Positions 1 through 64,000 of a DNA stretch of 64,000 nt are shown piece by piece. The notes below the pieces were generated by a model. The model made no database searches. It worked only from the letters and a program-made list of their open reading frames with translations, and was not told where the DNA came from. Position 1 is the first letter of the stretch. The number at the start of each line of letters is the position of its first letter. This DNA is from Chrysophaeum taylorii. Lineage: Eukaryota > Sar > Pelagophyceae > Pelagomonadales > Pelagomonadaceae. The translations under genes were made by a program, and so were the position numbers. The stretch lies in the NCBI GenBank assembly GCA_029834535.1, contig JAQMWT010000297.1, positions 62,001 to 126,000 of the forward strand. The letters are read 5' to 3'.

Positions 1-1
1 G

Positions 2-656
2 CGTGATGGTAACACGCGGACGTCGGGCGACGACGGCCCCAAGAACGGCAAGCGTGGCCTGACGAAGGTTAACGACTGTGACAGATCGCCGCATACGCTG
101 TCGCAGCTCAGAGTATTCAAGCACCACGTTTCGCTGCTTTCATGCTATCCGACGAAAGCCGAATTTAGTATGTGCGTTAGGGAAGATCCTGAGTTGCAGC
201 AGAAGATTGTCGACACGGGGGACAAGCACCGCGTGCATAACATGATCAATACCACGACGGCGTTGTCGTTCAAGTGTACAGTATAGGGCTGCGGCTTCTT
301 TAAGCGCGCTGCTCGTCGTGATGGGCGTATAGACTTCGTCGTCACGCATGATGAACCCCACACCTGCACGGGAGTTTTTATACCGACGAAGACCCAGCCC
401 AAGTCGAACTACCGCACAGAGCACATCGTAGAGGCCGTGACGACCATCATCAAGGGCTCTATGGAGAGTAAGTCAGGCGGCACTACACGGAAAAGGCGTC
501 GGATAGATGTCCACAACAACGTCATCAAAGAAAGGCTCAATGAGATGACGAACCATGAGCATACACTCTCATCCGTCGAGAACATCAAGCTCAAGTGCAT
601 CCTAGCGCTCTTGGGAGACGAGGAGAAGAACGCGGTATCAGCGGTGTCTTGCGCAG
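2..656 (+). pseudogene. MULE transposase N-terminal part with zinc-finger DNA-binding domain
   Basis: One frame is open from the window edge except for a TAG at 284-286. It reads FKCTV, stop, GCGFFKRAARRDG, then VVTHDEPHTC at about 269-367. The C..C..H.C spacing with a basic stretch is the MuDR/FAR1-type finger that binds transposon ends in this family. After it comes a charged linker of about 90 residues up to a possible splice donor (CAG/GT) near 656. The segment joins the transposase core downstream in function; the exact donor could not be fixed because its phase does not match the acceptor at 960. The TAG suggests decay. The 5' end is outside the window. Confidence 0.6.
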
Positions 657-699
657 GTCTTGTTTGTGGCTGTTGTCCTGCAAGGAGATGCATGTGTGT

Positions 700-856
700 G
701 ATCAAACTTGTAATTTTCTGACCAAACTTTGTGACCAAACTTGTGACTTTATGAGCAAACTTTTGACTTGGTGACCACACTTGTGACTTTCTGATCAGAC
801 TTATGTCCGTGTGATCAAACTTTGTGATTAAACTTGTAGCTGTCTGATCAAACTCT
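700..856 (+). repeat. Array of about nine degenerate GAYCAAACTT words
   Basis: The words GATCAAACTT, GACCAAACTT, GAGCAAACTT and close variants recur all in one orientation with irregular 12-25 base spacing. The array lies in a probable intron between the finger and transposase exons. A second array with the same words is at 4108-4307, and two more copies are at about 2231-2260. Confidence 0.8.
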
Positions 857-960
857 TGGTTTCGTGACCACATTTGAAAATCGTTGCTTTGTGTGTTAGT
901 ATACTTTGCCACATCTATATTCACGTGTGTGCATCAAGGTCACACTTGTCATTCTCTTAG

Positions 961-1525
961 GCGGAGTTGCACGCTTGCCCAGCGCGCGTTGCGAGCGCAC
1001 GGCCATGCGGTTAAGTTTTATGGCGCGAAACAAGAAAATCCCCTGAAAGTATTCATGAAGAGGGTCAAGTCTGAGCACAAGTCGGAACAAGAGTTCAGGC
1101 ATGGCTCCGACAGGAGCCAGTACAAGAGCTTAGACCTCAACGACTACGAGATCTCTGAAGCACTGCAGTCACCTGCCTTGGCTGATAGGAAGCTCTTCTT
1201 AGGTTATGTCGTCGTGTCGAAACCCGCCATACGCATGATGAATGCGGACCTCCTGCGCCGGCAGGCGTTTATTGACGGCGCTGACTGCCTCGACAACCAG
1301 GTGGTGATTTCTGTGACCGGCCGTGATGCCAACAACCACCTCGTGATGATATCCACTTCGCGGTGGAACATGACCGAGTCTGCGGAATCGATCGGCAAGG
1401 TCCTTAAACTGACCGTCGAGAGCATCCCGCAGATAAACTCTCAGGGATTCGTCATAGTACAGGACTTCCAAAAGGGGGGCCTCATAGCGCACGCCACCGT
1501 GAGTGACCTCGCTAGCACCATTTGA
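961..1525 (+). CDS. MULE transposase catalytic core (partial, decayed)
   Basis: The frame is open from 884, but a pyrimidine-rich acceptor (CTCTTAG, ending at 960) makes 961 the likelier exon start. The product contains the MULE core pattern: FIDGADCLDNQVVISVTGRD followed by NMTESAES, and later VIVQDFQKGGL, where the family carries its DDE acidic residues. This domain would cut and join transposon ends. The frame stops at 1525, before the next exon-like piece, so either a splice or a frameshift is needed to continue. The neighbouring pieces on both sides support the identity. No close family member can be named from sequence alone. Confidence 0.6.
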
Positions 1526-1585
1526 TTCCTCGTCTAATTCCGACTCCTGCGCAGCATACGCCCGAGGCCGACGCCTTCTCGTGCA

Positions 1586-1646
1586 GTAAGTCTTTGATGA
1601 GCTGTTTAGTCACGTACTACTCTTCGTGAATACGTCCTATTCACAG
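1586..1646 (+). other. Probable 61-bp intron in the MULE transposase
   Basis: It starts with the consensus donor GTAAGT and ends with CCTATTCACAG. Coding-like sequence lies on both sides. This is one of the few convincing introns in the window. Confidence 0.45.
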
Positions 1647-2127
1647 TGAACCACGCAGCGAGAACATCGCAAAGATCGCGGAATCCGGGGACGCCGCTAT
1701 CTTTCGTCGCTTTCTTGAGGCGCCTACGAAGGCGGCCAGCGACGCTTTGCATGCCGAGCTTTCTCCCAAGGCCCAGCGTTGGGTGAGTCATAATCTCCTC
1801 GTGGCATTGAGCTTTCTGGCACTACAGGTTGCCAGTCGGCGCGAATATGCGCGAAAACATCTCAACGAACAGGAAGCAGACACCGTCACAGTGTTAGACG
1901 GGCCCAGGGCACTCTTTGGCACGAGTACGAACAACCCGGCGGAGGCTTTCAACAAGACGCAGATCAACGCTAGGTTATGCAACGGACCCAAGTCCCTCCG
2001 GACCTTGTTCGCTGAGCAGGCAACGACCTACGCGGATACGAGCGCAGCGGCCATCCGGTGCTCAAAAACCGGCGAGAGGCTCACGTGCGTCTTCCTCGTG
2101 TTCGGATGCAAATTGTTGCGTCATTAG
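1647..2127 (+). CDS. MULE transposase C-terminal part (partial)
   Basis: After the putative intron the frame reads ENIAKIAESGD and later LFGTSTNNPAEAFN, followed by a helical stretch ending near SLRTLFAEQAT. The TSN..E..N motif and following helix are typical of the end of MULE transposases, where the sequence contacts the back of the catalytic core. An ATG occurs at 1747, but there is no reason to treat it as a true start, since the upstream frame is coding-like. The frame ends at 2127, and a region with CAAACTT words and a pyrimidine-rich CTTTTCAG at about 2229 separates it from the next fragment. Confidence 0.55.
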
Positions 2128-2290
2128 TTTCGTCTTGTCCTCGATCAAAATTGCGTGTTTTCGGCCAAGAACCTCAAGGGTCTCAACCATCTCAAATACG
2201 TACGGGCCTACGGGCCTTTGTCTTTCTTTTCAGATCAAACTTCCATTATTATGTTCAAACTTGTCGGTTTGTTCTATGTGATATCTAAGC

Positions 2291-3181
2291 GTGAACCGTG
2301 GGCCCAACTACAAGAATGATGCCCAAGTGAAGGTTGAAAAAAGCATGACCCGGATAACGAAAGTTCAGCCTTACGGCGGCGGCGCTGGGGCCAATAAGGG
2401 GGCGTTCTTGGTATATGTCAAAGGTGACAACAACCGGCAACTTACGTCCATCGTTGTTATCGGGCAGAAGGGATACGTAAATTTTGAAGATTCGGAGCAA
2501 GTCGACGAAGCCGAATGCAAAGAAGCTAATGAGGAGTTTGAACTTTGGCTGCCATCCGCGATCGGGCCCCGACGGACAGGCAGGCCAAAGAACGACCAAC
2601 GCCAAGAATCCTCGCTGCAGAAGAATACGGGGTCGGGGTCAAAGAAGGACCGGAAGCGAGCACGAAAAGAAATGGCCAAGACGTTCGCCGGGTTGGACCC
2701 AGAAGGAACATTTGCCCGGGTCGCCAGTAGAAATCAGACGAAAGGATGCCGCAAAGCAACCAAGTCACCCGCGCCTACCGAGTCTCCCGAGCCTCCCGCG
2801 CTTCCCGCGCCTACCGAGCCCCCGAGCAAGCGGCAGAAAGAGTCGTCTACAAGCTCGTTTCCTCCCTGGTGGCCAACAGACAAAGAAGCGTGGGACCGTG
2901 CGCGCGCCGAGCTCACCACTACCCTCAATATGCTTGCGGCGCGCGGAAGGAGTGTCAAATCAGTCCGGGTGATGGCTTCGGATGTGCCATATCCCGCTGC
3001 GCAGCCTAAACACTACGCTCCTGGAACAGTCACCTACTGCAGAAATAAGTTCACCGTCACGTACGACAACGGGGACGATACGGAGCGGTATGATGCGAAC
3101 GACGAAGACAAGGGAATCCTTGCCGAGCTGAGTATGGGCAACTTCTTACCTTTCGAGAGCGACTCGGTGCGATATGTGTAG
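2291..3181 (+). CDS. Charged MULE-associated protein with Tudor-like C-terminal segment
   Basis: An open frame of up to 296 residues; the first ATG is at 2345. The middle is rich in Lys, Arg, Ser and Pro, including a run of five APTE/SPEPPAL-like steps at residues about 155-180. Near residues 235-270 the pattern PGTVTYCRNKFTVTYDNGDD resembles a Tudor or chromo-barrel strand set, a fold that often binds methylated histone tails. It lies co-oriented 164 bp after the transposase C-terminus and may be its last exon or a separate accessory protein. The Tudor-like reading is inference from a short pattern. Confidence 0.45.
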   Translation: MNRGPNYKNDAQVKVEKSMTRITKVQPYGGGAGANKGAFLVYVKGDNNRQLTSIVVIGQKGYVNFEDSEQVDEAECKEANEEFELWLPSAIGPRRTGRPKNDQRQESSLQKNTGSGSKKDRKRARKEMAKTFAGLDPEGTFARVASRNQTKGCRKATKSPAPTESPEPPALPAPTEPPSKRQKESSTSSFPPWWPTDKEAWDRARAELTTTLNMLAARGRSVKSVRVMASDVPYPAAQPKHYAPGTVTYCRNKFTVTYDNGDDTERYDANDEDKGILAELSMGNFLPFESDSVRYV

Positions 3182-3242
3182 CCGAGTTCAAATGATGTGT
3201 TTTTATGGGAGTGTCCAACAATGTTTGTAGCAGCGAGCTCGT

Positions 3243-3983
3243 GTGACCCACGGTCCTATCGGGCGTGTACACCCAACGCACTCGACACGGAAACAACAGG
3301 CTTCGCGCAGGAGTCCAATCAATCAGGACGGCCTACACGTGCTCCACCGGCCGGAAAGCCTCGCTCCAAGAAAAGGACCCAATGCGCCATGTTCTCCGCT
3401 CGTTCAACAAGGCTCACAGGTGACTTGTTTATTTCGAAGCTCCCGCGTCGATTCAATTCCATGGTTCATTAACGCCCGGCGGGCCCATGGTTCATTAACG
3501 CCCGGGGGGCACTTTGACATAGCCGTGTGGTTGCCTCAACAAGACCGTCAACGACAACCTCCACAACACTATCAAGAGCCACCCTCCTTAGAACGTGTGA
3601 TGCGCGCTCTCGACCCTGAATCGATTCGAAAAGACGCTCTCCCTCTCGGATTTTGGGATCCAGGATGGGGTGATCCGTCTCACGCTGACCATTTACCTTT
3701 GTCTTTCGGCATCCGCCTCTTGCCGAAGAATGGCGGACGACCACGGCAACAGCACCATGGTGAGTCGCGGTATGGGATGCTCCTACGATGGAAGGTGCGG
3801 GAATGGGCCCAGCTTAACCGCGTCAAGCCGTGGGAAACTGCTGGCGAGGCCGCGCGTCGCTGCCCTCAATATGCGAAGCTCCTTGCGTATCGCCGCGCCG
3901 TACTAGGATCTCATTCTAAGGCGGTCATGGGGGGTTGCCCATGCCCATGCCGTGCGTGTAACGCCACGGTAGATTCTGCGTAG
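3243..3983 (+). CDS. Hypothetical protein in the MULE region
   Basis: An open frame of 246 residues without an early ATG, so its 5' limit is unknown. The second half looks more protein-like than the first: it contains SLERVMRALDPESIRKD, a stretch rich in Trp and Arg, and ends with CPCPCRACNATVDSA, a Cys-rich tail that could bind metal. A direct repeat of TGGTTCATTAACGCCCG lies inside at 3461-3507. No family is recognised. Same orientation as the transposase fragments, so it may be another piece of that element. Confidence 0.3.
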   Translation: MTHGPIGRVHPTHSTRKQQASRRSPINQDGLHVLHRPESLAPRKGPNAPCSPLVQQGSQVTCLFRSSRVDSIPWFINARRAHGSLTPGGHFDIAVWLPQQDRQRQPPQHYQEPPSLERVMRALDPESIRKDALPLGFWDPGWGDPSHADHLPLSFGIRLLPKNGGRPRQQHHGESRYGMLLRWKVREWAQLNRVKPWETAGEAARRCPQYAKLLAYRRAVLGSHSKAVMGGCPCPCRACNATVDSA

Positions 3984-4107
3984 CTGCACCAGCTAGCTCT
4001 CGTTTTTAAAGCATTTTCGCACCAAAAGCGCTCACGCGCCCCCTTAAAAAGCCTGTTTGATTTTAAAGCCAAAGTTTGGTCAATACTGTGGAAGTTTGAG
4101 GCGTAGT

Positions 4108-4307
4108 GATCAAACTTGTTGACCAAACTTACAAGGTTATTAATCAAACTTCAGGGGTTGATTGATCAAACTTAATGCAACTTCGGAGTGACCAAACTTA
4201 ACTGATCAAACTTATATTGAAAGTGACCAAACTTGTGTATTTTCCCTTAAACAAAAATCAAATCGAGCAAACTTGAAAGAAGTTGACCAAACTTGTTGAC
4301 CAAACTT
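4108..4307 (+). repeat. Array of ten GAYCAAACTT words
   Basis: Ten copies of GATCAAACTT or GACCAAACTT (one AATC and one GAGC variant), all in the same orientation. It is followed at 4325-4445 by three copies of the related word TGACCAAATGACATTT or shorter forms. It mirrors the array at 700-856, so the two bracket the transposase-coding part. Confidence 0.85.
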
Positions 4308-4449
4308 GACCGACCCCTTAATAAAATGTCATTTGCTCAGGCAATGACCAAATGACATTTTTTTGAGTACCAGATGACACCACAGAAAATCAAAAAAGGG
4401 TCGTGACCAAATATGATACTTTTTCGTGACCAAATGACATTTCCCCCTT

Positions 4450-5628
4450 ATCAATTATGGTTGGCAACTCCCAGGCTCAGAGAGCCAGAATGGATGAGCG
4501 CTTAAAGGAAGAGAAACACGAAAGGAGAGAAGGCCAAGAACGACCGCAGAGAACGGCGATGGAGAAAGCGAAAAGGCAAAGCAGACAGGTGAAGAGGCAG
4601 GGAGTGGCGGAAACGCAGAGAGGAGCGTGGTGAGAACAGCAAAGAACGAATAGCAAGGAGAGAGCGTGAACTTGTGGTCAAGGAGTGAGAGAGGTTGGGA
4701 CTTGGTTCAGAGGCAGGGTCGCACAATATCGGTTCGTTACTGTAGAAGAGGTGGGTCGTTTCAGAAATCGCAATATTAACCAGCGCCGAGCCTTTCTTTT
4801 CATTCGGCGGCATTTATTCAACTCCAAAACTTTGGCGAATGCCTACAAAACGCCCCGGCCTTTGTAATAATATCATGCGGTATTGAGACTCCACGCAAAG
4901 CACCATCATAAAGATTTTGTACCACTAGATGCTCAGGCGACAAGCAAAGTGACTTCAAAGCCTACTGACTTGTAGCCGCCAGTTGCCATGGCGCTATTGC
5001 GAAGCAGCCACCTGACGAACACGATCATCTACTGAGCGCAATTAAGAAAAATACATTCAGGAACAAAAATATTTATGTGGATAATCGCAAAAAATATCAT
5101 GCGCCCCGTCCATCAAAAGTATCGGCATTTCACAATTCTGGTACACGCGCACATGCTGTGAAGCCGTGCTTCAAGTTATACGATGGCATCGCACGACACA
5201 TCCTATATGTCACACGCCGTTTAAATAGTCCTCCTACAAAATCAATTTCAAACCTGGTGATGGGCTGCCATATCTTCGAGATTGTTTGTGATCAATAATC
5301 CAAGAGGTATAAGCCACACCTGTCAATCAGACGCCCGCCACAAACCATTATGGCACACCTCCAGTGTGAAACCCCACACCCACAAGTAAGTAAGTGAGAC
5401 ACTGCGTCCGCCGAAGGCTCAGGTATATCACGATTTCACTTCATTTGTCTCACGAGTATGCGGTGGTGCATGGCAAAAGGTAGTAATATTTGCGGCGGGG
5501 CTTTCTCAAGAAGTCTTAGGAATTACTACTCCCTGGAACTTACTATGTGCGATTCACGATGTCGGGCCCGATGGCGTTGGGAGAAACAGCCTCCGATCAT
5601 TTGATAATAATACCAAACAAGTGCAGGC
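4450..5628. other. Non-coding stretch
   Basis: It contains a purine-rich tract (4490-4690) and AT-rich sequence. Frames here are short and resemble no known protein. No RNA gene recognised. Confidence 0.5.
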
Positions 5629-5980
5629 CAGTAAGTTCACCTAGTCCCAATCTCTAACCCCAGTAAGTTCACCTGGTCCCAGTAAGTTTCTTGAAAATTT
5701 TTCGAATAAGCTCACCTGGTCAGTAAGTTCACCTAGTCCAAATCTCCAACCCCAGTAAGTTCGGCGTAAACCCACTCGTGCTCACACCACTCCTTCCAGC
5801 TCGTCGCTCTCGCCTCCGCCACTCTAAGCTGCCTTGATCCGCACACGCCGCTAACCTTTGAGTTTACTTTAAAACCCCCAGTAAGTTCATCTGGTCCCAG
5901 TAAGTTCACCTGGTCACTTTATTCACCTAATCCCAATCTCTAACCCCAGTAAACTCACCTGGTCCCAGTAAGTTCACCTA
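5629..5980 (+). repeat. Cluster of a CAGTAAGTTCACCTGGTCC repeat
   Basis: About eight or nine full or partial copies, some in tandem, in two groups (5629-5770 and 5876-5980), with variants CACCTAGT and AAACTCACC. Each good copy contains GTAAGT, identical to a consensus 5' splice donor. The intervening DNA (AATCTCTAACCC) is partly repeated too. Confidence 0.8.
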
Positions 5981-5989
5981 TAGTGCGCG

Positions 5990-6600
5990 TGTAGACGCCG
6001 GGAGGGGGCTTATCGGTATTGCGCAGCACGTGTGGGGTAGGGTGGAGTCGTCGACCCAGATGATTATATCCTCGGGGTTGCCGATCGACAGGGAGCCACG
6101 TAGAGCTGGACGTGGCAGAAGACGGGTTTGGGCAAGAGGACGCCGACCTCGCGGGGCGTCTGGCCCTGGCTCTTGTGGCCCTGGCTCTTGTTGATCGTTT
6201 GGCGTCGGCGGGCCTTAAGGGATACAGGTTGGAGGAGCCTCGGTGACACGACACGATCGATCATGTATCTGGTACCGTTGCAGTGGCCGTGCGACGGGTC
6301 GAGGTTGCGAAGACCTTAAGCTCGCGCTCAAAGTCAGCATGCCGTTGGTTGTCAGGGAGTCGAAAACTCGACTGTAAAGAGCGAGGCGTCGTCTTCCGAC
6401 CCAACCTAGTCTGCCTAAAAGAACACCGACGCCTCGTCTCCGGGAAAAAAAGGCCGCGGTCATGCGCGCGTTGTCAGCATCGACAACATCGTTTCGACGG
6501 GGCGTGAGAATGGCGCGCTGAAAGAGCCGCCGCGGGTCGTGGAAATAGTCTGCGAGGTCGCCGTAGACGGCTTGGAGGATCAATGCCTGGCTCGCGGGCC
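5990..6600 (-). pseudogene. Helitron-type PIF1 helicase remnant, C-terminal part
   Basis: The minus strand, across several frames, shows FQRAILTPRRNDVVDADNAR, then RYQIHDRSCRVTEA, then TINKSQG...QTPREVGVLL and CHVQLYVAPCR. These match in order the last motifs of the PIF1-family helicase in Helitron rolling-circle transposons, where RAIL.P.N..V, TINKSQGQT and GQLYVALSR are the usual signatures. The helicase would unwind DNA during transposition. Frame breaks and a short internal duplication around the SQG motif show it is dead. A second fragment of the same gene is at 24110-24330 on the other strand. Confidence 0.75.
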
Positions 6601-6630
6601 TACCTGATCCTTACGCTAAATCGGGTAGGA

Positions 6631-6662
6631 CAGACAAACAGACAAACAGACAGACAGACAAA
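6631..6662. repeat. (CAGA/CAAA)n simple repeat
   Basis: CAGACAAA and CAGACAGA steps. Similar repeats sit at 6721-6736, 24020-24035 and 32658-32677. Confidence 0.85.
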
Positions 6663-6871
6663 TCCACCCACATCCTTCATGCTCCCCACACACACCCCCC
6701 TCTTAGCAGTCGACATTTAAAGACAAACAGACAAACATCTGTCGATTAGTAGTAAGGAAGAGCCCCCAAATTTAAAACCACGACTCCTTTTTAACAGAGA
6801 GTTGGGTCGGCCGACCGTGGTGATCATCCATCAGTATCATCAAGACGTAGGAGGCACCAGTGGAATATCTC

Positions 6872-7187
6872 TGCAGAGAAATCTGCTAACTCCTACCCTT
6901 ATTCCGTCCGTTGAGAACGCGATCTCTTCCTTACCCTTCTCCTTCCTTTCTACACAGTCAATTAGTCCTCTGATCTGTGCTCACGCTCATCATCATGGTC
7001 TAGCGCGTCCCGCAGGTACGTAGTAATTACATGTTACCCTGATGTGTTGCTATGTATCGTCTGTCGTGTGAAGAGGCTAGGGGGACCACTGCCTGGGTTC
7101 CCTGAAACCTACCAGACTGCCAGACCCACGCGGTGAGACGGGATAGTCTCTCAGTGATATAACCACTGCCGAGCGTCATACTCTGCA
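6872..7187 (+). repeat. 5' LTR
   Basis: 316 bp, with 7-bp inverted ends TGCAGAG/CTCTGCA. It aligns over its whole length with 19018-19339. It should hold the promoter and polyadenylation signals, but I could not place a TATA box with confidence. Confidence 0.93.
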
Positions 7188-7202
7188 GGTTATGGGCCCA
7201 GC
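7188..7202 (+). promoter_or_regulatory. Primer-binding site for a half-molecule of initiator tRNA-Met
   Basis: GGTTATGGGCCCAGC starts at the first base after the LTR. It is complementary to the anticodon stem-loop of an animal-type initiator tRNA-Met (CUGGGCCCAUAACC), not to the tRNA 3' end. Drosophila copia uses the same region, priming on a cleaved 5' half of the tRNA. Confidence 0.85.
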
Positions 7203-7710
7203 GGGGTCCTGAGGGATTATGTGTTGCATGCACGTTTACCATTGGGTTTTGGATCGTTACCGCGCCGATCTAGCCTCGCCATGCAACAGAATTGTTTGTA
7301 TACGCTATAACACGGGTTTGTACATAGCTACATCGCACACGTTAAGACTGCGTACCCCCTGTGTGCTTGTTTATGGTATCGTACTGTCGTGAAAGCGTCG
7401 GTGTGTGTGTAGTCTGTACAAGTCCTGTATTGGTTGCACGCGCGCTTGGAATATTTTGGGTATGTCCTCTTTTTGGATGCTCCACGATAGTACACAACAT
7501 GCCGCTCTCCGAGCACCCCCTTACCAACTGCCTGTTCAGTGTATGCCCCTTTAACACTGGCAGGAACCACTGTTTTGCAAAGTTGCCACATAGGCGCCTC
7601 CATTGTTTACCTGATGAGTGTACATAGACACCCGCTAGACAGACCCCCTTAGGATGTCTAACTGTGTCAACTGTTATATGACTGAACTATAGGTTCACGT
7701 CACCGTCTTC

Positions 7711-9859
7711 ATGGCGGAACGAGCAGCAAGAGCCGCACCCAAGGCAGTCACTGGTGCGGATATTTTGAAATTAGAAGCCCCTGTTGTTGAGTACCTCAGC
7801 GATGGGAACCGATTTCAAATCCAAAGCCGCAAGGTCTCACTTCAAGTGAGACATATTAGGCAATTACTGCGTTTCCACCACGCAGGAGCCCTCTTCGAGT
7901 ACGACTCGCACGAGGCTTATACGAGGTCCTGCCCTGACTATGAAGTCAAGCGCAATAGGATTCTCGACCGGGTATTCCGGGCCTGGCAACAGAGTGGAGG
8001 AATTCCACCTCCCAGATGTCGAAGATTTGCCTCCTGAATATTAGAGCTGGCACTTCACATGTGAGGCGCTCCCTAACTTACTTGACCGTGAAGTAGCACA
8101 GTTGGCCACTGTTTGCTATAATAATGAGGTCAAAGCCCTTCGCCCAGAAATAAATAACTTGTTCTTAGACGCTGAACGGGAGCTCAATCGCGAGCATCCT
8201 CGTGAACTTGCCTTTGATGCAAGAATTAACGCTCCAGTGTCCACCTTTGCCCTTTCACATGCAAACCTACCAATCTACCTATGCCACCTTTTTGTATACC
8301 TTTTCCAATCACGAAAGTGTGGGTAAACCCGCTCTTGCGGCCTGGCCAGCCATCGCCGAGGTATACAACCGGCACTATCATCCTAATAAAACCCGAGCTA
8401 TCATGCTCATTGCCTTTAACCTCTACGAAACAGTCTCTAGTAATGACGTTCCATATCTAAAACAGCAATTCAATACTGTTGTGTACACCCCCAACTGGTA
8501 TGTACATGTCTTCATCGAATGCGTGCAGTCCTTCGGACATCTTTCTTTCCAACTTACTCAGGAAGAAACAGATCTACAGTTTGATCAATCCACGCTCTGC
8601 AGTAAAATTTATGAAGAAGCTCACCGCCATTTTGCCGATGACAGCAACAATCGTTACGATAGAGGGTGGGTCGACTGGTGCCTCGTCTATGAAACACGCA
8701 CCTCCACTAGAGCGCAACCTGAAGCCAACAGACACTGTCACCCTTCTGACTCCTCTGCTATTCTTGAGTACGCACTGGACCTCTACCACTCAGTGTCCAT
8801 TACCACAAGCGATAAAAGACGCCTAAAACCGCCAGTCTCTTGGATCCCTTACGTGGAAGGATTGTCCGCACATCAAGAGCCCAAATTACTGCTAACTCAA
8901 CTGCTGGACTCCACAGACACTGAACTGGCGTACACAGCACATGTACTTGCGTCACTTACCAATTCAGCCAATGGACAACCGTCGAAACCCGCATTTACTG
9001 CCCGACGCCAACGTAACTCAAAAGACGCTAGTCGGCCCTTCTCGCCCAACGATCTTAGCTACTACCGATCCGGTGACTCCTATGTCACCAGAGCCCGCAG
9101 TCCTGGTCAATCTAACGACCGCCCTGTGTGTGCTCGCACCTTTGACAGACCTTCTCGATCTGATATGAAATTATTAGTCGCACCAAGCATACTATGCATG
9201 CACTCAAATATCAATTCCGGGAGCTCTCCAAGTACGTCAATCAAACTACCACTACCTCTCAGCTGCAAGATAAGATTACAAAGCTATTTGAAACGTTGTT
9301 GCAATCTGCAGATATTATCGCTACTACATCTAACCCAGACGATAATACAGACTTGCTCCGCTTAAATGATCAACTTTCATATGCCGAAGGTATCGTTCGG
9401 AATGTTGACATACACCGGCTTTCGACCGAAACGTCGTTAAACTATGGGGGAGACCAACCTACCATGTCTGCACCCAACACCTCTACTCCACCTAACTCAA
9501 GTGGCACCAGCTCTTCACCAGCCACTGCTGCTGCCGCGGAATCAGTCAATTTTACTGCTGACGCCATAGCAAAATTGTCACCTGAGCGACTTACGGAGCT
9601 CTCGTCACATGTCACTGCAGCAATGTGCCGAAGGAGTTCCGATCAAGCAGCGGCCAATACTACATTGTCGAGCAACCCACAAGATCTCTCACCCTTCGAT
9701 CTTAACAACGGTCTCGGCAAGGACAACGGGGAACCTACCGCGCTCGTCGTTCCTATTACCTTTTCACAAGTCGTGGTCACCTCAAAACTGCTCACTCAAA
9801 CTAATTTGTTCGCAGCCAGCATTCCTTCTACCAGTGTACCCTGCGAAAACGCTAACTAA
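7711..9859 (+). pseudogene. Gag-like region of the Copia element
   Basis: Coding-like sequence in three successive frames: 7711-8037, about 8102-8300, then 8290-9180, returning to the second frame at 9194-9859. It begins MAERAARAAPKAV. It shows helix-rich stretches such as YEVKRNRILDRVFRAW and a Thr/Ser/Pro/Ala-rich tail. No CCHC zinc knuckle, the usual gag nucleic-acid finger, was seen. The assignment as gag rests on its position between the primer-binding site and protease. The motif TETSLNY (9425-9445) divides the helical part from the Ser/Thr-rich tail. The frame changes make a full product impossible as the sequence stands. Confidence 0.6.
9425..9445 (+). other. TETSLNY motif, copy 1 (gag region)
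   Basis: First of five copies of a TExSLNY peptide in the element; followed by GGDQP. Candidate protease cleavage site. Confidence 0.55.
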
Positions 9860-10208
9860 CTAACTTCAGACCTCTCCCGAGCATGGGAGCCAGGCCGGAC
9901 CGACAGGAGCCAGTCCGGAATCACGGGCCTGTAGACGAGGGGCGCCGAAAGGTGGGTCGGCGGAGAGTGATCATCAAGCTTGTCGCCATGCGACGAGGAG
10001 ACCGCGATGTGACTGACAACCAACTCGTCGATAACCTTCCGTCTGCGCCCCCCGGCCATACCCCGTCCCACTGCGAACGTTCCGGCTGCCAACCGGCCCG
10101 CCCGAGAGGCGAATAGGTGCCAACCTACGCCGGGAGGGCGGATGCCCTCGCAAGGCTCAGGGTTCATGAGGCACCGTCCTCCATCGCAACCATGCGGTCG
10201 GCGATCAG
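9853..10208 (-). repeat. SINE-like short interspersed element, copy A
   Basis: About 356 bp, nearly identical to 22751-23108. It starts with TAAC repeats and ends GGCGATCAG on the plus strand. Read on the minus strand, it would end in a GTTA-type tail, as SINEs often do. It sits between the gag and protease regions of the Copia element, so it inserted later. No target duplication is visible at this copy. Both copies keep a minus-strand open frame of about 100 codons (CDGGRCLMNPEP and following), of unknown meaning. Confidence 0.75.
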
Positions 10209-10290
10209 GGTAAGGGTAAAAGCCTGAAAACACTTTTCTCACCAATACCGGAGAGACCATAATCTTCCCCTACATTTTCAATTTCTATAC

Positions 10291-10753
10291 TTGGACAGTT
10301 GTGCTTCCATCTCGCTGATAACCACATTCGATTTTGCTTTACCGAATCACATTATTCCCGTAGACGCTAAATGTGCCCCAGTTGTCCAAACTGCCACTGG
10401 ACAACAGCAGGTATCGCATATCATGGTTACGAAAATATATAGTGTCCCCTTTGCCTGCTCAACAAGGCATTGGCTACGTCAAGCTTGACTATGCCCTATA
10501 CCTCAAACCAGCGCAGGGTCGACACTTGTTCATCCTAAGTGCCCCTGAGTGGAACAAGGCTCAGCTAACTGTCACTCTCAATGACAGTGAACAGCCAAAT
10601 ATGTCGCACCTCACTAGCTTACTTGATAAAGATGTGCATGTGCCCATTCACTACGTCGACCACGACCTCCCTGCAATACCGTGTCTACCCTACACACTTG
10701 CACGCGATACGAACCTTGAACTACGTTCACTATCCTTCCCGCTGAAGAGGTAG
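10291..10753 (+). pseudogene. Copia aspartic protease region
   Basis: The frame from 10291 opens with LDSCASISLI, matching the Copia protease active-site box (usually LDSGAS). The catalytic Asp codon is at 10294-10296, but the following Gly is Cys here. PVVQTATG follows at the spacing of the flap region. The frame then changes near 10,450 into the one ending at 10753, which continues with LDYALYLKPAQGRHLFIL. The protease should cut the polyprotein; five TExSLNY motifs in the element are its possible targets. The Gly-to-Cys change and frame break argue that this copy is inactive. Confidence 0.65.
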
Positions 10754-10951
10754 AACGAAAACCGTGACCTTTGCCACTATTACAATTACCTGGTCACCAA
10801 GCTCGAAACTCGACCGTGGCTGCATACTCTACTTCTCAACCTTCGGAAGCAGAATGAATATGTAAGAAACAACACTCCACCTCTCACCTGACTACGCACC
10901 CGTCCAGCATTCCTATCAACTACCAACAATGGCTCTCGTAAACCAACTGTC

Positions 10952-12640
10952 ATGTTACCATGCTCTGGATTGTCAACACCTGCGTTTCTGTCACAGGCCA
11001 CCAATGACTTGGGCTTAAACATCCACGTTAAGATTGCTGTTGAGTCCGACGAAACGCTCGTACGCATGCTGCGCAAACAATTTCCAAAGATTATTATCTT
11101 CGAATCTCTACTCTCCTTCCTCGATCATCTCCAGTCTATAAAGGAGGATGAAAGACGGAATTTTAACTGTGATGTGATAGAAATCACTCCCCCTTGTACC
11201 AACCGAAGCCTTATCAAGAGCACCAAAACATCCGACTTGGCCAGTTTACTCGATGACTCCCTCTTTGACAGTATGCTATCTGTCATCAAAGTATCAAGCC
11301 CTTAGTTCTACTTGCGGAGATGACATCCCCTCACAAGTGCATTCACAGGGATCACATCTCCGTAGCTAACCTCATTCACGCCACACTGGACTACACTGTT
11401 GATGTATTCGGCCGCTTCCCTACCTATCTGTGCGGCGATTATCAATCTCGGGAACGATGGATCTGCGTTGCTCGCATGTACACAGTGGACCCATGGACAT
11501 CCTGTCCTGGCCGAACCAGCACCCGAAGCGCTTCTTGGACATAGCAGATGACGTTAACTCCGTGCCTAAAACCCTCTGGCTCTCCAAGGCACTGTCTCAA
11601 GGCTGGGTTCGCACTTACCCAGATCCACCATTGGTTCACTCCCCCAAGACGTTTCCCTTGTACTCTCGTACTGGCTCCGTTCGGCTTAGCTTATATGAGC
11701 TCGAGACCCTCAACCTACTCTTCCTCAGGCTTCATTCACAGCAAGCTTTCGAACAACATACACATAAAACGCACTCGGAGTGTTCCTATCATCACATTGG
11801 CTTCAAGAGGTCTTCTAATCAACCACTACCCGGGTCATCAAATCCTCTTCGCCTCAAGGCATTTATCACCCTATACAATTTGTTCGCCAGAATCTCGCCG
11901 AACAACCCTACACCTGTATCTTACTATGTTACGATCTTCGAAACTAACCAGCCCGCTCCTAGGCTATTTATTACAACTTCCTCATCTACCTTCAACATCC
12001 ACACTCTTACCGGTGGACACCACTCTGATGGCACCTTACTAGTTGAGAACAATGCAAGCAAATACCAGGCTTCCATTGACGCTTATGGATCTACTTGCAC
12101 CCTAACAGCCAGCGATAACCCCGCCGACAAGAAGCTCCATCTCGACTCGTTTCAGAGATACCTATGGCTAGTGCAAGCCTACCCCCTTGTCAACGCAGCC
12201 CACAACACTGTCCCTGCCATCCGCAACTTACTCCAACAGTGCTCTCTTGTTATACCTGACTGTCTCTCATACAACCAACCCTCCGACCAATTCACTTTCA
12301 AGGACAGATATTTTTCCTTGGAAGATTACCATCTTTCTCATAGCAGGTATATTGGCTACTTACGCGGCAGCGACCGCAAGCTCGGATCCAAAATTCACTC
12401 TATGTCGGCTCCATTGCCAACTATCCGGGGATATGCCAGTATCATCTTGCTGGAGCCTCGCAACGGCAAACTCCGCTACCCCACGCGAGCCGAACTTATC
12501 AAAGCTAACAACACACTTGCTTCCAGACGTCCTTCTTACTTTCATTGAAGAAAGACTTATGCTGCGGCCTACTCAGCAATGCTCTACCTGCGGGCACTTA
12601 TCACACTCTTTACACCCACCTCTGTCGCGTGGTCGCCGAT
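10952..12640 (+). pseudogene. DNA cytosine-5 methyltransferase domain within the Copia polyprotein
   Basis: The C5-MTase motifs occur in the right order. Motif I-like LPCSGLSTPAF is at about 10955-10987. Motif IV CDVIEITPPCTNRS is at 11168-11209, with the catalytic Cys codon at 11195-11197. Motif VI-like KPLVLLAEM is at 11296-11322. Motif VIII GDYQSRERWICVAR is at 11434-11475. A target-recognition region of about 300 residues follows. PLPTIRG with RYPTRAEL lies at about 12408-12500, and motif X LLSNALPAG is at about 12569-12595. Together they indicate transfer of a methyl group from AdoMet to C5 of cytosine in DNA. Motif VI has AEM in place of the usual ENV. Three frame changes (near 11300, 11480 and 12540) break the gene. 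It lies between protease and integrase and ends at a TEMSLNY motif, as if released as its own mature protein. Confidence 0.85.
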
Positions 12641-12805
12641 ATGAAGTCACTTATGTTGAACCCTTCCTTTCAACATGACAGTGCTACCTTGAAGAAGACT
12701 TACGTATCTACCTTCCTCACCGGTGAACTGCTTCGTTCCAGTCACAGCTCAGACACTATCTTTCAGGCGACTGCATTCATGAGTCATATCTCCAACTGCA
12801 GCTGG

Positions 12806-12826
12806 ACCGAAATGTCGTTAAACTAC
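12806..12826 (+). other. TEMSLNY motif, copy 2 (methyltransferase/integrase border)
   Basis: Followed after two codons by TAG (12833-12835); integrase sequence continues in the same frame after that stop. Confidence 0.6.
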
Positions 12827-12835
12827 CGTTCCTAG

Positions 12836-14980
12836 GGAACAACCCCTGAAGAAGCCCTTGCTATAACTCCCACTGCTGATGATGCTGACACTAACGATGA
12901 TCCTGATGCCCCATCATTAGACGCATCCACAGAGCTAAAATTCAATGTCCGTCGGCAGAAAGACATCCCGGTCAAAGCAATCCCTCGCAAATCACTCGCC
13001 CATGGCACAGTCGAATACCAAAATGCCAAAGAACGCGCCAACCGCTTCCACAATGTACATCACTGTCCTGATAACGTTGCCGCCAAAGCCCCAGACGTTC
13101 TTGCTCGCCCTGGCTTCTCAGCATCCGATCCCCACAGGGATATGTGCATAGACTGCATTTGCCACGACAAACGTCACCGCCACGCCCATACCAACGACAC
13201 CAAGCCCAACTTTGAACAGACCCACCGACCTGGTGAAGTCTGGGCCTGCGATGGTGGCTACGTAACCATACCATCTGAAAGGGGCGGCTTCTCCCATATT
13301 ATCGTTTTCAAAGAACTACTATCCAAGTTCCTACTCGCCTACTTCACTCGCACCGCTAACGCCACCGAATTTACTCAAGCATTAGACTATCTGCATAACT
13401 TTTGCAAAACGCAACTCAATGTGCACCTACGCACAGTATACTCCGATGCGTTCCGGCCGTACTTCAGCCAGCACATCACCACTCCTTACAGGGTCGAACA
13501 CGGCATCAACCTTGTTGCTTTCCCACCTTACCTTCATCCATCATTTTAACCACGAGGTCGAACAGAGCATAGGCTTTATCGCCTCCGCCTCATCTACTTG
13601 CCTCCGTAACCTTCTCAATGCCCATTACCGTGGCGCCAAGATCGTGGAACCTGCCATCCACTTCCCGTGGGCTGTGATCCACACCATCCAATCATACAAC
13701 CTCTTGCCAAATGCCTCACTCGAACGCATTCACCACGCCATCATCAGCCCTCAACAGTTTCTTCACAATCAGCTAGCAACACCTCAACATGATCTCATCA
13801 AGATCTTTGGCAGCGAGTGTTTCCTCCTTCTTGTGCCTCGTGAACATCACAAGTATGAGCCCTCTCGGCGCCGCTATCTCTACCTGTGCTGCGCCAACTC
13901 CCAAAACCCACTTGTCTCTCCTCGTGTCGACCATCAAGCTGATGTTGTCCTTAATCCTGAAAATGGCCAGCTTCGCATCACCTCTAAACTGACCTTCACC
14001 TACATGATCCGCCGCTCCACCTTGGATCCTGAACATGCGCCACTACCTGATGCTCCGACAATATCCTTCGACATTAGCCCTCATCGCGATGAAGACCCCG
14101 ATGATGCGTTGCAAAGGGGGATTCATCCTGAGAGGGGGCACACGCCCGCTCCTGCCCCGTCGCCAACTCCGCATCCTTCTCCTAAGCCTACATCCGCAGC
14201 CTCACCACCTGCTGACGACACTACTTCTCGTGACGACAATACCATTTCGCCACCGCCAATTCGCCCTTCTTACAAGGACTTGTTATCTCAAGACCACCTT
14301 CAACTTGTCCCGGGGACTAAGCGCCCCAACCAGCGTAAAGCCTCCTCCATGACCTCTGTCAATGCTCGGCTCCAAGCTTCTACGGTTGGTTCCTATAAAG
14401 CCGCTGGCGGCAAACTCGCTGACTTCCGCTGGGACCTTCAACATCGCTTTCTCGATTTCAAATCACCCACCCTCTCCTCCCTCAACACCTCTGGTGGCAT
14501 CCACTGGACGGCTCTCGGCCCAGAGGGGGAACAGGCTCTGCAGGTCAAAAACTTCCTTCCATTGCGTACCGATCTTCTATCTCGCTACCCCTTACTCGAT
14601 GGTGCTTTCTCGCAAACCAAATGCGCATCCAGCATCCCAGTAGCTACACACCTCCTCACCGATGCCACTCCTAGTGGCCACCTCCCGCCTTCACTTGTCG
14701 CTATGTTCATGGAACATGCTTCAGCGTTTGGTGTCTCCCCATTGCAATACACTTACTGTTACTTGGCACCCACCAGTCTCATCGATCACTCGCCATCTGA
14801 GTTTGGCGCTGCGCCGAATTGTCTGACCTGGAGGAATGCCTCCTATGCACTGCCGAGTACATCACCCAGGTACTTCAGGAGGAACCCCTCCTGGTTGTTG
14901 CCTTGACCTTGGAACCTGACCACTCTAACCCTTCCACTTGTGCCACTCACGCATATCCTGAAGTCCTCTACACTGCTTCG
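12836..14980 (+). pseudogene. Copia integrase with long C-terminal linker
   Basis: The zinc-binding HHCC domain is visible as FHNVHHC followed by MCIDC (about 13040-13160). The catalytic core shows WACDGG (Asp codon 13250-13252), VYSDAF (13437-13451) and HEVEQ (about 13550-13564), matching the D,D,E triad. The frame changes between the second Asp and the Glu, near 13,540. The core should insert the cDNA into the genome. A long Pro/Ser-rich linker (PAPAPSPTPHPSPKP) follows, then a conserved stretch FRWDLQHRFLDFKSP that recurs in the remnant at 40,041. Another frame change near 14,850 joins to the TESSLNY motif. Confidence 0.85.
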
Positions 14981-15001
14981 ACCGAATCGTCATTAAACTA
15001 T
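14981..15001 (+). other. TESSLNY motif, copy 3 (integrase/reverse transcriptase border)
   Basis: Followed by GSPATIG and TAG (15023-15025); reverse transcriptase continues in the same frame. Confidence 0.6.
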
Positions 15002-15025
15002 GGCTCTCCAGCCACTATAGGTTAG

Positions 15026-16831
15026 AACGAATACAAAGTCCAAGAGGCCGACATATCCATCGACGAGTACAAGCTCAAGTGTCTTCAAGGCCTTTCCCCT
15101 GAAGACAGACAAGCCTATGTCAAGGCCATCGCAAAGGAACTACATGATATAGTGCGCTTCGGCTGCTTTAAGCTATCTCTACCTGATGCCTCTACTCGTC
15201 CAATTGACAGCCGGCTCGTCCTCAAGATCAAGACGAACGCGTCTGGCGATTACATCAAGCACAAGGCCAGATTAGTCTTGCGTGGATTTCTAGCCTCACT
15301 TGGCGCTGATTTCTTTGGGACGTTCAGCCCTTGGCAACTATGACCGCCATACGTATCATCTTAGCAATTCCGGCGTACAAAAGACTACCGGTCTACCATA
15401 GTGACGTGCCCAACGCGTTCGTCCAGTCCGACATCGATGCACACGTCTACGTCCAACTCCCGGATGGCATCAAACTACTTGATCCTCACGACGATAAATA
15501 CCGTGGCCGCCGCTTACCCAAGTTGCTGAAATCCCTTTATGGCCTGAGACAATCTCCCTCTCTCTGGAACAAAGAGATCGACGGCTTCTTTCGGAGTCTT
15601 GGATACAAGCGACTCCATGCGGATACGTGCTTATATGTGCGCACATCCCACACTCGCTTTGTCATTTGCAGTTTATCAGTGGACGACATTGTTATAGTGT
15701 CAAATGATGACACTCTCCGCACAGAGTTACAAGAAGCGTTACACGAGCGCTTCTCTGTGGAACAATTCGAGCCAGTCCATACTCTTTTGGGAATGCGTGT
15801 CTGCCGAACGTCGGATGGATCCATATCGTTAGATGTCGAAGCCAAACTAGAAGCATTATTTACCGACCATCCCACACTAAAAAAACCTCACCCCACTACG
15901 GTATCCTATGTCATCCACTTTTACTTATAAAGAAGGCTCCCCTTCTACCGATGTGGAAATTTATATCCACGATCACTTCGGTACTCTACGTGGTAAATTG
16001 GTCTTCACGCAAGTTGCTTGTCGCCCCGATTTCTCCCAAGCTCTAGGACGCTGTTCCCGAGGTATGCACTCTCCCACCTATGTGCATGTCCAAATGCTCT
16101 GTCACCTCCTAAGGTACCTCAGCAAACCTGCCAATCGAGCTCCTCGTCTCTGGTTTCACCCTAAAGGGAATGCTATCGAAAACCATCTACGCGCTATTTC
16201 GTCTAATAGAGTTGACCTGTCAACAATAATCGACTACCGGGACAAAGACATCGCTGCTGGCAAGTTCGACCCTCTAGTTGCTATGGTGGATGCCGACAAC
16301 TCTCCTTCACTGGAACAGGAAGTTTTCTACCTGTTCAACTGCTTCATCGCCTGGAAAAGCAAACTACAACCCATAGTTTCGTGTTCTACCCACGAAGCTG
16401 AGCTTATCGCTCTCAGCATCTGCGCTCACGAGGCAGTCTGGCTCCGTAAGTTACTTCTTGGGCTCTCGTTTGTTGTTAATCCGACATTCTATATGAATAC
16501 GCAAACTGACCCTCCTTCCGATTTTGACGCTGACGACAATCCTATTGCCGAGGATATGCGCTTCATCAGAAGCCTACCTCTTTTGTCTGATAATGCTGCA
16601 GCTGTGCACACGTCCAACAACCCAGACGGTTCTTCTTGTAGCAAAGCCCTTTCCACTCGATGGTTCAAAATTCGAGAATATGTCGCACTACAGCAAATTC
16701 GTGTTCACCATGTCCCTGGCAAGTTAAACGTAGCTGATGGCCTCACAAAGCCTCTTGCAGCCGACTTTACCACATTCCGTTCTTTTCTAGATATGCACCA
16801 TGCTACTGACTCAGACCAAGAAGATACCTAA
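15026..16831 (+). pseudogene. Copia reverse transcriptase and RNase H
   Basis: RT landmarks are VLKIKTNASGDYIKHKARLV, then DVPNAFVQ, LYGLRQSPSLWN and the catalytic SVDDIVIV (usually YVDD) at about 15676-15699. RNase H follows, with AMVDADN, STHEAELIAL, LSDNAAA and RWFKIREYVALQQIRVHHV, ending DGLTKPLA. Together they copy the element RNA into DNA and remove the RNA. A one-base deletion near 15330 splits the RT; the related copy at 40,709 reads straight through the same place. A second frame change near 15,905 separates RT from RNase H. The order after integrase is diagnostic of Ty1/copia. Confidence 0.92.
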
Positions 16832-16843
16832 TCTCTAGCCCAG

Positions 16844-16861
16844 ACCGCAATGTCATTAAAC
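16844..16861 (+). other. TAMSLN motif, copy 4 (after RNase H)
   Basis: In the RNase H frame, four codons after its TAA stop; the motif ends directly at TAG (16862-16864), where the other copies have Tyr. Confidence 0.45.
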
Positions 16862-16874
16862 TAGCCCTCATCTT

Positions 16875-18883
16875 TTGCCACTATTTTTTTTTGTGTACGT
16901 CGTCGCCAATGCATCACTGGCAGCAACCACCCACGTGGAGTCACGCCCGCCCGACGCGAGTTACCTCGCACACTTACGCCCGCTGAGTCGTCTACCAACA
17001 CTCCTCCGAACCGTAGGAAACCAAATCGCGACGACATTACTCGTCTGCTCTCATCCTCTGCTGCTGCGATCCGGCCTGGCTCCAACCCCTTAGCCACTTT
17101 TGCCGATGCTGTCGTTTTAAATGTTTCTCAGCAGGAACATGGATCATCTATCACGTCAGACCAAAAAAATTCGAAACCCCTTTCACCTGTCTCTTATCGT
17201 CCTTTCTACATACAGACCCACTCAAGGCACTTGATTCCATCTACGCATCTCGCGATCACTTGGACTACCAGATCTTCATGGAACTGTCGAACTTCTGCTC
17301 AGTCAGAAAACCAGTCGTCTTCCCTCTGCCTTCTGCACCTTCAATGTACGCTACACTCTGCTATTGAGGTCTCAAGAAGGAGACCCAACAGTCTTCATTT
17401 CACTGCCTTTAATGCTTCGACAACGACGGCAAACCGCTCCTAATCTGTGTCTCCTATTATAAAAGGAAGATAGACGAGTTCCCTGCTGCTGTCTTAGAAC
17501 ATCTCGCCAGCGAATCACATATTCGCAATGCCTTCATACCTGTCTCTATTCCAACTATGGGTATGTGTTGTGCGTGTAGAAACTCTGACCACATTGCCCT
17601 CTCGTTTCTTTTCCTCGCGTGGAACGCACGTATAATTGTTTTTCCTTGTGAGTCATCACCCGCTGGTCACCTCCGTGCCACCATCCTCCGTGTTTTCTTT
17701 CTCCCATTGGATCTGCAAGCACTGCTCCAAGAACTAATCAAGGAACACGCACTACCCGCTGATATTATTATTACTTCCCCAGTCATAACAGATTCATAAA
17801 TTGCGGTGGCTTACCCCTTCAACCCCGTTTATTTCTCGGCTTCATCTGGAACACCTGTCGCTTATTGTGACAATTTTTCGCACACATGCAAAGAAACAGT
17901 CGATGATTAAGGCAAGTGTTTATCAGCCTTTGGTTCACGCTCTCTGCCGCTCTCTCGTACATCACATTACTCAGTACAACACACCGGCATATGATGAACG
18001 ACCACCATCTATCTTTGACGAAGTATCTTCACCGACTACCTTTTGCGACACCGATCGCAAAGATTTTGCTAAGCTCTTATCATCACGCTACCCCGACCTC
18101 TATAACGAATCTACCCCTGCGACGGAAAAGTCAGTAAACTACCCGCCAGTGGCACCTACTGCCCCGGCACCAACACAACCTAGCACTACTACCTCTCTAG
18201 ATCTTGCGGCATTATCCTCTCAGGTGACTCAACTTACCCAGCGGGTAGCAATTCTCCAAACTTCATATGGACAAATGGACCAACGTCTCCACGCCTTAAC
18301 TACTGAAAATGCTGCCTTACGGTCTGATTTAACTACTGCTGTCACAGACCTCCGTGACATGGAAAATCGGCTATTCCCAGCCACTACTAATACCAACGTT
18401 CTGCTGGTAACCCTATACAAGGTGTGTGAGTTACTCAACAGACTCACTCTTGCCTTGAATGACCAACACGACTTAGTGTTTGGCTTGCCTGATGATACTC
18501 TCCTTCAACTCCGAAACGAGTTAATCCGCACGACACATCATCCTGCCTTACAACAAACTGAGTCCCTCCAAGATCCTTTCACCATCCCACAGTTTCTCGA
18601 GAATAACCTCGATGAATTGCAATTGAGCAGCCTTATCCCTCAAATCTTGCATCGCCTGCTCGCTCATAACCACAGGATCATACCTCAACACTGGTCTGCA
18701 AAGAGTATTAATCATCCTTCTGAACCTGAAAATGATGACGTTCCTGCCATATGTGAAGTCCAAGAGGACGAAGCAATTTCTTCACCGTTATCGTTGACAT
18801 CTGCCGCATCACGTTCACTTCCCTCTTTTAAAGTTTCCCTTGCCAAAAGCATTCAGAGTGTTATCCCCAAGTCCAAGCACTAA
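16875..18883 (+). pseudogene. Extra 3' coding region of the Copia element, coiled-coil protein
   Basis: About 2 kb between RNase H and the right LTR, where most Copia elements have almost nothing. The longest frame (17801-18883, 360 residues) contains TEKSVNYPPV at 18122-18151, then a Pro/Thr-rich linker. A heptad-patterned stretch follows (LAALSSQVTQLTQRVAILQ..., about residues 127-185 of that frame) that should form a coiled coil, and then a helical C-terminal half. The earlier part (17231-17800) is split among frames. No membrane segment typical of an env-like protein is evident. The layout of helices, cleavage motif and low-complexity linker resembles the gag region, so it may be a second structural protein. 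Function unknown. Confidence 0.55.
18122..18142 (+). other. TEKSVNY motif, copy 5 (3' coding region)
   Basis: Followed by PPVAP, so the site reads NY/P, the classic pattern cut by retroviral-type aspartic proteases. Confidence 0.5.
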
Positions 18884-19011
18884 CATCTGTTTGCTGATGA
18901 ACCTGTTGTGCCACTTTATGTGACCTCTGAAGTGCACTTCTTGTTTATCCTGATCTCGTCCTCCATCACATTACTCTAGAGATGTCATTTTCCTCAACCA
19001 CAAGACATCTC

Positions 19012-19017
19012 GAGGGG
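19012..19017 (+). promoter_or_regulatory. Polypurine tract
   Basis: GAGGGG directly abuts the first base of the 3' LTR, the usual place for plus-strand priming. Confidence 0.7.
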
Positions 19018-19339
19018 TGCAGAGAAATCTGCTAACTCCTCCCCTTATTCCGTCCGTTGAAAACGCGATCTCTCTTGCTTACCCATCTCCTTCAATTCTA
19101 CACAAGTCAAATAGTCCTCTGATCTGTGCTCACGCTCATATCATCATATGGTCTAGCGCGTCCCGCAGGTACGTAGTACTTACATGTTACCCTGATGTGT
19201 TGCTATGTATCGTCGGTCGTGTGAAGAGGCTAGGGGGACCACTGCCTGGGTTCCCTGAAACCTACCAGATTGCCAGACTCACGCGGTGAGACGGGATGGT
19301 CTCTCAGTGCTCTAACACTGTATAGCGGAATACTCTGCA
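19018..19339 (+). repeat. 3' LTR
   Basis: 322 bp, starts TGCAGAG and ends CTCTGCA. It differs from the 5' LTR by about 25 substitutions or small gaps by eye. Followed directly by the ATCTC target duplication. Confidence 0.93.
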
Positions 19340-19461
19340 ATCTCGATACAAAATCTATAACGACGACGACGGCAAGAGAATCACGGGCGGTTGGATTACA
19401 CCCCTACGCCTCATGCCCCGGGCCGGCCTATAGCTAGTTATTATAGTTCGTTACAAGAGAA

Positions 19462-21198
19462 TCACGTTTTTGCCGCGACCACGAGCTCGACCTCGGAGCC
19501 CTCGTAGGCTCGTGGTTGGGTTGGGCGAGGCTCGTGGTCCTCGCGCACGTGTTGATCGCCGCCGAGGGGCGAGCCTTTCGGGACGAAGACGGGAATCAAG
19601 AGGACCGGGGAAAGGTAGCAGAGCGTACGGACGAAGACAAAATGCGGGAGATACCTAAAGTCCGGCTGGTCGACGCCTCCAAACAAGTGGAGAAGCACGA
19701 CGCCATTGTAAAGGCCGACGACGGCGCCAAAGTTGGACAAGCCCATCAACAAGGCGAAGAGCGTCGCTTCAACATTTGGGGGGCAGAGTCTGGCGGCCAT
19801 GACGAATATGGGCATGACGTGAAGTTTCTGGATGATTGGCTGGACGACCTCGACCCCGAACAAAAAGAGGTAATCGGGGACGCCCAAGGAGAGATTGATG
19901 CGCGAGACCCACACGACGTCGAGGAGGTTAGCCCCAAAGTAGGCGAGTTGGGAAACGAAAAAGACGGTTCGATAGGTCCACTCGGAGAAGAACGAGTTGT
20001 AGAGCACGACTCCGACCAAGCCAAACAACGCCGAACAGGCCTTCATGATCGAGTAGTAGTGAGGAGAGATGCAGGGATAGTTCCTGTCGCGCGCCCATCC
20101 ACACGAATCGTCGTCCTCGTCGCACGCGCGAGCGCAGTTGCCGCGACTTTGGCCGTCGTCGTGCGACCAATCGAAGACGACCGACGTCGACGGCTGGAGG
20201 GCTCCGGCGATGAAGATGTAGATAGCCCCACCAGCGAGATCCTTGGAGACGCGCCCCAAGAGAAAATAGAGGCAAGTGGCGAGGACGACGCCGAGCGCGA
20301 TCGTGGTCGTTCCTTCGATCGCGAGTTCTCGAGGCCCGGAGTAAAACGCTTGGAGAGACCCCATCACCACGGACGTGCCGCAGGTAAGGACCGCGGCACC
20401 AAAGACGGCCCTCTTGGTGGGTTTGTCGTCTGGTTCCGCGGTGGCTTCGAAGATGATCGCATCCAACTGTTCTTCTTCCGTGCGCAGGGGGTTCTGGACT
20501 ACGACGCGTTCGTAAGCCGGTTTGGTGTTTTCGCCGAGCCAACCGAACGAGGCGGGGACTAGAGCCGCCAAGGACGTCAACGAAAAGAGACCAAAGACGT
20601 TTCGGGGTCCGACTTTCTCGAGGAGCCACCCCACACAAAAATAGGCAAGGAAAGAGCACGAGTACAGCGACCCCCAGCACAACGACTGGACGTCGGCGGC
20701 CAACGCGGGATGCGATTTCGCCTTCTCCGCCGTCGTCGCGTCCACCATCACGTCCGGCGAGGCGATGGAAAAGTTCGACAACACCAAAAGCAGCGCACCG
20801 CTCGCTTCTCGCGGTGGAAGGACCCATAGACCCAGCGCGCTCGCGATTCCGCAAACGCCCGCCAGACCCATGTAGGGCGACCGCCGCATACCACGGATCG
20901 GGAACGTGTCGGACACCATGCCGTAGATAGCCTTTATTTGCCACGGGATATTCGTGAACCCGTCGATTTGCGTGTACCGCGCGGCGCTGCTTCCCACGAC
21001 ATCCAAGAAGTAATACCGTTGGGCACCGAAAAGTAGCGCCTCGCCGACTCCTTGGTTCACGCCGTATACCAGGCTCAACGCTCCGCAGTACCTCAACCCG
21101 AACGTATCCTGCAATCGCCGCAAGTACGCGATCAACCCGCGCTTCGTCGACGGGGACGACGACGGCGCCGCTTCCTCCACCATCTCCGCCTCTATCAT
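19462..21198 (-). CDS. BT1-family folate/biopterin transporter
   Basis: A 578-residue membrane protein of the BT1 branch of the major facilitator superfamily, known to carry folates or pterins. Family landmarks are present: TNIPWQIKAIYGMVSDTFPI with RRSPYM (about residues 80-110), SIASPDVMVDATTAE, KACSALFGLVGVVLYNSFFSE, and RLCPPNVEATLFALLMGLSN near residue 485. About twelve hydrophobic segments can be traced. The N-terminus is short and cytosolic-looking, and the C-terminus is a hydrophilic tail. The start is the first ATG of the frame. It ends 122 bp from the Copia 3' LTR, and the frame is intact, so the insertion did not break it. Substrate cannot be told from sequence, and no organelle signal is obvious. 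Confidence 0.9.
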   Translation of the reverse strand: MIEAEMVEEAAPSSSPSTKRGLIAYLRRLQDTFGLRYCGALSLVYGVNQGVGEALLFGAQRYYFLDVVGSSAARYTQIDGFTNIPWQIKAIYGMVSDTFPIRGMRRSPYMGLAGVCGIASALGLWVLPPREASGALLLVLSNFSIASPDVMVDATTAEKAKSHPALAADVQSLCWGSLYSCSFLAYFCVGWLLEKVGPRNVFGLFSLTSLAALVPASFGWLGENTKPAYERVVVQNPLRTEEEQLDAIIFEATAEPDDKPTKRAVFGAAVLTCGTSVVMGSLQAFYSGPRELAIEGTTTIALGVVLATCLYFLLGRVSKDLAGGAIYIFIAGALQPSTSVVFDWSHDDGQSRGNCARACDEDDDSCGWARDRNYPCISPHYYSIMKACSALFGLVGVVLYNSFFSEWTYRTVFFVSQLAYFGANLLDVVWVSRINLSLGVPDYLFLFGVEVVQPIIQKLHVMPIFVMAARLCPPNVEATLFALLMGLSNFGAVVGLYNGVVLLHLFGGVDQPDFRYLPHFVFVRTLCYLSPVLLIPVFVPKGSPLGGDQHVREDHEPRPTQPRAYEGSEVELVVAAKT

Positions 21199-21614
21199 CT
21201 TTTCTAGGGTTTAGGGAATTGTGTTTTTTAAAGAGGGTTATTAAGGAGAAAAACAAACTCAAGGGGTTTAAGACTAAACTCAAAGCTTAAAGGCGGAGTG
21301 GGCAGCTTAGAGTGGTCAATAGGGTAGGACAATAATGACCAACATCGTAATTAAATAATGGACAACGAGCGCTCGCTCGCTCATCACGCGCCTCAGCATA
21401 ATATCGCGCGCCAGCCAGCCAGCCAGCCCGAGGTAGAAAAAAAAAGGGCTCCTCCGTCAGCAGCTCAGATCCCTATCTCGCATGTGTGAAGCTGATTAGA
21501 TGTATCGTTTGCGGCAGCTCGCCCATCATCTCGGAGGTCCATATCCCCATCAGGCTACTAAAATAAAACCCCTAAAGAGTCGACGAGGATCGGCGGCCAA
21601 AAAAATACGAATTG
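21199..21614. other. Intergenic DNA upstream of the BT1 gene
   Basis: Contains a CAGC-type short repeat (GCCAGCCAGCCAGCC near 21413) and AT-rich tracts. It should hold the BT1 promoter and the mtnK 3' end. No clear motif. Confidence 0.4.
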
Positions 21615-22710
21615 CTAATTGGAGGGAGTGGCGGGCGTGGCGAAGACGTGGGCGTCGTAGGCGTCATCGAGGGAAATGAGAAAGTCCGGGAGGCCCGAGG
21701 GGGGGTGTTTGAGGAGGAGAGCGCCGAGGTCGAGGACGAGGAGGTCGATCGAGTTGCGGAGGGCGGGGTCGGATATTTCGGAGAGGTCTGGGACGGAGGC
21801 CGCGCCGAGGACGCGGCGCATGAGCTCGCAGGCGCAGAGGATGACAGCCTCCGGGAGGACTTGGAGGTCGCCGTAGGCGGTCCAGAGAGCGGATATCGCG
21901 TCCTTAGCCTTGCGGCGGCGGAGCGCGGCGTCGTCGGGGGTCGCCCAGGCCGTCGAAGCACAGTAAGCGAAGACGTAGCCGGCCGTCGCGAAGGCGAGAT
22001 CAAAGCCCCTGGGGCCAACGAAAGCGAACTCGGCGTCGATCGCTACGACGGTCTCGCCGTCGGTCATCAAAGAACCTGCGTGCAGGTCGCCGTGCGCGAG
22101 GCAGTCCCGCTTGTCGAAGATCGCCCGCGCTTTCTTCAAGGCCTCCAAAAAGCCGGGATCCTGCCGCAAGTGAGCGGCGCGGAGGCCGAGGGGAGGCTCG
22201 AGGGAACGATTCGTAGGATCGTCGACGAAGGGTTTCGCGAAGACGTAGTCCCTAATGATTCCGCGCATCGCCGCGTTGTTGTCGGGGAGCCAGTCGTAGG
22301 TCGTGTCCTGGGGGAGCCGGCTGACGGCGGCGCCGATCTTAGCGGCGAGCCGCGCGTCGACGCGGCCTGCCGCGAGTTCGTCGCGGAGCAAGACGAACGA
22401 TTTGAGGTCCTGCATGATGGCCACGCACCTATCCTTATCGAAGTGCAGGACCTCGGGGGCGAACCCGACGCGATGGAACTCTCGGAGGGCCGCGACCTCC
22501 ACAGCTATCCGTTGCGCCGTGAGTCCAAAGTCTTTACCGAGGCATTTAATGTACTCGGGGGCTTGCTTGACGAACACGGACCCCTTCTCTCCTTCGACGC
22601 GCCACGCGTAGTTCAGATTCCCCCCCGACGATCTCCGTCGCGGTGAAGGGGGGGGCCTCCAACACCCCCAAAGACTCGACGTACTCGGATACGCTCTCGG
22701 TGGTCAGCAT
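21615..22710 (-). CDS. mtnK: S-methyl-5-thioribose kinase, with an apparent one-base frameshift
   Basis: Phosphorylates methylthioribose at C1 with ATP in the methionine salvage pathway. The main frame has VFVKQAPEYIKCLGKDFGLT near the N-terminus, HGDLHAGSLM (catalytic loop) and AIDAEFAFVGPRGFDLA (metal-binding loop), all close to the MtnK form of the APH-kinase fold. The longest intact frame starts at 22577. However, the upstream ATG at 22708-22710 gives MLTTESVSEYVESLG, and the conserved GGNLNYAWRV box follows only if one base is skipped in the seven-C run at 22620-22626. The gene would then encode about 364 residues, near family length. The neighbour upstream on the same strand is NCBP3. 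Confidence 0.88.
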
Positions 22711-22750
22711 CGTAGTGGTTTGCTACTAGGGTTTCCGGTTAGACCGCTAC

Positions 22751-23108
22751 TAACTAAACTAACTTCAGACCTCTCCCGAGCATGATGGGAGCCAGGTGGG
22801 ATTGAGAGGAGCCAGTCCGGAATCACGGGCCTGTAGACGAGGAGCGCCGAAAGGTCGGTCGGCGGAGAGTGACCATCAAGCTTGTCGCCATGCGACGAGG
22901 AGACCGCGATGTGACTGACAACCAACTCGTCGATAACCTTCCGTCTTCGCCCCCCGGCCATACCCCGTCCCACTGCGAACGTTCCGGCTGCCAACCGGCC
23001 CGCCCGGGAGGCGAATAGGTGCCAACCTACGCCGGGAGGGCGGATGCCCTCGCAAGGCTCAGGATTCATGAGGCACCGTCCTCCATCGCAACCGCAGTCG
23101 GCGATCAG
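22751..23108 (-). repeat. SINE-like element, copy B, at the end of the NCBP3 gene
   Basis: About 358 bp, nearly identical to copy A at 9853-10208. It is flanked by a perfect 14-bp direct repeat GGTTAGACCGCTAC (22737-22750 and 23109-23122), as made by target-primed reverse transcription. On the minus strand it would end in GTTAGTTTAGTTA, a short tandem tail. The duplicated target contains the last codons and stop of NCBP3, so the gene kept its stop. Confidence 0.82.
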
Positions 23109-23110
23109 GG

Positions 23111-24010
23111 TTAGACCGCTACGTAGCGCCGTTTCTTCTTTGGCGGGGGGCGTTCGAGCAGGACATCCTCCTCGCGCGCGTAGCGGCACAAGAGCCGCGT
23201 TCCGTAGGCCCCCTTCTTGCCCCACTTGTCATCCCGCGCCTTGCGGACGGGGCTGCTCAGGAGTCGCCACGCGCTCAAATCCACTTGTTGTTGTTGTTGC
23301 AGCCCTAGGGACGCGGGGGCCGGGGGGATTTCAACCGTCAGGGCCGCCATCGCGCGCCCGGCCGTGTGTTGCTCGGCGAACCACACGTTGCACGCCTCAT
23401 CTCCGAGCCACTCGACGTAGGTCGGGGAATATCGCCCAAAGTGGGCTAGCAGATCTGCAGACCGGAGCTTCTTGAACGAACCGCGGTCGACTGGCAGGAC
23501 GCGCGCGCGTGCAGCCGCTCGGACGTTTCCGCCGCCGCTGTCTCGCGGCCCTCGTCGACGCCGTAGAGCTGCGATGCCTCGAGCTGCAACGCGGCGAGCG
23601 TCGCACTAAACCGCGCCCACGCGACGCCCCCCTCGGCGCCCGCCACCCCGAAACGTGCGAGCCGCTTCGCCCGCTTCTCCGCCTCTTCTTCGTCCCTCTT
23701 CGCCGCGGCGAGCTTCTCGGGCTCCCACCGCGAAAGGCGAGCTTCGCGCTTCGACAACTCCTCTGGACTCGTCACGTCGAACCCCGTCACCACACCCCGG
23801 CCCACCCTCGACAACGACTTCTTGTACAGCGACCACGGCACTTTTTTTTTGCGGTTTCTCCTCCTCTTGTGACGGCGACCCATCCTCTCCTGGTGATGGC
23901 TCCGCCCTCTCAAGCTCCGCGTCGATGTCAAAGTCCTCGACGTTGTCGTCGTCGGCTACTCCTACATCTTCCCCAGCTCCGGCCAAGAGCTCTTCTACGT
24001 CCTCCTCCAT
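23111..24010 (-). CDS. NCBP3-like nuclear cap-binding protein, two apparent frameshifts
   Basis: The N-terminus MEEDVEELLAG is acidic. Next comes GVVTGFDVTSPEELSKREAR, like the ITGIDVTSKEA...R motif of NCBP3 (C17orf85/ELG). Later, LYGVDE and then LRSADLLAHFGRYSPTYVEWLGDEACNVWF match its RRM-like domain (GVDxMST...YF..Y.P..IEWLDD..CNV.W). NCBP3 binds capped mRNA and links it to export. The basic tail PPPKKKRRYVAV may be a nuclear localisation signal. The frame changes at the nine-T run near 23841-23849 and again between about 23480 and 23560, near a GC dinucleotide run. Ordered conservation across the breaks suggests assembly errors in a live gene of about 300 residues. The stop at 23111-23113 lies in the SINE target duplication. 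Confidence 0.75.
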
Positions 24011-24109
24011 CTCCTACAACAGATGTTTGTCTGTTTGTTTCCATATGGATGGATGTCCGTTGGGAAACGTTTGTCTGTGTCTATTGAGGGTTTGGGCTCA
24101 GGTAGGCGA

Positions 24110-24330
24110 GCCAAACACATTGATCCTCGGCGACGACCTCGCAGACTACTATTTCCACGACCCGCGGCGGCTCTTTCAGCGCGCCATTCTCACGCCCCGT
24201 CGAAACGATGCTGTCGATGCTGACAACGCGCGCATGACCGCGGCTTTTTTTTCCCGGAGACGAGGCGTCGGAGTTCTTTTCGGCCGACTAGGTTGGGTCG
24301 GAAGACGACGCCTCGCTTCTCTTCTGATGA
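24110..24330 (+). pseudogene. Helitron helicase fragment, second copy
   Basis: The plus strand reads LADYYFHDPRRLFQRAIL, then TPRRNDAVDADNARMTAAFF, nearly the same as the minus-strand remnant at 6420-6600. CAGA/TGTC simple repeats accompany both. It is a small piece ending abruptly near 24330, 5' of the FCF1 3' end. Confidence 0.7.
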
Positions 24331-24439
24331 CAAGGAGAAATCCTCCAGGTGCGTGCCGTCAGGTACAGAGTCTTTTGCTTAATTAGCAGAAGCTCTGTTC
24401 CTCGTTGTCAGTGTGAAACCTTCCATGGTATCTATCTAA

Positions 24440-24610
24440 TGTCCCTGAGGAGTTAGGAGCCTAATAATAAATAAACCCCTGCCTTGTAGCATGTGACAAG
24501 CAGAATGGTCTGTACACGCCGAAGACCGCACGCGGTCTCTACCATGTACCCGAAGAGAGAATAAAATCTCTCCACAGGCTGCGCAGCACGAAACTGTGTG
24601 AGGTTTAACA
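24440..24610 (+). repeat. Possible solo LTR or LTR fragment
   Basis: A 171-bp stretch starting TGTCCCTGAG and ending GGTTTAACA, containing an AATAAA within a short hairpin (GAGAG...CTCTC). It is followed by TTTGGGCGCAGG, reminiscent of a primer-binding site. A weaker echo (GACATTTGGGACCAGGT) lies at 24718. No second LTR or target duplication found, so this is tentative. Confidence 0.25.
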
Positions 24611-24842
24611 TTTGGGCGCAGGTAGGAGCCTGCACTTGGAGAACACGACCGGGCGACAGCGAGTGTTTGCGAGGGGACCGGGTCGAAGTGAGCGCGCACG
24701 AACCTTTGTGGGGTTGGACATTTGGGACCAGGTGAACTTATTAGTGGCCTGCACTTGTCCGATTATTCTATGGACGACCTCTCTTTTAGGAGTATGACCT
24801 TAGCAGTATGGCCTTTCCGACGGACGCTTATTACCTACCTAC

Positions 24843-25448
24843 CTACCTCTTGGCGCCCAAGGCCTCGGGCATGCGCTCGATGGTGTACTTGCGGGCCGAA
24901 ATGTACATGATCGGGACGCCCGGGATTTTGCGGATACGTCTCTTGAGCTCCTTGTCGCAGGTGGCCACGACGAAGCAGCGGTGGACGCGGACGTGGTCGA
25001 CGATGTCGTCGTCGGCGTAGTTCTTCGGATTGTAGGAGGGCATTCGGAGGAAGCGGGGGTCTTTGGCGAGGCGGAGCGCGACCCGGTACTTCGGGCCGAG
25101 TTTCTCGAGCTCGGCCATCACCGAGTCGAGGACGACTGGAATACACTTGGCCAGCAAGCAGTCCATCATACCCTTGATGATGTCGATCTTGTTTTTGATC
25201 GAAAAATTTATGAAATTAGTGTCGACGATCACGTGGAAGGGTGGGCCGAGGGCCGCGTTGTGCGCGAAGAAGAGCGATGCCGGAGTTTGCTCGACGTTCT
25301 CGGCCTCCTTCTTCTTCTTCTTTAGCTTTTCCTCTTTTCTGGCGGCGACTAGCTGGTTTTTCTTGAGCCGCGGGTCGGAGGGGGAAATGATCTTCTTGAC
25401 GGTCGCGTGCTTGACGCGGGCGGCGCGCGCCTTCTTCGCCTTGCCCAT
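24843..25448 (-). CDS. FCF1: FCF1 rRNA-processing PIN-domain protein
   Basis: A 201-residue protein close to the usual length of FCF1, a nucleolar component of the small-subunit processome needed for early pre-rRNA cleavages. It has the family start MGKAKKAR, the DPRLKKNQ box, then FFAHNAALGPPFHVIVDTNFINF with the first PIN-domain Asp. Conserved stretches KGMMDCLLAKCIPVV, MAELEKLGPKYRVALRLAKDPRF and YADDDIVD (further acidic residues) follow. It closes with CDKELKRRIRKIPGVPIMYI. A Lys-rich segment at residues 40-47 is likely nucleolar targeting. The start is the first ATG, which leaves 164 bp to the divergent KatG gene. Confidence 0.97.
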   Translation of the reverse strand: MGKAKKARAARVKHATVKKIISPSDPRLKKNQLVAARKEEKLKKKKKEAENVEQTPASLFFAHNAALGPPFHVIVDTNFINFSIKNKIDIIKGMMDCLLAKCIPVVLDSVMAELEKLGPKYRVALRLAKDPRFLRMPSYNPKNYADDDIVDHVRVHRCFVVATCDKELKRRIRKIPGVPIMYISARKYTIERMPEALGAKR

Positions 25449-25612
25449 CGTCGACCCGAGCTCTCGATATTATTGTTGGATTTTACAACGGACCATAAAA
25501 CATCCATAGTACGGTTGGATTTTGCAACGGACCACAAAACATCTCTAGCGTTGTTGTTGTTGTTGTTGTTTGTTGTTGATTGGCTGGTGCTGCAAAGTGA
25601 GTCAGTCAGCAA

Positions 25613-27646
25613 ATGTGGAGCCTCTTGCTGGTGGCGTGGGCCGCAGACGCCGGACGGTGTCCTTTTTCGGGACAGGTGCGCAGTGATGACTACTACTCGT
25701 ACTCGGGGGACAACAGCGAGTACATCGCGAGCCTCGCCAACGTGTCGTGGGCGGCGCTGAAGGACGAGATCAAAACGTTTCTCAAAACGTCCCAAGACGT
25801 GTGGCCCGCCGACTACGGGAATTACGGGCCCCTTTTTGTTCGGCTCGCGTGGCACAACGCCGGAAGCTACCGGACGAGCGACGGGCGCGGCGGGGTCGAC
25901 GGCGCGCGGCAGCGATTTGATCCGGAACGTTCGTGGGACGACAACACGAACCTCGACAAGGCGAGGTCCCTACTGTACGACGTGAAGCGCAGGTGGCCCG
26001 AGGTGTCGTGGGGCGACCTGATCGTGCTGACGGGGAACACGGCCGTCGAGAGCATGGGGGGGCCGGCGTTAGGGTTTTGCGCGGGGCGCGTCGACGATCC
26101 TAACGGCGACGACTCGGCGTTGTTAGGCCCGACCGAGGAGCAAGAGGTGTACGCGCCGTGCCCGACCAACGGGAATTGTACGGTGCCGCTGGGGTCGACG
26201 ACGATCGGCCTGATTTACCTGAACCCCCAGGGACCCATGGGCGAGCCGGACGCGGTCAGTTCGGCGGGCGAAGTGAGGGACGCGTTTGGGCGGATGGCGA
26301 TGAACGACTCGGAAACTGTTGCGCTGATTGGCGGGGGGCACGCCTTTGGGAAGACCCACGGCGCGTGTCCCGCGGGGGCCGGCCCGAACCCCTCGGAGCA
26401 GCCCTCGGACCCCTGGCCGGGGTTGTGCGGAACGGGCAAGGGCGTCGACGCGTACACGTCGGGAATCGAAGGCCCGTGGACGTCGCGCCCGACGAGGTGG
26501 GATAACCAGTACTTCCAGCTGCTGCGGGACCTCGAGTGGACGGCCTACAAGGGGCCCGGGGATGCGTGGCAGTGGGAGGGGGGCGGCCCCCCGGCGCCCT
26601 CCCCCGACGGCAACGGCACCGAGCCGACGATGATGATGACGAGCGACGTGTCGCTCACCGCGGATGCCGCGTACGTAAAGCTCGTCGAGGAATTCGCCGC
26701 GGACATGGGGGCCTTCGAGACGGCATTTACGGCAGCCTGGTACAAGCTGATGACCCGGGATATGGGTCCCATTACGCGGTGCGCCAAGACCGACATGCTC
26801 CCCCCCCCGCAAGCGTTTCAATACCCGCTGCCGCCGTCGACGGACGCTATCTCGAATTGGACTGCCGTCCGCGTTGCTATCGAGGACGCGCTAAACAAGA
26901 CGACGCTTCCCGTGGTGGCGCGCCTGGCCTGGTCCTCGGCCTCGACTTACCGCCGTACTGATTACTTGGGTGGTGCGAACGGCGCTCGCGTCCGGTTTCC
27001 TCCGGCCAAGAATTGGCAGGCGAATTTTGGCCTCGACGTCGCGTTTCGAGCCCTCCAACCCGTCAAGGACGCCTTTGGAGACGATCTCACCTGGGCCGAC
27101 TTGATCGTCTTCGCGGGCGGAGTGGCTCTGTCGATGTCTTCCAACGGTACCTTCGAGGTGCCACCCTTCTGCCCGGGCCGTTCGGACGCGACCGACGGCT
27201 CTGGCACCGAATACCTCGTCCCGCAGCTCGTGGGCGATGCGAACGAGACTGCCCTCGAGCTCAAGGAGATCGCCGACCGCACGGGCCTCACCAACAGGGA
27301 CTACGTCGCCTTGCTCGGCGCCCGCCATTCCCTCGGCTTTGCGGTGCCTCCCTTCCGCGGCCAATGGACCCGGGACCCCTACGCGCTCGACAACGCCTAC
27401 TTTAATACTCTTCTCGACACCGCCTGGATCCGCACCGTCCTGGATACGGGGGCCACCCAGTACGTTAGCCCCGACGGAACGCTCGCGATGCAGACCACCG
27501 ACCTCAACGTCAAGTTCGACGCCGAGCTCCTCGCGATTGCCCAGGACTTCGCCGCCGACAACGCCGAGTTCCTCGCCGACCTCGCCTCCGCCTGGACCAA
27601 GCTCATGAACGCGGACCGCTTCGACAGACCGCATTGCCGACTCTAG
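25613..27646 (+). CDS. katG: Secreted catalase-peroxidase
   Basis: A bifunctional haem enzyme that breaks down H2O2 by catalase and peroxidase reactions; 677 residues, slightly shorter than typical KatG. The distal triad is R77, W80 and H81 (RLAWHNAGSYR). The proximal haem ligand is H243 (GGHAFGKTHG). The Met-Tyr-Trp adduct needed for catalase activity is kept: W80, Y202 (LIYLNPQG) and M228, with the same spacing as in bacterial KatG. The C-terminal half repeats the fold without haem residues (ARLAWSSASTYR). The N-terminus MWSLLLVAWAADA looks like a signal peptide. Extra Cys pairs and several NxT/S sites fit an extracytoplasmic protein of the KatG2 kind. Divergent from FCF1. Confidence 0.95.
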   Translation: MWSLLLVAWAADAGRCPFSGQVRSDDYYSYSGDNSEYIASLANVSWAALKDEIKTFLKTSQDVWPADYGNYGPLFVRLAWHNAGSYRTSDGRGGVDGARQRFDPERSWDDNTNLDKARSLLYDVKRRWPEVSWGDLIVLTGNTAVESMGGPALGFCAGRVDDPNGDDSALLGPTEEQEVYAPCPTNGNCTVPLGSTTIGLIYLNPQGPMGEPDAVSSAGEVRDAFGRMAMNDSETVALIGGGHAFGKTHGACPAGAGPNPSEQPSDPWPGLCGTGKGVDAYTSGIEGPWTSRPTRWDNQYFQLLRDLEWTAYKGPGDAWQWEGGGPPAPSPDGNGTEPTMMMTSDVSLTADAAYVKLVEEFAADMGAFETAFTAAWYKLMTRDMGPITRCAKTDMLPPPQAFQYPLPPSTDAISNWTAVRVAIEDALNKTTLPVVARLAWSSASTYRRTDYLGGANGARVRFPPAKNWQANFGLDVAFRALQPVKDAFGDDLTWADLIVFAGGVALSMSSNGTFEVPPFCPGRSDATDGSGTEYLVPQLVGDANETALELKEIADRTGLTNRDYVALLGARHSLGFAVPPFRGQWTRDPYALDNAYFNTLLDTAWIRTVLDTGATQYVSPDGTLAMQTTDLNVKFDAELLAIAQDFAADNAEFLADLASAWTKLMNADRFDRPHCRL

Positions 27647-29110
27647 TGCGTGGGCCCGCCTGTTTGCTTCTTGCTTTCCAACATCTCATGAACTCCTGCC
27701 TGCATATGCGTGCTAGAAAAAAAACCGCCGCCGCTGCCGCCGCCGACGCCGATCCGCCATTAATAATAAGTTCACTCGAAATTTATCGTTGATGGTTTTG
27801 TGTTGTGCCGGTCTTCTTTTCTTCCCACAACAACAACAACAACGTAAAGCCGACCGTAGATGCAATCATCGACCGAGACCGACAGCATTCGCTGTGTGTC
27901 TGCCTGTCGCGCGCTTCGAGTGCGTGCCGGCGATGGGTGCCAAGTCGCGAATTAATAACTAGACGTGGAATTGCCCTAACCAATCAGAGTACTATCCCGC
28001 CATTTATGAAAGGGCACCGACGACTGAAAGTACTCATCGCCGATCATCAAAAGAAGAGCAAAAATATCGCAACCAACCAAATTTTTTGCTCAGTCAGGAG
28101 GAGGATGTGAATTCCTCCGCGCTGCGTCGCCACCAAAGTCGTCATCAGAACGCAGCAAGAGCCGGCATCAAAGCTGTGAATGGCACCGGTCGCCATGTGT
28201 TCAAGAACAAGGTCCAAGACTGCAACGACCCGAGGAGATTCCCAATCTGTCGCAGTGCAGTGCTTATTGTAACGCCCGCGCGAGAAACATAACGTAACGC
28301 GCGGTGGAACGACGATGCACCTCGATCGATCTATCTTCTGTGATTCGAAAAGCCTATAATTGCCGTGTATATACGCTGGTTGGGGTTTAACAACGCAACG
28401 TGAGAGCACTCAATACTCCCCGCTCAGCACAGCAGCTGTCTTCGACCTTAAAGCGCCCTAGTAGCGCGCGACGCCACTCGTGGTCAAGAGCGCGAAGGGC
28501 GCCGACGTGACGACGAGCTTCGTATTATTACGGATGAGGCGTGCTGCAACATAAGGGACTGATGCAACGATGGTTTCGAGAGCACGCAGGCCTCGCTTGC
28601 ACCCTAAAGTTTTTGGTGTTTCACTGATAATTGTGCATCCGTTTGAGATGTTTTTTTTTTTCCTTCTTGGCTGGCTGCCTGTGCTACCTGTCCACCCACC
28701 ACCTGGCGTAGAAAGATGTTCGGCAATGATTTTTGATTTGCCGCATCAAGACTCTGCTGCCGATAATTCGGATTCTGAGAGAAGATCGCTCTCTCGTCGC
28801 CGCCTTGAAAGGCAAACGTAGACCCAAGGACGAGGAGAGCTCGGAAGAGAAGACTAGCCCGACGATGGTGACGAGGACACCCACAACAAGGCCTCCCGGC
28901 CTCCATGCGGCGGATGTTCAGGAAATAATAATCTTGGACTACGAGGCGAGGCGTCATCTGGAATAATATATGAGTGGAGGTTGGTACCTCGGGATGATTA
29001 CGATGACGACAATCATAATGACATCATCATGAGGAGGAGGAGGAGGAGGAGAATAATAAGTCGGAGATAATTAGGCGTGCGCTTGGTGCAGTCGGATGAT
29101 ATCGGTCGGC
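27647..29110. other. Intergenic, nothing recognised
   Basis: About 1.46 kb between the KatG and ArfGAP 3' ends. It contains CAA/TTG and GGA simple repeats (27826-27843, 29031-29051). A 77-codon frame at 28733-28966 is not convincing. No RNA gene recognised. Confidence 0.4.
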
Positions 29111-29170
29111 TCAGAAGGTCGGGCGGGGGTGATGCGCGCCGTAGTATGGTTGCTGGGGCCAAACGCCGTT

Positions 29171-29205
<35 letters not shown>

Positions 29206-29591
29206 AGGGGACCTGCTGTTGGTGGTGGTGCTGAGGCATGATTCCTCCATGCATGGGCGGCATGGGCTGCATGGGCTGGGGCATCATCATCGACTGCTGG
29301 GCATACTGCTGGTACATCAAGTTTGGGTTGTAGCCGTTGTTGAACTGCGGCTGGGGAAGGCGCGAGGGACTGAGAGTCGGCGTGACCGAGGGGTGGATGC
29401 CGCCGTAGGCGGCGGGGCTCGCGTACATGGCGAGGATTGCGTCAGAGCTCATCTTGGGGAGGTTCGGCTGCGGGCCGAAATTCGGTGTTGTTGTTGTTGT
29501 TGTTGTTGTTGTTGCTGTCGTCGTCTCGAAGGGGGCACGGTTTGGCGGCGCGGCGAACTGCGGCACCGCCGCCGGCGCTGCCGCCTTTGGT

Positions 29592-29622
<31 letters not shown>

Positions 29623-30238
29623 GTTCTTCGACGACCGAAAAGTCGAGGAGGTCGGGCTCCGCGACGGGCTCCGCGGCGGGCTCCTTTGGTGGGGCGACGG
29701 GCTTGGGCGGGGCGACGGGCTTTGGCGGGGCGACTTGGGGCTTGGGGGGGGCGACGACGGGCTTGGACGATGATAGCTTCTGGACCTCGGCCTTGCGCAT
29801 GGGGGGTTCCCCGGCGGGCACCCCGCCGCGGCGCGGGTCCTGCTCGGGCTTGCCGCGCGGCACGAATTTACAATGTTCGTACTTGTCTCGTATCCACCTC
29901 GTTAGGGCCTGAACCGTGGCGTGCTCGTCGGGGACGGCGTAGGCGCGGGGAACGTCGTGCTCAAAGTAGGCCTTGGCGTGCTTGTTTCCCCAGCGCGCCA
30001 TGCGTTGGACCTGCTCGGGCTTCCATTCGTCGAGGTTAACGCTCCGCACGAAACTCAAGTGCGTCCCGAGGTTACGGTGGATTCCGCTGCATTTGATGCA
30101 GACGAAGACGCCGATCGAAGCCGAAGCCCACCGAGGGCCCTTGGCGCCGCAGTCGGCGCACACCTGGTTCTCGGGTAGCTTGATGAGCTCGAGCAACGCG
30201 GCCTTTGGGTCCTTGTGCGACTTGCCAAACTTGCTCAT
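29111..30238 (-). CDS. ArfGAP zinc-finger protein with Asn/Gln-rich tail
   Basis: A 375-residue GTPase-activating protein for Arf-type small GTPases in vesicle traffic. The N-terminal domain (about residues 10-130) has the zinc finger CADC, 16 residues, then CIKC, and the arginine finger in SGIHRNLG. After it come NLDEWKPEQVQRMARWGN and a helical region. From about residue 150 the chain is low complexity: KPVAPPK repeats, a Gln run encoded by CAA/CAG, a Thr run and an Asn run of twelve near the C-terminus. The layout is most like the plant AGD/SMAP class, but the subfamily is uncertain. Its start codon lies only 42 bp from that of the divergent CD36-type gene. Confidence 0.93.
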
Positions 30239-30280
30239 CGCCTCTCCTCCTCAACGGATCATATCAAAAAGTAGACGACG
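30239..30280. promoter_or_regulatory. 42-bp divergent promoter region
   Basis: The whole space between the ATG of the ArfGAP gene (minus) and the ATG of the CD36-type gene (plus). No TATA box is evident. Transcription starts for one or both genes must lie within the other gene's 5' coding region or in this tiny gap. Confidence 0.6.
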
Positions 30281-32281
30281 ATGGGCGATCGTCTTTATTT
30301 TCGGGGCCATGCCTGCGCGGCGATCGCCGTGTTCTTTGGGGTGTGGGCTTTCTTGGCCCCCGCCATCGTCGAGTGGGACTTTCGGAACGACGTCGCCGCC
30401 GACGCATCCTTGACGCGAAAGGATGGGTCGGCCTACAAGGACTTCGTGAAGAATTCAAAGCAGGAGGTGTTTTACAAGATCTCGTACTTTGACTTTCAGA
30501 ACCCCGACGAAATCTTGAAGGGCGCCGACCCGGAGGTGGTGGTTCGCGGACCCTACGTGTACCGCGAGTACTACGAGAAATTCGAGACGGAATTCGACGG
30601 AAGCCGGAGCCGACTCCACTTCTTCGAGCAAAAAATTTACGTCTTCGACCCGGAGTTGAGCTGCGCTGGGTGCTCTGACTCTGACGTGATCACGACTCTA
30701 GATTTGGTGGCGCTGGAGTTTCTCGAATATTCGTATTTGGCACCGCGCGCCATCAAATACTTGCTGTGCGAGGGCCAGGCCAGGAACGCCGAGAGGGTAG
30801 GCGCTTCGTATTCGCACGTGTCGCCCTTCGCGCGGAAGAGCGTTCGCGATGCGCACTGGGGCATGTGGGGCGACGGGACCCTCGAGACGGCCATGGACAT
30901 TTTGGAGTTCCTCGAGCCCGTCGCGAACACCTCGAGACTTCTCAAGTCTTTCTCGACGCACGCGCCCGGTTTCGAGACTAACTATACGTCCAAGCGCCTC
31001 GTAAAAGCGCTGTATGGGTCGAAGGATGCCGTGCGGACGGGAGGACGCAAGCACGGCCGCGCGGGGAAAGCGATGCGGCAGCGTCGATACATGGGGGCGT
31101 CGGTGGTGAGGTCGTGCTCGAGTCCGACCGTACCCGCGAACGAAACCGCCCAGATTCCGGCCACCTGCGACCCCCAGCAACCAGAGTGGGACGATGCCGA
31201 GGCCCTCGAACACGGCTGGTCCCTCGCCTACGCGACGGACTTCGCGAGTCGCGTCTACGGCGGCTCGGCTGGCTTCGTCCAGCCGCGCTGGTTGAACCGC
31301 GCGAAATTCTCGGGCGGAACGATCTACCACAATCTCGCCTCGTTTTACCGCTTTCTCGCGGCCAAAAGGACGAGGGGCCCCGAACACCTCGCCCTCTTCG
31401 TGTCCTCTATTTACCGGGCGATTGGCTTCTCCCGGACCCTCGAGGACGGTCGGATAGAGAGGCGCGGCGTGCCCCTCGAAAGGTACCAACTCGATAGGGG
31501 GTACGCGATCGAGGCCGGCAACGAATACTCGGTCCAGTTCGACCAGCTCACAACCCCCTCCGGCGTCCTCAACTTGACGCGCGCGGTCGGCCTTCCCCTC
31601 TACGCGACGGCCCCCCACTTGTACCTCGTCGACCCCGCCGTCCAGGCTAGGATCGACGGCATATTCCCCGATAGACGCCTCCACAACGTCTACCTCGACG
31701 TCGAACCGCGCTCGGGTGAGGTCGTCGCCGTCCGCGAGCGCCTCCAGTTCAACGCCCTCCTCTTCAACTACGATCTCCCTGGCCTTCTCGAGGACGACCC
31801 CATCATCGGAGACCGCCTTCCGGGCGACCGCGTCCTCGAGTGCGCGGCCGAGAGAGCCAACTGGACGCTTCCCGACCGGTGGCACGACGGACGACTCAAC
31901 CAAGACGCCCTCATCGTGCCGATCGGCTACATCTCCGAGGGCTACGATCTGAGGGATGACTCCATGAAAGACCTCGCCGAGGATCTCGCAGACGTCGACG
32001 CTTTTGCGCGCGTTTTATTCGGCCTTTGCGCCTGCCTCTCGGGCCTCTTTTCCCTCGCCGCCGCCTACTACTACGCCCATCCCCTCGACGACGACCACGA
32101 CCACGACCACCATGACGACGAGGGCCGTGGTGATCTCGAGTCCAAGAAGTCGTGGTCGGCATACCTCTGCTGCTCTTGCTCCCGCGAGAAAAAGGCGAAG
32201 AATGACCTTTCCGACTCCCTCCTCCACCAAGAAGACACCACAGAGCCCCGCACCACCATGGTCGACGAACCATCGCTCTGA
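30281..32281 (+). CDS. CD36/LIMP-2-type scavenger receptor
   Basis: A 666-residue membrane protein of the CD36 family, whose members bind lipids, lipoproteins or glycoproteins at the cell surface or in lysosomes. Hydrophobic segments lie near residues 10-32 and 568-592, giving the typical hairpin with a large outer domain. NPDEILKGADPEVVVRGPYVYREYYEK matches the conserved N-terminal strand set. The domain contains Cys and NxT/S sites. The cytosolic tail holds an HDHDHH cluster, a CCSCS cluster that could be palmitoylated, and an acidic SDSLL dileucine-type signal at its end. Divergent from the ArfGAP gene. The ligand cannot be inferred. Confidence 0.9.
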   Translation: MGDRLYFRGHACAAIAVFFGVWAFLAPAIVEWDFRNDVAADASLTRKDGSAYKDFVKNSKQEVFYKISYFDFQNPDEILKGADPEVVVRGPYVYREYYEKFETEFDGSRSRLHFFEQKIYVFDPELSCAGCSDSDVITTLDLVALEFLEYSYLAPRAIKYLLCEGQARNAERVGASYSHVSPFARKSVRDAHWGMWGDGTLETAMDILEFLEPVANTSRLLKSFSTHAPGFETNYTSKRLVKALYGSKDAVRTGGRKHGRAGKAMRQRRYMGASVVRSCSSPTVPANETAQIPATCDPQQPEWDDAEALEHGWSLAYATDFASRVYGGSAGFVQPRWLNRAKFSGGTIYHNLASFYRFLAAKRTRGPEHLALFVSSIYRAIGFSRTLEDGRIERRGVPLERYQLDRGYAIEAGNEYSVQFDQLTTPSGVLNLTRAVGLPLYATAPHLYLVDPAVQARIDGIFPDRRLHNVYLDVEPRSGEVVAVRERLQFNALLFNYDLPGLLEDDPIIGDRLPGDRVLECAAERANWTLPDRWHDGRLNQDALIVPIGYISEGYDLRDDSMKDLAEDLADVDAFARVLFGLCACLSGLFSLAAAYYYAHPLDDDHDHDHHDDEGRGDLESKKSWSAYLCCSCSREKKAKNDLSDSLLHQEDTTEPRTTMVDEPSL

Positions 32282-33071
32282 CTCCTTCCTCCAATTCGCC
32301 GCCGCCGCCGCCGCCGCCGCCGCCTCGCGTGCTCTGTAGCTTCTCTCTCTGGTGGCTGCGCGCCGTTGTCGAGTGTGTTATAATATTTATCCTCGGATGC
32401 CTCCTCCATCATCTATAATCCGAGGGCGTCTTCTTCTTTTTCGTCGCGGGGGTGTTCCATGGTTTTTTTCTCAGTTACATCCTCCTCCAGGACGATGCCG
32501 GGGTATAGACCCAACATGTCGTCGTCGTCGTCGTCGTCGAGAACGCGTGCGTTTAGATTTCCTCCGCGCGAAACTGCGCGCGCCTATGGAGCTTGGCGAG
32601 CGGGCGCGGGCACGACCCCCCCCGTGGACGTCACACGCGCCACAACGCGCATCTGACAGACAGACAGACAGACAGACGCGCGATATAGGTCCTTACGTAG
32701 TCGAGTGGCGAAGCGACCGCCGCGCAACTGCGTGATGCGCAACTGCGTGACTGCCAGCGCCGGCGCTGCCCATCCTCCGGGACCTCCTGGGCTCAGTTTC
32801 GCACCACACTCCTACAGCCTCAGATGGCGGGAAATCACTCTGGGTTATTAATCCTTCTGCCTTCTTGCGCTCTTCGTCCTTCGCAGGCACCCTTTTTTTG
32901 CTAGGGTCGTTCGTGGCATCACATTTCTGAAGTGCTTTGCCCCCCCAATTACTGTGTCTTTAAATGTCGACTGTCACTTTTGGGGGGTGAATTCTAGGAG
33001 TGATAGAATCCGAAAACATTCCGCAGAACGACAAGAAAACAACTTTCCTTGAATTTCAGGTTCTGGGGTCG
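32282..33071. other. Intergenic with simple repeats
   Basis: Contains a GCC run (32297-32327), a GTC run (32519-32538), CAGA repeats (32658-32677) and the 19-mer TGTCTTTAAATGTCGACTG (32955-32973), which is the reverse complement of 6707-6725. No gene recognised. Confidence 0.5.
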
Positions 33072-34058
33072 ATGTTGGTGTTCACGTTTTTCGCCGGCGT
33101 CGCCCGCGGGTTCGGGTACACCAAGGGGAGCGAGGAGTTCTTCGACCTCGTTGGTGATGCGTTGTATCCCGAGGGAATCCTCACCCTCCCGAGTGGCGAG
33201 GTGTTGGTCGGCGGATTTGGCGATGGATCGCTCCAATTCATTAACGGCGGCGACTACTTTAGCGCACCCGGCGAGAATGGCATGGTCATCGCCGTCGGCT
33301 TTGCGGTGGATGGGGACATGCTGTGGGTTGCAAACTTCAACTTCAACGTGACCGGGGGCATTCCGGGGTCGCAGCTCAAGGCATTCAGCTTGAACGGCAC
33401 GCTCGTCGCCACGTTTCCCTCCTTCGAGGATTACGAGCTGGGCGTCTTTTTCAACGAAGTCGCTGTGACGGGCGGCAGAGTCTACGTGTCGGATACCTTC
33501 ACGAATCAAATTTGGACGGCAACGCTCACCGCGGGAGTCGAAGTCCTGGTTTCGGACGACCTCCTCGTCAATCCAGACCCCGACCGTCCCTTTGGCCAGA
33601 ACGGACTCGCGGCGACCCCCGACGGCAGGTACCTGATCGTCTCGGTAATGGATCGCCTCGACGCGGGCGACGGCCGCCTCGTCCGCGTGGATTTAGTATC
33701 AAACGAGGTCGCGAACGTCACGCTCTCCGGCGCCACGGCCGAGTTTGCCGGCTCCGATGGCATGTTCTTCTACACCGACTCCATGATGTTCATGGTCAAT
33801 GTCTTTTCGGCAGCGGGCGCCATCATTACTGCCGACTTTTCCGATGATTTTTCCGCGGCAACCCTCGTCGTCCGCGACGCGTTCCAAGATGCCTACGACC
33901 GTCCCACCGCCAGCGACATCAAGGACGACCGCCTTTTCACCGTCAATTCACAGCTCAACCACATCATTGACGACAACGACGGCCAATTCGGCACCGACCC
34001 GGAACTCCCCTTTCAAGTCGTCTCCGTCCCCTTGGCCGACCTCCTCGGCGAATCTTAA
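33072..34058 (+). CDS. Secreted beta-propeller protein (SMP-30/NHL-like)
   Basis: The frame is open from a GTG at 33000, but the ATG at 33072 gives MLVFTFFAGVARGFG, a likely signal peptide, and is the better start (328 residues). The rest is a series of strand-rich steps of about 45 residues such as YPEGILTLPSGEVLVGGFGDG, FAVDGDMLWVANF, VAVTGGRVYVSDTFTNQIW and LAATPDGRYLIVSV. These fit the blades of a six-bladed propeller as in SMP-30/gluconolactonase or NHL proteins. Members hydrolyse lactones or act as binding scaffolds. No catalytic metal site can be assigned with confidence. The gene stands alone with more than 700 bp free on each side. Confidence 0.6.
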   Translation: MLVFTFFAGVARGFGYTKGSEEFFDLVGDALYPEGILTLPSGEVLVGGFGDGSLQFINGGDYFSAPGENGMVIAVGFAVDGDMLWVANFNFNVTGGIPGSQLKAFSLNGTLVATFPSFEDYELGVFFNEVAVTGGRVYVSDTFTNQIWTATLTAGVEVLVSDDLLVNPDPDRPFGQNGLAATPDGRYLIVSVMDRLDAGDGRLVRVDLVSNEVANVTLSGATAEFAGSDGMFFYTDSMMFMVNVFSAAGAIITADFSDDFSAATLVVRDAFQDAYDRPTASDIKDDRLFTVNSQLNHIIDDNDGQFGTDPELPFQVVSVPLADLLGES

Positions 34059-35350
34059 TCTTAATGCTTCTCATTTTTCGAGCGAACAGCGGTGCGTGCT
34101 TTTTGTGGACAACGGGGTTGATGAGGCACATCGAGTTTTGGGCGGACAACCCGTTATCGTTCCTCCTCCAGGCTTAGCAGCAGGGCCGCGAGGCGCGGCT
34201 ACAAAAAAAGTTGCGCGACAACGACAACGACAGCGCGAAGGTAGGTTCCACGAGTCGACATCTACTACAACATAGGTCGACGTACGGCCCGTTCTGTGGG
34301 TGGTCATTTCTGTTTTAATAAAGCGGTGATCAGACATTATAGAGCACGGGGATCGTGGCTGGCATCGTCTGGGATTGTGTGCCGGTGCGAGTACTATTGT
34401 GGCTTTGACATTTTTGTGCTCTCGTCGTCCAGGCAAGGGTTTGTTGAGGTAATAAAACTCGTACTCCTGCGCGCCCTTGGGAAACGAACGATCACTGCGC
34501 TCGGGCGACGTCGATAGACGGATAACCATTTGATAACCATTTTTAGCTGGGTTCTATGCACCACGCGTACAGAAGACGCGCTGCACCCCCGAGCTGACTG
34601 ATAAATTCCCTAATTAAGCGACCAACAAGGATCCCTCCCGGCTCTAGTAAGAGCTGGTCCGAGGCACAACGTGCACACGTCGAGAGCTCGTCGTGTCGCC
34701 GAGAACTCGCGGGCACACTTGAGCTTCGCGAAAACGAAGATGACGACACGGCGAGCCAGACCAGCTCGTGCACCGACATTCCCAAAAACTGGCTGCTTCA
34801 GAGAGAGAGGTGCGCGCGCATGCAGCCTCCCGAGGAAAGAAAACAGGGGAGCTGGCTTTTTTTGTGATGTCTCGATGGTAGCATTCACGCGTTGAAGGCC
34901 ATGATGACAAGAGTACCGAACAACACATCACCGAGGAACGGCTTTTAAATAATAAATCTTCGAACGACAAGAATATTCACTCGCGCATCGTCGAATTAAA
35001 AACAAACCGAATTTTAAAGGCAAGAAAAACGTACCGCCACGCGGAGCTCACCAGCAGCAGCGCCTACTGCAAAAAAAAACTCTTCTTGTTTCCTTGCCCG
35101 GCGGTAAAGAGTTGTGCTTTCAAAGTTCTCGATTCGGACGCAGGACACATCCTTCATGGGGCTTGGTGACGGTCACCTCCTCTAAAGCTGCCTGGATACG
35201 TCACGTCTTGGCTCGGCCACCTCCGGGCTGCTGCTGCTGCTGCTGCTGCTATATCACGCGCGACCTTGTTGCCGTTCTAACAAGTGTGGTTCTCGCGGTC
35301 GGTCGAAAAGAGAGCTCGCCCGCCGGGGGATAAGCTTAATTTTGTGTGTG
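34059..35350. other. Intergenic, nothing recognised
   Basis: About 1.3 kb. It contains an AACCGAATTTTAAAGG word (35005-35020) that recurs at 63692-63707, and a CTG run (35229-35250). No coding pattern or RNA gene recognised. Confidence 0.4.
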
Positions 35351-37510
35351 ATGGTTAGGCCACCACCACCAGTAATCATGGTTTTCGGGGTGTTGTCGGC
35401 CGCGGCGACGTCGCCGTTGGTCGTGCCCGAATCCGTGCTGGACGAGGCAGCGGAGCGCGTGAAGGTGTACGTCTACAAGGAGCGGGGGAAAAAACCGTCG
35501 CTGGGGGAACCGTCGGGGCGGATCTACTGGCAGCTCGAAGGGCGACTCGTGCGCGGTCTGCCGCGCACCTCCAAGGCGTCCGAGGCGACGCATTTTTGGA
35601 TCCCGCACGCGCTCATGGCGCACTGGCGACCCCCGAGCACCGAGGCGCGCGCGCGACTCGAGAGTTATTACCGACGCCGGCTGCGACCGACGCTGGAGAA
35701 GGTGCTCAACAAGCTGCCGTACTTCAACAAATCCCGCGACGCGCACCTGTTCGCGTACGCGTACGACTTGGGTCCCGTGTGCGAGGCCGAGGGCAGCATT
35801 CTCGACGACCCGCTCTTCCAGCAGGTCGTCCACGGGAGTCGCGTCGTGGGGTATCACGCGCGCGACGCGGCTTTCGACGATTCGCTGGCCGCTTCTGTCC
35901 CCAGGTTTGGGAGGAGACCCAAGTTGCGATTCGGGGCGCGGCGGAGCTGCTGGGGGGCGCGGGACGTCGCGGTGCCGCAGTTCAACAAGTTCCACGCTCG
36001 CGGATTTTCTGACGGAACGACGGAAGCGGCGCGCGGCGAAGACGGCAAATGGGTCGCGCGGCTCGTCCGAGAAGCAAAGAGGCGGAAGGCGACCTTCTTC
36101 TTCCGCGGCCAGATCGTCACGGGCCGCTGCTCGGCCACCGTGCGGTTCTGGCTCGCGCGATACTGCGCGACGCGTCCGTGGTGCGCGTCGGACGGCGACG
36201 CGCGGTCGGCCGTTTTCGCGCCCGCGCCGGGAGGCTGGGGCTGCTGGTCGTCGCGGTTTTACGACGCCGTCGATGCCGTCACCATCCCGGTGCGCCTCGC
36301 CGACGGCCTCGTCGAGCCCTTCGCCCGTCTCCTCAACTACTCGGCCTTCGTCCGGACCCTAGAGACCGGCGGCGACCGGGAGACCCTCGACTCGGACGGC
36401 CTCGCCGCGGCGTTCGACGCCATGCACGCCGAGGCGACGGCCTGGCGCCGCGACTGCGCCGCCGCCGCCTCTTCTTCGGATGATGACCTCTGCCTCTCGA
36501 ACCCCCTCTCCCGCACCATGCGAGCCCTCGCCCTCGCACGCCCCTTCCTCGGCTGGGACGACCGCCGCCACGCGGGTCGCAACGCCTTCGCCCTCTTCCT
36601 CGCCGACCTCTACCTCCGACATAACCGGAGCAGTTCTTCTCTACCAATGGTAATAAGCAGGGGCGGTTCGTATGTTCCTCCTCCTCCTCCTCAGGAAGCC
36701 CCGCAGTTCTCCGGGATGGACTTTTTTGAAGGCGTCGAGGGCGAGGCAGTTTTTGTAGCACGCCTTGAGCTTGGGGAATTTGGCCAGGTCGACGCGACGG
36801 TTGAGGTTGGGGTTTGTCTGGGACCAGTGGACCTGGGGCATCACGAAGACGTCGGCCATGGAAGGCTGGTCCCCGACGAGGAAGTTGCCCGGCGCGGGCG
36901 GGACGCGCGCGAGGTCGATGCACATTTCTTCGGGCGAGTTCAGCGCGTCCTCGAGCTCTCGAAACCCCATCTCGAGCCAGTGGCGGTGCCAGCGGTCGAG
37001 TCCCTCCGCGTCGACCTTCAAGCCTTGCTGCAAGAACCGGTCGACGCGGTAGTATCCGAAGGGCGCGATCTCCGTCGCCGACGCCGTCGCGAGCCGCCGC
37101 GCCTGCGACCGCGCGGAGACGTCCGTCGGCAGCAGCGACGGTCCCTTCGCCTTGAACTCGTTCAAAAAGTTGAAGATAGCCCCGGGTGCCTGGACGCGCT
37201 TCTCCCCGACCATCAAGTGCGGCTTTTTTCCGACCGAGTCCGGCCTGCCGTCTGGCCTTATTTCGACAGGCATCATCACTTCGGTAAATGGAATCTGCCT
37301 CGCGTGAAGCACGAACCGCGTCAAGACGGACGTCGAGGACGTGGGAAACCCGTGGAGAACCACCGGCGCGCTCGTCATGTCATCACTCTGGTGCTGCCTC
37401 ACAACTGGTGGTGCCTCAACCACGGAAACCTCACTGTCACAGAACTTCAACACAGCCGCAACCAGAGTTGTAGTGGAGGAGGGAGGAGGAGGAGGGTAAG
37501 CATGCAATAA
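35351..37510 (+). CDS. Exostosin-like (GT47) glycosyltransferase; 3' part overlaps the GST gene antisense
   Basis: ATGs at 35351 and 35378 both precede a hydrophobic N-terminal stretch (VIMVFGVLSAAATSPL), a signal anchor or signal peptide. The body has exostosin features: VKVYVYKERG, EATHFWIPHALM, PYFNKSRDAHLFAYAYDLG, DVAVPQFNKF, ATFFFRGQI and a SRFYDAVDAVTIPVRLADGLVEPF region like the GT47 acceptor/donor-binding end. Such enzymes build glycans in the Golgi. The domain ends near 36,630. The frame has no stop until 37508-37510, but everything after about 36,640 is the complement of the GST gene and looks non-coding. A one-base shift near 36,630 would give a stop at about 36,651, so the true end is probably there. 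Confidence 0.7.
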   Translation: MVRPPPPVIMVFGVLSAAATSPLVVPESVLDEAAERVKVYVYKERGKKPSLGEPSGRIYWQLEGRLVRGLPRTSKASEATHFWIPHALMAHWRPPSTEARARLESYYRRRLRPTLEKVLNKLPYFNKSRDAHLFAYAYDLGPVCEAEGSILDDPLFQQVVHGSRVVGYHARDAAFDDSLAASVPRFGRRPKLRFGARRSCWGARDVAVPQFNKFHARGFSDGTTEAARGEDGKWVARLVREAKRRKATFFFRGQIVTGRCSATVRFWLARYCATRPWCASDGDARSAVFAPAPGGWGCWSSRFYDAVDAVTIPVRLADGLVEPFARLLNYSAFVRTLETGGDRETLDSDGLAAAFDAMHAEATAWRRDCAAAASSSDDDLCLSNPLSRTMRALALARPFLGWDDRRHAGRNAFALFLADLYLRHNRSSSSLPMVISRGGSYVPPPPPQEAPQFSGMDFFEGVEGEAVFVARLELGEFGQVDATVEVGVCLGPVDLGHHEDVGHGRLVPDEEVARRGRDAREVDAHFFGRVQRVLELSKPHLEPVAVPAVESLRVDLQALLQEPVDAVVSEGRDLRRRRRREPPRLRPRGDVRRQQRRSLRLELVQKVEDSPGCLDALLPDHQVRLFSDRVRPAVWPYFDRHHHFGKWNLPRVKHEPRQDGRRGRGKPVENHRRARHVITLVLPHNWWCLNHGNLTVTELQHSRNQSCSGGGRRRRVSMQ
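36641..37378 (-). CDS. Zeta-like glutathione S-transferase / maleylacetoacetate isomerase-like
   Basis: The frame is open from 37507, but the ATG at 37376-37378 begins the fold (MTSAPVVLHGFPTSSTSVLTR), giving about 245 residues. The N-terminal thioredoxin-like part has SSTSVLTRFVLHARQIPFTEV with Ser candidates for activating glutathione, and the QAPGAIFNFL step. The C-terminal helical part has RHWLEMGFRELEDAL, FLVGDQPSMADVFVMPQVHW and FPKLKACYKNCLALDAFKKVHP, close to zeta-class enzymes. Those enzymes isomerise maleylacetoacetate in tyrosine breakdown or handle halo-acids. It converges on the GT47 gene and is divergent from the ankyrin gene, with 147 bp between starts. Confidence 0.85.
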   Translation of the reverse strand: MTSAPVVLHGFPTSSTSVLTRFVLHARQIPFTEVMMPVEIRPDGRPDSVGKKPHLMVGEKRVQAPGAIFNFLNEFKAKGPSLLPTDVSARSQARRLATASATEIAPFGYYRVDRFLQQGLKVDAEGLDRWHRHWLEMGFRELEDALNSPEEMCIDLARVPPAPGNFLVGDQPSMADVFVMPQVHWSQTNPNLNRRVDLAKFPKLKACYKNCLALDAFKKVHPGELRGFLRRRRRNIRTAPAYYHW

Positions 37511-37525
37511 TCAGGTTCGGCCGAG

Positions 37526-38704
37526 ATGTCGTCGTCGTCCTACGAGCCGGCGCCTCAAAGCTTTGTGGCCAAGCACGCTTTGCGGGAACTCGTGGACATG
37601 AGGGCGCGCGTGATGCTGAACGGCGTGGAGGACATCGAGGAGCTCGAGGCCGTGATAGAAGCGAAGGAGGCGTGGGTGTTCGGGTTGCTCGAGGGAGTCT
37701 CGCACGGCGCTTTAGTCGCCTTGTCGCGGAGACGAATTGAGACCCAGGAACATCTCGTCGAGATCTCGAAACTGTTCGATAAAGTCGGCGTCGAGCAGCA
37801 CGTGCGCGAGCTGCTGGTTCGGATGGTACCGGGCCGCGGATACGACCCAGACGTGGACGAGAACGTCCGATTACCTCGGGGCGTATCTTCGGATTCGGAC
37901 GGCACCGAAGAGGAGCTCGCGGAGTTTGTTAGGCTCGGGGCGATCGACTGGGTCGCCATGTGCTTGCACGACCACGCCGGCCTCGGACGTCACGCGTGTC
38001 GCGTCGCCGCCGAGGCCGGAAGCCTCGAAGTCCTCTCGTGGGCTCGGGCCCGGGGCTACGCGTGGGACGAACGCACCTGCTCGAGTGCTGCAGAGGGCGG
38101 TCACCTTGATGTGTTGAAATGGGCGCGCCAGCACGGCTGCCCCTGGGACGTTCGAACCTGCACCGTTGCCGCCGCTTCGGGTCGGCTCGACGTCCTCAAA
38201 TGGGCGCGCGACAACGACTGTCCTTGGGACGCCTGGACGTGCGCGGAAGCCGCTCGATTCGGCCACCTCGAGGTCTTACAGTGGGCTCGCAACAACGGTT
38301 GTCCTTGGAACGACCTCACGTGCTCCCGAGCTGCGCACGCGGGCCATCTCCAAATCCTCAAGTGGGCCCGGGAACGAGGCTGTCCTTGGAACGAACTCGC
38401 GTGCACCCAGGCCGCGCTCGGCGGCCATCTCGACTTGCTCGAGTGGGCGCGTCGCAATGGCTGCCCGTGGGACGAGGCTACCTGCTCCATGGCAGCCAGG
38501 GCCGGCCATCTACACGTCCTGAAGTGGGCGCACGCAAATGGCTGCCCCTGGGACGAATGGACGTGTACCTGGGCGGCCCTCTTCGGAAACCTCCGAGTTC
38601 TCGAGTGGGCGAGGCAAAACGACTGCCCGTGGGACAAATCAAAGTGCGAGGCTGCGACCGACGCCGACGTCCGCACTTGGGTGCAAGCACAACCAGATCA
38701 GTAA
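37526..38704 (+). CDS. Ankyrin-type repeat protein with 27-residue CPWD units
   Basis: A 392-residue protein. Residues 1-160 form a helical, acidic N-terminal region of unknown type. From about residue 165 there are eight repeats of 27 residues, each like GHLDVLKWARQHGCPWDVRTC followed by two to three residues and AA. This ankyrin variant is abundant in some stramenopile genomes and in giant viruses infecting protists. Repeats give a protein-binding surface; the partner is unknown. Decayed relatives follow at 38820, 41405 and 42996. The start is the first ATG. The frame is clean and the repeats are diverged enough to be stable. Confidence 0.85.
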   Translation: MSSSSYEPAPQSFVAKHALRELVDMRARVMLNGVEDIEELEAVIEAKEAWVFGLLEGVSHGALVALSRRRIETQEHLVEISKLFDKVGVEQHVRELLVRMVPGRGYDPDVDENVRLPRGVSSDSDGTEEELAEFVRLGAIDWVAMCLHDHAGLGRHACRVAAEAGSLEVLSWARARGYAWDERTCSSAAEGGHLDVLKWARQHGCPWDVRTCTVAAASGRLDVLKWARDNDCPWDAWTCAEAARFGHLEVLQWARNNGCPWNDLTCSRAAHAGHLQILKWARERGCPWNELACTQAALGGHLDLLEWARRNGCPWDEATCSMAARAGHLHVLKWAHANGCPWDEWTCTWAALFGNLRVLEWARQNDCPWDKSKCEAATDADVRTWVQAQPDQ

Positions 38705-38819
38705 GGCGACGAAGCCGCCTTAGATTCTTATTTCCACGACTTAAGAGAAGCTTGCTTCTTGGCGCCTTTGGAATGACCGAAACCTAACCTCGATCGAGAG
38801 GAATTTTTTGGAGCCAGTT

Positions 38820-39330
38820 TCAGGCCACCTCTCGAGAGGTCCGCGAGTGGGCCCACGAAGAAGAAGAAGAAGAAGAAGAAGAAGAAGACGGCAAGTACCG
38901 ATACGATATGCGCGCAGATCAAGCTGATGAGGTGGCCACCCACCACATCGAGATCCTCGTCGAGCGAGCGCGCGCCGACGACTGCCCGATCGACGTGCGT
39001 GCCGAGCCAGCAAAGAAAAAAGAAAGGGTGGCCACTTCCTTCCTTCCTCCCTCCCTCCCTCCATAAAAAGTCCCCGAGCAGGGTGGCGCGCGCCAACGGC
39101 TGGGAGTGGGACCCCAAACCGCAAACTGCAGCAGCACGCAGCCACCGCGAATTATTGAAGTGGCCGCGGTTGAACGAACGTCCCGTCCCTGGAGAGCGGA
39201 CGTTCGTGGTGTGGTGGCGAACGCTGGACACTTTCACGTCTGGGTGACTTGACGTGCTTTCAGGCAGCAGAGGCCGGTCGCGTCGAGATGTCTCTTTAAG
39301 CGGGCCTCGCACAGCCCGTTGTCGCTCAAA
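38820..39330 (+). pseudogene. Decayed ankyrin-type repeat gene
   Basis: Traces in several frames: VREWAHEEE with a Glu run from GAA repeats, EILVERARADDCPIDV, ARANGWEWDPK, ELLKWPRL, and RTFVV or ANAGHFHVW. These correspond to pieces of the CPWD-type repeat. No open frame joins them. It directly follows the intact ankyrin gene, so it probably arose as a tandem copy. Confidence 0.5.
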
Positions 39331-40040
39331 GCCGATTTTTTGTGCTAGCGCGGGCGACGTCCCGTATATATTAAAGCGGGGGGTGCGGAGGGAAGACGCA
39401 TTTTTTTTCCGACTTAAACTTAACTGCCTTCGACGACGATGAATAAGTGACCCGTGCGAACTTGATTGAACCCCGCGTTGCTTCCTTTCTCTCCCTCTCG
39501 GGGACTACTGCTCGGGGACAGTCTACGCGAGAGGAGGCCGGTCTCGTAAGAAAAAACGCAGGTGTGCCCATCAATTGCCCACCAAGCATCCGTGCGCGTA
39601 TTGATTGGCAGCACAGCTCGCGTTGGATTGGCACGATATCCCGAGCGAGTGCGGACGTCTACCTCAAGGTCGTGTCGTGACCGAGTTCTCAAAGGTCGCG
39701 GGGGTTCGGCGTATGTTGAGAGTGCGGTGAGTGTAGGGGAAGCCGGGCGACGCGTGTCCCAACAGGAGATGCGTATGCGGTGGCGAGTTGGCAACTATTG
39801 CCGATTGGGAGGGCAGTGGGCCATCTCAAGGAAGGGTTCGAGATAATGCGGGGTGCAAGCCCCCGCGAACAACAACGACAACAACAACAAGTCGGCCGTT
39901 CCGAAATGCAATGGGTCGTGCCATTGGTGAGCGCGATTGGGGTTGAGGTTTCTATAAGGCGGGGGTTGCACAGGAGTATCGCGTCAGACGGCGGAAGGTC
40001 GTCTGGTATTTAGACACCAAACGGACGGACGAAAGCTGGC
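39331..40040. other. Non-coding stretch
   Basis: No coherent coding signal. Ends where the Copia remnant begins. A CAACAA simple repeat lies at 39868-39890. Confidence 0.4.
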
Positions 40041-41320
40041 TTGGGGGGCTCAACGTGGTTTGAAAGAGCGCTCGTCTACTCATTGGGTTCGAACGTCCAT
40101 GCACTCAGGCCTCGACAGTTGGCGCTTGCAAATCCGCGGGTGGCAAATTCGCTGACTTTTCGCTGGGACCTACAGCACAAATTTCTGACTTTTACATCTC
40201 CCGCCCTTCACGACACCGGTGGAATCTTGTGGACTGCTCTCAGCCCAGAGGGGGGGAATATCATTGCTTGTTCACCACCTCCTGCCGTTGCGTACTGACA
40301 TCCTGTCAAAGCTATCCTTAACTAGATGGGATGTCCTCGCAATGCAAGTGTGCTTCAAGCATATTCCTGTTGCCACCTCCCTCGCTAACGACGTGACTCC
40401 GTACTGTCCGTTACCTTCTCCACTTGCCGACATGTTTGTTATTCATGCTGCTCCCTTCGGCGTTTCTTCCCTTCAATACGCTCTCGCCTATCTGATACCC
40501 GACAGTATTATTGACCACTGTCGGAACACTCCTTAGTCTTCGTCAGAGTTTGGCTCCACCTCCTCATCTCTCGAACTGACCTCGAGGAATACCTTTCTCG
40601 TCGCTACTGACAGAACCACTCCTGGTTGTTCAACTACTAGAAAAAGACTTTAAGACTCAACGACTCCTTACGCTAATAACTCTACACACACGCCTACCCT
40701 AGGATACAGTGTACTCAGCTTCATCGACCTCCCCGTCTACTACTGTTGGCCCGGATGAACGTAAAGTCCAAGAGTCCGACGTCCAAATCGATGAGTACAA
40801 GCCCAGGTGCCTTCAAGGTATGCCCCCCGAACATTGGCAAGCCTACCTCAGGACCATTGCTAATAAGGTACGCGACATTGTTCGGTTTGGTTGTTTCAAG
40901 TTGTCCCCCCCGGATAACAACACTCGCCCTATTGACTCACGTCTTGTCCTCAAGATCAAAACTACTAACTCAGCAGGCAAGTACGTGAAGCATAATAAGG
41001 CTCGTCTCGTTCTGCGCGGCTTCTTAGCCTCACTTGGTGTCGACTTTTATGGGACTTTTAGTCCCATGGCGACGATGACTGCTATACGCGCCATCCTAGC
41101 CATTGCTGCTTACAAGAAACTCCCCGTCTACGACTCCGACGTCCCCGACGCCTTCGTCAGGTCCCCGACGTCGATGCTCACATCTTCGTTCAACTACCAC
41201 CTGGCGGCATCAAGCTCATAGGCCCGCAAGACGATACGTATCAAGGACGTCGACTACTCGAACTGCTGAAGTCCCTCAATGGTCTCAGGCTATCTCCCTC
41301 GTTGTGGAACAAGGAGATTC
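40041..41320 (+). mobile_element. Truncated Copia remnant related to the 6.9-19.3 kb element
   Basis: It reads NSLTFRWDLQHKFLTFTSPALHD and GGILWTALSPEGG, matching the integrase linker of the large element. Reverse transcriptase sequence follows from 40709 (KVQESDVQIDEYK, RPIDSRLVLKIKTTNSAGKY, DFYGTFSPMATMTAIR, YDSDVPDAFV). It breaks off after a SLWNKEI motif near 41,315. No LTRs, protease or methyltransferase are present. It reads through the point where the large element has a one-base deletion in RT, which confirms that lesion. The TExSLNY motif at the integrase/RT border is not kept here (STSPSTT instead). Confidence 0.85.
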
Positions 41321-41404
41321 GAATAATAACACGAGCGGATGTGTGGGAAAGAAAGACGCAGGGTTCGTGCTGCAGCGGCCTGATGCAAGAAAACGGCGCA
41401 TAGA

Positions 41405-41700
41405 TTGGTAGCTGTTGAAATGGGCGCGCAAGAACTTTATGTTGGCCGGTCTTGGCTTGAGAAGCGAGGGCGTGCTGGGGCCGACGGACAAGTAAGTAGG
41501 TGTTGGTCGCTGCGCGTGGTGAGTCCACCCAGCGGTGTCAGCGCGGGACAGCGCGAGGGCCATTGGGTGATCGGCGAAAACGGTCTTCCATCATGGCAGA
41601 TGCGAGGGCAGTGGTGCAACGTTTCCAGGAGGAGCGGAGCTCCGCGCCCAAGCCGAGACCCAATGTTCAAACGGCCGTTAATCGTTGTTGCAATACACGC
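41405..41700 (+). pseudogene. Ankyrin-type repeat remnant
   Basis: LLKWARKNFMLAGLG and scattered later traces correspond to one CPWD-type repeat and its decayed neighbours. Directly follows the broken end of the Copia remnant, which may have inserted into this gene copy. Confidence 0.35.
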
Positions 41701-42995
41701 GTGTGACCCTCGATGAATGAACGCGCTAGGGTCAAAAGCCGTTTGGGGAATCAGTTAATAAGTTTGAGCAATTTCGAGCGTGTCGGCTGATGAGGAAAGT
41801 CACGGCGTGAGAAAGGCCACCAAGAAGGCAAAACGACGCGAGGTCTTCGCGCGAGCAGTAGGACCCAACGTGTTAAAGGTGTCGCGAGAGACGTAAATTG
41901 TCGGATGAGAAGTCAAACCCATTATTGGCCTTGAAAGCAAAATGACCATAGCGGTGTCTGTCAAAGATGTGGGCTGCTGCTTGGCTTGGTGTCAGGCGGA
42001 TATGCATGCTAGAGGATGTAAACGGGTTGGGGGAGGCGGCGCGATCGACCAACGGCATGCAGCACTTTGGGGGGGGAGCTGGGCGCCGTTGATGGATGCG
42101 TTGGAGATGGTGAAGGATGAGGATGCTACCAAGGGCAGGCCTAGGATTCTGCACTAATGAGGCGCAAACTCCTGATTTCGCCTTAGGAGATTACCGAGTC
42201 TGATTAGGAGAAGAGCGGTTTTCCAAGGCTGCTATCACGGGGTCTGCGATGGTACCACCGTCAGTTTGTAAGAAAGCACAGCCATTGTGGGGTTTTTTGA
42301 AGGACACTTTGTCGCAGTAGGATCTTAAAGTGGGTGGCAAGACGACGGATGAAGGCCGTCCTGAGACCTGACCTGACCCCCTTCCGAGGATCGGAGATCT
42401 AAACGAGGATCGATCTATACTTTCTTTTGGAAGATGGATCTCGGAGCCGTGCGCGATATTCAATAAGTTCCCAAACACGAGTCGCGTTGCACAACCTGGT
42501 GTAGCAACAGCAAGTTTGCGAGGGTTCTTGTTAGTAATTTAGATGTGATCCGCCACGCGCAAACCATGTTGTGGCAAAAGAAAGAAGAAAAGGAGAAGAG
42601 AAGAAATAACCAGAAAAAAAATACGCATCAAACGAATCCAGTTCAGATTCCCACCAATTGAGCGCACAACCTGAGCTCAAAACTTGTTCGCCAAGCCGCA
42701 GTAGAAAACTCATCAGACTCCCTCCCTCTCTCCAAGAGTTGTTTCAATCGTAGCGAGCATCGGAAATTTGAGGTGACTACGAGTGCATTGACGCCATCAC
42801 GTTGGACGGCGCGCAGTTGCCGATATCATCAAAAGGGCGAACTGGTGAAAGTGCTTCGCTAGACTAGGCTTTCGTTTGCCATGGATGTGCGGCCATGTCT
42901 CATAGTGATCAAAAGATGCAGAAAGCTCGATGGATTTGTGCTTTGCTCGCTCGGGTGCTGACATCATCCGGCGACGACCAACGGTGCCTCTTTTC
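41701..42995. other. Non-coding stretch
   Basis: About 1.3 kb with no recognisable gene, repeat array or RNA gene. Confidence 0.4.
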
Positions 42996-43230
42996 ATAGC
43001 GAACCAGAACGGCTACGTCGCCGTCGCCCGCCTCCTAATCTCACAAGGCGTCCTTCATCAAACATGTGGGTCATGTTGTCTCGCCACTCACCATCGCGAG
43101 CTTCAACATCCTTTTGGTTGCCCACTACACCCATCGAGTGGACTTCAACGGTGGGTCGCCCGTCGATATGGCGCGCGAGTATGTGTCCATGACGCCGTCG
43201 TACGGCAATTCATCCCCGCTTTCCTCGACG
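42996..43230 (+). pseudogene. Conventional ankyrin repeat remnant
   Basis: ANQNGYVAVARLLISQGV followed, in another frame, by TIASFN, then GGSPVDMAREYVS, matches two ordinary 33-residue ankyrin units, unlike the 27-residue type at 37.5 kb. Frame changes show decay. Confidence 0.45.
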
Positions 43231-44961
43231 ACCCCCTTTCTTCCTCCAATGTTGTTGAGCGCGTGATTCGGCGCCTGTCCAGGGAACTGTGGCGGTAATC
43301 CGACACACCAGCGACCAAGGATAACTACCCCCCAACTCACCAACAGTCAGCTTCAAGTAATAAGTTTCCCTCGGTTCGTCGTTAACTCGACGCATCACCT
43401 CCTGATGGACCGACGTCATTTCGTGATTAATAAGCCATGGATGATTCACAACGCCCGAGGCACCGTTCTAGCAAGGAGCTCGCGTGCGCTTCACGCCGCG
43501 TATTAACGGCCGGGTTGGAAGGGAGGTTTTTAGTGCGACAGAACAATCCAAACTACGTGTGTCGGTGGGCTTTGTACGTGTAAAAATCCTTAAATGATAT
43601 GTGCGGACAACGGCGCTCGGGGCCAAAACGTAGTTAACCCGCGAGTCAGCTCGAGCTCGAGGCAGGCATGTAGACGCACTACGACTTCTTTAATCCGTAA
43701 TCAATCGGATCGTTGCCGTTGAGTGGTCGTGCGGCTTTTGCTTCGCAGCACATACGAGGCTGCCAGTGTTGGTGCGTTGTTGCGACCCTCCAGTTATGAG
43801 CTTGCTTCGTCGAGAATTAATTTTCGGCCTGGTCTTTTTTCTCTCATAATGATAGCGCAGTCTACCTAACACTGTTTTCTCCTGTGCTTTTTCTTCTTCG
43901 TCAGCACCCCGTACACCCTGCGGCGATCGGCTCATCCGCCCGACTTTGGTGCGCAGGGCAGGCGCGGTTCAAGTGGAGGACGGGCGAAGCTCGCGGCGCG
44001 CAGTACCTCGTTCTTTTCGTAAGCAACGCCTTATTAGCTAGTGCCCCCCCCACGACGACGTCGTCTTGTGTTCCTTCCGTCCTTGGGACGTTGGCGTCGA
44101 CCGAAATTTATGTTGGAGCTGACCGACACGAAAGTAGTGCTCGTGTTGATCGATATAAGCGCCAGAGTATTGCTCAATAGCGATTGGATAACGAAATGTC
44201 GTTGGAAGCGAAATGAGCGTTGCTGAGGAGGATGGTGCATGGGAAGGAGATGTTCGTGGGAGCGGCATTGTCGTGGGCGGCGCTCGAGGTCGTCGTCGAG
44301 AAGCGCATCGCGACGCACGTCGTGGTGATCTATCTACTTCAAAACTGCGAACTCGACCAGGTCGGTGTCGAGAATCACGAGAGAGATTTATTAGTTGCTC
44401 GAATAGAAGGTCCCGGGGCATGGTGGCGAGATTGCGACGAGATCGTCAAGTTGCCAACTGGCGTGCGGTGACGCAGGGCCCAAAACCTCGAGAGGTATAA
44501 CCCGAGTGGTAGCCACGGGCGTGGATAGACTGGATCCTCGAATTTCAAAACCTTCGTTTGTTTGAGTGATGACGCGTGCACAGCGGCGTGCTGCCCCCCA
44601 GCATATGGATGGCCAGAGCTCTGTTTTATTTTTGGGAAAGATGGCCAGAGCTCTGTTTTATTTTTGGGAAAATGGGCGCGTTTTTTTTTTAGTTTCCGTT
44701 CGACCGGGTGTGGAAAAAACGTCCGGGCGGCGCGAAGTTTTTTGCGGCAACTTCGGGCTCTTAAAGAACTGGGCGAGAGCTTCGCTCCACGTTCAAATAC
44801 ACCAACTTTTGGACACATTGCGGCCGAAACAGCGGCAACATCATCTTCCTCGAGAAAGAAGAAACCCCATTTGGTAGAACAAGGGGGCGCGTAGTTTTAA
44901 TTTTACAAACGCCGCGCCTGACGCCTCGAAGAGGCGGAGTTACATAGTAATCCTCCGACTA
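43231..44961. other. Non-coding stretch
   Basis: About 1.7 kb between the ankyrin remnant and the PI4K 3' end. Short frames only (longest near 44,220-44,471). One 33-bp tandem duplication (next entry). Confidence 0.4.
44608..44673 (+). repeat. 33-bp tandem duplication
   Basis: ATGGCCAGAGCTCTG... is repeated twice head to tail, differing only at the last base of each unit. Confidence 0.9.
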
Positions 44962-46773
44962 CTACATGAGGATGCCGTTGGTCTTCCACTGATACCAGTC
45001 GTATTGCTTTGTGCGCTCCGAGTTGAGCGCCTGCTGGATGAGGGCCATGGAGGTCGTTACCGCCGCGGAGAAGTCGGGTTGCTCGAGGAGGCCGCGGAAA
45101 CGAAGGGCGAGGGACCGCGTGAGGTCGTGGACCTTGCGGTCGCCTTCGAACGAGAGAAGAAGGAGGGTCTGTAGCCTGGCGAGGTTGGCGCGGAGCGCGT
45201 GAAGACCGGACGCGAAGGTAGAAACGAAGGCGTGCCACGCGGGACTGCCGACGCCGCCCATGACGTCGACGTATTCCTGCGTGAGCTTGAATGGTGCCGA
45301 CTCGAAGTTGATGCCTCCGGGGGAGAGACCGAGCATGTAGCCAAAGTCGATGTGGATGACGTGGCCCTGCCTGTCGAGGAGAATGTTTCCGTTATGCCTG
45401 TCCTTGACGTCCAGCAGGTAGCAGACGAGGGAATAGGACGCGAGGGATTTGGCAAAGTTGAGGGCCGCCTCGTCTCGTCGGTCCTCGTAGACCAAATCAA
45501 AGTATCTCGCGAGCGAAACGGTGCCGTCGATGGTCGCGAGGTGTTGCTTGACGTGGGTGAGGCTTTTCGCGTCTGCGAGGGTTTCTACGAGGCCCGCTCT
45601 CGTGCCCGCGCACACGACGGCGTAGGGCCGCAGCCACCCGACGCCCGCATCGCTCAAGATTTCTCTCACGAGGCGCACGAACTGCATGGCGAGCTGCTCG
45701 CGTCGGAGTTCGTCGTCGGCCTTGACGAGGAAACTCGCCAGGCGCCACCCGGGCACGTGGCCGTACTGGGACTGCGTCCGGAGGGCCGCCTGGCGTTGTT
45801 CCCAGATGGCGGGGGCGAAGACGGCGTTCACGACGCGGCGGCCCTTTGGGGATCCCGCGCGCGCCGCATCGACGTCCCCGACGTCGACGTCCCCGGCGCC
45901 GTGGTCGTTGAACGCGACGTCGGCGTCGGCCTCGCGCCTGTAGACGTCGTCGACTTCGGCGACTTCTACGGCCTCGCAGTACAGGATCGTCGGTGCCCGC
46001 GCGCGCGAGGGCATCACCTCGCAGCTCGGAATATCGAGCCTCAGGATCCGGAGCTGCTTGTCGCCGGAGAGGGGGCACAGGGGCACCCTGACGCCTCCCC
46101 TGTGCGCCCTCGGGAGCAGCCAGGCATTCATCGCCTCCAACAGCGGCACGAGCCTCCCCCTGTCGCGCCTCTTGGACCTATCGACCTTGGCGAGGGCCTC
46201 CGAGACGCGGACTAGCGAGGCCACGAGGGCCGCCGACTCGCGCGCCCCGGTGTTCGCCGTCGCGCGCCAGCAGTCGCGAACCAGCTGGACCCCGAACTCA
46301 GAGTATCTCGTCGCGAGCGAATCTTGCAGCAACCAGCAGGCCTGGAGCCCGAGCTGCGAGGACCGCGAGCACCGCTCGACGAGGGCGTCGCGGAGCTGCC
46401 GCGTCAGCGCCTCGCTCGGCCCAGATTCGCCGCCGCCGCCGGCCGCGTAGGCCGAGTAGGCAAAGTACTCGTGATTCTCCGCGTCGAACGCGACGGCTGT
46501 GTGACGACGCACCCAGGGCACGCGCGGCGCGAGGTCCAAGAGCAGGCTCGTCACCTGCGGCAGGCACGCCTCCCACTCGGCGTCCGTCACGCCCTGGGAG
46601 TCCCGCAGCGTCGCCGATACTTCGGCGACCTCGCGCTCGACGCTCTGCCACGCCACCTGCTGTCCGCTCACGGCCGCCCCCCACATCCGCTGCTGGTCGT
46701 CCAGGGACCGGTGCACGGCGAGCCACCGCGCCAGCACGTCCAGGAACCCGGACAGCACGCCCAACAACCGCAT
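44962..46773 (-). CDS. Phosphatidylinositol 4-kinase, type III beta-like
   Basis: Phosphorylates phosphatidylinositol at position 4, chiefly on Golgi membranes. The catalytic domain occupies the last 300 residues. It has VKADDELRREQLAMQFVRL, DVKDRHNGNILLD (catalytic loop), VIHIDFGYMLGLSPGG (metal-binding DFG) and FESAPFKLTQEYVDVMGG. The C-terminus YDWYQWKTNGIL is characteristic of PI4K-beta/Pik1. Residues 1-250 are helical, as expected for the lipid-kinase unique domain region, but shorter than in animals. The frame opens at a GTG, and the first ATG is at 46771-46773 (603 residues). It is divergent from the PKS gene with about 300 bp between starts. An acidic insert (DVDVGDVDAARAG) interrupts the N-lobe. 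Confidence 0.93.
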   Translation of the reverse strand: MRLLGVLSGFLDVLARWLAVHRSLDDQQRMWGAAVSGQQVAWQSVEREVAEVSATLRDSQGVTDAEWEACLPQVTSLLLDLAPRVPWVRRHTAVAFDAENHEYFAYSAYAAGGGGESGPSEALTRQLRDALVERCSRSSQLGLQACWLLQDSLATRYSEFGVQLVRDCWRATANTGARESAALVASLVRVSEALAKVDRSKRRDRGRLVPLLEAMNAWLLPRAHRGGVRVPLCPLSGDKQLRILRLDIPSCEVMPSRARAPTILYCEAVEVAEVDDVYRREADADVAFNDHGAGDVDVGDVDAARAGSPKGRRVVNAVFAPAIWEQRQAALRTQSQYGHVPGWRLASFLVKADDELRREQLAMQFVRLVREILSDAGVGWLRPYAVVCAGTRAGLVETLADAKSLTHVKQHLATIDGTVSLARYFDLVYEDRRDEAALNFAKSLASYSLVCYLLDVKDRHNGNILLDRQGHVIHIDFGYMLGLSPGGINFESAPFKLTQEYVDVMGGVGSPAWHAFVSTFASGLHALRANLARLQTLLLLSFEGDRKVHDLTRSLALRFRGLLEQPDFSAAVTTSMALIQQALNSERTKQYDWYQWKTNGILM

Positions 46774-47077
46774 CAACACCCATCGCCCCTCTTGAAGAAC
46801 CGCGTCATCGGTTCGAATCGGAGATGCGGGTTCGACGGCTTTCGGGGGGCGAAGAAGGTATAGTGGTTTAGGAAGACAACAAAAGGCCCCCCCGGTCTTT
46901 GTGTCCCAACATCAATTTCCTCAACGAAAGTCTGACCAGTTTCTTCGGAGGACCGACGCCCCAACGGCTCTTAGGGAGTCAGTGTCGAAAGGCTCGAATA
47001 CGTCAAGAAACGCGATTTGACGTCACTTGGCCCGATCGATTCCAGTAGTCCAATTTTCTGGCGTCGTCATCATCATC
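46774..47077. promoter_or_regulatory. Divergent promoter region between PI4K and PKS genes
   Basis: 304 bp between the two ATGs. No TATA box or repeat stands out. Confidence 0.4.
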
Positions 47078-49104
47078 ATGCTCGGTGCCGCCGCCCAGGC
47101 CTCTAAGTGGGCGACCCCAAAGCAAGCAGCGGCGCCGGTCTCCTCACAACGCAAACCGCGCATGGTCTCGGCCATTTCGGCCCAGGCGCTCAAGTGGGTA
47201 GACAGCACAATGGAGGACGACGACGACGAAGAAGAAGAAGAAAAGCCGCGCTTAAGAGCGGGGGACACGAGGTTCGCCGCCCTCGAGCTCGCCGCGCGGC
47301 AGCGCAACGAGAAGCCGTGCGACATTTGGGAACCGTTGAAGCACGCCCTCGAGACGGTTCGACCATTGGGAAAGAAAACGATAAGCGACGAGGGTCGACG
47401 CGTCTCGTATTCGTACGCCGAGCTCGCCGAGCGGGCGCGCCGCGTGGGGTCCTGGGTTCGCGATCCCCAGGGTGGCGCGGTAAGAGCGCCGAGTGCGCGC
47501 ATCGGCATCATGACGCCCAACTGCGCGGCGGCGATCGAGGCCCACTTTGGCGTCGTCGGATGGGCCGGCTGCGTCGTTCTCAATTGCAACTATCGCCTCT
47601 CGCCCGACGAGACGGCCTACGTGCTTGATGGAGCAGCCTGCGAGCTCCTCATCGCCGACACGGCCTACGGTAGTCTCGTGGTGACCTCGTTGGCGACAAG
47701 AAACAACCAGGTGCGCCGCGTCGCGTGGACGGGCGACCAGAAGAAGCGGCCCGCGGAGGCTTTGAAAATGGTGGCCCAAGACGAGTACGAGCGGATCGCG
47801 ACGACCTGGGCGGTCGCCGCCCGATTCTCGATAATAGGCAGCGACGACGACCTGGCTGGCGCCGAGATGTACTACACGTCGGGGACTTCGGGACGGCCGA
47901 AAGGCGTCGTCTTGTCGAGGCGCAACGTGGTGCTTCACGCGCTCGGATGCATGGTCGAGCACCGGCTCTCGCCCGGCGACGTCTGGCTGCACGCCGCCCC
48001 CATGTTCCACCTCGTCGATGCCTACGCCATTTTCGCCATCACGTGGGTCGGCGGGTCCCACGTGACGATTCCCGCGTTCTCGGCCTCGGCCGTCGTCGAC
48101 GCCGTGGCCAAGTTTGGCATCACGGTCACCAACGTCGCGAGCACCATGATCACCTTGTTGTTGGCGGACCCCGCAACGACGGCCCGATCTGACGACCTAG
48201 GCTCCCTGGAACTCCTATCTTGCGGAGGCGCCCCGCTTTCCAAGGCGACGGTGCGCAACGCGCTTCGCCGCTTTGATTGCGAGTTCTTCTTGTCGTACGG
48301 CATGACCGAGTGCTGCGGCAAGATCTCCATGTCTCTGTTGGATCCGGCGACGCGCCGCCGCCTCGACGCCAAGACTCTCGTCGACCTCGTGTGCACCTCG
48401 GGCCGTCCCTTTGGTCTCCTTGAGGTTCGCGTCGTCAAGGACGACGTGGACGTGCGGCCGGGCTCGCGCGACGTCGGCGAGGTCTGGATCCGCGGACCGA
48501 CGCTCTTTGGGGGCTACCACAACAACCCAAAGGCCACGAGCGAGGCCATCACGCCGGCGGGCTGGTTCCGCACGGGCGACCTCGCCGAGCTCAACGAACA
48601 CGGCTACCTTACCATCACCGACCGCGCCAAGGACATGATCCTCGTCGGTTCGGAGAACGTTTATTGCGTCGAAGTCGAGCGCGTCCTGCACGATCATCCG
48701 GGCGTCAAGCACGCCTGCGTCTACGGCTTGCCCGACGACGCCCTGGGGGAGCGCGTCAAGGCAGTCGTCGTGCGCAAGGACGACGCGCTCACGGTTTCTG
48801 CGTTGCGCAAGCACGCGGCGGCCCACCTCGCCGACTTCAAGGTTCCCACGCTCGTCGACTTGGTCGACGCGCTTCCCATGACGGGGTCGGGAAAGGTGGC
48901 CAAGGCGCAGCTCAAGAAGAAGGATATTGCAGATCTCGAGGCGCGCCGCGAGCGTCGCCGAGCTGCTGCTGCTCAAACGCCGCAAAGGACGGCGACGACA
49001 ACAAGAAGCACCCCCAAGGCGCTGCCGACGAACGACGACCTCGTCGACCACGTGTACGGCGTCGAGTGGCGGCCCGCGCCGCCCCTGCCTCACATAAACC
49101 GCGA

Positions 49105-49137
<33 letters not shown>

Positions 49138-52100
49138 TGGCGGGGGGGTCATTTCGTGGCTCGTCGTGTGCTGCGAGAGGACGCGCGATTGCGCGCGCGC
49201 TGTGTCGCGACACGTGTCGGCGCAGCGCGCGACGGCGAGCGTCGTGCAGCTGAGCTCGAGCGCGACGCTCGAGGCGTCGCGGGCGACGATCGGCGCGGCG
49301 GTTGCCGAAATGCGATCAAGCATGTGCGGCGCAATCGTGCTGTGCGACGCGGCGCCGATCGATGCCGAGGATCTGGCGGCGCGCACCGCGAGCACGTTGC
49401 GACAAATTCTCGCGCTCGTGCAGGTGATTGGTAAGGAGCGGCCGCAGCAGGCGGTGGTGTTGGCGACGCGGGGCGGGGTCGGCGTGTCGTCGACGGACGC
49501 GAAGTCGCCGGCCGGCGCGGCATGCTGGGGATTTTGTCGGTCGGCGGCGGCCGAGAGCCCGAGGCTCCGCCTGAAGGTTGTCGACTTGTGTCCCGAAGAA
49601 GACGACGACGCCGCCGCCGCGGACGTCCTGTGGCGCGAGGCGCACAGCGAGCTGCAGGAAGTGGCGTGGCGTCGCCGGTCACGATACGTACCCGCGCTCG
49701 CGCGCGTTCCCCGCGACGCGATGAGCACGATGGCGGTGACTCCGGAGCTCGCTGGCGGCACGCACGTCGTGACGGGAGGCACGGGCGGCCTGGGGCTCGA
49801 GTGGGTTCAGCGGCTCGCGAGGGCTGGAAGGGCGACGACGCGCTTGGTGGTCGCGGCGCGACGCGCACCCTCGCCGGCCGTCGAGAAGCGGTTGAGGGAG
49901 TTGGCAGAGGAGACAGGCGCGACCATCCGCGTCGAGCGTGCCGACGTCGGTGACGCCGAGCAGGCCGCGGCTCTCGTGGCGAGATCGCGAGCCCCGTCGT
50001 TGAGCGTCTGGCACCTCGCGGGCGTGGTGGACGACGGGGCGGCCCAGACGCTCACGTGGGAGCGATTCGAAAAGGTGCTGGCGCCCAAGGTCGCCGGAAG
50101 CGTCGCGCTCTACGAGGCCGCCAAGCAGCACAACGCGCAGCGGCTCGTGTTGTTTTCGTCGATTTACGGGTTGCTCGGGGCGCGCGAGCTGACGCACTAC
50201 GGCGCGGCGAACGCGTTCCAGGACGGGCTCGCCTCCGCGGCGGGGGGCGGCGGCGGCGTCCTGGCGGTGAGCTGGGGCACGTGGGCGGACGCTGGCATGG
50301 CCCATCGATTTGGCGCCGGCTTCGAGGCGCAGGTCAAAGCCTCGGGGATGCGGTTCGTGCCGCTCGACTCGGGCTTCGCCGCCTTGGCGGCGCTCTCGAC
50401 CACAGCAGCCCGGCGCTCGCACGCGGCTGTCTTGCCGGCCGACTGGAGCGTCTACGCCAAGCGTCGTCGCGACCTCGGATTAGGGCCGCACCCTTTGGCC
50501 GCCGCCCTCGCCAACCTCGGCCCCGAGGACGAGCTGCCCGCGCAGCGCGACGCCAAGGAGCCCTTGGAACCGTACGTCCTCTCGCTCGTCGCGACGCTCC
50601 TCGAGACGTCGTCGTCGTCGTCGTCGTCGTCGGTAGCCCCCAAGAAGACGATCGACCCCGAGGCGCCGCTCGCGGCGCTGGGTCTCTCGTCGGTCCACGT
50701 GGTCGACCTCGCCGGACGATTAACCGAAGCTCTCGACGTCGACGTCTCGCCGACGTTGCTCTTCGAGTGCGTCTCGGTGCGCGGGCTTTGCCAGCGCCTC
50801 TCGGCGTCGTCGGCGGAGGAGAGGCGCGCGTCGATGACCTTCGCCGAGCTCCTCCAGGCGGTGTGTCTCAAGGTGACGGAGATGACGGGGGCTCGGCCGC
50901 CCATCGACGTCGAGGCGCCCGTTTCCGCAATAGGTATGACCTCGGTCCATTCGGTCGAGCTCGCGGCGTTTTTGAGCGACGCGCTCGACGAGGACGTCTC
51001 GCCCACGGTGGTTTTCGAGCACGTCTCCATAAAGGGCGTCTGCGCGCACCTCGCCGGCGGCGTCGACGATGCGGCGGCGGCGGCGGCCGTCGTCTCCCCC
51101 CAGACGCCCGCGGCGATTCCCCCGCCGCGGGACCGCGAGACGTTTGTCGCCGGCATGGCGTGCCGCTTCCCTGGCGGCGCCGCGGTCCCCGAGGACCTCT
51201 GGCACAATCTGCTCGCGGGGCTGGACTGCGTGATGGACGAGCCGCCCGCGAACCGGCCTCACACGGGCCGCGGCGCGGCCTACCTCTCGGCCGAGGTCGT
51301 CAAGGGCTTCGATCGGGCCGCGTTTGGCATCTCCAAGGCCGAGGCGACGGCCATGGACCCCCAGCAACGACTCCTCCTCGAGACGTGCGCCGAGGCGCTC
51401 GAACGATCGGGCCGGCGCTCGACGCCCGTCGCGCCCGCGAGCGGCGCCGAGCAGCCGGTGGGGGTATTCGCGGCGATCGAGACGTCGGACTACGCCGCGC
51501 TCCACCAGCGCGCGGCCGCGCAAAACGGCGCGACGATCGACGCCTACTGCGGCACGGGCTGGCACTCGTGCGTGGGCCCGAACCGCGTCTCGTACCTGAT
51601 GGACCTCCGCGGCCCCAGCGTCGCCCTCAACACGGCCTGCTCGAGCTCGCTGACGTGCGTCTCGGTCGCCCGCCACGCCCTCGCGGCCGACGAGTGCGAC
51701 GCGGCCCTGGTCGCCGCCGCGAACCTCCAGTTCCAGCCGTACTGGACGTGCGCATTTGTTGCCGCCGGCATGCTCAGCCCCACCAATCGGTGCCGCTTCG
51801 GCGACGACGCGGCCGACGGCTACGTGCGCGGCGAGGGCGTCGGCGCCGTCGTGCTCGAAAAGAAGACGCGACTCGAGGCGACGGCCGCGATCGCGGGGGT
51901 CGGCGTGGGCCAGGACGGCCGGTCGAACGGGCTCACGGCCCCCAACCCGGCGGCCCAGGCGGCGGTGCTGGCGGCGGCCTACTGCGGCGCCGACGACCGG
52001 TCGCGCGTTTCGCTGGTCGAGGCGCACGGAACCGGCACGCGGCTCGGCGATCCGATCGAGCTGGGCGCGCTCGGGGCCGCGCGTCTGGGGCCGTCCGGCT

Positions 52101-55100
52101 CGGTCCTCCGGTGCGCCTCGATAAAAACGAACATCGGTCACCTCGAGGGCGCCTCGGGCCTCGCCGGCCTGATAAAGGCTGCCCTCGTCCTCTGGCGCCC
52201 CGAGAACCAAGCGCCCCGCTCGCTCCACTTTAAGACGCCCAACGCCCACGTCCCCTGGGAACGCCTCGAGCTCGCGGTCCTCGCGGCCGCCGAGCCCCTG
52301 AGCGCCGACCCCGCCGCGGCCGTCGGCGTCAGCAGCTTTGGTTTTGGCGGCGCCCTCGGCCACGTGTCCCTCCGACGGTGTGGTGGTGGCCGAGGGAAAG
52401 AAGAGGGGGCTGCGACGAAGCGGGGTTCTGGTGGCGCGTGGGTGCCGCTGGCGGCGCACTCGGGCGCGGCCCTCGAGGCGACGGCCGCACGTCTCGCCAA
52501 GTGGGCGCGCAACGACGACGAGAATCGCGACGTCGGCACCATCGCGGAAGCGGCGTGCGCGCGGCTCGGCCTCGCCGACGCCAAGAGCCGGCCCTTCCGC
52601 GCGGCCGCGCTCGTCGCGGCGGGCGACGGGCCGCGCGATCTCGCCGCGCGCCTCGACGACATCGCCGCCGCCGCCGCCGCCGCCAAGACGTCGCCTCCCG
52701 CCGGAGCGGCGGCGGCGGCGGCGCCGCCGCCGCCCAAGGTGGCCCTGGTGTTCACGGGGCAGGGCGCCGCCTACCCGGGTATGGGCCGCCAGCTCTACGA
52801 CCGCATCCCCGCCTTCAAGACGGCCTTCGACGAGTGCGCGGCGCACCTCGCGCCGCACCTGGGGGGTCGCGAGCGCCTCGATCTGGCCGTGCTGGGCGAC
52901 GACCCCGGAGCGCGCCAGCTCCTGGAGGACGCGGCCGTCGGCCAGCCCGCGCTGTTCGCGTTCGAGGTGGCGCTGGCCAGGACCCTCGAGGCCACCCTCG
53001 GCCTCAAGCCCGCGGCCGTGTGCGGGCACTCGCTCGGCGAGATCGCGGCCATGACGGTGGCGGGAAGTTTACCGCTGGCGTCGGCGGCGGAGCTCGTGTG
53101 CGGGCGCGGCGCGGCCATGGCGAGCCTCGACGCGAGCGGCGGGATGGCAGCCGTGCGGGCCCCCGCAAGCGCCGTGGTGCCGGCGCTCGAGGGCGGGGTC
53201 CAGCTCGCCGCTGACAACTCGAGCCTCGGCTGCACGATTTCCGGTCCCGAGGTGGCCCTCGAGGCGGTGCTCGAGAAGCTGGCGCCGGCCTACAAGACGA
53301 AACGCCTCGACGTTTCCACGGGCTTCCACTCGTGTTGCGTCGACGCGTGTCTGCCCGTGCTCCGAGACGTCGCCGGCGTCCCTGCCAAAATACCACCGCC
53401 AGAATGTCCCGTCTTCTCGACGCTCGACAGCCGCCGCCTCGAGACGCCGCCCGACGCGAGCTACTGGTGCGCGCAGGCCCGCGGCACCGTCCGGTTCGCG
53501 GGCGCCGTCGCGACGATGCTCGCGACCCTCGAGGGAGGAGGTCGTCCCGCGGTCGTCGTCGAGGTCGGACCCTCGCCGCACCTCACGCCCCACGTCGCCG
53601 ACGTCGCCCGGACGGCGGCGACGGCCCTGGGAACCCTCCGCGGACCCAAGCACCGCGGCGCCGAGGTCGACGCGCTCAGCGCAACCGCGTCGGCCCTCTA
53701 CGGAGCTGGCTGCGACCTTCCCGCGACGACGGCTTTAACGGACTGCCGCGCGTGCCTTGCCTTGCCTCCCACGTCCTTCGTGTCCCCCGAACCCTGCTGG
53801 TTCTTCGAGGAGGAGGAGGAGGAGGAGCACGACGACGACGAGGAGGAGCCGAGTCATCATCACGATCCCCCCGGGGGCCGCGGACGGCGTCGCCTTCGCG
53901 GCCGCGTGGGCGCCCGCGCCCAAGCCCGAGCACCGCGGCACCTGGTCGCACGTGCTGCTGTTGCGCGACGGCAGCGCCGAGGCGCGCGAGGCGGCGCGGT
54001 GGCTGCGCACGGCGAGCGTCGTCACCGAGCTCCCGCTGGCGGCGGCGGCCAGCACGACGGCCCAGGCCTGGGACGCCGTCTTCTTCGCCGCCGGCTTGTC
54101 CGCGTCGTCGTCATCGTCGTCCGCGGCCGCGGCGGCGGAAAGGAGGGCCGCCGCCCCCCAGCAGCAGCAGCAGCAGCAGCAGAAGCGGTCGGCCGACGAG
54201 AAGACGCCCCTGCTCGGGTCCGGCGGCGGCGGGACGACGACGACGAGTACTACGAAACGCGCGGCGGCGGCGGCGGCCCCCGGACCTCGCGACCCAGCCG
54301 ATCGTCGAGCTCCAGGCAGCGCTGCGCGCGGCGCTCGGCGCGCCCGCCGCGCGCGCCCCCAAGCGCGTGGTGGTCGCGACGGGGGCCACGCCCCTGGGAG
54401 GCGCGCTGGCGGGTCTCGCGCGGTCGGCGCGCCGCGAGGCCGAGCTGTGCGCGCCGCACGTGGCCGTTCGCGTGCTCGAGGTCGACCGCCTCCCCCCCAA
54501 AGCGGCCGAGGCGCTCGCGCAGCTCGCCGACGACGACGTGCAGGTCGCGGGCCGCGAGGCGCGGGTGCGGCGCATCGTGAGCGTCGACGCGCCGCCCCGG
54601 CGCCAGGCGGCCGAGCGCCTCGCGGCGCGCGGCGCGGTGGCCGTGACGGGGGGCACGGGCGCCCTCGGCCTCGTGACGGCCGAATACCTCGTCCGCCGCG
54701 GCGCGACGCGAATCGTGTTGATATCGCGGTCGGGCCGAGCGCGCCCGGCCGACGCGCCGCTGCGCGAGGCCCTCGACCGCGCGGCCCTCGAGGGCCGCGC
54801 GACCGTCGAGATCGCGAGGCTCGACCTGGCCGACGCGCGAGCGGTCGAGAGGTTCGCCGCGGCCCGCGGAGCGAGTCTCGCGGGCCTCGTGCACGCCGCG
54901 GGCGTGGCCAACGACGGCGCGCTGGCGTCGCGCACGGCCCAGACCCTCGAAGGGGCGCTCGCGCCCAAGGTTTTGGGAGCGATGCGCCTCGCGGCCGCCC
55001 TCGACGCCGCGCGCGCGAACGAGCCCCTCGGCTTTGAGCTCTACTTTTCGTCGACGACGGCCCTTCTCGGAAACGCGGGCCAGACGGACTACGGCGCGGC

Positions 55101-58100
55101 CAACGCGGCCCTCGACGCCTTTGTGGCCGACCGCGCGCGCCGCCGCCGCGGCGTCCTCTCGGTCCAGTGGGGGCCGTGGGCCGGCCACGGCATGGCGGCC
55201 GCCGCCAACCTCGTCGCCTCGGAGCAGGCCCCCTACGTCCCTCTCGACCCGGCCGCGGCGGCGGACTACCTCGACCGCGCCCTCGGGGCGGCGACGGCGA
55301 CGACCCGCGCGCTCGCGGTGACGCGCTTCGACTGGGACATGCTGGCCAGGGCGGCGCGCGCCTCGCCCCTCCTGCGACGCGCGGTCGGCGGCATCCTCCC
55401 TCGCGCGGACCAAAACAAGTCGTGCGCCGTCGTTGCCAGGAAGAAGCGCGCGGCGGCGAGCGTCGAAGCCGAGGTTGTGCGGATCGTGGCCGCCCACGTC
55501 TCGGATTCGGCGGCGTCCCTCTCGGCGGCGACGCCCCTCGCGACCCTCGCGTTGGATTCGCTGGAGGTGATGGCCATCGTCCGCGACCTCAACGCGGCGA
55601 CGGGCGCCTCGTTCGGCGTCGTCGACCTCCTGTCGGCCGCGACGATCGGCGACCTCGTCGCGGCATGCCCCCGCCTCGAGGTCGAGGCGACGAGGCTGAC
55701 GGCGGCCGCGGCGGCGAAGGCCTTCTCGGCGGACGACGTGGTGAAAGTCGTCGAGAGGCACGCGCGCACCACCGATAACCTCGAGCCCGCGACCCTCCTC
55801 GCCACCCTCGCCTTGGATTCGCTCGAGGTGATGGCCATCGTCCGCGACCTCAACGCGGCCTCGGGCGCCTCGCTCGGCGTCGTTGACGTCCTCCGCGCGT
55901 CCTCCTTGGCAGACATCGCCGACATGGTCGACGCGCCGCCCTCGCGTACTTCTTCTACGACATCTTCTTCTTCGAGAAGAGCGAAGCCGTCGCCGCCGCC
56001 ACCTCGTGCGGCGGCGGCAAAGGCTGCTGCTTCATCCCGAGGGCCACAAATTCCGTCGTCGGCCCCGTCGGTCGAGGCGAGGATGCCCGCCGCCGCCGCC
56101 GCCGCCGCCACGAAAGAGGACCAGCTGGAGAAGGGCATCGCGCCCGTCGCGGCCGCGTGCGAGCTCAAGGAACCGAGCCTCGCGTACCGCGTGTACTTTA
56201 CCATCCTCGCCCACGTCGTCGGCACGCAGCTCTTGCTCTGGGGCATGTTGCCGGTCGCGTGGATCGAGCTGGCCGTCCCGCTCCGGTTCAAGCTGAGGCC
56301 CAAGATCGCACTCATCCACGCGCTCCAGGACTACCGCTCGTGCGAATGGGTCCAGCTGATGCTCCCGAGGCCGACGGCAGCGTACCCCGGCATCCCGGAT
56401 GACTGGATGCGGCACGACGGCTCGCTCGACGCGACGTCGTCGCCGTTCCCCGACGTCTCGTGCGCCTGGTGGGCGCGCTTCTGCGCCGAGCTGTGTTCGA
56501 CCCTCGTCTGGTACTTGTTCGTCTGGTCGATCGGGTGCCACGTCGCGATCGTCGTCTCGAAGTGGCTCATCGTCGGGAGATATCGCGCGGGCGTCTTTCC
56601 GATCTGGGCCTCGACGGCCGGCTGGCGATCGGCCCTCTTTCTCAACGCGGTCAGCTGTTCTTTTTACAAGCTGTGGAGCGCCCCCGACGACTGGCTCCCG
56701 AGCTTTGTGATAGCCCACTTTTTGCGTCTTCTCGGCGCCAAAATCGGCCGCCGCGTCTCGATGAGCCAGTGCCCGATCCCCGACTACGCGGGCTTCGACC
56801 TGCTCTTCGTCGGCGACGGAGCCGTGTTGGACACGGGCGCGCGCGTCCACCCGGTCACGCTGACGTCGACCTGCGTCGTCACGCACGGCCACGTCCGCAT
56901 CGGAAAGCGCGCGCGCGTGGGCGTCGTCGCCGAAGTCCGCCACGGCGCCCACGTCTCGGACGACGCCGTCGTCTGCGCCGGCGCCGGGACCATGGGCTTC
57001 GTGCCCCCCGGCGGCTACGCGCTCTCGGGAAACGTGGTGCTCCCCGCCGGTGCAAAGGTCCCCGCGGGCGCCACCGACACGAGAATTCGCGTCGCCCACA
57101 ACACGTACGGCGACCAGTACCTCTTGTACTCGTTCGTCCCCGTCGTGAGCTACCTGATTCTCCTGCCGGCGTGTCTGTGGGTCGCCGTCTTCGGCCTCAC
57201 GGTCCTCATGCGCCTCGCCATCGCGACCCACGCCCTCGGACCCCTGGCGCTCATGGTCCTCCACGTTGGCCTCATCATCGGGTCGCTCACGGTGACGCCC
57301 ATCGGCGTCCTCGTCGTGGCGCGTGTCGCGCGCCTCGTCCTCTACGGACCCCGCGGCGCGCGCGACCTCGGACCCCAGGTCCGCCTCACCCAGAGCTTTG
57401 TCCTCGCTCATACCCTCGTCGATCGCTGGTCACACCTCGCCGACACCTTTTTTTCGACGCTTCTGTTGTATTCGGGCGGCATGAACTGGATCTGGCGCTG
57501 CGTCGGAATGAAAATCAACGGAGGCGGCGTCATCCTCTCGGAGCAAATCACGAACCACGGCCTCATGGACCTCGTCCAAGTCGGCCGCGGCTCGTACCTC
57601 GCCGCGCGAACGGCGATCACGACGGCCGACGTCGACTTGCGCCGCGGCATCGTCCGCCTCAAGCCCGTCGAGATCGGACGCGGCTGCTTCGTCGGACCCC
57701 TCACCGTCGTAATGCCCGGAACCACCATCGAGGACGGCGCCGCGACGGGCTCGTGCGCCGTCGTCGGCGAGCACACCCACGCCTCCTCGGGCCGCATCGC
57801 GATCGGCGACGGCGAACGGACCCTCACCTTGGCCTGGCGCCCGAAACCTCTCGACGCCTTTGCCGGCCGCGAGACGTGGTGGGTTTTCTACTCGACGATC
57901 CTCTTCTTCTTCCAGTCGATCTTCATCAGAATCGTCGCCATCCTCCCCTCGTGGTGCCTCTTGCTCACGGGCCTCGAGACGGCCAGACGCTACGGCTTTG
58001 CCCCGCGCGACGACGACGCGCGAGTCCGAGCCGTGTCTCGCATGCTCAGCCCCGAACTCGGCGCCTGGCTCCTCGTCGCCAACGCGCTCCAATTCGCCCT

Positions 58101-58863
58101 CTTCGTCCTCGTCCTCTTCACCATTTCCCTCCATTCGGTCATACCCTTCCGCGCCCTCGCCCACGTCGCCGTCAAGTGGGCCCTCATGGGCAAGGTCGAG
58201 GACGACGGCACGCACTTTCCTCTCCGCGGACGCAGACACGTCGCCTGGTGCGTCACAATCCAGTTTGGACGCATCCCAGCAATCCCCAAGGGAGTCCGCT
58301 TCCTCTGGGAGTACGTCAACGCCTACGCCACGGCCCTCGGCGCAAAGCTCGGCAAGAACGCCCGCCTCTACCCCGAACCAGAAATTACCCAGGCCTTTCC
58401 CGAAGCCGACGTCCTCGAGTTTGGCGACGACGTCAAATTCGGCGCCCACATATACGGCCACGACTTCTCCAACATGAGCCTCCGCTTTCGCCGGACCTCG
58501 GCCGCCGACGGCTGCAACGCCCCCGACGCCTGGCAGACCCAGGTCCTCCCGGGCTCGAATCTCCCGCCCGGCACGACCTTCAACAACGTCGGCCGGTCGG
58601 TCGTCTTCGCCGGCCTCATCTCCGAACCGCACAAGCTCTGGGCCGGCAACCCCGTCCGGGTTCAAGGTATCTGTGGTGGTGGTGGTGGTGGTGGTGGTGG
58701 TGGTGGCGACGACGACGACGACGACGCTAATGCTTCCCCCGGCCTCTTCTCTGTGCGCGACGACAAGAAAAAGTACGGTGGTATTTCGGCCGTTTCGGCC
58801 GCCGCTGCCTTCCGAGGAGGAGGAGGATCGGGGGATTTCCACTCCCGCCGCCACAACCTCTAG
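47078..58863 (+). CDS. Multimodular type I polyketide synthase fused to a membrane hexapeptide-repeat domain
   Basis: About 3,900 residues without introns. The frame opens at a TTG (47027); the first ATG is 47078. Domains in order: acyl-AMP ligase 47.3-48.95 kb (YYTSGTSGRPKGV, GWFRTGDL, TGSGKVAKAQL). KR1 49.1-50.5 kb (GGTGGLG, Ser in FSSIYG, HYGAANAF). Two ACPs 50.56-51.06 kb (GLSSVH, GMTSVH). KS 51.1-52.4 kb (NTACSSSL, EAHGTGT, KTNIGHLEG). AT 52.7-53.8 kb (GHSLGE; GFHS, malonyl-like). KR2 53.9-55.4 kb (GGTGALG, DYGAANAALD). Two nearly identical ACPs 55.45-55.93 kb (LALDSLEVMAI twice). Then about 840 residues with several membrane segments and left-handed beta-helix repeats, like the C-terminal domain of Pls-type bacterial synthetases. 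No thioesterase or reductase release domain. The frame shifts by one base near 53.85 and 54.28 kb. Product unknown. Confidence 0.92.
53815..53885 (+). other. First frame change in the PKS gene
   Basis: AT sequence ends in one frame (PEPCWFFEE) and KR2 begins in the next (VAFAAAWAPAP). The interval holds GAG/GAC triplets and a run of six C followed by five G (53867-53877), a likely site for an indel error. Confidence 0.7.
54240..54290 (+). other. Second frame change in the PKS gene
   Basis: After a Gln run and a GCG run, KR2 sequence resumes in the third frame (ATQPIVELQAALRA). A five-C run (54277-54281) is the likely point. Both changes have the same sense: one extra base, or a missing two. 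Confidence 0.7.
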
Positions 58864-59732
58864 ACGAACGAATTTTTTTTCCGACTGCCAAGAGGAACGA
58901 TTTTTTTTCCGGCTGCCAGGAGGAAGAAGTTTCCGACCTCCCTCGATCTCGCCGATGTGGTCTCGTTGCGTTCGGACCACGCGACTTAACGAACGCGAAG
59001 AACGAAACGAAGTCCCACTCCTTTACCTCGTCGACTCGCCATTTTCTTTCCGCGCCACCTCGACTGCTGCTTGGCTGCTTGGCATCAAGCGCGCAATTTT
59101 TCGGCGTTCCTACCTTTTTTAGCCTAGTGTAATAGTAATGAACAAGTGCGCAAGCGCAAAGTCCTTTTTTTTTTTTGTCGCGAGCTCGAAAGTCGCACTA
59201 CTATTCCTGCTGGGCTTTTCGCGCCGCGTTTTTACCGGGTGCCCACCCACGCGTGCACGCTCTTATTTGCAACGTGTCGTTGTCTCGTGCTATTCTCGCT
59301 GGCTGTATAATAATAACACTTTCTACTCTCGTTTTTTTTGTGCGATAAGGCCAGCGTCAGGAGATATTAATGATGATTCTCGCGAACGAACCAACGAAGG
59401 AGAACGAACGAACGAAGGAGAACGAACGAACGGGGTACTACGCCGCGAATCCTTAAGTCGGCGACGTCAACGCGGAAAAGGCCAGTGTTGATGTCGCGAT
59501 GATCCATCATCGTACACCACTGCGAAGATGCATCATCCTACGAGCGTACCACTGTAGTCCCCACGTGCTCCGAACTGTAGTGGCCGCGATTCCGAACTCG
59601 CACACCCATTTCGGATAGGAAACAACCAAGAGGGAGTGCGACAACGAAAATGTGTCGGCAACGAGAGAAAAAAAAAAGATAACGCATCGACCACCAGCCA
59701 TATTGATGCGAAGACGAGCTGGGAGCGTATAT

Positions 59733-59763
<31 letters not shown>

Positions 59764-60431
59764 CAACGCATCAAGTGGTTCTTCGCCTCGGGAAAGCTGG
59801 AGGATGCCAAAGGCCCCGGCGATCACGCTGAGCTTTTGGTCAACTTTGCAGGAGGCTCGGCTCCGCGACGACCAAAGAAGGAGGGACGCGACGCTCTGAA
59901 GACGACGACAGGTGCCGCATCGTGATTAGAGAACCCTTCGCGACTCGCCAATCTCCGGCCCACGTGATGATCGGCGCCGCAAGCACGCAGCCACCAGAAC
60001 CGGAATGGCGCGACGACGACACCCTACGTTTCCACTCGCGGCGGTATCGTGCTCCCGTCGGAGTATCACGCAAGACAAAGCAGGGCCGCCGTCGTCGACG
60101 CTCCGCGATGATAAGAACAAGCACGATAGATGACGCAACTGATCTGGGTTCGACTCTTGTTGGTTTGCTTTCATCTCAAGGCACAACAAACACGGACGGT
60201 CAAATTCGCAAGCTTTGAGGCATAAGCCGACCTTGCAATCGTAGGATGGCTCTTGCGCATGCTTGTCGACATCATGCTTGTTGACTTTCCGTTCGAGACT
60301 TGAGTGCTCATCAAGGTGAGCTCTCCGGCATGCGGCGAAAGTGGATGCCGCCGAGGTGCCACGACTCTTCCTTCGAGTTTATTTGTGAGTTGTCTAGGGC
60401 ATAGCTCCAACAGCCGCGGTTCTGCGAACTA
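58864..60431. other. Intergenic, nothing recognised
   Basis: About 1.57 kb after the PKS stop. It contains a tandem pair of GACTGCCAAGAGGAA-like units (58883-58925), GAACGAAC repeats (59383-59430) and a CGA run (59733-59761). No convincing gene. Confidence 0.4.
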
Positions 60432-60599
60432 ACTAGAGGCCAGCCCAATGCATGGGGCGTAGGCTAATCCCAGCGCCACGTTGGGTCACTGGGCGAGGAG
60501 ACGCGGGGGGTAGAAAGAGGGATTGAGGTCGTGTGAGAACTGAAATGGAGATGTGAGAACTATAATGGGGACGTGGTGCAGGGGTAACTGTCATAGCTT

Positions 60600-60705
60600 C
60601 CTCACACAGGTGCTGGAAAAGAAAGAAAAGGAAAAAGGGGTAAGTGAGGTCCTCACACAGGTGCTGGAAAAAGAAGAAAAGGAAAAAGGGGTAAGTGAGA
60701 TCCTC
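60600..60705 (+). repeat. 50-bp tandem duplication
   Basis: Two units starting CCTCACACAGGTGCTGGAAA, with the second ending near 60700 and a third partial start (CCTCACAGAGGAG) after it. Lies downstream of RNase H of the minus-strand Copia remnant, perhaps in its 3' LTR. Confidence 0.85.
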
Positions 60706-60777
60706 ACAGAGGAGAAGCTTGAAGAAAGACGTCACAGAGGCATTGTGGCAAGAAAACAGCAGAGATCAGGGCGAAGA

Positions 60778-61480
60778 TCACGAAGTGAGGTAAAGAGCGC
60801 GAAGCCGGAGGAAGGAAGGAGCTTCCGTACTGCGGGTGAAAATGTCGCTAAGATTGTGAAGGCGGGGTATGTGTTTGAGATCAATGATGTGGTTGCGATG
60901 ATATTCGGCGGTACTGTAAAAGCGAATGTCAATATGGCGGGTGCGCCGTGTGAGACATTGGAGACGGACTTGGGTGACGGTGGTGCTATTATCATCATAC
61001 ATTGGGACGGTGTGACGAGGGAGATCAAAGTCATCACAAAAGTTTGAGAAACCAAGAGAGCTCAGCAGTAGCGGCGTAAAGAGCGAGCAATTCAGCTTCA
61101 AAAGAAGAGCGAGCAAGTAAGTACTGCGAGCGGGAGCAGTAGGCGATCATAGAGCCAGCAGAGAAAACAAAAAACAGCTGTGGAGTGGCGGTCATCAGGG
61201 TCGTCGGCCCAGCTGGAGTCGGAATAACCACAGAGACGAAGGGTAGAATCGCGACCAAGAACAAGGGCAAGATCGTGAGAGCCATTGAGACAACGTAGAG
61301 TAGATGGCGTGCCAAGCGTGCCAGTGGGTTTACCAGGATTGTGTGCAAAACGCGCACACTGATTGACGGACCAAGTGATATCAGCGAGTCATGATGGAGA
61401 TGAAGAGGACACAGCCAACAATACGGCGAAAAGGGATGCGTGCCATGAAGATGTGATCTGGAGAACCAGGAGCCGGACAA
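60778..61480 (-). pseudogene. Copia RNase H remnant
   Basis: FVFSAGSMIAYCSRSQYLLARSSFEAELLALYAATAELSWFLKLL is split into the frame ending at 61034. It continues as MYDDNSTTVTQ and TRHIDIRFYSTAEYHRNHIIDLKHI in the frame down to 60778. These match the RNase H landmarks (DN..A, RHIDIR, H..T). Frame changes show it is inactive. Confidence 0.8.
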
Positions 61481-61528
61481 ACAGCCGCAGAAAGATGAAG
61501 ACCTTTGGGAGCGGGAGTGAGTTCGGGT

Positions 61529-62300
61529 TTACTGTTGATGGAGCGATGTTCGGTAAGGATTCACGGATAGCATGGGATTGGTCAAGAGTGAGGGTTCTCC
61601 GAGGGCGAGCACGCGTGATGATGCAAGACCAACGTAAGAGGTGAGATCAAGATCATTGACGTCAGTGAAAGCGCGGAAACGGAGGAAAAAGGCTTGGTAA
61701 TGGCCAATGCAATGACGAGGGTGCGCCACAAGAAGATCATCAACGACCAGAACGAGAGATGTAGAAGGACGGTAGATTGAGCACGAGCTTGTAATGGCAA
61801 GTGTCACCAGATCCGCGGACGAAGCCACAGTCATTGACGAGAAAGCGTGCCAAATAAAGCCACTAATTACGACAAGCTGTTTGCAACCATACCAAGAGCG
61901 ACGGAGCTTGTAAACGATTTTGGAACCATCGGTGGGTAGTGGGGAGCTTGAATAAAGGCGGACTGACATCCAACTGTGTGCAAATCCAGTCATGAACAGC
62001 GACAAGGTTAGAAAGAAACGGATCGTGACGATGTTGGCAACCGGTGACGATGTTGGCACCGGTGAGTAGGTGTCATGATCAATGCCGTGAACCTGCGTGT
62101 AACCGCGGACAACGAGGCGAGCCTTGTACGATTTGAAGCGGCCAGAGTCACACTTCTTGCGGAGGATCCACTTGAGAGTACAAATGTTGCCAGAAAACGT
62201 CGAAGGAAGGCGCACAATCCCAGCAACCAAGCTGACCAAGAGAGCTGTATTCGTTAGCGATGGCTTGCAACCAGCCAGGACGCTCAGGATTGGTCGGAGC
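61529..62300 (-). pseudogene. Copia reverse transcriptase remnant
   Basis: LKWILRKKCDSGRFKSYKARLVVRGYTQVHGIDHDTYSPV starts the RT domain. LRRSWYGCKQ stands for the usual LYGLKQ box, and VLVVDDLLVA for the catalytic YVDD box. The frame 61529-62239 is nearly intact through the domain, with substitutions at key places (Val for Tyr before DD), so it is probably dead. Confidence 0.85.
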
Positions 62301-62492
62301 TAAAGCTTCACGTAAATGGAAGTAATAGTAGTTTCGTCAAGGTAATACGAGAGAGATTTCTTCAGAAGCAGAGTAATAAACGTGTGCATGGGGATCAACA
62401 AGGGTGTTAGCTAAACAAAGGGGAAGGAAGACACAATGAACTAACAAATGAAAGCTAACAGAAGAGACATACAAGAGTTACAGGGGGAAACA

Positions 62493-62696
62493 GATGGCCC
62501 GTATCGACATCAGAATGGCCCGTATCAACATCAGAATGGCCCGTATACAGAATGCCCGTATCGACATCAGAATGGCCCGTATCGACATCAGAATGGCCCG
62601 TATCAACATCAGAATGGCCCCGTATCAACATCAGAATGGCCCGTATCAACATCAGAATGGCCCGTATCAACATTAGAATGGCCCGTATCAACATTG
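62493..62696 (+). repeat. 21-bp minisatellite
   Basis: Nine full units of AATGGCCCGTATCRACATCAG plus one truncated unit. Units vary mainly at the R position, with one insertion of C. Lies between the RT and integrase remnants of the minus-strand Copia. Confidence 0.95.
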
Positions 62697-63021
62697 TGAC
62701 AGGATGAAACAGAATGGCCCGTAAAAAAAAAAAGTTTGTTGGTTGTTGCAACGCGCGTTGGTCGATTTGCGCGGTCGGCCCCGTTTGGCACGACTTTGTT
62801 TTGCACTTTCTGTTGTTTTCTCTCTTTTGCACTTTCAGTTGTTTTCTCTCGAGCTCGTAGAATGGTCGGTTCACGTGATGGGGTGATCAGTCCCAGTGAA
62901 ACCGGCGCATTCTCATCAAACAAGGGGCAAGGGGGCAACAGCGAACAAGGGGGCAACAGCGGAAGAACAGGTGACAATGGGGCAACGGTAGACGAGAGCT
63001 TGGAAGCGTGATTCGAGAAAG

Positions 63022-63700
63022 TCAGAACAACGTTGAAGTTCCTTCGGTGGTTGACATTGCAGGAAATCGGGTAAGTGAAACTGTCAGCAAAATCGAGGTC
63101 TGAAGAACGATAGCGACAAAAGTGCCTGGGATGACGTGCGTTAGACGATTGTTGCCACTGAGGATCGCAGCGGGGCAAAGATAGCGGAAACACAAGCTGG
63201 TACATATGATGGCGGTGTACCAGACGTCTGATGAGAACATGGCCTTTGGGCAGATATGTTGCATGGTGACCAGGGTATGACGATGGTCGGAGTCGACAGA
63301 ATCCAAAACAGGCGTAAACAGGTTTGATGCGAACGTGGGTGTTTGGCTTTTGTGGCGCGAGCAAGTTGCCATGAGCAAGACCGCGTCCTGTACGCGAAGA
63401 TGGAAGACTTCGGACGCGCCAGCGGTGTAAGGAACGAACACAGGTAGACCAGGCTGCTGTATGCCAGCCTGCTGTGACAGATAAGAAAGTGGCCCGTTTT
63501 CGCAGTCGCAAGAACGAAATTGCCATATGGGCCAACGTTGGAGGAGCAAGCGGCGAGCTTCGCTTGTCATACTCGAATAGGCTGCGGTAGAAGTTGGAGA
63601 CAGTGGCAAAACAGTTGTGGCACGTAAGAACGTTGCAGATAGCTTGCAGATAGCGTCGCGGGTGCTGAACACGGAATTCACGTCGATAGCAAAACCGAAT
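63022..63700 (-). pseudogene. Copia integrase remnant
   Basis: The minus strand shows, in one frame, GPLSYLSQQAGIQQPGLP, then VPYTAGASEVFHLRVQDAVLLM and KAMFSSDVWYTAIICTSLCF. These resemble the latter half of the Copia integrase core (GI....PYTP..NG..ER, then W..A...A.YL.NR). The catalytic residues are largely lost. Confidence 0.5.
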
Positions 63701-63899
63701 TTTAAAGGTCAGAAAAACGGCGAAAAAGTGCGTGAAGGAGAACCACAAATCACACAGCAAAGAAGCGTCTGTCCAGGATCCCGAAGATGAGCGATCCAAC
63801 CACATAGGAAGCACGAAAACTGCGCACGCGAAAAATTTAGAGGCACAGCTTAGTTGTGGCAGGTGAAATGTGCGATGGAACGTGATTCACTGGTTTTAC

Positions 63900-64000
63900 C
63901 AAAACCGACAAGCACAACGAGGAGTGGATCAACGAATAGCTGAAAATGCACAACGGGGAGTGGAGCAACGAATAGGCGAAATACAGAACGAGGAGGGGAG
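63900..64000 (+). repeat. About 34-bp tandem repeat at the window end
   Basis: CAACGAGGAGTGGATCAACG and CAACGGGGAGTGGAGCAACG, each followed by AATAGSYGAAA, then a third start GAACGAGGAGGGG cut by the window edge. Confidence 0.75.

Follow-up and report, generated by a model that had tools for sequence, protein, structure and literature searches.

C5-methyltransferases (C5-MTases) carried by retrotransposons are already known from dinoflagellates and Klebsormidium, where they occur on LINE, DIRS and Gypsy elements. KnitGypsy-Dnmt3 of Klebsormidium nitens holds its C5-MTase within the Pol open reading frame of an LTR retrotransposon and is under purifying selection (PMC5890265). SymbioDIRS-Dnmt3 and SymbioLINE-Dnmt of Symbiodinium are retrotransposon-borne C5-MTases present in hundreds of copies, mostly with Ka/Ks < 0.2, and the same source describes Symbiodinium Copia elements without any DNMT domain (PMC5890265). 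De Mendoza and colleagues proposed methylation of cDNA for the DIRS elements and of RNA for the LINEs (PMC5890265). An earlier note on the DNA analysed here had named precedents from dinoflagellates and charophyte algae, and that paper bears it out. Copia is named as a carrier in passing in PMC12344493, in text that concerns streptophytes, dinoflagellates and DNMT3 and cites the 2018 paper. Among stramenopiles, Sola1-1_Ec32 of Ectocarpus is a transposon with a DNA methyltransferase gene (PMC12477816). The genome paper of the pelagophyte Chrysophaeum taylorii describes a 71-Mbp assembly in 702 contigs, for which Illumina data were combined with nanopore and PacBio data, and its main text has no words beginning with 'transpos', 'repeat' or 'copia' (PMC10366177). 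A search of the PMC literature (with subscription journals, preprints and repeat databases outside its range) found no report of an MTase-bearing Copia element in pelagophytes or other stramenopiles.

The window analysed is a 64,000-nucleotide stretch (C297:62001-126000) of the 70.8-Mb, 697-contig C. taylorii genome. It contains an LTR element at 6872-19339, flanked on the left and right by the target site duplication ATCTC (6867-6871 and 19340-19344). The 5' LTR (6872-7187) and 3' LTR (19018-19339) are 316 and 322 bp long and 91.6% identical in a single blastn piece, and the LTR ends are TGCAGA...TCTGCA. Adjoining the 5' LTR is the primer binding site GGTTATGGGCCCAGC (7188-7202), which is complementary to the anticodon arm of an initiator-Met tRNA; the polypurine tract GAGGGG (19012-19017) adjoins the 3' LTR. 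The LTRs, the primer site, the polypurine tract and the coding regions that follow are all on the plus strand. A gag-like region with broken frames spans 7693-9859 (stop-to-stop pieces 7693-8037, 8169-9365 and 9164-9859), and two of its pieces gave no match when scanned against Pfam. The protease region (10228-10753), also with broken frames, has an LDSCAS motif recognized by eye. Further downstream lie an integrase with a zinc-finger region (12836-13546; rve E 1.9e-5, under Pfam's cut-off), a Copia-type reverse transcriptase (RT; 15026-15927; RVT_2 E 1.3e-5 and 1.1e-29, and 7.7e-42 in the relative L041) and the end of the RT with an RNase H-like region (15881-16831; motifs by eye, no Pfam match). 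An extra coiled-coil open reading frame of 364 aa (17789-18883) lies between the RNase H region and the 3' LTR; its match to ATG16 (E 1.3e-5, under the cut-off) is probably due to coiled-coil bias.

The order is thus protease, integrase and Copia-type RT, with MTase motifs between protease and integrase. Integrase upstream of RT, an RT of the RVT_2 type and LTRs with a target duplication, the features by which Ty1/copia elements are recognized, are all present, and the earlier description of a fully bounded Copia-type element holds. The usual Ty1/copia element is not known to carry an additional enzyme in the protease-integrase interval; the MTase domain in that slot makes this one a Ty1/copia variant and is no ground for exclusion.

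Several other observations were made in the window. A dispersed short repeat of about 360 bp (9862-10224) is inserted in the window copy and is absent at the same place from L011-L014; it is 95% identical to window 22764-23111, has in the element copy a duplicated stretch of roughly 9 bp on its two sides, and is also present in L017, L018, L044, L049, L064 and partly in L055. ARAGORN called a tRNA-Leu on the minus strand at 10534-10613, within the protease coding region, which is probably false. A second, different Copia-type RT lies on the minus strand at 61529-62296 (RVT_2 E 7.9e-11), and long polyketide-synthase-like frames (acyl-CoA ligase, ketosynthase and acyltransferase by eye) occupy 47021-58863.

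The MTase motifs of the window copy are spread over four pieces in three frames, and this copy is old and frame-broken. The first piece (10892-11302) carries the motif I-like CSGLSTPAF (10961-10987), motif II and the motif IV PPC (Cys codon 11195-11197). From the alignment of relatives, the second (11269-11541) carries a VI-like AEM (Glu codon 11317-11319) and motif VIII, QSRER (11443-11457), and the fourth (12509-12835) an X-like SNALP (12575-12589). Between motifs VIII and X runs the long third piece (11403-12545); this later part of the MTase has 112 matches in the genome, although in some cases a single copy accounts for two of them. The order and position of these motifs agree with what the earlier note had described in the protease-integrase interval. 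The C5-MTase consensus has FxGxGG in motif I and ENV in motif VI; family A, as we call the family of the window element, has CSGLSTP without the second Gly, and AEM instead of ENV. Motif IV PC, motif VI Glu and motif VIII RxR follow C5-MTase order and spacing in family A, except that L064 has ADM, in which Asp replaces the Glu. None of 200,000 shuffles of L041 fitted the PPC / Glu / [QN]xRxR spacing pattern, which was composed after the motifs had been seen and fits 78 of 121 MTase proteins.

Profile searches gave a graded picture. For the 137-aa first window piece, the only PHROG matches were two DNA-methyltransferase families, both weak (phrog_363, E 0.069; phrog_116, E 0.085), and two other window MTase pieces matched no DNA-methyltransferase PHROG. 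Eleven relatives were scanned, some as partial frames: phrog_116 ('DNA methyltransferase') was reached by L013 (E 2.1e-6) and L032 (E 4.7e-6) and weakly (E 0.028-0.21) by L053, L041, L011, L016 and L066, with nothing for L012, L063, L058 or the abundant type L037. The host DNMT2-like protein matches the same PHROG at E 6.6e-22. Of two relatives scanned with PADLOC, L032 was called a cytosine methylase (E 7.8e-4) and L037 gave nothing. NCBIfam had no match for family A, PDB sequences gave none or unrelated ones, and an AlphaFold2 model of the 137-aa piece was uninformative (mean pLDDT 40.5). Scanned singly against Pfam, the four window pieces matched no family at E ≤ 1. Only three of 21 family A members reached PF00145 (L032, E 5.6e-4; L066, 0.056; L013, 0.073), the other 18, some of them partial frames, being without a match at E ≤ 10; the best score (L032) was 19.9 bits against a curated cut-off of 22. 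Unrelated Pfam families also turned up at similar size in family A, the best being DUF3822 in L058 (E 0.0022). At the threshold used in the PMC12344493 survey (PF00145 at E < 0.0001), none of the 21 would be counted. The earlier note had offered the lack of a PF00145 match in three frames as a refutation. The window copy and 18 of 21 relatives indeed lack one, yet PHROGs, motif spacing and conservation identify an MTase; because so few members reach the profile, that test would fail wrongly. On the combined evidence the segment is very probably a C5-MTase domain, with catalysis predicted.

Family A motif spacing fits that of DNMT2, the sole comparison set that was assembled. The distance from the PPC Cys to the motif VI Glu is 41 in all 25 family A sequences, and that from the Cys to QxRxR is 83 in all 21 that reach this motif; the DNMT2-like medians are 44 (range 37-64, n=117) and 83 (76-115, n=92). 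When a 13-sequence family A profile was aligned to 120 DNMT2-like proteins, the observed score was reached by 1 of 200 and 1 of 700 column shuffles, and a profile of L032 and L013 alone gave 1 of 700. A 25-sequence profile was weaker (21 of 300). When 2293 frames were searched with a DNMT2 profile, both host MTases were recovered, along with a single unrelated frame of 98 aa (E 0.0093), but family A was missed; the reverse direction gave nine weak real matches ahead of the first reversed decoy.

The element has many relatives in its own genome. Of 930 candidates, 150 were scored as matching the catalytic part of the MTase, and 122 of these are stop-free in the matched stretch by our own count, which ignores frameshifts. 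Contigs C10 and C297 share identical or near-identical matches around the window element and another copy, which suggests a haplotig or duplicated contig, so at least one match is counted twice. One open frame of 1691 aa holds MTase, integrase and RT together. With pairs left out whose dS was saturated or low (≤ 0.15), dN/dS was 0.04-0.17 for the MTase catalytic half (15 pairs), 0.06-0.59 for the rest of the MTase and 0.06-0.57 for the integrase. The high values (0.46-0.59) all involve L048 or L013 or, in the integrase, L037, and are tentatively attributed to shifted frames in these copies. MTase distances track those of the protease (27 copies) and of the integrase (20 copies) with r 0.989 each, matched by 0 of 2000 Mantel permutations; these sets were what remained of 46 and 32 copies once duplicates were dropped, and nearly all of the relatives fetched had been picked by the presence of the MTase segment. 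This tracking implies that the domain travelled with the element. The low dN/dS and the co-inheritance lead us to reject the idea that the segment is a chance-captured MTase pseudogene in decay. Judged by its sequence, the domain has been kept from decay as the element diversified. Outside this genome, no protein-database relative turned up among 7660 and 2196 candidates. A pattern search of IMG/VR found no relative, nor did a search of prokaryote genomes, made for the second element family only.

An in-frame TGA, followed in the window copy by CTA, separates the gag-protease frame from that of the MTase at 10889-10891 (plus strand). The fetched loci and the window together give 32 distinct junction sequences, and in 29 of them TGA comes immediately ahead of the MTase frame, as found with a pattern anchored downstream only that leaves loci without a pattern match uncounted; the exceptions are CGA (L027), TCC (L064) and CAA (L066). 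The TGA persists while the neighbouring codons vary: in some junctions the next codon is CTA, CTG or TTA, in others ATG or ATA. Readthrough is known to occur in the context TGA CTA. Upstream of the TGA, the frame of L043 and L044 stays open for at least 493 codons, and no RNA structure 3' of it was found in four copies (z -1.1 to 0.2). This conservation suggests that the TGA is a site of programmed recoding, which we consider likely.

A second MTase-bearing family (family B) emerged from a PF00145 search of the genome. Its 57 matches comprise a DNMT2-like gene (CTAYLR_008533, on contig C634), a second host gene and 55 others, of which six (L003-L008) were read for family B, with L042 as a longer stretch around L004 (C120:36000-44500). 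The second host MTase (L002, P0001), which from its layout we presume to be perhaps DNMT5-like, lies within a 2086-aa frame; its motif I, CSGTEAPL, resembles the element's CSGLSTPAF. The MTase of L004/L042 matches PF00145 (E 3.4e-8; 33.7 bits in L004, above the curated cut-off), phrog_116 (E 7.7e-10) and PADLOC MTase_II (E 4.7e-10), and PDB sequences gave one cytosine MTase at E 0.84. All six sequences have LPCQ, EN[VA] and SKxRY motifs, and the two distances given above for family A come to 40 and 81 in these six. Two of them (L006, L007) have a protease-like DGGAS motif ahead of the MTase, while L042 has integrase-like frames after it (rve only at E 0.093); the family B MTase thus apparently sits in the same protease-integrase slot as that of family A. 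By hhalign, families A and B showed no match above shuffles (76 of 200 reached the score).

The copies were also searched for a footprint of methylation. Singleton C>T changes were as frequent at CpG (0.0157) as at other C (0.0158). In two subfamilies the CpG rate (0.0092 and 0.0070) was never the highest, which was that of the CT context (0.0119 and 0.0099), so there is no CpG C>T excess among element copies. The element has a CpG observed/expected ratio of 0.88; for window 19500-58000, which also differs in base composition, the ratio is 1.30. These data argue against CpG methylation that is both dense and lasting and is accompanied by deamination; methylation of short duration, or repair that is efficient, is still compatible with them. 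The earlier note had suggested that the element could methylate its own or host DNA; as regards the integrated copies, the missing C>T excess counts against this.

The domain order, the relationship to MTases, the conservation and the co-inheritance with the element are documented here at the level of sequence. The reading that we favour, and hold to be probable, is of an old copy of a Ty1/copia-type element whose family has the order Gag-protease, TGA, C5-MTase, integrase, RT and RNase H, and whose MTase is made by TGA bypass and works in the particle. Gag-protease would be the main product, and occasional bypass of the TGA would yield a long product through which MTase, integrase and RT enter one and the same particle. 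Inside it the MTase may modify new double-stranded cDNA (or RNA, or the primer tRNA) before integration, and the modification might help the element copy survive or pass unnoticed. What suggests an activity inside the particle, whether its target is cDNA, RNA or the primer, is the location of the MTase next to integrase and RT, together with a dose that stop bypass would control. That the substrate is cDNA is a realistic possibility that we would not yet assume.

The departures of motifs I and VI from consensus, the lack of a methylation footprint and the position of most scanned members under Pfam detection would all suit a domain that descends from a C5-MTase, no longer catalyses, and has become a structural or nucleic-acid-binding component of the integrase-RT precursor. 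We consider this unlikely: all 25 family A sequences collected keep the PPC Cys, the spacing of the Glu and QxRxR does not vary, and dN/dS in the catalytic half is as low as in the integrase. A still less probable alternative is an MTase that acts, as DNMT2 does on tRNA, on the element transcript or the initiator-tRNA primer and not on DNA. DNMT2-like spacing, integrated copies without a CpG C>T excess and the iMet-type primer site are in its favour; however, DNMT2 was the only comparison set, and the matched PADLOC and PHROG families carry the names of DNA enzymes. Chance resemblance in a fast-evolving polyprotein linker might be suspected from the empty single Pfam scans of most copies, but is highly improbable in view of the PHROG matches of L013 and L032, the shuffle test, the low dN/dS and a clear family B MTase in apparently the same slot.

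Extending the favoured particle-borne MTase further is speculative, and the following is doubtful as a whole. A stramenopile Copia lineage may have had its own MTase from a time before today's subfamilies diverged; the enzyme would serve replication, with cDNA, RNA or primer tRNA, rather than host chromatin, as its target. The conserved stop would set the dose of MTase-integrase-RT against Gag-protease, and such elements, missed by PF00145 surveys, may be common in algae. Apart from this extension, the fact that two very different MTase families apparently share one polyprotein slot, between protease and integrase, points to a role in reverse transcription, and such a role is testable, since the host genome has been read by both nanopore and PacBio sequencing. 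More generally, PF00145 surveys can miss a whole element family.

Tca2 of Candida albicans belongs to the Ty1/copia class and is not known to carry an MTase. Like the Chrysophaeum element it contains a UGA, which is bypassed by an unknown mechanism; in Tca2 the UGA lies between gag and pol (PMC2194720), whereas here it comes after the protease and directly before the MTase. Sola1-1_Ec32, unlike the present element, has a transposase and an N4/N6-type enzyme encoded by a separate gene on the opposite strand (PMC12477816). KnitGypsy-Dnmt3 differs in being a Gypsy rather than a Copia element, in its Dnmt3 enzyme, in belonging to another eukaryotic supergroup and in having fewer copies than the elements of Symbiodinium, which are themselves DIRS and LINE elements (PMC5890265). 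The C. taylorii element is a new lineage and variant among these systems; it adds stramenopiles as a third eukaryotic supergroup with MTase-carrying retrotransposons, together with a well-bounded Copia case.
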